Shown here: positions 1 to 64,000 of the stretch, piece after piece
How the letters are laid out: each line of letters opens with the position of its first letter
Position numbering within the stretch: position 1 is the first letter of the stretch
Assembly: GCF_030253575.1 (NCBI RefSeq)
Contig: NC_080559.1
Span: 30,654,501-30,718,500 of the forward strand
Reading direction: 5' to 3'
Source of the DNA: Rhododendron vialii
Lineage: Eukaryota; Streptophyta; Magnoliopsida; Ericales; Ericaceae
Length of the DNA stretch: 64,000 nucleotides
The notes under the pieces: model-generated
Told to the model about the DNA's origin: nothing
Databases searched by the model: none
What the model saw: only the letters and a program-made list of their open reading frames with translations
Made by a program: the position numbers and the translations under genes

Positions 1-205
1 AAAAAAAAAAGCCTACTTATTGACTTAATTTTGTCTTTATTCAAAAAATTATGAGTTTCGATCAAATTTTTTTTACTTGTCCGATTCCTCTTGTCGAGAC
101 GAATCAATAAGTTACAAAAATTTGACGCAAAACTAACAAATGCAAAAAAAATTTGAATAAGAACAAAAAAAATAAGTCACTCAACTTTTTAATCCAAACC
201 CATCC
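1..205. repeat. Foldback AT-rich repeat family, partial copy at window edge
   Basis: This stretch matches one half of a foldback repeat seen again at 50.4, 52.7 and 20.8 kb. Shared landmarks are the run of T followed by ACTT, GATTCCTCTTGTCGAGACGA, a TTTGACGCAAAACTAACAAA block and TTGAATAAGAACAAAAA. Only the right half is present; the other half is absent or lies outside the window. No coding capacity is evident, so it is probably a non-autonomous DNA transposon. Confidence 0.6.
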
Positions 206-1470
<1,265 letters not shown>

Positions 1471-2073
1471 GATGGAATCAGAATTTGTATCTTCAGAGGA
1501 TCAAAGCATGACGATAAAAAAATATACTCCTGTATCACTAGCTGGCAAAGCAGTTTGTTTATTTACCGGTTCAGTTCTATTGAGAGACTCGGGATTTTTA
1601 TTTTTATTTTTTATAATCGAATGTTCGGACCGGTTTGCGCGCACCTCGATTAATTTTGAGGCCCCGGAGATAATGACCGGGCATAACCCTTAGTGGCTCC
1701 AAGGTTTGGAATATTTTGGCCTCCGTAGAATGAAACATGCGACCTCAAGAAGGAACAGTTATTGCTTTCTCACAACCACTTGGACAAATCCCTCGGGGTT
1801 AAGATACTCTCGATTTTACGAGTCACCAAATCCGCAGTAAAGGTTTTAACTAGAAATCCGACCAATGAATGTGAGATTCGGGGATCAAAAAAAGAAGAAG
1901 TGAGATTCGGACTGAAGCTTGAACCTGTTTTTATATTTTTGTCAAACTTCAACGATGTAAAGAGGAATATCTTATTTCGTTTTTTTTTTTTTTGGCTTAT
2001 TTCAAATAGGAAAAGTAAATATAGGTAACTAGATGTGTTCATTGTATTAATCTTGTAGGCATATATGCAAGGA

Positions 2074-2436
2074 CGGAGCTATGTCGGAGTTCGGGGTCCT
2101 GGCCCCAGCTCCCCGAGCTTCCGAGTTTTAAAATTTTTATTTTTTACATATCTGATTTTGAATATTATTGATAACTATTCGTGTATAGCTACTTATAATC
2201 TCAATAATTTTGGTTCGATTTGATAAAAAACCAGTTATTTTACATTCTCAATTTCTTTCATAAATAAAAAAATAAGCACGTGATAGTTTATGTAGCCTAA
2301 AGAATCATTTTAATGTACAAATGTAAAAAATTGGAAAGCAAAAATCTTATGATATACTATATGTTCCGATGAAAAATACATGTCTATTAAGCGTCTAAGC
2401 CGGGCCCCCGGAGTTAAAATCTTGACTCCGCCACTA
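2074..2436. repeat. Degenerate MITE-like element (GGACGGAGC type)
   Basis: The left edge (GGACGGAGCTATGTC) and the right edge (GACTCCGCC) are roughly inverted, and each is adjacent to a purine/pyrimidine block (GAGTTTTAAAA and GAGTTAAAATC). The interior is AT-rich and non-coding. A clean target duplication was not found, so the boundaries are approximate. Confidence 0.35.
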
Positions 2437-2892
2437 CATATATGAGAAGAAAGTTTCCACATTGCCTGCATATGCTTCAACGATGAATAAAAATACTACC
2501 GTACTTTTTACTAGCGATGACCCGTTCTATACACGGGATCATTAGAAAATTGACGTCTACATACTGGAGTACTAGTATGTGGTAATATGTTTTTATTTGT
2601 CAAACTTCAACAATGTAAAAAGTAATTCTATTTACTTTTTTTTACTTGTTTTCTTATTCTATGCGAATAGAGAAAGTAAATAATGGTAACGAATGTGTTT
2701 ATTGTTAGTCTCAGAGACATGAGAAGAAAGTATATATATCAACATTGCTTGACTCTGCTTTAACAATGAATAAAATTACTCGTATAAAAATAGAATAATT
2801 TTTAGTACTAGCGATTGACCGCACGTACGGGATTAGCAGAAAGAACCAGAACAACTGGGAGTGAAAGTTTGTTGTTTACATTTAAGAAAAGA

Positions 2893-3060
2893 GAGAAACT
2901 TCTTCACGAAGCCTCCGTGAACAGGATGTTCACGAGGTCTCTCAATTTCGAGCGTCCATTTCGATTTTGGATGGTTTAGATTTTAATAACATCCAGACCG
3001 TCTAAAATCGAAACGGACGATCGAGAATGCGCTCTGCAAAAACTTATTCACGGGCCCTCT
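2893..3060. repeat. Inverted-repeat MITE-like element
   Basis: Two arms around 2949-2978 and 2996-3025 are imperfect inverted repeats built on CGTCCATTTCGATTTTGGA and its counterpart AAAATCGAAACGGACGAT. The outer parts carry TTCACGA/TTCACGG motifs. Related arms occur at 12.74-12.95 kb, which points to a dispersed family. Confidence 0.5.
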
Positions 3061-5246
3061 TAAGAAAATCACATGATGGTTTTTATTTCGCCCCTACGAA
3101 TCAAAAAATAATACTTACCGATATCCACTAGAGCTGATTTTTTACAGGGCCCCATAAAATAATATTCAAAAATTTATGAATATTTTTCTAAATTTTTTTG
3201 GGACCCGAAATAAAACCAAACGCGTTTATCTCTGCGTGGTTCTCTGCGAATTGTCTCTGCCGTTTGCAGAGCTGTTTTCAATACTCCAACATGAGAGCAT
3301 GCTATTGCTAGGTTTAGGGAGAACGGTGTGCAGCCAAATCCGGCACGCAATCGGGTCATGGCCCAACTTGGCCTCCTTGGGGGCGCGACTTGCGGATCCC
3401 GGATCCGTACTGGCTATACACAGAAAATTCCTGCCGCATAAATCGGTAGTTTGGTGATGGGGCAATGGGGGTGTTTGGCCACCCACTTTTCACAAATTAT
3501 TCAAGTCAATTTACGCGCACATTGACTAATTTTAATGGTCTCTTCAAAAGAGTTTGTAGCACATAAAAATTTCGAACATGAGAACTTGAGAGGGAATAAA
3601 CTCCCAAGTTTCAGGTATTCACCACTAGGTTAATCCTATTTTAGGTTTGCCATTTTCATATTTTGGGGGTTTTGAGTTCACGCTATATTTTTGGTATATT
3701 TTGTTTTGAAATTCCTTTTTGTTTTTTCTGAATTTGTTTTAAATTCATGTTTTATTTTTTGGATAACTACATGACGAGAAGAGTTTAAAAAGTGGAAAAT
3801 CGTGAGTAACAGCAAAAAAAGGTTTTACAAAAAAAGAAAAAATACCAAACAGTCAATATTTTTTTCGTGTCGTTTAATATGAAATTTTTTCAACTTCAGT
3901 GCACATTTTCAAACTTTTTCGACTCTCGTGACGAGATAAATGATTAAAATCCCAAAGATTCCAGAGAATAGCTCAACAAAAATTACGGAAAATAACTTTT
4001 TATTAAAAAAACATATTTGCGCGACTTTAATGTGCTCCGGTCTTGTTGGGAATAGGAATCAGGTGAAGTGACGCATTTGGGTGGACATGTTCGATCGAGC
4101 TCGGCCATTGGATGTTACCCCAAGCTGACGTGTAATGACAGGCTCATTGCCGGTTAAACTTAGCGCTTGTAGACCCCACAACCACCGGCGTGGCGCAGCC
4201 TTCGTGGTCACACCTTATCCAGGTGATTTGATCTCCACCTTATCAAAACTATCACAAAGTCTTTTTTTAGTAAACTAGCAATTACTATGAGCAGTCCAAG
4301 TTAAATTCTATTTCCAGGTGATTGCTTAACAGCCCAGGGATTATTAAACTTGCGGTACAATTAAACACGAATCTACGGTGTAGAACTCTGCCATGTTAGG
4401 ACTCAACTTCAGAGATTTGGCTTTTGCTTATAGATATCTTTGTTTTTAAAATTTAGGAGTAGTAATTTCACAGCATTTTACCATGCACAATCAGCTAAAA
4501 GACACACAAGAAAAGAAAAAAATAAACCCCAAGCCTAGGTCATAGCCGACCAGTAATGCTACATACACATCAACAACATGCATCTCTCTTACATACGTAT
4601 CGGCCCCACATATTTAATTGTGGGACGGGATCCACCCTTATGTGAGATGGGTGTGGTTGGAATTGTTGTGTTTATAGATTTCGTCAAATTCAACCGAGAG
4701 CATTTAAATCTAATTATTCGTGCATAACACTTAAGTCTAATTAATCTATTTCATTATACCTCTATATATCATACCTAAATACTTATTGGAGTACATATTT
4801 TTTTCCCGATTGCCAGAAAATAAGGATGTTGGTGAACCAAATTTCACATCTCAGTAAAATCAAAATGTACGTCGACGTACATTTTAATACCTTATCAAAT
4901 ACCCTTGACCGGCTTTGCAAAAAGAAAAAGAAAAAAAAAAGGTAACAGGGAGCGGACTGCGAAAGGTCAACGCCTACCGGCCGTTACAATTGTGTTTTCA
5001 TATTATCATAACTGGCGACAGCAACGTTTGACCTGGGAATAGTCCTTTCTGGCTTTTTTACCAGTTTTTTTTCCCGTTGAGAGCAGGAACTACGAAACCC
5101 CAATCCCTCTCTCGGACGGCAATTATATATCCCACCCCCAAGTTAACTAAATGGCGGTTGCACCTCAAAAACACCTCCTCTAGAACATCCTCAAAAATAC
5201 CTTTGACCTCCCTTCTCCTCTTTTGTGGTGCTGTGTAAATCAAGAA

Positions 5247-5248
<2 letters not shown>
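3061..5248. other. Intergenic spacer upstream of the SAUR gene
   Basis: No gene recognised. The region around 3140-3480 is less AT-rich than its surroundings and carries overlapping open frames of up to 93 codons on both strands, but none has a family signature. The distal promoter of the SAUR gene presumably lies in the last kilobase. Confidence 0.5.

Positions 5249-5290
<42 letters not shown>
5249..5290. repeat. (CT)n microsatellite in the SAUR promoter
   Basis: A 42-bp CT array about 50 bp upstream of the predicted TATA box. CT/GA-rich tracts are common in plant core promoters; its length makes it a likely polymorphic site. Confidence 0.95.
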
Positions 5291-5293
<3 letters not shown>

Positions 5294-5337
5294 GTATACC
5301 TCTTGTGTATACACATATCCTCCCTCAGGACCCTCAC

Positions 5338-5346
5338 TATATAAAT
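5338..5346 (+). promoter_or_regulatory. Probable TATA box of the SAUR gene
   Basis: TATATAAAT lies about 300 bp upstream of the SAUR ATG, just after a CT-rich tract. Transcription would then start near 5370-5380 and leave a leader of about 270 nt. Assigned by motif only. Confidence 0.5.
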
Positions 5347-5400
5347 CGCCCTCCCCAATCTCTGAATCCCCCTCTCAAACCCCCCCTCCTCAGAAAATTC

Positions 5401-5514
5401 ATGTGTTTAATCTCAGAATACTACTCTAACCAATTATACCATGAGCAACGTTCCAAGAGTATCTCTATCAGACTCTTCCCTGACCCTCTTCAAACTGGCC
5501 ATTTCTGGCTCTGA
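5401..5514 (+). promoter_or_regulatory. Upstream ORF in the SAUR leader
   Basis: An ATG at 5401 opens a 37-codon reading frame that closes with TGA at 5512-5514, about 135 nt before the SAUR start and inside the predicted leader. If transcription begins at the TATA box above, ribosomes would meet this ATG first, so it could dampen SAUR translation. No conserved peptide is recognised. Confidence 0.35.
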
Positions 5515-5649
5515 CCCCTGGCCCTTCTCTATCGTCTCCTTCTAGCCTCTGATCAAATTCAAACAAAAAAGAAAGATCCATCACACCAAGGGGTTTCTTG
5601 TAATTTTCTTGGTTTTTTTTGTTTGTTTGTTTTTTGTTTGGAAGTACAG

Positions 5650-6009
5650 ATGGGAGGAGACAAGATTAGTGTGTTGAATAATTTTCACCTGCACTTCCCC
5701 CACCTTCATCTCCACCACAAGAAGGAGATGATGGTGAAGGACATTCCGAAGGGCTGTCTGGCTGTTATGGTGGGGCAAGGGGAGGAGCAGCAGAGGATTA
5801 TAATCCCGGTCATATACATCAACCACCCACTCTTTATCCAGCTGCTGAAGGAAGCCGAGGAAGAGTATGGGTTCGATCACAAGGGACCCATTAACATTCC
5901 TTGCCACGTCGAGCAGTTCCGCCATGTCCAGGGCATGATTGACAAAGATCAGCAGTCCCACCACCACCACAGCCACCACCACCACCACCTTCTTTGCTTC
6001 AAGGTTTGA
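5650..6009 (+). CDS. SAUR-family small auxin-up RNA protein
   Basis: Single-exon gene encoding 119 aa. The core from about residue 29 to 94 is typical of SAUR proteins: VKDIPKGCLAVMVG, then RIIIPVIYINHPLF, then LLKEAEEEYGFDHKGPINIP, then CHVEQFR. Family knowledge: SAURs are short-lived, intronless early auxin-response proteins, several of which inhibit PP2C.D phosphatases and so promote cell expansion. I chose the ATG at 5650 because MGGDKIS is followed directly by the family region; an in-frame upstream ATG at 5623 would add nine hydrophobic residues. Odd points are a His-rich segment near the N-terminus and a striking His-rich tail (SHHHHSHHHHH), which may be of little functional weight. 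The neighbours are spacers, and no tandem SAUR array is visible here. Confidence 0.92.
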   Translation: MGGDKISVLNNFHLHFPHLHLHHKKEMMVKDIPKGCLAVMVGQGEEQQRIIIPVIYINHPLFIQLLKEAEEEYGFDHKGPINIPCHVEQFRHVQGMIDKDQQSHHHHSHHHHHLLCFKV

Positions 6010-8194
6010 AAGATTGTGGATTTGAATTGAAAGTTGGGAGCTTCCGTGTAAAATATTCAGCAGTGTCACGGATACAGATGTTCCGAAACCATCTCCCAAT
6101 TATTTTAAACTTGTTGTTTAATGTTTGATTTTTTTGTTCTGTTCTTGTTTTTATTTAGTGTAGTAATTTGGTGAACCCAAATACATGTACCCAGATTGCT
6201 GTGGAAGTTGATGACAGTATTAATTATTACATAAAGTTATTCATATTTGTAGCTGTATTTTTGTTGTTGTTTTGATACTCCTAGTTTAGATTTTTCTTAT
6301 TTCTTTAATTTCTTCATTTACAGATAACTAAGATATACTACACCATCATGTTCCGATGGATCAACACTCAAATAAGACATACATATATGTATGATACTTT
6401 TTGAGATATGAATCAATAAAAATACTTTTGAAACAGCTCGGATTGTGCATTACATCAATGCATGCACGTACTACAAGGTCCCCGGTTCCAGATCGGAATA
6501 TTACTCCATTTAAATTTGTGTAGATACAAAATGTTCTCTGTTTTTCTTAAGGTCTTCTTCCTTCTTCTACATCACTTTTTTGCCAGCTATGGTATTAATG
6601 ATGAAAAGTATGAACGCATGAAATCGGTTTTTAGAGAGAGAGAGAGTGGTTGGGAGGGTGGAGGGGCCCCAGATGGTATTTGCTCGATCGAAGGCAATTA
6701 GAAAAGTTTGATTGATTAGGTTGTGGGGTGGTGTAGAGCCCAGAAATGATGGACATAACAGAACACGAAACTCTTTCCTTCCTTATTAGCGTTATATATT
6801 TGTGCCGTTACCCCAAATCAGCTTACCTTAGCATTACATAATGAATGATGCAAACCATATACATATAATAGTCATTCTCCAAATTAGGGTTTCGCGATTA
6901 CGGCAATACCCATGCTAATTAATTATATGGAGTAGATTATGAAGTAAGAATATTAATACGGGATACTGATCACATATGAGATCGATACGATGATATGGTT
7001 AAACCTAAACAACGAGGACAACTAGAGTACGTATGCAATTCCGTGAGTACAAATGAGATTGATTCGATCGACACAATCTCAGTTTCATAAAAGTACAAAT
7101 ACTTGACCTAAATTATGTGAAAAGTATTCTATACTTTGAAAATAAAATAAAAAATCTTTTCATATTGTGCATTGAGACACAATTCCGTGAGTACCAACAT
7201 ATGATACGAATATGTTATTCATATGACTCTCGTATGTACAGAACTATTTGTGTTTCATAGCGTGTGGACTACTAACCCTCAGCCATTGTAATTACTAGTT
7301 TTTTGCAAGAATCTTATCAAATAAATGAATGGTTGTGGAAATTACCCTAACGCGTTGAACATCACAAAATAATTCCAAATTATAAGTGACATCATTGTGC
7401 TTGGAATCTTGAAAAAGGAAATTGGTTTCATATAACATCACCTGTATAACGATATGTTTGAAAATGATTAATGGAGTCAACTGTTTCTTAACAATGAAAA
7501 ACATCTTAGTGGAAGACAAAGTCAAGAGTCCCATCAAGAGGTTAGGCCGGAAACTTCGTCGGAGGTCATGCGTCGATGTCAGATACTTGGCGAGACACTC
7601 ATCAAATTAATATACGAAATCAAAGTGTTCTATATTTTTTCAGGTAGTGATTTTGCCACACCCTTTTTTGATAATGTCACACCCTGCAAATGTATTTTTT
7701 GGTGTAAAAATACACTTGCAGAGTATGACAATATCAAAAAATAGTGTGACAAAATCATTTTCCATTTTTTCCCCTTCCCTTTTTTTTTTTTTGCTCTTTC
7801 TTTTATGCCTTTTTCCATAATCTAATTGTCATCAAAGGGGGAAAACAATCAAAGCTATAAAATAAAGTTTGCTTAACACAAAAAATGCCCCAAAAAAAGA
7901 TTATCTTTTCTAACCGTTTCCTCGAATTGGGTTATTTGTTTTCTATTTTTTTATTTCTCTCTTCGAGACAAATCACATAATGAATACCCGATTATGAAAA
8001 AACATAAACTATATAAAATGAACGAGTATGCCTAATTACATGTGTCCAGTTAATTTAGTCTTCTGTCATCAGTTAAGTAGTGGAATCAAGCAATGTAATT
8101 AATAATGAGAGATTTAGTGATAGGTCCACTATAGACAATTTATAAGTCCACAAGTCACACCTAATAGTTTTGTAAAGCCACAGGTCCACACAAT
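6010..8194. other. Intergenic spacer, no gene seen
   Basis: It contains the SAUR 3' UTR and then AT-rich spacer. A short inverted pair around 7640-7760 (a TTTTGCCACACCC-like block and a GTGTGACAAAATC block) suggests a small decayed MITE. No coding region is supported. Confidence 0.55.
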
Positions 8195-8455
8195 CTAAGC
8201 CCTAGGGTACCCTATAAAAGTGTCTAAAACCCTAAACCCTATAAAAGTGCCTAAAACTCTAAACCTTATGAAAGTGCATAAATCACTAAAACCCTATAAT
8301 AGAAAAGTGCATCTTAAAACCTTATAAAAGTGCTCAAACCCTAGGATACCCTACGCTAGGGTAATCTACCCTACCCTTGGGTACCCTATCCTATAATAAA
8401 AAAGTGCACCCTAAAATCTTATGAAAGTGCCTAAATCCTAGAGTATCCTAAAATA
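8195..8455. repeat. Degenerate telomere-like tandem repeat
   Basis: Several imperfect copies of a unit like CCCTATAAAAGTGCCTAAAA are interspersed with CCCTAAACCCT and CCTAGGGTACCC motifs. The units resemble the plant telomere heptamer CCCTAAA but are diverged and interrupted. It is best read as a small degenerate satellite or interstitial telomere-like tract, not a chromosome end. Confidence 0.6.
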
Positions 8456-11265
8456 GACTTGAGACATTACATAATTAATAGGTGGACTTATAGGTTTATG
8501 AAGTTCACATAATGAACCTATGACTAATTTTCTAATTAGTATATACTCTTATCTGAACAATAATTCTAGCATCAACTAAACCAATGAAAAAGACGTATTG
8601 ATTGATCAATCAGAAAAAGCCAACAATCCTTCCATCAATCATCTGTTAACGTCATGTAATTCAATAGTTCAAGAGCACCGCCATATAGTGCTCCGGATCA
8701 CTCCACAACCACACGTTTCCGTGGGAAATGTTAATTAGAATATTGTCACTATCTTTCTTCTTCACTTCTCATTATTTGAGATTAATCAGTTGTTGGTTTA
8801 ATTTCTTTCTTTATTCGTCTGTATATGAATATGTATCTTGTTCTCTTTTTTGTTTTTGGATGCCAACCTCTTATCTTGGGGTTCGAGAGGCGCGTGATAG
8901 TCGGGGCCTGAAGTGCCAACCTAATTGTGATGCCAGGTTTTCCCCGTAGTGATGCCATTTATGGTTGTATCCATTTTCATTGTTGTACCTATATATTCCA
9001 CTGATTAATAAATTCCTTTTTCGCCAATCGAAAAAGGCAGCTGATCGATTTCTTTAATAAATTCCCTACATTTTCAATCGTTAGTTAACCGAATAAGTAT
9101 TAAATTGTGAACCACTAGCTAGCAACACTTAGGATTCTCGTGCTATCTAGTCTATCCTAGAATTTCTCTCCCCTAAAATGTAGGGAATTGTACTGAACAG
9201 CTTAATTTCTTTAATATTGGCTTGGATGATTGATTATACAAGCATATATTGACTTTGAACTTGTCTTTCTCTAGATCTAGAAATTTAAGATTTCAATATA
9301 TACGGTTTACACTCCGATTCATATGACACATGCGAGCACTTCTGGTTAACGTGGCAGAGCTAGAATTTTTATTGTGCCGCGACCGAACTATATAAGGCAG
9401 AGAAAACGCAATTGGACCAAAATTTGGTTATCTATCGGTTTTATACATTTTTTGCTAACTTATTATATGCATCAGATTTAATTATTTGGTACTTAGAATA
9501 CTTAGATAGATACTCGAAATTGATTATTGTCATAAAAAAACCAGACAATTTTTTCTTACAGAAAATTAAAAACTAGTATTCGAATGGGAGAATTAACTTA
9601 ATTTGTTTCAACTTTTTGAGATAAATTTGTAATTAATTATACCATATTTATGTACTACTATAATAAATAAATGAAAAGCACCAAAGCTATCTTCGCGATG
9701 CCAGGCACTGACTTCTAGACACATGAGTTCTCGTGAGTCACTTAATTAGTACTAACATATCGGAAGTACAAAACCTCGATTTGCAAAAGTTAATCCTATT
9801 AACCATCTTGACGAGAGTTTCTGTAGTGGAAAAAGTAGGCTTGTCGGACTTGGCTCGAATTGTCAAGATGAAATCTAAACCATTGATAGTCGAGATAAAA
9901 AAGTTCGGATTTTGAAAGTTCAGATTTTGCCCTTCAACCCGACACCGGTTCCAGGGTTGTATACGCTATATAGTGCAGTGGAAGATGGCATGCAAGAGAA
10001 TGAAGAAATTATTGAGCTTCAAGTTTGCTTTGTTGCTTTTGAACTTTGAATAATACTCGCGAAAGTTGACAATTGGATTGGCCTGAAATTTGAATTATAT
10101 TTGCGAAAGTGGACGATTGGATTGGCCCCAACTGCTTTGAATCAATCATATATACACAGTTGACGGTACTCATCCTATATCTTAACTGCAGCAAATTCTC
10201 CTTTTGAAAAAGAGGAGTGGTTCTTAATCAAACAAAGTGTCTGCCATATTCCCCACACTCAATCTTCAACTTGTTTTTGCTTTTTTCCCTTTACTTTTTC
10301 TCCTTTTGCTTATTACCCATTATGTTTGTTACAGGAATAATATTGTTCCATAATATTGGAGTCCAACAGCTTACAGCTCCAATAATCTTGCATGTATATA
10401 TAGGCCAGGAGTAGCGTTACGATTGGCAACGGGGTGGCGTGGGATGGATATATATACCACTTGTTCCTGTCCCCGAACCCCAAAACTCCTATCCAATTCT
10501 TGTCTCCGCCCCAATCTCCATCAGGAATCAGTTTGTTTACTCTTCATCCCCGCCCCAAATGGGAAACTGTCTCCGGTAGAAAAACCCAAATATGAAATTT
10601 CAACTCCAAACAGCAAGCATTTGGGGAAAAAAGGCCAGTTGATGTAGAAAATAAGAAGAGAAGATCAAAATAAAGTGTGTTTCTCATGGAATTCGTTTTT
10701 CGTTTTGTTTCACATAGAAATTGAACAACCACAAGTATTGCAATTTCCTTTTAGTTTTATTTTCGGAATCACATACCAGGTCCCAAAAGAGCCCAATATT
10801 TGGAAAATATTCAAATTAATTAATAAATCTGTGGCAACTAGTTAATTTACTAAATAGATATCTGTATTTTTAACCCCAAAAAAAAAAAATCACTTCAACA
10901 AGATTAGCTTCTTTTTATTTATTTATTGTTTTTCATAAAATTCATTCATCAAACTCATACGGCACTTAAAAAGAGATTTCGTAACGTTACAATAATTGAT
11001 ACTTTAACGTCAGCTTGAAGCTAAAATAGTTTCAAGGCAGACAATCTCTATTATAAAACAGAAGGGTGTGGGGACAAGTTGTTGGAACGGCTTAGATTCA
11101 TTTGATCCAAAGGCTGTAGTGTATTCTCCCACTTCCCGGTTAAGTGTCCATGATTTTCACCTAAATCGCACAACTGTCATCCCTTTCCAATCGGGATGCG
11201 TAGTGCCGTAGGCACGGGTTAGCACTAGTCTATGATATTTGACTTGCAACCCGCTTGTATAAAAT
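8456..11265. other. Intergenic spacer, no gene seen
   Basis: AT-rich, with only short unsupported open frames. A paired motif around 10055-10125 (a GCGAAAGTTGACAATTGGATTGG-like block repeated about 50 bp later) is a short direct repeat. Nothing else is recognisable. Confidence 0.5.
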
Positions 11266-11522
11266 GGATCCGGATCCTCTCCGGTCCATTTGGACATTGG
11301 ACTAGACAAGATTGTCCAAATCGGAACCGTTCACTAGCATAATTAATGGTTTAGATTTGTTCAAAAACTCTTCCAGGTAAGAGTTAACTCTTCCATAGAA
11401 GAGTTTTTGAACAAATCTCAACCATTCATCGCAAAAACTCAACCATTCATTGCAAAAATGGACGATTACATATGCATGGACTATCTCGTCCAATCCAAAT
11501 CTTTGAACGGGAGAGGATCCAT
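11266..11522. mobile_element. MITE with an internal hairpin
   Basis: The ends are inverted: ATGGATCCGGATCCTCTCC at the left and GGGAGAGGATCCAT at the right. Inside, 11348-11378 and 11394-11425 form a long hairpin built on TTTGTTCAAAAACTCTTC and its complement, followed by partial repeats of CTCAACCATTCAT. There is no coding capacity, which is consistent with a non-autonomous DNA transposon. Superfamily not assigned because no target duplication is clear. Confidence 0.6.
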
Positions 11523-11667
11523 TTCCTACAAAAGTTATTGTATAGTTACAATATGGCATGGGTGTATATCAATATATCTGAGGTGCTATATACATTACTG
11601 CGTGAGATTATTCTGCGATCACAAGAAAAGTTTTTACTCCTATATGGAATAGGATCCTCTAGCTTAG

Positions 11668-12048
11668 TCTCTTAAAGGGACTAAACGGTTTTGGTTCGGA
11701 TCGTTTTTTAGCCCTTCCTGAGTCCATTTTGATGATCATCACCGCTAATATTTTAGATCGATCTCATCTAGTACATTAGGCACACACACACACACAAAAT
11801 CATGTTAATCGTACATTGATGTCTTCTCAAACCATATTTATCTCTAGAAAAATATATTTTTACCCAATATTGCAATGTTTCTGAACCCATTTTTTTAAAG
11901 ATAAATGTGTTCCGAAAATATATTAAACGCTATCTGATTAACATGGTATTTTGTCGACGTGCCTAATACTCTCGACGCTATCTAATCTCAATCATTAAAA
12001 CGGACCGGTAAGGACCCGAACAGAACCGTCAAGTCCCTCAAAGGGACA
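11668..12048. mobile_element. MITE with about 38-bp terminal inverted repeats
   Basis: The left end (GTCTCTTAAAGGGACTAAAC then GGTTTTGGTTCGGATCG) is the imperfect inverse of the right end (GACCCGAACAGAACCG then TCAAGTCCCTCAAAGGGAC). The arms agree over about 38 bp with a few mismatches. The interior of about 300 bp is AT-rich and non-coding. Confidence 0.7.
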
Positions 12049-12740
12049 AATCCCATTCCTTTATACATCTGGGCCAGTACTCAACAAGGACATGATACTC
12101 AGAAAAAGGGGCAAGCAGGCATGCATCCACAGTCAATGGGAAAACCAAATTCACTCAAGTTTTTTTTTTTGGTTCTCAAATATTAAACGATGGGTAGCGG
12201 AACATACAGTTCTGCATTTTTGAAAATATCGAAATCAAGAGTGTAGTACGCTATGAACTTATACACAAAATTATAATTAATTTTGTTACCGAGGAGTGGA
12301 TACCCGTATTATTTAAACACACTCAATTGTGGGGTGTGGATCGTAGCATTGCTCACCGTGGTTTTGACAGGCACACTTTTGATTTCACTACCTCTAGGAT
12401 TTGTTATGCACAAAAAATGAAGTTTCATTGCCATCCTTTTTTTTATTTTATACGAGCATTGATAGGAATTAATACAGATTTTTACAATACAGAACCGGAT
12501 AAAATTGTGTTTAGAGAACTGTTCGATGTACACATACACATTCATCGCACACATACACACGTGTATCGAACGATTTCGGATACAGTTGTGTATTGAATCC
12601 GTGTTACTAGACTTTTTCTTTTGTGATTCTCTTTGTTTGAATTAGCCAAATGATTGGTGCCTTTTCTCTACATGTCACAATCTAGCTCCACCAATAAATT
12701 AACAATCAGACAACAAGTATTATTACAATAGAAAAAATCT

Positions 12741-12945
12741 TCTTTACGGTTGTTCCGTAAAGAAGAAGTTACGGAGCTCATTCATGAACGTCCAAAGTGA
12801 TTTGAGAATCTGGATTGAAAATCAATTATGACCGGTAATAATTGATTGTGATTAACTTTTTCCCGAAAAAGTTTCATTAAAATCTAAACCGTCCAGAATC
12901 GAAATGAACGCGCGAGATTGAACAGCTCCGTGACACTCTCATTAG
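12741..12945. repeat. MITE-like inverted repeat related to 2.9 kb
   Basis: It starts with a tight hairpin (CTTCTTTACGG / CCGTAAAGAAG) and carries GTTACGGAGCTCATT on the left and AACAGCTCCGTGAC on the right in inverted orientation. Inside is the CTAAACCGTCCAGAATCGAAATGAACG block also seen in the element at 2.9-3.06 kb. Confidence 0.5.
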
Positions 12946-13639
12946 AATAATCTAATGTTGTTAAGAGGGTCATTATCAGGCCGTGTTCGGTGAACGCTCG
13001 AATCTATGGACTAATTACACGAATATAGGAAAATAGACTTGCCTAATTAATTATCATTTCCCTCTTACTTACTCTCTGATCTTTTTTTTAGTTTTAAACT
13101 CTGAATCGAAATGAGGTGTTCCTTTTTTCTTTTTTCTTTTTCTTTTTTTATCACCATCAAAATGAGGCGTTTAAGTTTTGTTTAATTAGTTCAGTTGGTT
13201 GCTGCGGCTATTAATGAGACTAGAACAGAAGTATTAGAACCACAAACACATTTGCAGAAATAATTGCAGGTGTGGGACCCCACAACGCTGCGCAAAACTT
13301 TCCGGATTTGAATAGTACTTACAATTTTGTTGACGTTTAAGTGAGGCCTCGCTTTTAATCTTCGCAAATAATCACAATAAAATTAAAAATTTAAAAAGTC
13401 AATTAATAAGTGACCACCACCCCCTAATGTTATAGTAAGACCTAGCAAAGGGCTATATTTCAATGTGGGAATGTTCAAAGAATTGCAGACCAGTTGCAAC
13501 TACTTTTACAAATCCATAATATTCTAGCAGTCAGGAAAAACATTACATGGTTGACTTCGTGGAAATCCGACCACTTCTTCAAAATCTCTGATGTTCTGAT
13601 CAGAAGGAAAGAAATCGCTTGTTGCACAAGGTTTAGTGC

Positions 13640-13765
13640 ACATTAGGACGGTCCGTCTCGGTAATTAATGGTCTAGATTGCTCGGTGCCGTGCGTAATCT
13701 CAACCACCCAACCGTCTCGGCAATTCTGGCTATTGATTGCCGAAACGGACGGTTTAGATGTGCAC
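13640..13765. repeat. Short palindromic element (CGTCTCGG type)
   Basis: GGACGGTCCGTCTCGGTAAT on the left mirrors ATTGCCGAAACGGACGGTTTAGA on the right, with a further inner CCGTCTCGGCAATT block. The whole can fold as a hairpin of about 125 bp. Non-coding, probably a small MITE. Confidence 0.5.
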
Positions 13766-14311
13766 AGCACCATTCCCTAGTCTGAAAGTTAGGCTGAAAA
13801 TTGATGTTTCCGAACTATATGTGGAAACCAGAAAAGGGGGAAACTGGTTCCAGCCCAACTCTTTAAGACACCAAACACACAGTGTCAAAATCCTTTGAAA
13901 TTCCTTTTGAGGAGTTGTATATGTTTGACACGCTTTTCATGTCTTTGATCTGCTCTACCTTTATTTTTTTAATTTGTTTTCCTATTCAGTTCTTCTTTCT
14001 GTCTTATTCTTTTTTATTTCGACAGATGAAGAGTTCATATCAACTTATACACGGCACATCAATTAATCCGGAAATTCTGAAGTTAACAAAGCAAACCACT
14101 GGTACTTCTAAGAGCTTTTTACTAGCAATGTGAGTCTAACCTGCAAGCTCAGATTGAGGTAGATGGAGATGGAGATGGGGATTCCATATAATTAGAGGGC
14201 TTGAAGATATCATAGTACTAATTAAAATGCATGTGAGCTCCTCCCAACAGTTCTCTTTTTTTCTTTAGCTCCCAAAATACTCTTCGACAACCAAAAAAAA
14301 TTTCAATAAGT

Positions 14312-14406
14312 AAAAAATTTGGACCATTTCTCGATTTGTGTGTGCTTCTTGGCCATGCTAATCTTCTCTGTATTGTTCCAATCTTTTCAGATGTCCCCAA
14401 AGGGAC
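14312..14406 (-). pseudogene. U6: U6 snRNA pseudogene
   Basis: Read on the minus strand this begins GTCCCTTTGGGGACATC, continues GATTGGAACAATACAGAG, AAGATTAGCATGGCC, and ends AAATCGAGAAATGGTCCAAA plus a T-run, which is the recognisable order of plant U6. U6 is the spliceosomal snRNA at the catalytic centre; its ACAGAGA box and AGC triad are kept. However, about 7-9 nt are missing and neighbouring bases are changed right after GCATGGCC, where the internal stem-loop (CCCTGCGCAAGGATGACACG region) should be, giving about 95 nt instead of about 102. I also see no plant USE element (TCCCACATCG) upstream on that strand. A non-functional copy is most likely. It lies 375 bp beyond the kinase gene's stop codon. 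Confidence 0.88.
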
Positions 14407-14780
14407 CTTCGACAACAATATTAGGAGAGTAAGATGGCTACAGAATAGCCAGCCACGTCACAACAATCAATTTTTGTTATATAATGCAGAAACTCAAGTG
14501 TTTATACAACCTCAAGAATTTCAACAGATTGCTCTTTTTTATACACAGTATCCATTCCCCAAATGAAGACTGTTAGATCTTGACCACATTTCAAAGCATA
14601 TTATGATCGCCGGAGTTGGTATGGACTATGGAGTTGTATTGCCCAAGAATCTGGAGATTTTAGGCCTTCTAAATATATTCGCTTTCCCTCGATTTCTTTC
14701 CAAAAAATGAAGGGAAAAAAAAAGAAGAAGACACAAGGGGATTTCTTTCGGCGATCCTATGTCCATGAGTATTAGACAAA

Positions 14781-17700
14781 CTATTGATGTCTTGTATTAG
14801 AACTGCGAATCGTCACACCATGCAAAAACTTGGTATACCCAAGGAAACTGAGTCTTCCGTCGGAGCTCCTTATCCAATCCTTAAGTAAAGAGTGCGCGGA
14901 ATGACCCAAATTCAGTTCCTGCAAAGTTTTCCGAGTTCATATATAGTCTGAAAAGTGAGAATCAAGAATACTAAGCAGTTGCATATTAGATAGACGAAAA
15001 CCTGGGCCAGTTCGGCAACCGAGACGCATCGGTTCCCTTCTTCTTCAAAATACTGGAATGCTGTATTTGCAATATTTTCCCACCCTTCAAGAGCCTCAAG
15101 CTGATACGTGCTAATGGCCGCGGCACAGAATTCCTCGAAATCCATATGCTTATAATAGAGTGGTTCCATCTTCAACAACAAAAATTGCAAGCTTTAGCCC
15201 CAGATTGTAACTTGTAAGGACCAACATTATGTCATAGCAGTATGAGCAAACATTAACTAACTACGATAAATTCCAGTCGCCATAAACGAAGAAAGATGGA
15301 CATTAGTCCCCAAAAATTTTCTACTGCAGTAATGGCTTTTCATGCAAAAATTCAAACAACAAACACAAAATTAAGACATCGAAAAAATGGGGAGATGAAG
15401 GGAAAACAGAACTTTATACGCATGCCGGTCTCAATGTAGAAAGTTCAAATTTCCAACTGCAAGTATGGAGAATCTCACCAAATTTAAAATATCAGTAACC
15501 CTCGACTCCTTCATAGCATTGGTTACGTTCTTCGTAAGGGCCTGCATAATATTTTCAGTAATTAAAAGGTCATGAGAAAACATATTGAAAGATAATTAAC
15601 ACCTTATAGGCAAAGAAAACAAACAAGTGATACAAATGGGGTAACACAACGAACCTTTGTAAAATTATTGAGCGACACAAGCCCATTTTTTGGCTCCAAG
15701 AGGCTAAACTGAGCCCGAAGGTAAATCAGTTCATCCTCTGTTAAAGCTTTTGAGAGAGCCTGAAAAAAAAAGAAAATGAGCCAAATAATATGCAACCTAA
15801 AACCAACTTTCATGACCCAACGAATAATCAATGAAATGGTTGCCTCTCTTTCTTTCTTCAAACACTCATCGACTGATCAATACCGTAATATATCAATTAC
15901 AAGCAGCCTAATGCAGAAACTTTGTAAATCAACCAGTATGGGTCGGTAATTACCATGAATGCTGCACGCTTCAAAGGTGTGGCACGAATATATGACTTGA
16001 CCAATTTGTAAATCAGAATATCGAGAGGCACATCACAGTTTTCAACTTGCAACCATGGGTGAGCTGCAGTTATAAAGGGAATAATTATTTCCAGCAGAAC
16101 AGAAACAGAAATCCAGATGCCACTATCGACAACAACAAATTATTTACATGTTTGTAAGTCCAGAGTCTATCCCTGTTGGACTAAAAGAGTACACGAGCTG
16201 ATCAATAAGAACTTACTCAGTGCTTGGGCAGCAGTCATTCTTTTCCTGTGATCCTTGTTCAGAAGCCTTCTGACAAAATCTTTGGCTTCTGCTGATACCC
16301 CAGGCCAAGGTGCATCGTCAAAATTTGGATCAGCCCTTAGCACAGAACGAAAAATTCCTGATTCAGTTCGTGCCCAGAAAGGTCGGCTTCCGCATAACAA
16401 TATGTACGTTATCACTCCAACACTCCACATATCTGCTTCAAGGCTGTATGATCTATGCAGTACTTCAGGTGCAACATAGTATGCACTACCAACAATATCG
16501 TTGAGACGTTGATCTGCTCCAAGTTCAAGAAACCAAGATTTTTAATTTTGGAAGATATGCAAAAAAAAAATGTAGTCAAAGAGCTAAATCTAATGCTAGA
16601 CTGTTGGTATAGCCATGATCAGAACAGCACATATTTCACCCACGCCGGAGTTGCTGGCTCACCCTTGCTGTATCCGTGAACCACCGAGCAAAGTTTTCTA
16701 CCTCTAGTTTATCAGAGAAGTTGTCCTATACCAACAACGGTAGAACTCCCATTCCACTTCTTCGAATCCCAACGCCAGTATTATTACTTTTTTTTTTTAT
16801 AAGAACACCACTAGTATTACAGAACCCAAAAAGACAACAATGATCAAGAGTCCATTCGTTTTGCTCCATCAGGCAACAGATGGGTACAAACACCAACCTA
16901 AAAGTGCAAAAGGAAGCAGAAAGATAATTCAAGGTCGTTCAGCCGTTACCTGGCCTAATAAAATCCGATAGACCAAAATCAATGACCTTCATAGGAGCAT
17001 CCTCGGATTTAGTAGTAAAAAGAAAATTCTGTCAAGCCACGTAAGTAATTTGTTAACAATAGAAAGAGTCATGTGCATACAACAAACAACTGTAGGCACT
17101 GAGACAAACAAAAGGAAGTACATTATTGAGAAGTTCTGCTCGTCACAAGTACCTCTGGTTTCAAATCACGGTGTACAACACCTTGAAGATGACAATAAGC
17201 AACGACGCTTAATATCTGGGCGACAATAGTTTTAGCATCCTCCTCTGTATACCTTCCACCTCTGCAACAAAGTAGTACAATGAACCATTGAATTCAGCAT
17301 TAGAATAATTAAACACCACCAGAAGTTGTAAATAAAAGTGTTCCATATTCAACCTTGATAAAATTCTGTCTAGCAGTTCTCCACCTTCACACAATCTGTC
17401 AAAACAATATCATAAATGGCTTAGAACATGCTTCGAATATGTAGAAATGTTGAAAGTTCACGTAGATAGATTAATTCACTGGCACAATTGGATTCATTTA
17501 TCAAAGTAAAGTATTAGATATGAAACTCTAAACAGAAGAACGGGCATGAAAATGTTATGAGATCCAGAGAACTCGTGAAGTCCGTTTGATACTGTCTAAT
17601 AGACCTATAAAGACACATTATCATTTTGATGAACCACATAACTACACAACTATGTCCACACAAAACAAACTTGAGCAAAAAACAGTATCTTAAGTCTGTC

Positions 17701-20361
17701 TTTTCACCACTCTATATGTGCATGGAAAAGAAACTACAACAGGAATCACGTACTCCATTACGACGTAGACGTTATTTGCATCCTCAAACGCATCGTAGAA
17801 TTTGACCAGATTCTTATGTCCGGACAAGGCTTTTAATATTGTCACTTCCCTACGAACATCTTCAATCGATATTGCCGTCGTCATCTGCCAAGTGATACTC
17901 AGTTAGTTGCCTATCTAACGAAAACTGAAATGAGTTAGTGCCAGTAAAACTATAGTAGACTGATTCTATAATTTGACACAACACCCCATTTTATCTCCTA
18001 TCAAGAGGATGAGATAATAAAAAAATAAACATTCCAAAAAAAATCTGGTGACAAGACTGTAGGACAAACTACAGCGATATTCTTCATGCGTTTAGTATCT
18101 CAAGTTCCCCGATAACTTCATACCAGACAAGGTATACACAGCTTCAATACTACTGGCAAATTCTTGGCTTGCTGTTCTCTCCTTTCAATTCACGGCGTAT
18201 TCCCCACGAACATAATCCCACTGCTCTACTGCAGTTTGGTAGATCCCAACTTGGTTTACTATTTGTCAAGTATCTAATTTATGGATGATTGATTATCCTC
18301 AAAAGGTAGAGGATTCTGGTCTAGGTAACTTGTAACCTCGACATTCACTAGTTCTTCAGCTTGAATAACCTAGGGAATAACCTGAAGACGACAGCGTCAA
18401 AAAGGATGAAGAGATGTATTACATGCAGAACAACAGAGCCTAGGGCGACTTGTAATCGATAGTCTTGGAAGAAACTTCTGCCGGTTACCACTATCTTGTG
18501 GATTGGCATTCCAGATTTAATTGAAATTGGTCTGAATAACCATTTCTCGGAAAGAGCGGATCCATGAAAGACAACTTTTGTATTTGTGTGCAATATAGAA
18601 ACATAAGATTTCCCTCATCCAAAAATCTGCTATCCAATGAAACAACACATTCACCAGTAAAAAGGAAACTGACAAACGTTCCTCAAGCAACTCATCATTG
18701 TTACAACTTAAATCGTTCCAAGCCGAACATATCCGACAGTCTAAGTCATCTTTCTTGGAATGGTTCACATCATTTCGACCATCTAGGAAAGAACAATCTG
18801 GTCAGATTGTCTAAATGTGGTATGGCACTGTTGGTACATATAAACGTAGTCCAACTTTATGCATCAACTACAATAAAATCTTCACCCAAATAATTTTCTC
18901 CCAATCCCTCTGCCACCTCCTTAAGAATATCAACAGCGAAATATGAATGTACTGAAACTGGTGAATTAGGAATTTCCAAGCTATATAATACCCCAGTGTC
19001 CACGCCCTAGGATATGGAGTAAATTCCTGTTTTCATGGTGAAATGGCTAACACAGCGTCGGTCCAAACCTCCATCCTCAGACAAGAGCATGGTCTAACAA
19101 TAGATTGCACAATGGGCAGCCCTAAAAACGCTTCATACATAACTGGTAACACTAATGGTAATCGAACAACTATGCTTCGGGTTAGGCTAATAGGATGATA
19201 AACCACCCAAATCAACACCACAGGGCATAGTAACAGCTGCATGTAAGTACCATGCTGCCACCATTTGTCACCTTCCAATCCAAGGAAGTAGCAAGTGACA
19301 GACTATTGAACTCTTTTCAACTAAGCTAATACCAATAGACGTCCCCAATTCAAAGAGAACCCCTACTTCAAAGATAAAAATAAATAAATGCCCCTGAAAA
19401 ATCATCAAATTTAGACCACATTGATACTGATTCTAATAGACACGGACTTCGGCCCTGTGGTCTTGTACCGGCCGTTAACATGCTTGGAGTTTCTGGGTTC
19501 GAGCTGATGGAATATCATCGACTCACTAACGCTACCTATGACACACACACACACACAAAAAAAAAAGCCACCTTTGGCGAAAACAAAGAAAAAAAAAACC
19601 TGATTCCAATCTACACTTCAGAGTATAACCGATTCCATTGAATCATGCAAACAAAAAACTGATTCCAGATTGAATCATGCAGACAAACTGGTTTACAATT
19701 TAACCCAAAAAAGTCAACCGATGCCGAACAATTGAACTCAAAAAGTCAACTGATGGCTTAGAGAGAGGAGATGATAAACAGAAGTATGAAAAAACACAAA
19801 CATGCCACCACACACCTTAGCTTTGGAAATTATCTTCACAGCCACGGGTTGATTCTTAAGCTCACCCTTCTTACCCTTTGCCCAACATGTATGACCGAAA
19901 TGCCCTCGCCCCACCTCCTTTCCCAATTCGTACTTGGCCGGAAAATTCTTCGGGTACCCAAAGTTCTTGTCAAGATTCCCATCATCTTCGCCGCCGCCTT
20001 CGCCGCCGTTTTCCTCCGGTATGGTCCCCTCCATGGGCGGCTTAGGCTGTCCCTGCCTTTTCAGGATGGCCGAAATGATCGGCCTCGCCGGCGACGGCGG
20101 AGGGAAAGGAAACTTAAACCTCTTCCTCGGAGTCCTCGCCGGCGAGGGCGGCAAGCCGGCGGGGTACGTGGTTTGCCATGGGCTGGTGTCTGAGAAGGAG
20201 GTGGCCGGGGTGGCTTTGGCGGAGTTAACGGCGTCTACTGCTACGGTTCCGTTAGTAGGCGGCGTCTCCGGCGGGGTCTCAGGCGGCGGATGCGGCGGGT
20301 TTGACCGGTCGAACACGGTGGAGCCGCCGGCGTAGACACCTCTGCTGCAGCACTGGCCCAT
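14781..20361 (-). CDS. CDPK-related protein kinase (CRK family)
   Basis: Eleven exons, by reading frame and GT-AG sites: 20361-19816, 17884-17754, 17395-17354, 17261-17153, 17028-16950, 16513-16217, 16063-15954, 15759-15655, 15541-15479, 15169-15002, 14918-14781. They join without a stop into 595 aa, the usual CRK length. The N-terminus MGQCC carries Gly2 and Cys4/5, the myristoylation and palmitoylation pattern of plasma-membrane CRKs, followed by a Pro-rich linker. The kinase domain begins near residue 144: GRGHFG loop at 151-156, catalytic Lys176 in VAVK, HRDLKPE at about 270-276, DFG at 293-295, then YVAPE. After it comes a CRK-type C-terminus ([19 protein letters not shown]) with degenerate EF hands. 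Family knowledge: a Ser/Thr kinase that binds calmodulin rather than sensing calcium fully by itself. The first intron is about 1.9 kb. All key kinase residues are present, so it looks functional. Confidence 0.93.
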
Positions 20362-20528
20362 CTACACGGCCCACGGATTGTCTGCTGCGATCGAGATCGG
20401 TCAAAGTCTGCACATTGAACGGCGGTGATGATTCTTATTACTTGGAGTTGAAGTATATTCTCTCGTACCTTTTGGCCGGCAAAAGACCGTTGGATATGTA
20501 TACGAAGAAAACCGGATATAAGTATTGT

Positions 20529-20537
20529 TTATATATG
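20529..20537 (-). promoter_or_regulatory. Possible TATA box of the CRK gene
   Basis: On the minus strand ATATATAAA lies about 170 bp upstream of the CRK ATG. The distance allows a leader of about 140 nt. Motif-only call. Confidence 0.35.
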
Positions 20538-20758
20538 TCGAGAGGGAAATGGGTTGGCCGGTTGGGTGCGTGGGGAGCGAGAAGGTCTAGAGAGAGAAGA
20601 CGGCAAGCTCAGCAATGGTTCTTTTAGAGAGAGAGAGTAGTCGAAGGACGGACGTAGTTAACTTTTTCTTTTTTTAAATTGATACTGTAGAAGATAATCT
20701 TTTACGGTATAAATCCGGCACACTATATTAATTTTGAGAGTTCACAAGATAATCGAAG

Positions 20759-21131
20759 TTGGCCTATTCGGACAAATAAGTCACAATGGCTTATTTTTTA
20801 TCCTCATTCAAAAAAATTTCGTATCACTTGGCTTATTTTCATTTTTATGGGGATTATTACATCCTCACGATAAGAAGAATCTAAAAAGTAAAAAATTTTG
20901 ACAGAAATCCAATTTTTTTTTGAATATATACGAAAAAATTGGCTTATTAATTTTTTTTCGTATTTATTCAAAAAAAATTGAATTTTGGTCAAATTTTTTT
21001 ACTTTTTAGATTCCTCTTGACATGAGGATGCAATAATCTCCAAAAAAAAATGACAATAAGCCAAGTGATACGAAAAAAATTTGAATAAAGACAAAAAATA
21101 AACCAAAGTGGCTTATTTGTCCGAATACCAA
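20759..21131. mobile_element. Foldback MITE, near-full palindrome
   Basis: The whole element folds back on itself around 20945. The left end TTGGCCTATTCGGACAAATA pairs with the right end TATTTGTCCGAATACCAA, and the inner arms carry GCTTATTTTTT, TTTTTTACTTTTTAGATTCC and ATGAGGATG blocks in inverted order. It shares these with copies at 1-205, 50.4 and 52.7 kb. It lies about 400 bp upstream of the CRK start codon and could influence that promoter. Confidence 0.8.
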
Positions 21132-24100
21132 TAACTCAATCAATACTAGAAAATTCGGAATAATAAATCTGGGTCTTGTGATGATTTGATAATTTGTCGT
21201 TTCAAACGCAAAAACAAATAATTTGTCAAAATTTCCTAGGTCCGGCAGGTTAGCAGACACGTGTTTCCACTAATTCTGATTGGGGTTTAACTATTCTTGA
21301 AATTGGCATGTAATTGGCAGAAATTGATTTGTACGTAGACCATGAAAGTCAGGTGTTATTTGACATTTGACTTCCTCTACAATTCGAGTTTGAACTTTAG
21401 ACCATCGGAATTTTATTGCATTAGCAATTTATGAAAAAGTAATGGCTCGTGAAAATGAAAATTAAGAGCTTTTAGTTGTCTTGATACCATTATCAATTGC
21501 AATTTGGGTGTCCAGATTGCACCCTGTTTTCAAATTCAATTTTAAGAAAAGGCAAATATTTTTCAACTACGTGAGTCTCATTACTCCTCATGATTTGAGC
21601 CGTCTCATTACTCCTCATGATTTAAACTGCAGCTCAGTAGGCCAAAGAAGACTCAAACTTTTTTTTTCAATTAATAGAAGAAATCATTCATCATATATAA
21701 AGTATAAAGTACAAATCCGGAACACTATATCAATTGTGAAAGTTCACGAAATAACTAAGCCTAATAACCTAATGAATACAAGAAACCCGTTATATGGTAA
21801 AAACAAAGAAAGAAATGAAAAACTCCTCCAAGAGAAGAACACTCACACGCAGATGAAGAGATTCGAACTCCTAGTGAGATGCGAGAGTTCTAGTGGTCAC
21901 AGTTTCTGTGGCCATGTGGGTGAGTAAAATGAATTTTGAATTAGTAGTGTATTGTTTGGGAGAGAGAGCACAAAATTACGGAGCAGATTTTCTGCAAATA
22001 CCAATTAATTCAGTGATGAACATATATGGACGGACTGGGACAAAGTTGCTAACTAATCTCGAGATTGTTTTTTTCCCTCAAAAAACGTTTAAAAAAAAAA
22101 AAAAAACAGAGTGTCTTTTGTTGTTGGAATTGAGTTAAACCAGTGACATTATTTCCTGGAAATAGATTGGATTATTAATGATGCAACCAAATTCACCTTG
22201 GATTTTTTTGCGGTGGAATGATGATTTTTGGGTTATGGCCATCGGGACTTGGAATGTGCGCTGGATGGATGTCCTCTGTTTCCACAAAAGCGGGAACAAA
22301 ATAAGGAGAAAAAAGGACAAAGAAGAAAAAGGTTTGAACCAAACTTCCTACAGTATCTTGCACATTAGCTCAGGTGTCTTGAACCGTTTATGCACGCTCT
22401 GACTAATTTTGGAGGTCGATTTCACCGTTCATTTACAGGAGTCTCATTAAAATCAATGTAAAGCTCGGTAATATAGACTAGTCCCGGAAGAGTTGATAAT
22501 ACTAGCACTTTAGAAATTTCGAAAGGAAATTTGATTATAGAGAAAATTCCAAACTCTCAGACATTTACCACTTGGCCAACCCTTCGGTGCGTTTATATTA
22601 AGCTATCCTTGCAAATTATATACTCTCATATAGAAAAATTTACACAAGAATGAGATGACATTTTTTTGCCATTGGAGAAATCAAACTGAGCCTTTTTCAT
22701 TATTTTTTGACAAAGATTTTGTGGAGTTATACTTATTTATCACAAATTCACAATTAATGTGACTTACATAAAAAAAAATACATCAGGAAAATTGAACTGT
22801 GGCATATCTTGGTTCTTGAATGTGAATTTCTTTTTTGGGCAAAGTTCACTTTGACCCCTGTGGTATGGATCATTTGTTGTGTGCTGATACACTCCTCGTA
22901 CACATAATACCAATATGGTTTGTGAAGCATACATGTAACACCCAATTCCGTTTATTTTAACGGATGTGTATCATTCAGTTACTGCCGACTCACCTACCAA
23001 ATGAAGAAGGGCATTTATTTATTCATTCAGAAGTTGAAAACTCCTTCGAAAAATGGCCAGGTGCTGGTTTTCCTGGCAAAAAGGCCCCTTCCCAATTGAT
23101 CATTCTCATCAGCCTGCAGTGATTAATTGATGAAGTTGAATCCCATTAAAAGTGTTTAGCTGTCAGTTGGTGAACTGATCGATGGTTTCAGATCTGTAGC
23201 CTAATACTAGAGGGCCTCCTAATTAACGTAAAAATAATGCAACCAAACCAACTGTTTATATTAATTCTATATATTGATTGTTAATTCTTCCCTACCAAAG
23301 AATGCTAGCTGCTCTGCTCCTCCTATAATCGCATGGATTTAGCCTGGATACATTATTTCTTTAATAGTATAATCACTTGTATGGACCATAATCAAGGAAT
23401 CAAGTATCCCAGTTATGGTTTAATGTATATGCTACCTTTCACCAGAAGAATATATTTTTCTTATAACTCGTGTGTCTGAGGCAGCTTTTACAATGCATCT
23501 CGATTTATGCTGAGTTCTAATCACACCGCTCGCTTAACCTCGGAAAGCAACACTCCGTATGGACAACAATGGACAAGTTTTAAAGGGATTGATAACACTT
23601 GAGAGGTTTCGAACATAATATCTTAGAAGCGAACAAACCCTAAATCCCAATCCTCAAAAAAATATTTATTATCGATTGTCAAAATCCTACATTTTCAACA
23701 TCCTAATAACATCTATAGGCTTGTTCTTATGTTTGGCGAGGGCAATTTTGTGACCATTACCTTCCATCTTATTAATTGAAATAGTGAACAAAACTCATCT
23801 CATATTTGACATGTATATAGTAAGCAATAACGGGCGGAACGACTATAGGAAGCGGGCCTCAATTTTTACGAGCAAAGAGTATTTTGATAATTATAATACC
23901 AAAGCATTACTGGTTTGGCCCCTTCAATTCTGTTCCGCTGAAGTTCTTATTTTTTGCTTTACAAGACAAGTCATTCTCTCACAATATATATCACTTTTAA
24001 TTTCAAAAAATAAATACTTATTTGTGTTAACGGGACGGAGCCTGTTTTATTTTAACCCGTTCAAAATTTCTTTTTTTCATCACAATGTTTCCAAACTCAA

Positions 24101-25462
24101 CATAATTTTACATTTAGCCCCTTTTTATTAAAATTTTGCTTTTGTCATTGAGAATGAGGGAGGGAAAGAAACACTCATTTTGTTCCAAGTATCTCTAACT
24201 TAAACATGGATCATATCGTGTCAAAACCAAACAAATGCACGCCAATTAAATGAAGACACCAACAAATTAGTTGAGTAGTAAAGCCTATATATGGAATTAA
24301 GCATTCTAACTGGGTTTCACTCTCAACAAAGATTGAAACTTCCAGTACAATTTATTGCTGCACAAATTATAATATCTGCAAAAATAGTTTGGTGTTTTTG
24401 AATTATATAACTAGTAAGTTGACGTTGGAAAATTTGAGATGTTCTTCTATATATCTTACTCCTATATTTCTATCCGGTGTATCTTTATGTTATTATAAAA
24501 ATACGTAGAGAGATCTCATAAAGGATTTTGTTTTAGTTTTATAGAAATGTTGCAGAGGACTAGGTATGAATATCAAATACGAAAACGAGTCACTTATAGC
24601 GCGTCAAGATTGGCGTCAATCTAGCATGAAAAGCGATTAGACTAATAAAGTCACCATCCTCCATTAATTGCTCAGGCTTCAGAAAAATCAGAACCCTATA
24701 TTTTCGTACCGTTAGGTAGTATGGTCGTTGATGTAATTGATTACGTTGCACCTTTCGTTTTAAGAAGTACTATAATTACAATCACACTAAAATTCACATG
24801 CCACTTGGAACTCTCAGGGTTCTAATCAAGAAAAATACTATTAGAATGTTATAAACACGTTGCGTAATCATACAAAAATCATAGACGTATATACTGTGAC
24901 TCTTTTGTTAATTTTTTCTCATTGAAGTTACAAATTGTTTGGGTGGATGGTAAACCACAATTGGGCTTTTCCCCAAAACGACTAATTATTACTATTATTA
25001 TTTTTTGTTACTAAACGAGTAATATGGTTGTCAAGGATGGAACCAATGGAGTCTAGTGGCGGCGGCCGTCACAACAAGAATTTTAGAAAATATAATTATT
25101 ATATGTAAAAAGAAATTATCCCAAATTTATAGTCTCTCTATCACTAGATTTTTTTTTAAATTTTTTTGTCATATACTAGTCTTAAATCTTCTTCTTATTT
25201 TCTCCAATAAAGGAGACCTAAAAATGAAATAATATAAAAGGTGAGGTGTAATTAAAGGGGAAAAAAAAAGTCTACACTTTAACTGTAAAAACAAACCTCC
25301 AAAGTAGTCCCATTGAAAGGCCCAGCCCAAACCGGGAGCGGCGCGCGTTCGATTTGGCGCGAATTTTGGCCCGGCCCGGCCCGGCCATTTTGTTTCCCAC
25401 AACGACTGACGCCTGTACTACTTTCAGTTCATTGCACTGCACTACTCCCAATTCTCTTATCA
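21132..25462. other. Intergenic spacer between CRK and the MLH1 remnant
   Basis: No supported gene. A 22-bp block (GTCTCATTACTCCTCATGAT plus TT) is repeated in direct orientation at 21575 and 21602. The rest is AT-rich with scattered short open frames. GC content rises from about 25310, marking the approach to MLH1 exon 1. Confidence 0.55.
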
Positions 25463-25803
25463 ATGGAAAGCGAAACCACCGAACAATCTCTCCTAATGGA
25501 AATAGACGAAGAAGATGAAGAAGTAGAAGTAGTAGAAGAAGAAGAAGCGGTGCCCACTCCATAAGTACAAGAGCCCCCGAAGATCCACCGCCTGGACGAG
25601 TCCGTGGTGAACCGAATCGCCGCCGGAGAAGTGATCCAGCGGCCGGTCTCCGCCGTGAAGGAGCTGGTCGAGAACAGCCTCGACGCCGGCTCCACCTTCG
25701 TCAACGTCGTCCTTAAGGACGGCGGCCTCAAACTCATCCAAGTCTCCGACGACGGCCACGGCATCCGTGTATGTTAGTCGTTAACCCTTCTTCCCGCGAT
25801 TGA

Positions 25804-26665
25804 GCTGCCTAGGGCTGAAAAAGAACCGAACTGGTATAGGCTCGGCTCGTTAGCCAAACGTGTCGAGCTCGAGTTTTAAGCTTGTTTTGGTAAATGAGCC
25901 GAGCTAGAGTTAGTTACAGGACAATCTCTTCTGGGGCAATATTCATGTTATTGAGAGGATTTTGTTTATGGAAAATTATAAATCCTGTTAAACTTTGAGG
26001 ATTTCCATTAGTGTTTTCGAAATCCATAGGATATTTACAATCTGGTGAATTTAAGAATCCTAGTGTTACTGAATTTGAAACTTGACTCTTTTATGGAAAC
26101 TCGGCTCGTTTGTAGAGGCTCGGCTTGTTAGGCACAAGTCTGAGTTTGGACTAAATTAACTTTTGTTAGAGACTGTAATAGTAATACAGTATGTATTATT
26201 TAATTGTAGTTGCTTTTTTTTAGCATTTCGTCTAATTTTTACGTCACATCGTTGGGACGAAGTGAAATCGAAAAAATGTGAAAATATAAATCAAAGGTGA
26301 AAAATTGTTCATAAGAAGATGCGCTAGACACTAAAATATATATTTTTTTGTTTTGTTTGTGTGTGGTCTTTTTCGAACTTTTTCATCTTGACCAAGGATT
26401 AATCCAAAAAATTTGACCCCATTATAGTAAATTGAGGGAAAACAACAAAAAAATCGGCCAAAAAACTCGGAAACCTAGTCCAAAGGGGGTCTTAATAGAG
26501 GCTCCCTTAGTAAATGAGCGGAGTTCAAGCACATCGATACTAAACGAGCCAAGCTTGAGATTGATTATTTGGGATCGACTTCAGCTCGGCTGCTCGAGTG
26601 AGTATAGTTTTGATGGAGCCAAACTCGAATAGTTCAAAGCTCGGCTCTGCAGCCCTACTGAGCTC
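25804..26665. repeat. Dispersed GGCTCGGCTCG / AAGCTTGAACA repeats in MLH1 intron 1
   Basis: Blocks of GGCTCGGCTCGTTAGCC, GAGCTCGAGTTTTAAGC and AAACTCGGCTCGTTTG are scattered through MLH1 intron 1. Similar AAGCTTGAACA / AGCTCGTT blocks recur in introns at 51.3, 55.2 and 61.1 kb. The family is non-coding and its class is unknown. Confidence 0.5.
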
Positions 26666-27449
26666 TGTACTTTATTCTCAAACTTGAATAGGTTAAATAG
26701 CCATTTGTTGTTGTTGTTTGGTGGGGTGTAGTTTGAGGATTTGCCGATACTTTGCGAGAGGCACACGACATCCAAGTTGTCTAAGTTTGAAGATTTGCAG
26801 TCAATTCAGTCGATGGGGTTTAGAGGAGAGGCATTAGCTAGCATGACCTATGTGGGTCATGTAACCGTCACCACCATTACCAAAGGCCAATTGCATGGTT
26901 ATAGGTATATATTCATTGCTTCTTCTTGCTATTTCACTTCATTTTGGCTCTTATTTCTTTTGTTTTGAAATTTATGATACCCAGCCACCAAATGTGTTTT
27001 TTCGTCTGTTATTTGCCCCCGCTCTAAGAATCCGGAGCACGTTTTTTAATTATGTTTTTTTGCTGGTGGTTGTTGATTTTTATGCTTTTGTTGTTCAGGG
27101 TGTCAGAGAGATGGTGTAATTGAGCATGAGCCCAAAGCATGTGCAGCTGTAAAGGGGACACAGATAATGGTATGTTTTGGAACTTTTACCTTGTCATATG
27201 CTATCTTATTAATGACAAATTGACAACTTCGTGATTTGAGAGTGGGATTAGAATAATTCAGTGGTTAGTTGAGAAACACGAAGAAAAAAAAAAAAGGGAT
27301 AGTTCAACGCAAAAGTGGAGAATGGAGATTAAGGAAAGAAAAACATACGGGGAGAACAAAATAAAGAGTAAAGGCTGTCATCATTCCGCAATTTACTTAG
27401 AATCAATTCACTAGATTCTGAGTGAATATGGGAACTATTTGCATCGATT

Positions 27450-27469
27450 GGGGGGGGGGGGGGGGGGGG
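27450..27469. repeat. Poly-G tract, about 20 nt
   Basis: An uninterrupted run of G inside MLH1 intron 3. Long G runs are rare and are prone to sequencing-length error or G-quadruplex formation. Confidence 0.9.
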
Positions 27470-27667
27470 TGTTGTGTTAAGGGTTTGTTGGGTAATTTGA
27501 ATCCTATAAAATGCCATGGGTTTCAGGAGATAAAAAAAAAGGCATGTTGTAAAGGAGTTTTAACTTGGTTGTTCTGTGAAAATGTTCTTATGCATCCCCA
27601 AGTATTCCACTGATCGATAAATCTATTTTCTGTTTTTCCTGTGTTTGATTTGTGCTCAGATAGAGAA

Positions 27668-27725
27668 CTTATTTTATAACATGACTGCTCGGAGGACTTA
27701 TTTTATAACATGACTGCTCGGAGGA
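27668..27725 (+). repeat. 29-bp tandem duplication in MLH1 exon 4
   Basis: Two perfect adjacent copies of a 29-bp unit starting CTTATTTTATAACATGACTG (27668-27696 and 27697-27725). The unit encodes part of the ENLFYNMTARRK motif, so one copy is the native sequence. Being 29 bp, the extra copy shifts the reading frame. Confidence 0.97.
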
Positions 27726-28388
27726 AAACACTTCAGAACTCTGCTGATGATTATCCAAAAATTGTAGACCTACTAAGTCGGTTTGCCATTCATCACACAA
27801 ATGTGAGCTTCTCTTGCAGAAAGGTTAGTCTATTTTCCCTTGATGCTCAATTTATCCACTTGGGGAAACATATTTGTCTTCCTTCCCTGTTCCTTTTACA
27901 TTATGATTAATAGGAGGCCACGTCAATTTTTCGTGTATGTAGCATGGAGCTGCTAGGGCAGACGTTCATTCAGTTGCCACAGCCTCAAGACTCGATGCAA
28001 TTAGGTATGTTTATGGGGTGTCAGTTGCTCGCAATCTGATGACTATAGATGCTTCGGATGATGATCCTTCTAGTTCAGTTTTCAATATGGATGGTTTTAT
28101 CTCCAACTCTAATTACATTGCTAAGAAGATAACGATGGTTCTTTTTATAAATGGTATGTGTGCATATTCTATTGATGTAGAGGAATTGACAGGTAACCAT
28201 AGGTTGATCATTATCTGTTGAATCTTATCTTTGTGGTTACAGTTGTGCCATTATTTGTATGCAACTACTACGGGCTTTGATACAAGTAGTTGGGCAGAAA
28301 TATAGGTTAGGACTTTGGAGCACGTGTTGATGTCCAAGCGTTAAGTCTCTCTAAATCCTAAATTGGGTAGGAATGTAGGAGTGCCCTT

Positions 28389-28525
28389 TGTTGTGAGAGA
28401 AAGAAAGGAAAAGTGTATAGGGTGTTAACTAACCCTAACACATGTGAGCTTTATTTATATTATGTGGCGACTAGTTACATAACATAAGCAACCAATGTGG
28501 GACTAAGTCCAACTCTATTCTAACA
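28389..28525 (-). repeat. 3' LTR of the Copia element
   Basis: 137 bp, the left-hand copy on the plus strand and the downstream LTR relative to element transcription. It looks identical to the copy at 32750-32886. The LTR is unusually short for Copia, near the size seen in small-LTR families. Confidence 0.97.
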
Positions 28526-28534
28526 CTCCCCCTC
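28526..28534 (-). promoter_or_regulatory. Polypurine tract of the Copia element
   Basis: GAGGGGGAG on the minus strand abuts the 3' LTR. It primes plus-strand DNA synthesis. The TGA stop of the polyprotein overlaps it. Confidence 0.8.
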
Positions 28535-31500
28535 AAGCTGGAGAATAAATATCACAAAATCCTAGCTTGTTACGTAACAACTCTAAACGTGGTTTAACTA
28601 GAGACTTGGTGAAGATATCTGCCAACTGAGCTCCTGTAGACACGAAAGGGGTAGCCAACAGGCCACTATCTATCTTCTCCCGAACAATATGACAATCTAC
28701 CTCGATGTGTTTGGTTCTCTCATGAAATACCGGATTCGAAGCGATATGTATTGCTGCCTGATTATCACAATACATAGGAATAGGTAACTGTACACCAAGC
28801 CCCAACTCCTCGAGCAAAGCTCTCAACCATACAATCTCGCATGTAGTATGAGCCATGGCACGATACTCTGCTTCAGCACTGGAACGAGCAACCACAGTTT
28901 GTTTCTTGCTCTTCCAGGTAACTAAATTTCCACCAACAAAAGTACAGTACCCAGTTGTGGACCGTCTATCAGATGGTGATCCTGCCCAATCAGCGTCGGT
29001 AAAGGCTTCGACACGCAAATGACCATTTGAACGATAAAACAAGCCACGTCCAGGATGAGCCTTGAGATACTTCACAATACGAAGACAAGCGTCCCAATGT
29101 GGAAAACGAGGAGCTGACATGAACTGACTTACCATACTGACAGCAAATGAGATATCAGGCCGTGTATTGGTGAGATAATTCAGCTTGCCTACCAAGCGAC
29201 GATAACGGTCTGGATGAGGAAATATCTCCCCCTGATCAATACACAATTTGACGTTTGGATCCATAGGAGTCTCCGCAGGCTTTGCTCCTAATAAACCAGT
29301 CTCCTCTAGAATATCTAGCGTATACTTTCTTTGAGATAAACTGATCCCTTCCTTGGATCTTGCTACCTCAATACCCAAGAAATATCGTAGCTTACCCAAA
29401 TCTTTGGTGTGAAACTGACGCTGTAAGAACTGTTTCAGCTCATCAATACCTTTCTGATCATCCCCAGTAATAATGATATCATCCACATACACAATCAACA
29501 CTACTCTTCCCCGATCTGACTGAATAGAGAAGACAGAATGATCAGAATGAGAGCGACGCATACCAAACTGCAACACAGCATCACTAAACCTGCCAAACCA
29601 AGCTCGAGGGGACTGCTTAAGACCATAGAGGGCTTTGCGAAGGCGACACACCTGAGAACGCTCCCCCTGAGCAACAAACCCAGGAGGTTGCTCCATATAA
29701 ACCTCCTCGAGCAGGTCACCATGTAGAAATGCATTCTTAACGTCCAACTGAAACAAGGGCCAACCAAGATTGGCAGCCATAGAAATAAGAATGCGAATAG
29801 AGTTAATCTTGGCCACCGGAGAGAAAGTCTCAGCATAATCAACGCCATACGTCTGGGTATAGCCTTTGGCCACAAGACGGGCCTTGTACCGTTCTACTGT
29901 GCCATCTGGATTATACTTGACGGTAAATACCCATCGACATCCAACAGTAGACTTTCCTGGTGGAAGAGAAACCAACTCCCAAGTGCCATTGTCATGAAGA
30001 GCAGACATCTCAGCCTCCATAGCTGTCCGCCACTCAGAAACAGATAAGGCCTCCTGAACAGTGTTAGGAACAAAAATGGATGAAATAGAAGTAGTAAAAG
30101 CACGAAGGGACGGAGACAGATGATCATAGGAAACAAACTGAACAATAGGATGAGATGTGCAAGACCGAATACCTTTGCGAAGAGCTATAGGAAGACTAGG
30201 TGATGGCGGAGGTGGAGGTGGAGGTGGAGGTGAGGGTGGAGGTGGAGGTGAAGGTGCAACCGGATCTTGGGACGGAGGAGGCGTGGTGGCTGGTACTTGT
30301 GGGGCTGTTAATACTTGTTGCCGACGAACATACACCTGCAAGGGAGGACCAGATGGTACACAAATAGGAAACACAGACTCAGACTCAGGAAGGTCAACTG
30401 GAGTACTGTGACCCGAGTAAAAGGGCAATGACTCATTAAATGTGACATCAGCACAAACAAAATGACGACGAAGAGATGGTGAGTAACATTTATACCCTTT
30501 CTGAGTGCGTGAGTACCCCAGAAAAATACACCGAATTGACCGTGGATCAAGTTTGTCCCGGTCAGGATCCAGAGCATGAACATAACAGGTGCACCCGAAC
30601 ACTCGTAAGGGTAATGAGTGGAGAGGGCGACCAGGAAATAAAACGGTATGGGGTATCTGACCACCTAGAACGCTAGATGGCATACGATTGATCAAGTAAC
30701 ATGCTGTAAGAATAGCATAACTCCAGTAAGACTTAGGAACTTGCATTTGAAATAATAGAGCACGCATAACCTCTGATAAATGCCTAATCTTGCGTTCGGC
30801 AACTCCATTTTGTTGTGGAGTTCGAGCGCAAGAAGATTGGTGAATTATACCATGGTCATCAAAAAACTTAGAAAGAGAATTATGAAAATATTCACCTGCA
30901 TTGTCAGAACGAAATATGCGAATGCAAGTATCAAATTGAGTTTTGATTTCCATATAAAATGACTTAAAGATAGAAGACAACTCTGACCGCTCTTTCATGA
31001 GATAAAGATACGTAACACGAGAATAATCATCGACAAAAATAGCATAATACTGAAAGCCAAAAACATTAGGAACACGCATTGGACCCCAAATATCAGAATG
31101 AACTAAGTGAAAAGGACGGGTTACGCGACTCTCAACCCTAGGATAAAAAGACACTCTATGATGTTTACTAAACTCACAGACTTCACAAGGCAAAGCATCA
31201 ACACGGCTACATGAAGGTACCAGCCGTTTAAGATTCTGAAGGGATGGATGACCAAGTCGACAATGATGTTGATAGGGTGACACAGAAGACTGAAAGGCAA
31301 CAGAACTAGGGTGAACATTGTCAGTAAAGTAATATAAACCACCACGCTCAGTACCACCACCAATTTTTCGCCCCGTCTTGAGATCCTGAAACACACAACC
31401 ATGAGGAAGAAATGTGACAGAGCAATTTAAAGATTTAGTAAGTTTACTAACAGACATAAGATTTAATGGAAAACGAGGAACGTGCAATACTGAATCCAAA

Positions 31501-32102
31501 GTCAAAGAAGAAGTAACAGAAACCGAACCCAAACCAGTAATATCAGTGGTAGAACCATCTGCTAAGGTAACACGAGATGGTTTATCAATAGACTGATGGC
31601 CAGAAAGAATAGTAGAATTACCAGTCATATGATCAGATGCACCAGAATCAATAACCCAAGGAACAGAAAAATGAGAAGTTGCAATACAAGCACTAGAAGA
31701 ACCTGTCTGAGATAGCGTAGCAATGGAGGAACTTGTCTGAAGTGACACAAGGCGTTGGTACTCCTCCATAGAAATAGTCACCATAGCAGTGGAGCGTGCA
31801 GCTTGCCTAATATCCTTGGGAGAAGTAACCCGATGAGCCTGAGAAAAACCATGTAGGTCATAGCAGTGGTCCACCGTATGATTAGTTCCCCCACAATAAG
31901 TACAAAGTCTATAACCATGGCCTCGACTATGGCCACCTCTCCTTGACATGTGACCTGTACGACTAAATCCACAACGACCAAAACCATGACCACCAGAAAC
32001 GCGGTCAAAACGACCACTGTACCCATAATCACGGCTAAATGAAGAACCAAAATCACCAGAATCAGCGGAAGTAAAATCAGAACCAGATTTCATTGCAAAC
32101 AT
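28533..32102 (-). CDS. Copia polyprotein, gag-truncated (zinc knuckle-PR-IN-RT-RH)
   Basis: An uninterrupted frame of 1189 codons from the first ATG at 32102; the frame is open about ten codons further upstream to a TAG. Domains in order: zinc knuckle CTYCGGTNHTVDHC near residue 67; aspartic protease WVIDSGASDHMTG near 150; integrase HHCC region (RLGHP, CEVCEFSK) and DDE core with HSDIWGP, FRSDNAGEY, QQNGVAERK; a Pro-rich linker; reverse transcriptase with FQLDVKNAFLHGDL and YVDDIIITGDD; RNase H with DADWAGSPSDRRSTTGY and SSAEAEYRA. Family knowledge: full Copia polyproteins have about 200-250 extra N-terminal Gag residues (UBN2/capsid), which are absent here. No internal stop or frameshift is visible, so the enzymatic part could still be active. 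Confidence 0.95.
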   Translation of the reverse strand: MFAMKSGSDFTSADSGDFGSSFSRDYGYSGRFDRVSGGHGFGRCGFSRTGHMSRRGGHSRGHGYRLCTYCGGTNHTVDHCYDLHGFSQAHRVTSPKDIRQAARSTAMVTISMEEYQRLVSLQTSSSIATLSQTGSSSACIATSHFSVPWVIDSGASDHMTGNSTILSGHQSIDKPSRVTLADGSTTDITGLGSVSVTSSLTLDSVLHVPRFPLNLMSVSKLTKSLNCSVTFLPHGCVFQDLKTGRKIGGGTERGGLYYFTDNVHPSSVAFQSSVSPYQHHCRLGHPSLQNLKRLVPSCSRVDALPCEVCEFSKHHRVSFYPRVESRVTRPFHLVHSDIWGPMRVPNVFGFQYYAIFVDDYSRVTYLYLMKERSELSSIFKSFYMEIKTQFDTCIRIFRSDNAGEYFHNSLSKFFDDHGIIHQSSCARTPQQNGVAERKIRHLSEVMRALLFQMQVPKSYWSYAILTACYLINRMPSSVLGGQIPHTVLFPGRPLHSLPLRVFGCTCYVHALDPDRDKLDPRSIRCIFLGYSRTQKGYKCYSPSLRRHFVCADVTFNESLPFYSGHSTPVDLPESESVFPICVPSGPPLQVYVRRQQVLTAPQVPATTPPPSQDPVAPSPPPPPSPPPPPPPPPSPSLPIALRKGIRSCTSHPIVQFVSYDHLSPSLRAFTTSISSIFVPNTVQEALSVSEWRTAMEAEMSALHDNGTWELVSLPPGKSTVGCRWVFTVKYNPDGTVERYKARLVAKGYTQTYGVDYAETFSPVAKINSIRILISMAANLGWPLFQLDVKNAFLHGDLLEEVYMEQPPGFVAQGERSQVCRLRKALYGLKQSPRAWFGRFSDAVLQFGMRRSHSDHSVFSIQSDRGRVVLIVYVDDIIITGDDQKGIDELKQFLQRQFHTKDLGKLRYFLGIEVARSKEGISLSQRKYTLDILEETGLLGAKPAETPMDPNVKLCIDQGEIFPHPDRYRRLVGKLNYLTNTRPDISFAVSMVSQFMSAPRFPHWDACLRIVKYLKAHPGRGLFYRSNGHLRVEAFTDADWAGSPSDRRSTTGYCTFVGGNLVTWKSKKQTVVARSSAEAEYRAMAHTTCEIVWLRALLEELGLGVQLPIPMYCDNQAAIHIASNPVFHERTKHIEVDCHIVREKIDSGLLATPFVSTGAQLADIFTKSLVKPRLELLRNKLGFCDIYSPA

Positions 32103-32465
32103 ATCACCGTACAATGAGAGGCAACTAGTCAACTACCGATAGATCAACCAACCAAATACTCCACTAACAAACGGCCAATAAACAAGAAATAAGGAACTGA
32201 TTGACCGGCTAACGACCAAGGGCACGACACCGCATGCATCCAACAAAACCAAAGTAGCCACCGAACAACATAATCCCAATATCAAGCAACAACCAAGAGC
32301 TCATATGCCAACATAGACCAAATAACTCAACACAATCTAACAATTGAAATCAGACTTCAACATACCCAAACTACCATCTATTGGAGAGGATAAACTGTAG
32401 ATTGACCAAAAAATCCAAAATTACTAGAACAATCAGTGCATAAGAGTAACGGAATAATACCCAAC

Positions 32466-32582
32466 AATGATGAACAGTGCGCGATGAACAGTACGACGGT
32501 GAACAGTAATCGGTGAACAGTGCCGACGATGAACAGTATCGGTGAACAGTGCCGACGATGAACAGTAATCGGTGAACAGTCC
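32466..32582. repeat. Minisatellite in the Copia leader
   Basis: About nine repeats of a (G)(A/G)TGAACAGT core, grouped into a larger unit GGTGAACAGTGCCGACGATG plus AACAGT(AATC), lie in the untranslated leader between the primer-binding site and the polyprotein. Read on the transcribed strand it is an ACTGTTCA(C/T)CG array. The array takes the place where gag would be expected. Confidence 0.9.
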
Positions 32583-32737
32583 TGTGAACTAATGATTAGG
32601 GTTAAGGCAGAGGCTAAGATTAGGATTGTGATTTTATGTACAGAGACTAGGGTTTAGGCTAAGATTGTAGGGATTATGTACAAAGGCTACGGTGGTTTAG
32701 GATTGTTGTGGTGGTTTAGGATTAAGATTAAGATCCC

Positions 32738-32749
32738 GCTCTGATACCA
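32738..32749 (-). promoter_or_regulatory. tRNA-iMet primer-binding site of the Copia element
   Basis: TGGTATCAGAGC on the minus strand starts at the inner edge of the 5' LTR. It is the classic complement of the 3' end of plant initiator tRNA-Met, used to prime minus-strand synthesis. Confidence 0.93.
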
Positions 32750-32886
32750 TGTTGTGAGAGAAAGAAAGGAAAAGTGTATAGGGTGTTAACTAACCCTAAC
32801 ACATGTGAGCTTTATTTATATTATGTGGCGACTAGTTACATAACATAAGCAACCAATGTGGGACTAAGTCCAACTCTATTCTAACA
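32750..32886 (-). repeat. 5' LTR of the Copia element
   Basis: 137 bp, the right-hand copy and the upstream LTR for minus-strand transcription. It should carry the element's promoter. No difference from the other LTR was seen on reading. Confidence 0.97.
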
Positions 32887-34601
32887 CCCTTGACATATTC
32901 AGGTACCTTAGGTTAGGTCGTATAGAAGAGTCCATGTCATGCCACTGACAGGGAATGTAGTATAGGACAGGTGTTGCTGGAAGAGTGACGAGATTAGAAC
33001 AAAGCAATTGACAGTAAACAAATAATGAAATGAAACCATAAGTACCCAAAAGAAAAGGAAAGATCAATTGCCGAAATTTCTCTTCTCCAAGTCTCAAATC
33101 ACTATTCTCAATGTAGAAATTGTCTATCAATAACAATAAGCCATGTATATTAAGTCTTTTTAATGAAGCTCTTTTTTTTTCTTTTTTTTGGGTAAGGCTT
33201 TTAATGAAGCTCTTAGTATGACAGAGAAATCTATCCTGAAAATGCATAATTATCCGAGAATAAAGCCTAAGTCAAAGTTGATCTTAACATTTCATAGTTC
33301 CTCAGCTGATTCTTTTTGTACCTATCAACTGGTTAGCAAAACAGGTAGATTGTACATAAAATCAAGTCGTATACTGTTCAAGTCAGAAAAAAAATGATTG
33401 AATACTGAACTGGAATAGCTTCTGTAATTGATGTTACATAACGGATGTAGCTGAGGTCAAGTGATATTTTAAGGCCAAAGATTTGGGGTACGAATCTTAA
33501 ATTCTTTTGGTTCCGTGTCTCCTTCTATATCAATGACATTAGCCTGGTCATTTCCACTTAGGTATTATTAGATTGAGCAACCAGCTGTCGATGATACTGG
33601 TTTTGCAACGTTAATGCATTCAAGTTTTATTTGTTCCCTTGGGACCAAGATTTCCATAACCAAGTTTAGTAGCCATCAAATTTCCAAACTGCGAAAGATT
33701 TTAAATTAATAAACAAACTACAACAAGGAAGGAACTTCACGTGATATGGTGTTCCGGGTGTCATAGGTTTTCCTTAATTTCCGTCGTCTTTAGTGAAGGG
33801 AAGGTAGAGCCAACCAAATGGGACAAGCTGAGCAACCTTGATGATCTCTCAACTCTAGCCTACAAGCCCTCCAGTTATCTCAAATGGAGATCCATATCGG
33901 CAAGTGGGGGAAGGTGGAGGGGAGGGATGAGCCGCGGTAGAAGTGAGGGTTTGGCGGTTCTTTGGGCAAAATTACTGTCTATATTTTTGCCTCGGTTAAC
34001 TCATTTCCCTACATACATTTAAAATTTTAATTTATGAAATTGCCTGTTATACTGTTCTAGTTATTGTTTTGACTGTAACAATCATACTAATCTCTTTTGC
34101 CACCCCTTAACCTAGCAATCGAAATAGTATTCACCCTTTTTTTTTTTTTTGCTTTTCCTTTGTTTTACTTCCAGGTCAATTAGTTGAGTGCAGTGCTTTA
34201 AAAAGAGCTATTGAAATTGTTTATGCGGCAACCTTACCCAAAGCATCAAAGCCCTTCATTTATATGTCGGTTGTATTGCCACCTGAGCATGTTGATGTGA
34301 ATGTACACCCGACAAAGCGAGAGGTATGAATGTCTCTTGACACATTGCTTGAAAGCTGATACTATTCTTCTTAATTTTAATTTTCCTTGAGCCTCTCACA
34401 GCCTCCATAACTCAATGAAATTGATCTATGAAAACCTGATAGTTGATTCCAATCATCTTTTGAAATTCAAGCCCTACACTTCGTTTTTACTGAGCTTGAA
34501 ACTCCAAACTCAATGAAACTTGTTATGGTGGTCCTTCCATTTCGTGCGCTTGGAGGTGTTCCTTTGTCCCTCCTCGTTTTCGATTTATGTCCAATGAATT
34601 A

Positions 34602-34734
34602 CTGTGTTTGCTTCCATTCTCAAAAAGAATTTTCAAAAAATTCCCCCTAGATTCCCCCTACTTCTGACATTTCTCTCTCTATCTCTCTCTATTTATTACC
34701 CCTACTATTTTTCAAAAAACAAACCAAACACAGC
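34602..34734. mobile_element. Small MITE in MLH1 intron 6
   Basis: CTGTGTTTGCTTCC at the left mirrors AAACCAAACACAG at the right. The 130-bp interior is CT- and A-rich without coding capacity. Superfamily unassigned. Confidence 0.45.
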
Positions 34735-37076
34735 ATAAAGAGATTGGTTGATGGAAGCTGGTGTAGTTGAGTTCTTCCTCTGGTAGGAAAGGTGGAAACC
34801 CTCTGAGCTGTTCTTTCTTCATTGGGGTTAAGCTCATAGTAAAATATTGCTGTAAACTTGGTAACCTCATTAGGGAATCATCCATGTGCAGGTAAGCCTT
34901 TTGAATCAGGAAATTATCATTGAAAAAGTGCAGTCCGCAGTGGAGTCAAAATTGAGAAACTCCAATGAATCGAGGACATTTCAAGAACAGGTAATTTTTT
35001 TCTGCCAGATTGGTAGCTTATAGTTTACTGATTGATCCAAACAAACTGAACAATGGTTATTTAGTCCCCACTACAATGATATATTGGTTCTAACATCTCC
35101 TTGAGCTTGAGGACTGGCTTCAAGCATTGTCCCTGTTTCCCTCTTCCCGGGTTTTCTTGTTTACTTTTACTTGGATTTGAGATAATTTCTGTAGTTTCGT
35201 AGTGCAGAGTTTCTGTATGGAGCATTTACTATGGCTTTCATCCCCGGTGATATTTTTTAGAATCAATAGGGCTCACGCTCCCAAACTGTAATCTAAAGCA
35301 AATACGGATTTCTGCCAGCTACTTATCCATCACAACTCACTCCTCATTAAATTACCAAGATCATCATATAGTCCTGCTGTAATTAGAGTTTTAAACATAG
35401 TGTACGGGCCTTAAGGCCCTTTTAAATCGTTAGGTTGAGCAAGGCTGTTGGGAAATGTTGACTCTGTATAGATATTGGAACACTTGCTACCTGTGCTACA
35501 ATTGTATATCCTTTTTTTTTTCCGCAATTATAAGTCTAACTTTTATTTCATGCTTTTAGAGATGGAATTGGGATTACAATTAAGTCATTAATATTATTCA
35601 GCATGAGCTTTGTTGACTGTATGTTCGTAAATATATACTTAGCACTTAGTCCTAGGGGCATGCAGTTATCTTTTATGTTCCTGCTATCTACGGCTGTGCT
35701 GTTAGTGCTTCGCTTTTTCTTTATGCTCTCTGCATTTCAAATATATCTACGCCATTTTACTATTTTCCTCAGTCTTTTAGCGACATAACCCTCTAAACTT
35801 ATATGCCTACATGTGTTCTCTTTTGTTTCATTTATGAGACAGGTGGTAGATCCCTCTCCATGTAGTCCTATGGTTATCGTCAAAGATTCGCAAACGAAGC
35901 CCTCAGCTTCTGGTATGAATATATGTTTCTCTCTTACTTGGCAGTGCCTCATCCTTTAGCAGATCTATCAAAGATAAATAGGTCATTGTGGGCTTTGGCT
36001 ATCAAATTCACCAATTTTATTGGCCTTGTCTTTTAGGGACGAAATCACAAAAAGTTCCAATCCACAAAATGGTACGAACTGATTCACAGGATCCTGCAGG
36101 AAGGCTGCATGCTTACTTGCAAGTTAATCCTTCTAGCCTTCAGGAAAAGAGTGCTAGTTTGACATCTGTTAGGTAGGAGTCATATACAGTCCAAGTGCAT
36201 CGATTACTTTGTCTGTTTGTCATTGACGTACTTAACTCATCTTTCATTTGTTCCCACTCTAGAGATCACCATCTGTTCGACAGATCAAATCTTCCCTACA
36301 ACTTACCACCCTCTCCTCCTTATCATTGGTCAATATTGATTTTTATCATTGCTCTTCCTGAGTGAACACATGGAAGAAGCAAACATCACATTGTATTTAT
36401 GGGGAAAAGGAAAAACAAAACATAATTAAAATACACCAACCAATATTTGAAAATTGTGCTCCGAAGAACGGCAAAACAAAAACAGGAACAAGGTTAAATA
36501 GGGACAATGGTAACAAGGAATATGACTTGGATGAGTGTATACAGTAACATCCATAAGAACAATGTTAAATATCTTTATCTGACCCTAGCCCAATCCAAAT
36601 CAAGGAGACAGCTGTTAAGATTTGCGGTACAATAGGACCTAGATAGGAGTAGAAAATTAGGGTAAGTTATTGATAGCAGAAAAATCTCAACATGAGATGA
36701 CTCTTTTTGTGGAATGACATGACAACACTTGGATTCTTATGATAAAAGATTACTCGAACTTTTAGGTATGCAGGTGCCAACTCTTAGCCAAGTAATCCAA
36801 TGTGGGTTATAACTTACATTGGTTGGACTTCAAAACTGAACCAAACGATCTACTGAGTGTCCTTAGTTCTAAGTACTCCATTGTTTGGTGTGTGTCCACA
36901 AATTTGACATGCGTGAGAAGTATAAAATCAGTTATGTTTTGGGTTCGATGGGTTGACGTGGTTGGTTTTCAAATCCTAGTGTAATATCTGAGCTTTCATA
37001 AAACGTAATATGGGTATGTATGTCAGTCGAAGACAATACAGCACTTGCTTGGATCTTGCATAGTAGGAGAAGTAAT

Positions 37077-37293
37077 GCCTTTGTTTGGTTCTCATCTTTG
37101 GGTATTTTAGTTTTGGTAGTGGGTGGAGAGAGAAATAAGGTAATGATTGGAAAAAGGGGTAATGAGTAGAGAGAGATAGAGATAAAAATGAAAGTAATAA
37201 TTGGAGAAATAGGGTAATAATTGAAAAGAGAAAGAGGGTAATGATTAGAAAACAAAAACAAAACAAAGTTAAATTAGAAAACGAACAAAGCCA
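37077..37293. mobile_element. MITE-like element in MLH1 intron 9
   Basis: TGCCTTTGTTTGGTTCTCA at the left mirrors GAAAACGAACAAAGCCA at the right. The interior contains several GGTAATGATTGGAAA / GGTAATAATTG repeats. Boundaries approximate. Confidence 0.45.
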
Positions 37294-39420
37294 ATATCTC
37301 CCTGTCAAAGTGAGGGTATTTCCATGTGCCATCTTATTTGTTTGTCTTTATGCAGAACCATAATTTGAAAGTGAGAGAGTTCATTTCTGGCTTGATCTAC
37401 TCTTGTGTTGGGAACATTTTAGTTATTGTCCTACGGCGGAGGACAGAGGTATCTAGCAGTTAGTATAATCTGAAATGTGTCTCATATCCTTGGTGTTTAA
37501 TTTTAAGAAGGAAGTTGAATAAGGAGGAATCCTTTAGAATTTTGGTAGTTATGTGGAGGATGAATCTGTGGTCAGTGGACACGTAACGGTTATTCTTGTT
37601 GACATCTATCAATTAAACATTGGCTGCCTATATTGACTGGACATTGATTGTACATTTCACTTTGGGTATCAATTATACCTCTGTGAGGGAAACATAGTTG
37701 GTCTTGTCAGGTACCCTGATCCTCTTTTCTTGTTGCCCTTATTGGTTTCGTATTGTTATCTTTAAATGTATTGTAGACTTTTTAGTTTTGGTAGCTGAAG
37801 GCTGGTAGCTAGAAAATTATATTCTAAACAATCTGTAGTAAACCCAAAGTTGGTACTGTACTGATTCATAATCTTAATTTCGAGAAGATTTCGTGGTGTT
37901 GTCTCCTACCAAAATTGTAAATAGAGTATCCAATAGCAAGTAAAGCTCGTGAATGACTGAACTGGAAATATTATTCAGCAGAGCACCGAATAAACATTTT
38001 TAAAGCCTTGCTTCGCAGGATTAAACTAATAATGAATACTGTAGTGAACAGCTTAGCTTACTGTTAGGCACGCACACACACAAGTTATATTTGTAGGATG
38101 AGAAGTCTGTTTCTTCGGATATTTTTATGGTCTGGCCACGACTGGGATTAAGTTGTAGATGCGTATTTTGTTATGTGTAAGGTTCGTATAAGAGAGCTCT
38201 ACTGCAGGTCTTCTATCAGACAAAGGAGGAACCCGAAGGAAACTGCCGATCTCACTAGTATTCAGCAGCTTATTGATGACAGTAGTCATTCTGGTAAGTT
38301 TTTACCAGATTCATCATCTTCAACAATAAAAATCTTCTCCTGATATACTTCTTTCTCTGTAGCTCTGCTGGACATTTTAAGACACTGCACATATATTGGG
38401 ATGGCAGACGATGTGTTTGCTCTGCTTCAGTATAACACTCACTTATATCTTGCTAATGTAGTGAATTTGAGGTAATAATGCTGCACTGTTGCTGTTTCTT
38501 AGAACAAAAAAGAATGACAGATTTAGATTTTTATTTTCTTATCTATGTTCCTGGAAAAAAAATTGTTCCAGAAATTTTGTTGTCATATAATCCTTTGTAA
38601 GACTACCCACTAAACTGAAGATTCTGAAAAGTAAACTATTTGAGTTTATCTTACTCGTTTGTCAAGTTCAAATTGATCTAGGGAATACTGATGACTAGAT
38701 GTTGCACTTCTATGTTTACTTGTTCCCTTTATTGTTGCATCAGTTCCTAATTCGTTCTTTTGTTTTGGTCGTATGCTTTTGACAGCAAAGAACTCATGTA
38801 TCAGCAAGTCCTTCGTCGGTTTGCTCACTTCAACGCAATTCAGCTTAGTGAACCGGCCCCTCTGTCTGAGCTTATTTTGCTAGCACTGAAAGAGGAGGAT
38901 TTAGACCCACAATGCCGTGAAAAGGATCAACTGAATGAAAAGATTGCAGAAGTAACTAAATCTCAACCAAGCAGATTGTTTTCTTCACTTTGCACGTTAT
39001 TTTGCTTCTATCCTGTTTTTCCTTTGCCATCAAGTGCGTAGTACATTTTGCTTTTGTCTCTCGTTTGACAATTTACTATTTATGAATTGCTTAAGTGCTC
39101 GTCCTCTCACCTCCTCCTCTCTCTTTCCCTCTCTTTCGACAGGTTAGAGTAAAATCTGGTTTGATTGATAAATGCAGATCAACTTAGATCACACGGTTCT
39201 TATTGGTCAAATTCGTGCTGACCTATTATCTGGGGCTCGCTCATTAGTTTAAGATACTTTGATATCATTTATTCTGTTGGCAGTAGGTTATTTATCACTC
39301 TTATCCATCAATAGTCATGCTTCATGTACATGAAATTTGTCTGATTCATGAGAAAAAAGGAAAAACAAGCAACATACATTCGGTGTAAAAGTGTACTGAT
39401 ATAGTGATGGATTAGTTATA

Positions 39421-39595
39421 CTCCCTCCGTCCCGATTTGTTTTTCCCCTTTTTGACTTATACATGTCCCAAATTGACTGTTCAATTTCAAAATCAATAGA
39501 TGAGATTATGTAAATTTTCAAATCAAGGGATCAGATTTGGTTTCCTTTATAAGTTGGAAATCCAAGATTAGACAAACAAATCGAGACGGAGGGAG
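39421..39595. mobile_element. Stowaway-type (Tc1/Mariner) MITE
   Basis: The terminal repeats are CTCCCTCCGTCCCGATTTG at the left and CGAGACGGAGGGAG at the right, inverted over about 25 bp, with TA flanking both ends (39419-39420 and 39596-39597). These ends and the TA duplication are diagnostic of Stowaway MITEs. Length 175 bp, in MLH1 intron 12. Confidence 0.93.
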
Positions 39596-39791
39596 TAATG
39601 CTAAACACGAGGCTGCAGAACACTTAAGGATGCTGAGGCAAGATCAAACAATTTTTACTTGATTGTTTATGCATTCAGAGAACAAATAGCATTTTTGGTT
39701 CTTACGTAATTATCGCATAAGACAAGATAGAATGCAAAGAACTTTTTTATGCTTTTTGGCCTCTATATCTTAGTAACAATAGAAACTAGTA

Positions 39792-40804
39792 CATACCCTC
39801 TGTTTAAAACAGCACTTTCTCTCTCTAAAACCAGTCTCCACTCTCTACCATCTGCAAATAGGGTTTTCGTTTGGGGGCGGCACCCGCCGCTAGCCGCTCC
39901 CCCCTGCCTCTCTCCCCCTTTTCTTCTCTCATCTCTTTCTGTGTCCATCTTTCTTCCTTCCCCATTCTCGTCTGATCTATTCCCTTTCTTTTATTCACAA
40001 AACGATTGGCATCGCAACCGATTGGGCGGCGATGGTGGCGGCTGGGTGATGCTGTGTTCGTTTCTCGGCGTCTGATTCTTCCAATCGTTTTTGGGAGTCC
40101 TTTGATATCGCTTCACAGCGGTTGGGTCCTGGATCTGGCGGCTGGTATGGCTTCTCCTCCTCTTTTTCCTCTCTCCTCTGTTTTTTCGAACCCCTGCCCT
40201 CCGATCCCGCTGTTCGCCTGTTGCTGGACTCACTGACTTTTGCCTAACGGCAGGGGCTTTCCTGAGGGGGTTTTTGCGTCCGGCGTGGTTCCTACCTGGG
40301 TCTTTGTCGGTGGACCTGGGTTTTGCTTAACGGCCTGGTCGTAGCTTCCGCGGTTGCTTGGGTTCGTTGGGCTTCGTTTTACTCCGTCGTTGGGTGACCA
40401 GTGGTGGTTTGGTGGTGGACGATGGTGGCTGACGGGTGGTGGGTGTTGTGCATCCTGATCGGATGGGCGGCGGTGGGCGATGGTATGATCTGCTGTGGTT
40501 GTGTTCGGGTGCGGTTTGCTGCTCCGTTGGGTTGCCAATGGTGGTTTGGTGGTTGGCGGAGTGGTTGACCGGCGGTGGGGGCGGTTGAGATCTAGGGTAG
40601 GTTTTGGTTTTCTTTCGGGCTGGGCTGTAATGTTTTATCTGGGCTTTTTGGCTCTCTGGGTGTTTTGTGCTTCATTGTATTATCTGGGCTCTTGGGCCCT
40701 TAAGTGTTTGGGCTTCGGCGGTTCGGCCCTTTGGGTGTTTTTTCCAACTTTTGGTTGAAATCCTCTTTCTCCTTAAATAAAATGTTTGCTTCGCCTTTCA
40801 AAAA
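39792..40804 (+). mobile_element. Retroposed ~1-kb sequence with 17-bp target duplication
   Basis: The flanks share an exact 17-bp direct repeat, AACAATAGAAACTAGTA, at 39775-39791 and 40805-40821. The inserted segment ends in an AATAAA-containing tail and a short A-run (CCTTTCAAAAAA), the hallmarks of target-primed reverse transcription. It is GC-richer than its surroundings and begins with a leader-like CT-rich stretch followed by a GGTGGCGGCTGGGTG-type region. I recognise no reverse transcriptase or endonuclease, so it may be a truncated LINE, a SINE-like unit or a processed copy of a cellular transcript. It lies in MLH1 intron 12. Confidence 0.8.
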
Positions 40805-41432
40805 AACAATAGAAACTAGTAGCCTAAGTAGTTCCAGAAAAAATTCTATTGCCTTGCACTGTTCTGTGACATATTGAGATTTATCCAGCTCAACTCAGCG
40901 AAACATAATTCTTACCTCAATGTCTGTGGTCATATACATACATTGTGTCAATCCCTTCCCAATTCGCTTTATCCAGCAGTTAATGGTCATCCTCCTATAT
41001 GAGAGCCAAAATTTACAGGTGGACATTCTAAATGAAAAGGTAAAGCATCCAAGTCAAAATTTGGAAAAGAATGTGGATTGCAAGCTGCAGCTCCTCGTAT
41101 CAAAATAATCGTAAACTAATTGTTTTTTTGGTCAGACTCATTATTGTAGAATAAAATCTTTATGAATAGGGGTATTTACAACATCCTAGTGGGATTTAAG
41201 ATTTTTTAATTACGTTTCTATGGATTTTTATGTACTTATAGGTATTGTTTTTCTTCTTCATCTTCTCCAGATGAATACAGAGCTGCTCAAGCAAAAAGCT
41301 GAAATACTAGAGGAATATTTTGGTATTTATGTTGATTCGCAGGGTAAATTGTCTAGGCTTCCTGTCATACTTGACCAGTACACTCCTGATATGGACAGGG
41401 TCCCAGAATTTGTACTTTGTTTGGGCAATGAT

Positions 41433-44400
41433 GTGAGTTCTGATATCTATTTCTTTTTATCATTCCTTTCCTTTGCATGTTTGTCTATCTTAATGTATAT
41501 TTAGAAGCACTTGCAGATGTGATGTTGTCTGGAAACTTAATTGACTACGTATGCGAGTCTTGTGTCATTCTAACGTCTAAGGGTTCCACTCTGCATTATT
41601 GTGGGAGATACAAGGCATGTACAATTTCACAATAGTCTTCCCAATCAAACCATGTTTGGAAAGACCGCCTAATAGTCGATACAATTGTTGAGTTCATCTT
41701 TCAGCACAATCCTATTGGTCCCAAAACAATGAAAAGTCGAACGAGACGGAAAATTGGCAGAAATAGAATTGGTTTCTTAGTTTTCCTTCCCCGAAAATAT
41801 ATCACGGATGTTTAATCTAGGAGACAATTAGAGATTTGTTTTTAATCACCAGTGTATTTATCCGAGAAGGCTTCGCTGTTGGTAATGTGGTATATCATTT
41901 AAGTTTTTGTTCTATTACATGGCGGTTCAGAAACTTTTAAAATTTGGTAGGAGATGTCAGATTCCCAGAACTGCTTTTATAATTTTTTTTAGGTGGACAA
42001 TTCTATTGCGAGATTAATGCATACTAGAGGTTCTTGGTGGATTATCTCATCCTTGAATCTGGTATATTTGGAAAGGAGTAAGTCATGGCATTATTAAAAC
42101 TTCTGCTTTCAGGTTGAGATTGCTGCTAGTGAACTTTTGGGCTGCTTTTTCCGGGTTTGGTTTGCCTCCTTCCTTAGGTTACATAATTCAGTTTAACGAC
42201 AGCACCAATCTCCTACATGCCTAGTTTGATCATATTCTCCTTCAAGTTCAAAACAAACAATACAGAACACAAGGAATGGAGGAGCACACGCATAAACATA
42301 GCTCCAACCACGAAAATGTAGTACACTCAAACCGAGACACGAGTCAACTACTCAACCAGTTCGATCTAATTCTCAATCCTCACATTCCAAAAAAAATGCT
42401 GAACACTGTAAATGTGGTAAAATAAATCAGGAGTGCACACATGCCCAAAAATTTCCATTCAAATTTTCACCCTCGAATCTCGCACGACGCACGCCCACTG
42501 GTTCCAATTCCACCCCTCTCGAAAAAAAATTCAAAATTCAAACCTCCAGTTTGCCTAATGGTAGAACAGTCATTTTGTTTTCAACTTCCTTTCCTCACAC
42601 AAAATAGCCACTTTTTAGCATGTTGTCAACCAATTATTACAACCATTTATTTGATCACAGGAGGACCTCAAAAGGCGATAAAAACGCCTGTATGAAATTC
42701 TCTAAACTGGTATGTTTTCTTTTCTTATTTGGTTTGACAATACGTTCAATCAATTCAACTAACGGAAGAAATGACACAAAAAAAAATAGCAATGGTTTTC
42801 ATAAAGACAATACAAGAAAATAATACAAATACAAAGCCACAACTTTCATATCAACAAATCCAAGGGGTTTCAACACATAGAAGCCATGGAAGCACAAATG
42901 AACCCTAAAAAGGACTACCATCACGAATTGAGCTGAAAACACAGGAGAACGAAAGAAACGAACCTGATTAGAGAAAAGAGGAGCTCACTCGAAACAAAAT
43001 CCGAACATACGGCCTGCAACTACCAAATTGGCTCTCTCGATTTCGGCCAACAACTCCCAGATCTTGATGAAGAGAAGATGGAGGCCGGAGCTTCTTTTTC
43101 CTTAACAGAAGATGAAGATGGAGGCGAGGACGGCGCTGGTGGAGGAAGTCGGTGCAAACTGCAGATCGTGGAGGACCAGAGGTTAGAGAGAAGGGAGAGA
43201 GCTGAGGTCCGAGGGAATGGCTACGCATCTGAACTCTGGAGTGGGGATTTTTTTTTTAGGAAGGATAAGAGGGTAATTTCACCTACGAAACTCACCTAGG
43301 CAAGGAAAAGATAGATAGGGGAGGGTAAAGATAGGTAGGGTACGGTTTGGGAGTGAACAGTCAAGATTAAAACACCAGCTGGATTGACGGTCAAGATTAA
43401 AATGATTTATATAAATGTATATGTATATAATATATATGGTTCGGTCCTATATCAGTTCAGTCGGTTCAGTCGGTTCGGTCCTACATCGGTTCGATCAGTT
43501 CAGTCCGAATAGATTTTCAAAAAACCGAGACCGAACCGACCTAAGTTCGGTTCGGTTCGGTCCACCCTGAACCTTCAACAAATGCCCCTGAACCAACCGA
43601 ACCGATCAATCAGTTTTTACGGTCTTTTTCGGTCCAGTCGGATTCGTAACAGCCCTAATCAATAGTGTCATATTTATCACTAGTTGCAATTGCCATGTAG
43701 AATGAGTCTACACTACTTATGGGCTTGATATTTAAATGGGAGTTGTTGGATTTCAGCCAAGTAATGAGATGTTAATTTTAACGAGGTTAATCATAACTCA
43801 TCTTGAGTCACCTATACCAAAAGGTAAATGCACTTTCTAGATGTTTATTTAACAGAAGTAAATGCACTTTTTGGGTACAGAAAATTTGGCCCCCTTGAGT
43901 ATGACTTGAATTTCCAAGTGGATATTGAGCAAATGTCTAGAAGTGACTATGGAAACATATGTCACAAATTAAGGAAGAGATAATTTTGTAGAGACCATTT
44001 AAGATGTTAACCCGTTTTTGTAACAACTAATTACTAGTGTAAATGTGCTCGGCAATTCCATTTCAGGTGAATCGGGCATTTTTATCCATTCTATTGGTCT
44101 TACAATTATTTGGAAGGAACTTCTTCTTAAATACTACTATGAAATTACCCTAAGCTGCATTTAAAATCAAGATAGTACAATTATTTGGAAGGAATTGACT
44201 CTGGTTTCTGTGGCCTCAGGCCAGTAGAGATTCCCTACCACTCACACCTTCTCCTTGTTCTTTCTTTCTTCAACCCCCTTTTCCCATCTGGAAAAACACA
44301 TGATTGAGATGGAGGAGATATTGCATTCTAATGATAAATAATACCAGAGAGAGAACCCAAGCAATATGTTCTTGGGGAAACCTTGACAGCAAAATAAGTT

Positions 44401-44732
44401 GTTTTCTGAAGATCTACGGAAGAAAATTACAATAGAGACCAGACGTTATGAACGTTTCTTCTCACTCATGAAAAGCAAAATGATGTATACAAAAAATAAG
44501 TGTCTTATAAGCTAGAAAAAGACAAATATCTCTTAAACCGTCGATGCATATAGGTCTCTCACAATTTGGTGGAAACACGTGAAAAGAACTATTCAAAATA
44601 CCAATATTTAATTACCCCAAAAAAAATACCGATATTTTTCGATCTGTGCATATAAGACATTGGACGTAACATTTTTCCATAAGCCATGCAGAAAAGGTGA
44701 AAAAAAGAAGAGAGAGAGAAAGCGAATTCTCA
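41433..44732. other. Spacer after the last MLH1 exon; no MLH1 3' exons found
   Basis: I looked for the conserved next MLH1 block (VDWEDE-like) and found none. At 41991-41998 a T-run plus AG is followed by GTGGAC and then diverges, a possible remnant or coincidence. Around 42960-43240 a GC-richer stretch reads, on the minus strand, like a leader and first exon (CTCTTCATCAAGATCTGGGA region), but no continuing gene is visible. Confidence 0.5.
43434..43625. repeat. CGGTTCGGTC-rich inverted/direct repeat block
   Basis: Many copies of GGTTC(A/G)GTC with the complementary GACCGAACC around a centre near 43515. Low-complexity non-coding repeat of a type common in plant spacers and MITE interiors. Confidence 0.65.
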
Positions 44733-45156
44733 GGGTAAGTTTCACTCCATCGTTGAGGTTTTTCTTAATGACGGATCTTCCCTTCATGTATACGAAATGA
44801 TTCTAAATTCTCCGTGATTTCAGTGTTCATTTCACTGACAACAAAGGAATAGATGTTCAACCAAATAAGTGATGGAATTAGCCAAAAGTAACTTATAATG
44901 ACAAATTCACACTTTTTGGTTATAAAATAAATAATTACGAGCTCTGAATTCTCCATTTTTTGGATCCAAAAGTAATTAATCTGTTTTTCCTTCAATGACT
45001 AAGAAATAAAGTACTACCGTGTCCGTACAAACAAATTTTCAATTCGAAGTATCGGTATAATGCCCCAAGAAACCACGAGGGGTTCATTGTCTTTTTGCAT
45101 ACTTGAAGGGTATCCGTCATTAGGAAAACATCAGGGGCTGTCACTGAAATTTGCCC
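44733..45156. mobile_element. MITE, long diverged terminal inverted repeats
   Basis: The left end GGGTAAGTTTCACTCC and the following TTAATGACGGATCTTCCCTT mirror the right end AGGGTATCCGTCATTAGG and CACTGAAATTTGCCC, over about 60 bp with mismatches. The 300-bp interior is AT-rich. No clear target duplication. Confidence 0.7.
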
Positions 45157-45201
45157 AAATTGTAACTATTACTATTATCACAACTTGTTCATTTAGAACT
45201 T

Positions 45202-45525
45202 GGGCGCTGCTATTCGCAGCCCTCTATTTACTCCCATAACCCGTTAAAAATTTTCAATTATACTCGATAGTTAGTTACCGAAATTGAAATATATTTTCAG
45301 CGTCCAATTACCGAAATATAATATTTTTTTCAACAGATGTTTACCGAAAATGCATGTTCGGCAATTGTTTACCGAAAGTTGAACATATTTTCGACATGTA
45401 GTTACCGAAATATAATCTTGTTTTCAACAGCAATTTACCGAAATGTTATTTATGATTTTCAACAATCATTTACCGAAATTTAGTGGGCTACGGGAGTAAA
45501 TAGAGGGCTGCGAATAACGGCGCCC
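45202..45525. mobile_element. hAT-type MITE at the GNAT gene start
   Basis: The 324-bp element has ~41-bp terminal inverted repeats (GGGCGCTGCTATTCGCAGCC at the left, GGCTGCGAATAACGGCGCCC at the right) and an exact 8-bp target duplication TAGAACTT at 45194-45201 and 45526-45533. The 8-bp duplication places it with hAT-superfamily non-autonomous elements. The interior carries about seven spaced TTACCGAAA motifs, a sub-terminal repeat pattern typical of transposase-binding sites. It ends 33 bp before the GNAT start codon, so it lies in that gene's leader or core promoter. Confidence 0.93.
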
Positions 45526-45558
45526 TAGAACTTTCTCTGTCTGAGAAGAAAAGGGAAA

Positions 45559-48500
45559 ATGGCTCATGCGAAAGCAAGTTTCCCCAGTCTTACAAGGGGA
45601 ATATTGTGCAGAGAAATATCATGTGGATACAGAGTTTGCAAACATGGTGAGACTAATTTGACTGACTTTCGATTGATTAGATGGAATAATACTATAGTTC
45701 ACAATGTGAGGAAGAGAGAGAACAGGAATCCAGAGAGAGAAAGAGAGCTTATGGTACAGTGCAGCACTTCTTCTTCTCCTTCTTCAACTGAGGAGATGGA
45801 GTTGGATGGCAAGATTGAGGATTTGGAAGCAAAAAATGGAGATGGAGAGGGGCAGTTTGGGGATTTGGTGAGGGAGTATGGATGGAAGGTGAGGAGAATG
45901 GTTGAGGAGCAGAGTGAGATGAGGAAGGTAGCTCAAGTTCAAGCTGAAGCCTTTCACGAACCTGTTTTTCTCTTCAATGATCTCTTCTTCCAATTCTTTG
46001 AGGTTAGTTTTCTTCTCTTTTCTTCTTCTTTTCTTGCTATTGTTCATGGGTTTCTCTTTTATTTTCTTGTTCTTCTTGTTTGTGGGTACCAAATCAGAAA
46101 GTCTACTGTCCCATAACCAAGATCAAGAAAACTTCCCATGATGCTAATTGTATGGTCCAGATTGACTTGAGTATATTCAGATGAATCTGAACTACACAAT
46201 TTATTTTGTACAGAGCTTTCTTGATTCCAATTCTTATCACTGCTTGTACCCTAGGAAGCACATACAGTTCACAGATACGGCATACGGACACGACACGGAT
46301 ACGTGGACACAATTTCTTCTAAAATTAGTGCACGGACAGGTCAGAGTCACGTCAAATGTAAGATGTATTTGTGTATTATGGAGGTATGTTATGAATTCAT
46401 ATAAAAGTCGGGAAAATTATTTCTATCAAACTGAGAATAATACGGAGAAGGGTCTGCATATAAGTATACAAGAACTGTACTGCTGTGAAAATTTTCACTC
46501 TAGGCCAAGGTTAAAGGTTTATTTAATGTTCCAAGAGTGTCACCAACGTGCCATAAAATATCCACAATGTGTTTGAGCAAATAAATTGTATAATAAAAAG
46601 ATTGGACAAGTGTTTAAGCATGTCCGACACGTGTCGGGAGAGTGTCGTATCGTGTCCGTGACTAATACGTGTCAGACACGGATACATGAGACCGGAAGAC
46701 ATGCTCTTAGACTTGTACCAAATCAGGTGGTTCTGTTCCTATTAAAGTTGTTTCCCTCATTTGCTCAGAATCTTTCTCATTTGGTTCTGTTCTCATGACA
46801 TTTTCTTTGGCATTGCAAACTGACAACTGGTTCGTATCTTTCATGAATTTGAAGAACTGTAAGTTATCTCCAACTCATTTGGGAAGGAAAATCTAGAAGA
46901 GCTTGGCTTTAGAGGATTTCTCTCCATTCTTTACCAGCGGACGCAAGAATTAGATAAAAAGAAGGCCAAACACAAAATCATTTTCAGTTTAGAGGATGAT
47001 TAAAAAATTATAATTGAGAGGTTCAAGTTAAGTTATCAAGATTTTAAAGCGACGAAAATTATGATTTTTGCATGAATACCAAAAAAGAGAATTATTGAAA
47101 AGTTTGTGGTGCCATGAACTCACCTGCTCCAGCTCCGTCCGCCACTGCCATTATCTGTCCTACGTACCCTTTCTAGTATGGACATTTTTGCTTCAACACG
47201 AACAAAGTACAATCCGTGGGAAAAAAATACTCTTATGTTGGCTTAAAGCCAATCGAATATTTGATTAGGTTGGCTTTAAGGAACGGTTTCCTTATTCAAT
47301 GGTTGAAATCTGTGATTATATGCCAGCCCAAAGAAGCTGCTTGAAACTGTCCTTGAATTTCGACATGGGCTAGTAGGGAGCAACCTAAGGCGTTATTCTT
47401 TGTCCTGTCACCTGGGCATAATTTTTGATTCAAAATAGTTTCAATAATGCTACAGTAACGTCATGATCAAAATCATCACCATTGCAATGCCACTACTCAC
47501 AATTTGGTTTCTTCTTGTATCATATAGGCAGAAGTACTTTCAGGACTTCTTTACAAACTTCAAAACTCAGCCCCAAACAGGTAAATATGAGCTCCAAAAC
47601 TTGTAACAACTTCTTTCTTTCCTTTTTTCTTTTTTAAGGCTTATTTTCACTCTGATCAAAAGAGAGCAAGACGGCAGATTTTCTAAGTTACAAGTTTTCT
47701 TTGTCCTCTAGGATTTTTGTAGTCAGTCTCTATGGCACCATTTCATTCAAAATGCACAAAAAATGGTAATCACAATCCAGAGTGGTGGTTACTGGTTAAG
47801 GTTGAAAAAGCATGTTGAAAATTGTGAGAAAAGTATGAAAATAAGTAAAAATCCATTGAAAGGTGTAAAAAGCGGTCTGAAATTCTTAGGTACTTGACAT
47901 TATTCCCACTTAACCCTGCCTAGTTGGTAGCCATTAGAATCTGCTATTGAAAATCGACATGCTCTTAGCAAATTCAAATTGCCCATTCAGTTAATTTTCC
48001 ACATATGCTGACAGTGAGGGACATACCTAACAGGTATGCATGTTTGGTGGCTGAGTCTAACACCGATGATCTCGAGTTGGGGCAAGAGCTTGTGGGAGTC
48101 GTAGATGTAACAGCCTTGAGAGATGAAGCTGTTCTTCGGCATCTCTCTGGAGCTAAAGAATATCTTTATGTGTCTGGGATTGCCGTTTTAAACACTTTCA
48201 GGTAAGAACATTCTTTAAAGAAAATCCTTTTCCTTTCCTTGATAATCTGCAATGCAATGCAATGCAATTTAAGTTGACGTTCCCTAAGCTTTTTGATAAT
48301 CTTGAAGATGTCTCTTGTGGTTTCTCAGATTATGTAAACATCTCTTGCTTTTTATGATAACAAAAAAAACTTCCTCATTAGTCAATCTTCTCCTTGTACA
48401 ACATTGAATTACTTGGTACAACAACACCACCACCACCACCACCGACAAAAGGGACATTGCGTAAAGGCAGTAATAGCATGCGTGTTTATCAGTTTTGTGT

Positions 48501-48918
48501 TTTTAATATAGGAGTTTCGCAAATTTATCTGTCACCATGTTTAAAACACGGACTAGGTGGCCATATGAAGGACAAACCAAATTCGTATATTGTTAATTTT
48601 AGAATCTATAGGGGACTAGGGGAAGTGTAGTTGGTTGATACTGGTGTATTGAGTGTAATATTGACTATAATTCTTTCTATGACTAACAGGAGGAGAAAAG
48701 TGGCCAGTGCATTGCTAAAAGCCTGTGACATGGTTTCCATTCTTTGGGGTTTTGAATATCTTGTTCTACGGGCTTACGAAGACGATTTGGGTGCTCTCAA
48801 ACTGTATGGAAATGCAGGCTACAGAATTGTCTCAGCAGATCCCCCATGGATGACTACTTGGATTGGTCGAAAACGCCGCATTCTTATGATTAAACGGCAT
48901 AGTTCTTGTCCAAAATGA
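45559..48918 (+). CDS. GNAT-family N-acetyltransferase, probably plastid-targeted
   Basis: Four exons by frame and GT-AG sites: 45559-46002, 47528-47580, 48034-48201, 48690-48918, joining to 297 aa. The C-terminal half is a GNAT fold: YACLVAES and ELVGVVDVT strands, YLYVSGIAV (beta-4), the acetyl-CoA-binding turn RRRKVASALLKAC, then LRAYEDDLGALKLYGNAGY and a basic end. In the canonical motif the fourth position of RRRGxA is Gly; here it is Lys. The first ~50 residues are basic and acid-poor, as in a chloroplast transit peptide. Family knowledge: plant plastid GNATs acetylate protein N-termini or lysines. Best guess is a relative of the Arabidopsis plastid GNAT group, from memory of the family rather than a search. 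A hAT-type MITE sits directly upstream. Confidence 0.85.
46270..46690. repeat. GACACG-rich repeat in GNAT intron 1
   Basis: GATACGGCATACGGACACGA on the left and a GTGTCGTATCGTGTCCGTGA block on the right are inverted with respect to each other, with further GTGTC(G/A)GACACG motifs. Probably a decayed DNA transposon inside the 1.5-kb intron. Confidence 0.5.
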
Positions 48919-50406
48919 CACTTTGAGCTATCATAGAGCTCACAGATTAATGCATATGGTGTATAGGTGCCTGATTGCTCCAAATCATGATTGTCAATCA
49001 ACTCACAAATTGTTTGTTGGCACCCAAGCCTCATTGGCTATGGCTACCATCTCCTAGTCAATTGAAACGTTTAATTTTTTTAATAACCGGATATTCAGGT
49101 CAACTTATGTAAGTTTTCTACCTAATCAACGAGGAGTGTATAGCCCCTCCACTAGGCCTTTTAGGTGATCACTTTGGTCCTGTACTTCAAGGAAGCCTGA
49201 AACTTTTATGTCCTAAAACGATATGAATCATTTCAGCATCTGAAGAAGGTTGAATGTCTTGCTTCTATTCGGCAAACTTCAATTGTACTTGAGCAACTCC
49301 AATGGTTTTGGCCATTTTTCTCGAGCCAAAGCTATTTTTATAACTTGCTACAATACTACTATTTATCCAAAATTTGGCTAAATTCCTCCAATGGTGTGTC
49401 AGCTATTTTTTAGCAATCATCATTCCCACGCAATCACAACCATTGGATCATCGTTAAGTACCAAAACTCTCAAGACCTGCCGATGCGCAAAATCATTAGA
49501 TTACTACACAAAATCAGTAAATTGTTGCATACAATCAAATATGGTAATCAATGATTGTTGCACAAAACTCACTATTGAACATAATAAACTTTGGTTTGGC
49601 AAAGCCCAAAGTTTACGTTATTTTTCTGCTCCTAAGAATGATGTTAGTTAAGCCTAAAATGATATGACCACCACAAGAAAGGGTGAACTTGTATTGAATT
49701 GAGTGAAGATATTTAGTGTCCCTAGGCAGTAGGCACTGCCACGCCAAGTGGAGTTGCATGCCTCCTCTTCACTACACATTTGTACGGGCGCCGCACATGA
49801 ATGTGTGGTGAAGAGGAGGCCTGTGACATTCAATATTTTTTCCTAAAAGAGGGTCATCTGGTGTTACTTTCAAATGAAAAAAATAAAGGTTTTGGTTATA
49901 AGTTAGAAAATATTTTATTATCCAAACTTAAATATTTTATTTTGCTTCGCATTTAACTTTAGAAACGTTACATAAATTCTTTTGCGTGCTGCCCTGGTAT
50001 ATAAAATAAGCTTCGACATTGAAAATATCTCAAGTAATTGAGTTCTTCTTCGATATTGTTTCTTATTTTTTGAGTAATTTTATCTGTTTTTTTGAGTAAC
50101 TTTATCTTTTGAGCGATTAATCTTTTACACTAGATACCATGATATAAGTAAGATCAACTTTTGACTGGATAGAGAGAGATAAAGACTTAAATGAAAAGTA
50201 TTCACAAGTTCTTGAAGAGCTCAAGTGATAACACTTTACACCGAATTATTTTTTTCATCACATCGAACCTCACTTACTCAACCCATCAACAACATTGTTA
50301 TCTCCCTCTTCGTACAAGTTGAACAACAGTACTTCATCGACTTAACCTTTTTTCTTTTGTCCTTAGCCTTTTGAACTTCTTAAATTGTCTTTATTTAATT
50401 TTTTCC
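48919..50406. other. Spacer after GNAT
   Basis: GNAT 3' UTR followed by AT-rich spacer. No gene supported apart from the hairpin annotated separately at 49.76 kb. The block 49285-49640 begins GAGCAACTCCAATGGTTTTGG and may be a decayed MITE. Confidence 0.5.
49760..49820. repeat. Compact hairpin with 21-bp stem
   Basis: GCCTCCTCTTCACTACACAT(T) at 49760-49780 is the inverse of 49800-49820 with one mismatch; the loop is 19 nt and contains GGGCGCCGC. It could be a miRNA-like precursor, a tiny foldback element or a transcript-end structure. No evidence favours one. Confidence 0.85.
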
Positions 50407-50600
50407 CGCATTTGTTAGTCTTGAAATTTGTGAATTATTGGTTCGCTAGTTGAGATGAATCGGAAAAGTAAAATTCATATATTTTTAAAAATATCCAAGA
50501 TAAAGCCCGAAAAAGGATAAAAGTAATAATTTTTTACTTTTGTCGTCGAGACGAATGAAGAATTCATAAAAATTTGACGTAAAACTAAAAAACGCAATTA
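50407..50600. repeat. Foldback AT-rich repeat family, diverged copy
   Basis: GCATTTGTTAGT at the left mirrors ACTAAAAAACGCAAT at the right. The core contains TTTTTTACTTTTGTCGTCGA then GACGAATGAAG, matching the copies at 1-205 and 52.7 kb. Confidence 0.6.
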
Positions 50601-51071
50601 TTTTTTTAGATTTTGATTTTCGCGCTCCACTTTTTATTGATAGCGCTCCACTTTGTTCATGAAATTACTAGTAACTTCACGTTAAAAGTGGAACGACATC
50701 AGTAAAAATTGGAGCGCGAAAATCAATATATTTTTTTTGAATAAAAAACACAAAATGAGAAAAAAGCCAAAAAGGAGGAACGGGGCTTAATGTAGCCACA
50801 TACATAATCGTTGGGCCAACTACATTCATAGCCCACTTCTTTCTGTACTGGGTTATCAAGTCAAGTTTAGGAGTAGACCCGTCTCAAAACCTTTGCTAAT
50901 TCCTCATCTCCACTTCTCGTTTTCTTTCTTTCCAAATAATTCTTCCTCTTCCTCTTCCTCTTCCTCTTCTTCTTCGTTTTGTTCTCTGCAGAATTACCGA
51001 AGCAAATAGATTAATCCCCAGGCAAACAGATACTTGTGTATTTGGGTGTTCGTAAATACTAGTAGTATCTG

Positions 51072-51737
51072 ATGATGGAAAGCCTGGCCTTAGTTTCCTC
51101 GCCCAAAATGGTACTGGGTTGCTCAACCAAACCCAAAGACATGGTCTCCGGCAGATACCCATTTGGCCTTTCCCGTCAATTTCACAACACCAGAAGAATC
51201 GGTCTCAATAGACCCACCACTTCGATTTCAGCTTTCTATCCACCTCAGTCTAATCACGGTCGAACTCCTATACGCCTCGCCAAATCCAACGGTACTCTCT
51301 CTCTACATGCACGTGTATTTATGCGTAGGGCTGATAAACGACTCAAGTTTGGGCTTGTGTTCGTTCGTTAAAAGCTGCTTCAACGTCAATTTGTTGAGAA
51401 AACAGACTAAGCTTGAACAAAATTTATTTATTTTTAGCTAGTTAAGCTTTCAAACCAAGCCCGGACAATCTACTGCGCGGCTTGTTCGGCCTATAATGTA
51501 TGAAACATTCAAGCCACTCATGACTGACTCTTGTTCGACTCGATTAAAGCTCGCATGAGATTCACTTGTCTCATGCTAAGCTTGAATATGTTTTCGACTT
51601 TCAAGCTCATTAAGTTTGCAAATCAAGCTTGAACAATGTAGTGGTACTTATTTGGATGCCTTCAATTACCCTTTTATGCATCAGGTTTAGTGATTAAATG
51701 GAGATTTCTTTTTGCAGTTGCTGCGGTATTGAACTAG
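51072..51737 (+). CDS. Small or truncated protein with plastid-type N-terminus
   Basis: Candidate two-exon gene: 51072-51291 and 51718-51737. The ATG at 51072 (a second at 51075) follows a CT/TTC-rich leader. The frame gives about 79 residues rich in Ser, Arg, Pro and hydroxylated residues and poor in acids (MMESLALVSSPK..., FGLSRQFHNTRR, PTTSISAFYP), like a chloroplast transit peptide. A good donor follows AACG, and the next TTTGCAG acceptor adds VAAVLN then a TAG. Transit peptide plus only a few residues suggests a truncated or decayed gene, or that downstream exons have been lost. The family is not recognised. Not supported by any conserved domain. Confidence 0.35.
51325..51645. repeat. 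Dispersed AAGCTTGAACA repeat family
   Basis: It contains GGGCTGATAAACGACTCAAG, AAGCTTGAACAAAATTT, GCTTGTTCGGCC and AAGCTCATTAAG blocks, matching the units at 55.2 and 61.1 kb. It occupies most of the intron of the candidate gene at 51.07 kb. Confidence 0.6.
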
Positions 51738-52743
51738 TCGGTAAAGAGATAGGAGTGATGCAAAGGACCGTTTGAACAATTTGACTTTGACAAGTTTACA
51801 TGGTGTACATAGCAATGGTTAAATACAAGGAAAATATACTTTGGAGGGGTCACTTTGCAGAACATTTTACGGAATAAAAAACAAGTCCAGTTATTTCCTT
51901 ATTGATGACTGGTAACTTTTGGCCATAATTATCAAGATCCTGTGGTAGGAGAGCATGTTTAAATTGCACCCCAGGTCATGAAAAGCACTTCATTCGGCCA
52001 TTTAACTATTTATTTCGTCTGGTTTGTGCCACCTGCTACCTGATGGATGACAGATTATAAATGCAGAATTACTTATAAAAATAATAAGTGCAGAATGGTT
52101 GGCTGAAAAAAAGTGAAATAACACATAAAATTAAAGCAATAAAAAGATAGAATAAAACCGAACTTTGTGAGCTTGAGAGGTTTTTGCCAAGAGATGACTT
52201 GTGCAAAATAGTTTGGTAAATTTGGTTCAATTTTGCAGCCCTTGATTAAACGCGTTGACAAATTTGAAAAACTTTCTCAGTTTTTTCATTAGTCTAGGGC
52301 CGTAGGTGGAATTGATCCCACTAAGATATTGAGGAACATGTTTAGCCACGTGCCTTAATGAAAAGTTCTTGGGGATTCAGAAATATGAACCTAGTGGAGG
52401 TTGTGGAACACAAAGACTAGCGTTGGATTCAAGTGTTTTAGAAAGAGAAAAATTAGTTGAAACTTGAGACCTTGGAGTGCCTATTTCCATTTTTCAGCTT
52501 GTGATTGCAGGATACCTTGTGATTACAAGATATTCTTTTGCTTTTGTCATGTGAAATCAAGTTTTCCTCTTGGTTTTAATCTCGTAAAGTTTCATAAAGG
52601 TAAGATATCCGAAGATGTTTCGGAAAACTGTTTGATTCTAATATTACAATCATTGCTTAAATGTTTATTGAACAAGCTGTATTAATATCCCCAAGTAGTC
52701 TTTTTTGGGGATAATTTGACGTATTTCATGTCCTTTAACAATA
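51738..52743. other. Spacer, no gene seen
   Basis: AT-rich sequence with no open frame over 75 codons and no recognisable motif. Confidence 0.5.
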
Positions 52744-53086
52744 TTGGTAAATAAGTTAATGCGGCTTATTTTTTGTTGTTATTAAAAAAAATTGCATTTG
52801 TTAATTTTTCGTCAATTTTTTGAGGATTATTGCTTCGTCATGACGAGAGGAATTTAAAAAGTAAAAAATTACGATCGAAATCCAATTTTTTTTAAATAAA
52901 AGACGAAAAAATTGGCTTATTTTTCGTCTTTATGAAAATATAGATTTTGATCATAATTTTTTACTTTTTAGATTCCTCTCGTCATGACAAAACAATAATC
53001 CTCAAAAAATTGACAAAAAACTAACAAATGCAAAAAAAAATTGAATAAGAACAAAAAGAAGAAGCCATCTTGGCTTATTTAGCCTA
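52744..53086. mobile_element. Foldback MITE, near-full palindrome (second full copy)
   Basis: Inverted arms around a centre near 52910. Left arm blocks GCGGCTTATTTTTTG, TTGCATTTGTTAATTTTTCG, CGTCATGACGAGAGGAATTT are mirrored by AGATTCCTCTCGTCATGAC, AACTAACAAATGCAA and GCCATCTTGGCTTATTT. It has the same architecture as 20759-21131. Confidence 0.8.
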
Positions 53087-54586
53087 AATAAGCTCACAAT
53101 GAGTATCAATACATTCACTGTGTATGTCGTGTCAAATTTATAATCTTGATTGATCGGAGATGCTCCAAGATATGACACATACATATGGACTACCCTACGG
53201 TCCAAGGGCGGACCTAGAAATTCATGGCACTGGGTCAAGTTTTATATGTAGTAATTTGTTTCATAAGCTCTAATGGTGTGGTTATTAGTTTCGTTTACTT
53301 ACATTGTAAATACTTGCAATATCAATTTCTATGTTGATTTTATATTTTTAAATTATTTATTTGTGAAGTATGTTAAGGGTCTCATTTGAAAAAACTAAAT
53401 AACAAATATCATTTACTATAATTTTTGTTATGTTATTTTAATTTTTTCTAGAGCCGGTGACTATTAACATTGTAATGCATTTTTTTATTTTTTTAGTACA
53501 CATTTCGCCACTACTAAAGTAAAATCCTTGTACCGTCTGTGATGGTTGTCCATCTTGTTCAAATAGATTTTATGCAGCTAGTCGGCCCTTGATTGCGGCC
53601 CACTTTATTACTTTGATGATGCTTGTGCTGTGATGGTGTCTGCAAGTGGGGTAAAGTTGAGGGTTGCCAATTTATAACCATCAAATACTCCCCCTTCTTA
53701 TTTAACCATAGTTACGTCTTGGTTCGGATCCCATCCAGTATATTTCAGTCCAATATTGTTCATTGTGTGGATAAGATCAACTTAGGATTTGTTTTGGCGT
53801 GAGTAAAATTTTGATTTTTGAAGTGTGAGTTTGGTTGGTCGATCTATGTGGCAACAAGTTAGCCATAGATCTCAAAGGGATTTTCCTAAGTTGATCTTGT
53901 CCACACAATGGACTATACTGGACTGGTATCCAAACCCCAAAAATCCACAATAATACAATTGGGAGCACTTTGAGTGGAGCAAGGTTCAAACTCAAGACCT
54001 ACTCAAAAAAAATATTAGTTCTCATAAACTGAGCTGAGCTACTCCCAAGTAAGCTATCGAAGACTTATTACTCAGAGTGCTTTTTCTGGGAAACGTTCAA
54101 ATATCGATATCACAAAATATATATAACTAAGTTAATTTTGAAAAACAAATTCACGGAGCTAGGTTTTCCAACTCTGTCTATCCAAATACCTCATTATCTC
54201 TAAAAATAAAAGTTCTTCTGCCCGTAAAATTATACACTTGATATTCAGAATCAGGTACGTTACAAAACCGTCATTTTTTTATACAAGATTTGGATTTTAT
54301 GTCCGTAGAAATATAACAAATAAACTTGAAGAATATATATATAAATAAAAAGGTGAAACTAATCGAAAAAATGAGGCTCCTCCAAACTCCGAAGTAGACC
54401 AAAGCCCAAGTAAGCCTGTTAAAAAAGAAAGCCCTCTGAAAATCTAACCCAAATTTTTTTTAAAGATGGGCCGTGATACCGCAGCCCATCCTCTCTGACC
54501 CGCCCAATAAACGCTTCGCACCCGACCCGAATCACCCCCCAGTAAATACTCCAGGGAATCGTCCTCCCAGGCTCCCACCCAATCCC
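53087..54586. other. Spacer upstream of the coiled-coil gene
   Basis: No gene seen. An inverted pair near 53770-53915 (GGATAAGATCAACTTAGGA and CCTAAGTTGATCTTGTCC) suggests a decayed DNA element. The final 200 bp become C-rich, which fits the promoter and leader of the gene at 54919. Confidence 0.5.
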
Positions 54587-54604
54587 CTCTCTCTCTCTCT
54601 CTCT
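54587..54604. repeat. (CT)9 microsatellite in the leader region
   Basis: A short CT array about 315 bp before the start codon of the coiled-coil gene, in a C/T-rich promoter-leader segment. Confidence 0.9.
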
Positions 54605-54918
54605 TCGTGCTCTGTCGTGTCGTCAACGCTTCAGTTTTTTACCCTCCAATCCCCTTTAAAAACCCTCCAATCGCAAAACCCCCTCCGCAACCCAAATCTC
54701 CACTCCGTGAGTACTAATCCACCACCACCACTCACGCCCTTCGCTCTCCAATTCCCATTATTCTCTCTCTCCCCCGGACTTGCTCGATCCTCATCGACCT
54801 TCCGTTCTAGGGTTTTCTCCGCTCCGCTCCGCTTTTCTCGTTTCTCTTTTTTCCGAAAAAAAGCTAGGGTTCTTCTGTTGGACGGAGAAATTGGAGCGAG
54901 CGCCGAGTTTTGATTCCG

Positions 54919-57310
54919 ATGGAGGCCGCCGCGGCAAGTGTCGCCGCCGCCGCACGCGGTGTTTCTCTCCCGATGCCGTCTTCTCAGCCTTCCCGCAAAG
55001 AGTGGCGCATTGTTTCTGAGCAATCGGTTCGGAACCTCACCAACGAGGTGTGGTTATTTACTGAACCTACTCACATTGTTTCCATTCCAATTAAAAACGT
55101 TAGGGTTTCTAAGTTTCTCGTCAATTTGATTTTTTTTAGGACTTGGAGCGTTCGAAGTTAGGGCAATCGGATGAGAGAACGATATATGAGGTAATGGATG
55201 TGTTCTGAGACTAGGGTTTTGTGCAGGGCTCATAATGAACCAAGATACTCGAGTTTGAGCTTGTGTTCTTTTCTTAAAAGATCGTTTAAGATTGGTTTGT
55301 TTGTATTTGCAATCCAAGCTTGAACATTTTTCTTAAAGCTACTAAGCTTTTAAACCAAACTTGAACAACGTACTACTCGCTTGTTTGGTTTATGATGTAT
55401 AAAAAAATGCAAGCTACTCGTCCAGCTCCATCAAAACTCATTTACCAAGCTACTCGAGTTCGAGCTTGTATTCGTTAGTTAAAACCTCTTTTTAAGATTG
55501 ATTTTTTATATTAGGGAACCAAGCTTGAACATTTTTTTGAAGCTCATTAAACTTTCTAGCCAAGCTCGAACAAGTTACTACTCTTGTTCGGCTCATGATG
55601 CATATAAGAAATTCAAGATGTTCGAGACGGGCTCGTGCTTGGGTCAATTAAAGCTCCCCTAGTTTTGTGGTTCGAAATCAGCGAAAATGAACTTGTTTTT
55701 CTCTTTTGTCAAGGTGCAGCAGGGAAGAGAGCCCGCTGATGTGGACTTCTGTTCGATTACCATTGACGGGAGTTCGGAAAACGATGTTCTGCAGCACCGG
55801 CTTCACAACGTCGCGAGGCAAAGAGAGGAGCTGCAACACATGGAGATGGAGCTTCGGGCGCAAATGATTGCAAGGTCGGAGATGATACAAATGCAGAACA
55901 GCTTTGATGCTCAGATTAAAGAGCAATCCAATTCCAATGTTAAGCTTCAGGTTTGTTAAAGTGAAAATTGGTGTGAGCGTGGATGTATGCAATCTTGCTG
56001 GACCATGTATACATGTGTTGTGATTGATTGGTAGTTCTTGCTATCGGGTGTGTACATTTGTTTTCCTAAGTTATCACGTGTGTCACTTATTGGGGTTGTG
56101 GAGGCTGATTAGTAGTGGATACCCTACCGTGTATTCACTGAATAAATCACAGATATTGGCAATTCGATCATGGAAACTCTAACATATGTGTTGCCTGCCT
56201 CCTGCAAGGTTATGTTGAACTCTTCTTCCCCTTTTTAATATTAAAGTGAAAATTGGTATGAGCGTGGATGTATGCAATCTTACTCATATACATGTGTCAT
56301 GATTGATTGTTTCTTCTTGTGGTTTGTTATTCAATGTCAGTAAGCGTGTATATTCAGACTTTTGTTTATAAATACGGTTTTGCCTGGTTGTGAAGGAGCA
56401 ACTGCATGAAATGGAACAAAAAATACGTGAAATGGAGAGGAAGATGGAAGAGAAAGATAGAGAGCTACATGCCATTAAACTGGACACTGAGGCGGTTCGT
56501 TCAGCATTTTTGTGCTATAATTGTTTCTTGTTGTGTCATTGTAGAATGTGTGATTCAGTCTTTGTTCTCTATTTTGGCAGGCATGGGCAAAGGAAGATCT
56601 CCTTAGAGAACAAAGCAAAGAGTTGCAGACCTTCCGGTGTGTGTTTGGGTCCCTAGAATGTTACTCTTGATGTAGTATGTTCAAGTGTGTTAGTGTCTTA
56701 TCTCAAAGTATCTCAACTACTTGTAACTTGAATTGAAATTTACTACTCTGTATCTATAAAATTTCCCCGATACGCAATGGCCTCACATGCTGGTATTTTT
56801 ACCATCTTTTCCCTCCTAGTCCAGTAAGAGAACTAAAAGTACCAGCTTTTGTGTTGACTATCCTTTAATCATCAAAAAAAGGAACGAAAAATTTATCTGC
56901 ATCCACTCCTGTCATAAACCTGCAATCAGCAATTTCTCCCTGTTGTTCTGCTGTCCTGTCTTCCTGGATGTAATGTAATGTGAGACGTTTGTGATAACTT
57001 TTTGGCAGGAGAGAGCGTGATAACTCAGAAGCTGAAAAAGCGCAACATGTTAAACAGATTCATGACTTTCAAGAACATATTCAGGAGAAAGAGAGGCAGT
57101 TCCTCGAGTTGCAGGAACAGGTTTGTTGAGTTGCATGTTCGACTGCACTTGTTAAGTGATGGTAAATAGAAGTTGTGTTTTCTGCCTTGGTAGCAGTGAA
57201 GACTTTTGTTGTGTTTCTGGAATTTAACTTGGGTTTTATGAGAAGAACGAGTGTCATTTGGAGCAAAGTTCACAAACATGCATGCTTGGAGTTTTGCTTT
57301 TGATGCTGAG

Positions 57311-57359
<49 letters not shown>

Positions 57360-59117
57360 TTGGGACCTGGTTAGTGGTTAATTTGTTTGTTTGCTCATTG
57401 GATGTTCAATGCAACTTTGGGTAGTGGATTGGCTAAAAGTAGCTTTATCTTTCAGCATAGGGTTGCTCAGGAAACCATCCTTTACAGAGATGAACAGCTG
57501 AGGGAGGCTCAAGGGTGGATTGCACGTCTCCAGGAGATGGATGCGTTGCAATCAACTACTAATGTCTACTCACTACAAGCTGAATTGCGAGAGCGAACAG
57601 AACAATATCACCAGCTTTGGATTGGTTGCCAAAGACAGGTTGGTGACTGTGGATATCAATTCATGAACTGACTTGTGCATTACTTTGCAACCTCAATGTC
57701 ATTGGGTGGAAGATAGATTATCTGCCATTCATGGCCATCTATCTCTGTTTGGCAGTTAATTTGCTGCTTAACCTCAGTTATTGTTGTGTCTGAGTCAATT
57801 TGTTAGTTCATCAGCCGTACTGATTGTATTTCTGTGGGTTATCTATGTTAGTTTGCGGAAATGGAGAGGCTTCATGCTCATACAATACAGCAACTCCAGC
57901 TTGAACTGGCAGATGCAAGAGAGAGGAGTGGAACTTACCCTGACGAAACACATACATCCCAAACAAACTCTAAGGATTCTTCTCAGTTTGGACAGAACAA
58001 TGGAAACCAACTTGATGTCAACGGAAGTATCATGCCAAGTACAAATTCTGGGGGTCTTCCAACTGGAAACTCTGAAAATGTTTCATCCTTTGTCTCAACT
58101 GGCAATGCTTCAACTGAGGTAGAATGTGTTCTGTTGTTTATTTATTCTTCCTCACCTTCTCTCTCTTGAACTTACTTGCAAGTACCAAATTGTAGAGTGC
58201 TTTTCTAGCAAACAATCCGTTTTTGACGAATATTAGTATATTTGTTTGAAGATGGATGACAAAGGACCATCCTTTTGTCAGTATTCATTTGGTTCATGGT
58301 TTGACGATGTTTCTGAAGTGTGTGGAATTTGGTGATCCACATGCAACACTTGCGTTGTGGTTCGTACTTGTGGCTAACGTTTCCAGGATTGTTCATTATT
58401 TTTGGCCCTTTTTCTTAATTTAGCACCAATTAAGGACACCTTAAGAGAGAACTAGATGGTTTGGTAATGTACAACGACAAAAAAGAGTGATACCACTAGG
58501 TCCACTACTATAATTCGTGCTAGTGGGAGGGGAAGACCTAAATTGACATGAGATTCTAAGCTTGTTAAATTTAAGTGAACATATATCGGGGAAGGCCATA
58601 AGCCAATCGTGGGATTCATTCCACCAGGTGATTGGGACATATGAAACATGATTCATGTAGCGGATCAATTGATTGCAACAGAAGTGTGAGGTTGGTTTGT
58701 TTGGTTTGTCTTTTCTTCTTTGGATCTCTCCTCTGCTTGCTCCATTATTTAATTGTGTATGGGCAGCCTTTATTCCTAGCAAAGCTGTGGTTGCCTGCAG
58801 ACGAACAGTAAAATCTAATTTCTGTACATTCTTGTTATAATTTAGCCACTTTGCATTACTAGGCCAACCATGTTCATGGTGTTGCAATTTCTCCAACATC
58901 CCTGCTTGGAATGCCTACCTACCTTCCCCCTGGACAGGTGACTGCTCTGCATCCATTTGTAATGCATCAACAAGGAGTTCCCCACTCTGTGCCATCACAT
59001 GTTGGCCATTTTCACTCGGTACCCCTTCAACATTGGCAGAACCAACAGGTACAAGAAAATGGATTCATTTTTTTTGTTGTCACATCTTTCACATAACTCA
59101 CCGAATTGTCCTATTAA

Positions 59118-59163
<46 letters not shown>

Positions 59164-60962
59164 GCTTCACCAGATGGTTCACAGGTGCCAACTCCGAACC
59201 AGTATCCTCCTTCCCAAACTGATCAGAGCTTGTTGAGACCAGATACTAATTATGACTATGAAGTTTCTGCAAATGGGCAAGCTATTCATTCAGAGTATTT
59301 GGATATTCATTCCAGCCAGGGAATGGAGCCTGATACAGTGATCAGACCGACAGCTGAGGAAGGACAGGTTATGTCACCGAAACATTATCCCTCAAGATGA
59401 TGCTTTATGCAATAATTACTTCGTATGCCTTTTCCCATTTTTTATGCACTGAAAGTTGGTTTTCTGGTTTTTGAGCAGGTCGATAAAAGTTACCTGGTAG
59501 CCCCGCAACCCCAACAAAGCTTGCAACATATTTCTTCCCAGTTCCATGATGCTTTAAGATTAGACACTCTTTCACAAAATAGTGAAACTAAGGTTTGTCT
59601 TTTGGGTATTGATTTAAGGGTCACTGAGTTACATCTTTGTCTGTGCTCAGGTTTTGTTTACTTATGATAATCGTCTATTTGCTTGACTTAAATTGCCAGA
59701 AAAATTGACAAATGCTAAGCTAGTCTTGAATTTAAACTGGCACAGGAGAAGAGCATTACCACTTCCACTAATCATGGACTTGAGGGTCAAGGGTTCACTA
59801 CAGAACAAGAAAGCTCTGCCAACACACCATTGTCTGAAACTTCAATCAATCATGTGGATTTAAGCGAAGCGACAATGAATAATCCCACTGGTGGCTTTTT
59901 ATCTGAAGCATTTGTCTCATCTGGACCGAAAAATATACCTACAATTGGTACGACATCGGAGATTGTTCTTCTTGACGAAAGATCGTTGTTGGCTTGCGTT
60001 GTTCGAACAATACCACCTGGATCCGGTGGTAGAATTAGGATTAGCTCTACGGTGGGTGTACATTAATTCTACCATACTGTATTTTTTATGGCACGTTTGG
60101 TTTCGCTGATGATTTTTATCTGTTTCAATTACAGCTTCCAAATAGGCTTGGCAAAATGCTTGCACCTCTTCATTGGCATGATTACAAGAGAAAGTATGGA
60201 AAACTTGATGACTTTGTGGCTGGTCATCCTGAAGTAAGTTCTATTACTCATCATGCTTTCTTTTGTTAAGCTACTCTTTTATTTTTTGTGGGGGGTTTAT
60301 CACAAATGCAAATTGCTATCCGAGAATCTCATTGTTGTATTTCAGTTGTTCTTAATTGAAGGGGACTTCATACAACTTAGAGAGGGTGCACAAGAAATCA
60401 TAGCCGCGACAGCAGCTGTTGCCAAAATTGCAGCAGCAGCTAAAACTGTATCTCCTCCTTACGCCTCACTGTTGCCATCTGTTGCTGTTACTCCCATGGC
60501 ACAATCTCATCGACCGAAGAGGGTCCCATCTATCGATTCCAACTCTGTGAGGTCTGCCGCTGACAATCCTTTGCAGCTCTCAGTTCCCAATCAACATTCC
60601 AACGGTGTTAGTCTAAATGCTGGAAGTATCTCAAATGTTAGAATTTTGAGCAAACCAAAAGATCAGCTGGACTTGAATGGCAATGAAAGTAGGCTTGGCC
60701 AGTCATCTATGCTTATGGCAGTTGGAAACGGAGCAAATCATGATAGGTCAGGTTTGGGCAGTTCTGTGAGCAAGGGATCATCTCATGCTAGACCTAGTGC
60801 TAACCTTGTTGGGAAGCAGCAGGGAAGGTATTGATCCTAGTTCTTAAAAAGCTGCTGTGCGGTCATTGTATGTTCGTCAAGTTATTTGCCATAACATCTG
60901 ATGATTTTTTTTTGGTTGTATGCAACAGGGCTACTGCGGTAGCATCAAACTCAAGAAGATAG
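54919..60962 (+). CDS. Coiled-coil protein with conserved winged-helix-like C-terminal block
   Basis: Fifteen exons join in frame to 852 aa: 54919-55047, 55140-55190, 55714-55950, 56396-56494, 56581-56636, 57009-57120, 57456-57638, 57852-58118, 58863-59048, 59164-59367, 59479-59592, 59746-60051, 60135-60233, 60346-60827, 60929-60962. The third exon may start 6 or 9 nt later. After an Ala-rich start, residues ~80-320 are strongly coiled-coil (EEKDRELHAIK, IQEKERQFLELQEQ). A Gln/Pro/Ser-rich low-complexity middle follows. At ~615-710 lies the best conserved-looking part: LLDERSLLACVVRTIPPGS, RLGKMLAPLHWHDYKRKYG, FVAGHPELFLIEGDFIQLRE, which reads like a small winged-helix (LOTUS-like) fold; that is my inference. 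The tail is Ser-rich. Function unknown to me. Perfect donor GTAAGT overlaps the stop, so a 3'-UTR intron (60962-61873) may split TAG. Confidence 0.85.
55225..55670. repeat. Two tandem units of the AAGCTTGAACA repeat in intron 2
   Basis: Two units of about 215 bp, each with ACTCGAG(T)TTGAGCTTGT, AAGATTGGTTTGTTTG-like, CCAAGCTTGAACATTTTT and GTTCGGCTCATGATG-like blocks. Same family as 51.3 and 61.1 kb. Entirely intronic. Confidence 0.7.
57314..57360. repeat. Compound (CT)n(GT)n microsatellite
   Basis: About 28 bp of CT followed by about 19 bp of GT, within intron 6 of the coiled-coil gene. Confidence 0.95.
59121..59162. repeat. (CT)n microsatellite serving as an acceptor polypyrimidine tract
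   Basis: The array runs straight into the CAG acceptor of exon 10 of the coiled-coil gene, so the repeat itself forms the polypyrimidine tract. Confidence 0.95.
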
Positions 60963-61082
60963 TAAGTTCCCTTGATGTTGATGTTGATTACGTAATGAAT
61001 GTGTTGTATGGAAATATTTCAGCCTTTGGCAGTTCATTTGTATTGATGTATTTGTTCTCTTTCCTATAAAATTGTGTTCTAA

Positions 61083-61380
61083 AGCTGATAAATGAGCCAA
61101 GCTACTCTTGTTCAGCTCGTTAACGAGCTTATTTGAGATTGGTTTGTTAGCTAACCAAACCAAGCTTGTACATTTTTTTTTTTAAAGTTTGTTAATCTTT
61201 CAAATCAAGCTTGGACAATCCACTGCTCAGCTTGTTCAGCTCGTTTAACGAGCTTATTTGAGATTGGTTTGTTAGCTAACCAAACCAACCTTGTACATTT
61301 TTTTTTTAAGTTTGTTAATCTTTCAAATCAAGCTTGGACAATCCACTGCTCAGCTTGTTCATCTGGTTGATCAGCCCTAC
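61083..61380. repeat. Tandem ~122-bp units of the AAGCTTGAACA family
   Basis: A unit with TTGTTCAGCTCGTTAACGAG, GATTGGTTTGTTAGCTAACC, TTTGTTAATCTTTCAAATC and GACAATCCACTGCTCAGC occurs at about 61109 and again at about 61232, with a partial third start near 61353. It lies in the proposed 3'-UTR intron of the coiled-coil gene. Confidence 0.8.
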
Positions 61381-61873
61381 TTCCTCTTCTCCCTTTGTGA
61401 TTGACTAGTCCTTGGAAAGCCCGTAATAATGGGAGCTAGAATGCCTAACGATGCCTAATTTTTATCTATGACAAGTACTTACCACCATCCTTTCAAGGAC
61501 TAGTTATCTGTTGGATTGTTTTATGCCATTAATGAATTTGTGATCACATGCTCAGTGTAGTAACAAGTGAATAGTATTGAAGAACTTAATTCATGGTTCT
61601 CTAGGGCATCCTAGGAAAAAGATAACAAAGAGATCTTTGTTCGACACAGTCTTGGCTATTATGTAACGAATTTTGGTCGACATTGTATAGTATTTGAGTC
61701 CCCTTTCTACATCGTCGTACTCTTGCAATGCTGCTGCATAGTACAAAGCTATGCATTAAAGCATTCATGGAGTACTTGTTTGTTTTTGGGATTAGCATTT
61801 TTTGTGTTCCATGTCTACTTTCTTTGTCCTTTCTTTTAGTGGTTGTAATTCTTTCACTTGTTTGGTTTGGCAG

Positions 61874-62300
61874 GATACAATTTGGACATCGGCATCTTTG
61901 GTTGAATGAATGTGCACCAATGTGCCAGATGAAGGGGACTATGACAGGATGTGAGGGAGAATCCCTTGACTATAAAAGTGATTCAAAGTCTTTTTCGCTC
62001 ACTTTTGATTATAATCTTCATAGTTGCCCCCCTCCCCTTCTCCCCTCCTTTTGTTTCCCGCTGGGGACTGTTTATTCCTGCACGAGTTGGTACACTCCGA
62101 ACATTACATCCAAACGACTGCCCGCTGTGACATTCATGTGCACAATTGCATCTGGCAGCTGCCTTATGTTTTCAGATTCCTAATTATTGGGCAGCAGTGA
62201 TTTTTCCTGAATTGGCTGAACTTTTCCTTTCTTTTATTAAATACTTATCATTCTTGTTAGTGAGCCATTGCAATGCAGCTACGCTGTTGCAAGGTTATTT
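61874..62300 (+). other. Probable terminal 3'-UTR exon of the coiled-coil gene
   Basis: TTTGGTTTGGCAG at 61861-61873 is a good acceptor and pairs in principle with the GTAAGT donor at 60962. The sequence beyond shows no conserved frame. The end is approximate, near A/T-rich sequence around 62.2-62.3 kb. Confidence 0.4.
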
Positions 62301-63791
62301 TGTATTTTCCTTGAATTGAGTAGTGTTCTCATGTCAATTCCTCACGAACCTGTCAAATTATATGGCACAAAGTTGGTAACTTGCTGAAAGGTAGTGCAAG
62401 GTCCAGCTAACCTGTCACTGGAGGTTATCTTTGATCTTTTGGTTGGGCGGCCTTATGGTTAGGGCAACTAGCTTGAGCCCGAGTCATGTATAATGTGATG
62501 CTTTGAATGGTCGCATATTGCTCTTTCAAAGGGTGGCGATTGTGTCCGTCTGTATAATTGGCAACCTGATTCCTTATCTGTTACCCGAGTTGCTAAACTT
62601 TGATTTTGCGTACAAGTAAACATCTGCTATTGATAATTAGTCGATGTAGTTATTTGTGCTTTTTTCTGTGAGCATAGCTGGAGATTTGGAAAATTTCAGC
62701 TTTCCATGAAGGATAGATTGGTATTCGACTTTGAGATCTGATTGTCTTTTAGGATTGAAGGCCATGGTCTCCTAAAGAGAGTACTCCAACTGTTAACAGT
62801 AACCTTTGTTGTGGGAGATCAAAGGGTTGGCTCAGTGGACTATGCCTGGGACTTAGGAGTTTACATCCTCTTAAGATTTTGCATTTGAAACCTATCAGGT
62901 GCTATCAATTTCTCTGGGACGAAGTCCATATGTAGTTTAACTCTCGCTTTAATTGAGCTCTCTGCAAGAGAGCGGTGGGATTGGGTCCCTTGGATTAGTC
63001 AAGGTGTGCGTAAGTTGGCCCAGATACCTGGGGGAAAAACTTGTGGTGTGGGGGAAATGCAGATGTAGATCACGAGGCACAACTCTTCCATTCCAACTGA
63101 TCAAGATTGAACTTTCCTTTCTAGTGCCACAGAAAGAAAACGAGACCAATTGAAACCATGATATAATATATAGGATAACTGGCTTTTTTTTAACAGTTTT
63201 TCTCACGTTCTTCTGGGGACATGACGGTCAACTTCTTCTAACTTAAACCTTGGCAACTGGTAATAAAAAGGTTCAAAAACCTTGGCAAGTCTATGCTTCA
63301 AACCTTTGGCCAATGTTACAAAGGGATTTACTCTCTTAAGGTCTCATGTTTGAAACTTTATTTGGTGCTATCAACTTTTTTGAGACTAGTCCATATAGAG
63401 CTTTGGCTTTAAATGGGGTTTTGCTAGTGGTTGTTGGGATTGGTCTTCCACGATTAGTTGAGGTTCGAATAATCTAGTCCGAACACCTCTTTATTAAAAA
63501 CAAAGAAAAACCTTTGGCCAACATGCCACTGTCATGGACTCCGTCCATCACCATATTTTGTAATTGAATCCAAACAATACTATTTTCTTATCTTCTACTA
63601 ACCGAAACTGCTCTCACAAGGATATGAACCAAAATATTAATTTTGTAACTGAATCCAACGAATTCGAATGGTACTGCTTATCTCTAGTAACAGAAACTGC
63701 AATGCTTCTAAGGATGCTTGGAGAGTTTCCAAAATCTACGAGTCTATAATACCCTAGGAGACAAACCTATTGACAGTATACTATATACATC
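62301..63791. other. Spacer between convergent genes
   Basis: No gene recognised. Two segments (around 62820-62960 and 63330-63440) share GTTTGAAAC-, GGTGCTATCAA- and GTCCATAT-type motifs in the same order, suggesting two diverged copies of one repeat. Confidence 0.45.
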
Positions 63792-64000
63792 TTAGAGATG
63801 CGAATCCCTTTCCCCAATGAGACGTCCAGAAGCAGAGTTCCCTCCTTGACTTCCACCAGAACCAGTCTCAAAGAAATCTTGCCTGCTTCCGCTTCGCGTG
63901 TCTCCCAAAAATCCTGAATTTCCAATTCCAAGTTGCATGGCTTGCTGCATGCTAGTGTTTGCTCCGGGTATCATGCCCATGTGGTGGTGTTGGAGGAACT
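63792..64000 (-). CDS. C-terminal end of an unidentified protein (runs off window)
   Basis: An open frame on the minus strand from the window edge to a TAA at 63792-63794, giving the last ~68 residues. They are Gly/Ser/Gln-rich: HHHMGMIPGANTSMQQAMQLG, then GFLGDTRSGSRQDFF, then GGSQGGNSASGRLIGERDSHL. The composition is that of a disordered tail of a plant regulatory protein such as a transcription factor, but no domain is visible here, so I do not name it. It is convergent with the coiled-coil gene. Confidence 0.6.
   Translation of the reverse strand, partial: FLQHHHMGMIPGANTSMQQAMQLGIGNSGFLGDTRSGSRQDFFETGSGGSQGGNSASGRLIGERDSHL

Follow-up and report, generated by a model that had tools for sequence, protein, structure and literature searches.

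The window, a 64,000-nucleotide stretch of the Rhododendron vialii genome (C3:30654501-30718500), contains a copy of MLH1 with a disabled reading frame. Does this plant carry a working MLH1 elsewhere, or has it lost the gene? The original prediction left both answers standing: either there is a second intact copy, or MLH1 has disappeared from the lineage or accession. We compared the window copy with the rest of the assembly (532,647,506 bases in 13 contigs).

Exons 1-13 of MLH1 were located on the plus strand at positions 25463-41432 of the window. Exon 1 (25463-25768) was delimited by alignment with its counterpart on C12, and exons 2 (26732-26904) and 5 (27943-28153) by homology. Exons 3 (27099-27169) and 4 (27660-27823) carry the length changes described below. 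Exons 6-9 (34175-34323, 34892-34990, 35843-35912 and 36037-36172; span 34175-36172) and exons 10-12 (38208-38293, 38363-38471 and 38786-38951; span 38208-38951) follow, and exon 13 (41271-41432) is the final one present. All 13 donors are GT and all 12 acceptors are AG, so the original prediction, in calling nearly all splice sites intact, if anything understated their preservation. Intron 3 contains a run of 20 G residues (27450-27469). Two other frames were observed in the window. The first, at 5515-6009, encodes a SAUR-type auxin-responsive protein (PF02519, 1.1e-20). The second, a minus-strand frame at 19738-20361, gave no match in a Pfam search; we take it to resemble the N-terminus of a CDPK-related kinase.

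The four disabling changes that had been read from the window were all present, and comparison with the open paralogue on C12 bore them out. An in-frame TAA lies ahead of the ATPase domain at 25562-25564, which is codon 34 counted from the ATG at 25463; the C12 gene has TTA. Exon 3 has 71 nt versus 73 in C12, a 2-nt loss that shifts the frame. Exon 4 contains a 29-bp tandem duplication (27668-27725), of which C12 has a single unit. The 3' exons are missing: MLH1 homology ends in intron 13 at 42197, and the C12 alignment skips exons 14-16 in the window. A tblastn search with an Arabidopsis MLH1 protein found nothing better than E 3.9 for the region of these exons among the matches listed, and that match was 14 residues on the opposite strand. 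A further change, a 9-nt in-frame loss, was found in exon 10. As -2 and +29 sum to +27, the original frame returns inside exon 4, after which the spliced model stays open for 434 codons, through the end of exon 13. We considered whether the 29-bp duplication rescues the frame after the 2-nt loss and rejected this, because the shifted stretch holds three stops before the frame returns, in addition to the TAA. With its stop at codon 34, its frameshift and its missing exons 14-16, the window copy does not have the open frame through the ATPase and C-terminal domains that a functional MLH1 requires.

The assembly was searched with three Pfam models. DNA_mis_repair (PF01119) was found at C13:1263140 (in a 453-aa open frame), at C12:804832 and in the window copy. 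HATPase_c_3 (PF13589) was also found at three places, on C12, on C3 and on C13, the last lying 2.7 kb from the PF01119 place on that contig. With the Arabidopsis MLH1 query, tblastn at E up to 1 found no match in the C13 stretch that carries PF01119, and we therefore assigned this stretch to another MutL-type gene. Mlh1_C (PF16413) gave five exon matches, three on C12 and two on C3, and its profile positions 197-251 were matched only on C12. All initial candidates were scored (3 of 3 for PF01119, 9 of 9 for PF13589 and 10 of 10 for PF16413), a search that strongly decayed fragments could escape. On this sequence evidence, the three models indicate MLH1 on C12 and C3 only. The window copy was assigned to MLH1 by its PF16413 exon matches and by its exon-by-exon alignment with the C12 gene.

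The search of the remaining genome thus found a complete MLH1 at C12:795969-808901 on the minus strand. This gene has 16 exons and an open frame of 754 aa. With exon bounds set by homology, all 15 introns are GT-AG. The protein carries the ATPase, transducer and Mlh1_C domains (PF13589, 2.9e-13; PF01119, 3.6e-30; PF16413, 1.4e-85). Its top PDB match was human MLH1 (4p7a, 1.1e-117), and the best PMS2 chain followed at 1.1e-39. It terminates in KIFERC, presumably like the Arabidopsis MLH1. Of the two answers left standing, an intact second copy is therefore the one that holds; loss of MLH1 does not. The reading of the window copy as a pseudogene was right.

The two loci share far more than MLH1 exons. 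In blastn comparisons, window positions 25287-52748 on the plus strand aligned with C12:809081-774623 reversed, introns included. The alignment comprised 17 collinear pieces, each of at least 150 bases, with 86.6-97.4% identity. The homologous block measures 27.5 kb on C3 and 34.5 kb on C12, and it starts 176 bp upstream of the MLH1 ATG. Beyond it, a further 65 kb of C3 on the upstream side and 51 kb on the downstream side shared only short repeats with C12:700001-870000. The C3 block is thus a segmental duplicate of C12:774623-809081 (reverse strand), with later insertions and a 12.6-kb deletion. A processed pseudogene was rejected, as the introns are kept. A whole-genome duplicate was also rejected, as the block, ending at 25287 and 52748, is too short and, with a Ks of 0.057, too young.

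A neighbouring gene was duplicated together with MLH1. It lies at 45529-48918 of the window on the plus strand, and we take it to be acetyltransferase-like (GNAT). Its exon-like frames (45529-46113, 47969-48202 and 48631-48915 in the window) are open in both the C3 and C12 copies, and judging from these frames the neighbour may now exist in two working copies. The single exon of this gene submitted to Pfam gave no match. The same search gave no match for TIC40-like, PPR-like, kinase-like or acetyltransferase-like fragments, and the MYB domain alone was confirmed. The block was most likely copied from C12 to C3, because C12 has the complete gene and because its setting would fit an Arabidopsis gene order in which TIC40, MYB and PPR genes presumably lie near each other.

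The original prediction had allowed that the missing 3' exons might lie in a segment broken by the assembly. This was not the case. C3 lacks C12:785320-797926, a 12.6-kb stretch that includes MLH1 exons 14-16 as well as a frame encoding the MYB domain. Homology with the C12 block picks up again at window position 43662, past the missing stretch, and the fetched sequence contains no N; the 3' exons were therefore removed by a deletion. In place of the 12.6 kb stands a dispersed repeat (42198-43661, strand unassigned). It has a near-full-length relative at C13:15041561-15042969 (85%) and many partial copies on other chromosomes, with at least 54 matches, the window itself included, when 40 of 355 candidates were scored. 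The 3' end was thus lost in a deletion whose junction now holds this repeat. This may have come about by recombination between two copies, by insertion with deletion, or by a deletion to which the insertion is unrelated.

Two insertions were found in the introns of the window copy. Intron 5 contains an LTR retrotransposon of about 4.5 kb on the minus strand (28389-32886), which we take to be of Copia type. Its 137-bp LTRs (28389-28525 and 32750-32886) are identical, it is flanked by a CCCTT target duplication, and the C12 gene has the empty site. It contains a minus-strand, stop-to-stop frame of 1199 codons. This element is very young. Intron 12 contains a retroposon-like insertion of about 1 kb (39792-40804, strand unassigned) that is absent from the C12 alignment. 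It is flanked by 17-bp AACAATAGAAACTAGTA repeats (39775-39791 and 40805-40821), and its right end is A-rich.

The divergence of the two copies was then calculated. Over the 13 shared exons, Ks was 0.057 and Ka was 0.019, from 23 synonymous and 27 nonsynonymous differences; codon 229 and the gap codons 162, 163 and 475-478 were excluded from these counts. The residue was changed in 26 codons, the stop included. The two copies differ by 2.7% over 1872 exon sites and by 5.5% over 7540 intron sites (413 substitutions; K2P 0.057). Divergence was 4.7% over 750 sites of intron 13, 5.1% over 8621 sites of the 3' block and 8.0% over 175 sites of the 5' flank, or about 5% for the block as a whole.

The number of nonsynonymous differences bears on the history of the C3 copy. 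Neutral evolution of this copy from birth onward would predict 37-54 nonsynonymous differences under the neutral rates and C12 constraints tried, and 27 were observed. Across 12 pairings of neutral rate with C12 constraint, the Poisson P for the deficit lay between 4e-5 and 0.06; the binomial P was 0.017-0.060 over three settings. The deficit indicates that the C3 copy was probably functional for some time before it decayed. Under a two-phase model, it would have been unconstrained for 9-72% of the time, varying with the assumed omega and rate. We also read by eye the 14 changed codons that lie within the human MLH1 match. The human residue matches C12 in 5 codons and C3 in 3, and differs from both in the other 6, so both copies have changed; the 3 codons that side with C3 mark changes at conserved sites in the C12 copy. 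With so remote an outgroup as human, these results are suggestive of a phase with two working MLH1 copies, followed by loss of one. The bolder form of this reading, that two selected, working MLH1 genes stood on different chromosomes during a large part of the period since duplication and that the second was lost lately, is one we entertain tentatively and doubt somewhat more than we believe. As a separate observation, codon 317 of the C12 gene (in C12:804841-804989) encodes Met, and both human MLH1 and the broken C3 copy have Ala. The difference takes two base changes at a conserved site, on the presumed working copy.

The C3 copy might instead have been dead on arrival, having lost its promoter and 3' end at duplication and drifted neutrally ever since. 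Homology begins only 176 bp above the ATG, and the copy may therefore have arisen without its regulatory sequence further upstream. In addition, the Poisson P reached 0.06 at the lowest neutral rate and the strongest C12 constraint tried. The shortfall of nonsynonymous differences, in both the Poisson and the binomial calculations, argues against neutrality from birth. The block also resumes past the 3' exons, so these were apparently lost in a separate deletion inside it. We consider death on arrival unlikely.

The lesions were judged from the assembly, and the 20-base G run lies near them, so we also asked whether a real gene, or an allelic haplotig, had been altered by errors of assembly or sequencing. 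C3 and C12 are separate chromosome-scale contigs, and the sequences flanking the two loci differ. They diverge by about 5% across the introns and the 3' block, and the hundreds of substitutions that set C3 apart from C12, 413 of them at intron sites, place the lesions in a separate locus. Long-read errors do not typically take the form of a 29-bp tandem copy or of a 12.6-kb deletion filled by a repeat. Error is thus a very improbable source of these lesions.

Expression of the C3 remnant, as a truncated MLH1 or as a source of antisense or small RNA that modulates the C12 gene, is equally improbable. All splice sites are present and the frame is open from exon 4 to exon 13; a truncated transcript with the 434-codon open frame could arise from a cryptic promoter, with translation re-initiated in exon 4. 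Against this, the start of the ATPase domain lies behind the stop, and Mlh1_C lacks its C-terminal end. That the lineage or accession is without MLH1 altogether, a view that arose because the window copy is broken and the window alone had been seen, is refuted at the level of sequence by the complete C12 gene with its full domain set and deserves practically no credence.

We are therefore left with a non-functional MLH1 paralogue on C3, derived from the duplication of a block of about 34 kb, and with the C12 gene as the supplier of MLH1 function, a reading that we regard as very probably correct. The block would have been duplicated, most likely from C12 to C3, with 176 bp upstream of the ATG, the whole of MLH1 and the acetyltransferase-like neighbour. 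The C3 copy would then have lost the 12.6 kb with MLH1 exons 14-16, the junction becoming occupied by a repeat, and would have acquired the early stop, the 2-nt frameshift, the 29-bp tandem duplication and the intronic transposons. We infer both the order of these lesions and the functional phase before decay. The C12 gene, presumably expressed, would supply the mismatch repair and meiotic functions of MLH1.

The C3 copy has the features of a duplicated non-processed pseudogene: introns and flanks in common with the parent, a disabled frame and an intact parent. Like other members of this class, it kept its introns, has a co-duplicated flanking gene, bears several lesions and has its intact parent elsewhere; nothing distinguishes it from them. 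Its sequence marks it as a duplicated pseudogene of ordinary kind and fairly recent origin, and as a new example of the familiar pseudogenisation of duplicate genes. Our literature searches (listings and abstract openings) on plant MLH1 duplicates and pseudogenes found nothing on the C3 locus, and those on MLH1 together with Rhododendron found no paper. In a wheat study (PMC6813927), duplicated meiotic genes are said to return to single copy in angiosperms (Lloyd et al. 2014), and no significant gene loss is reported for wheat. As in the return to single copy described there, one of two copies of a meiosis and repair gene has been eliminated here; the copies there are whole-genome duplicates, whereas ours is a small, younger segmental duplicate.

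These results remove the alarming reading of a plant without MLH1. They also warn annotators that the C3 locus may get called an 'MLH1-like' gene. At most, the locus offers a small natural case in which a gene for repair and meiosis was duplicated and then went back to one copy. If two selected MLH1 genes did work side by side until lately, the count of active MLH1 copies may still vary among relatives of R. vialii, and with it perhaps the crossover or mutation rate.
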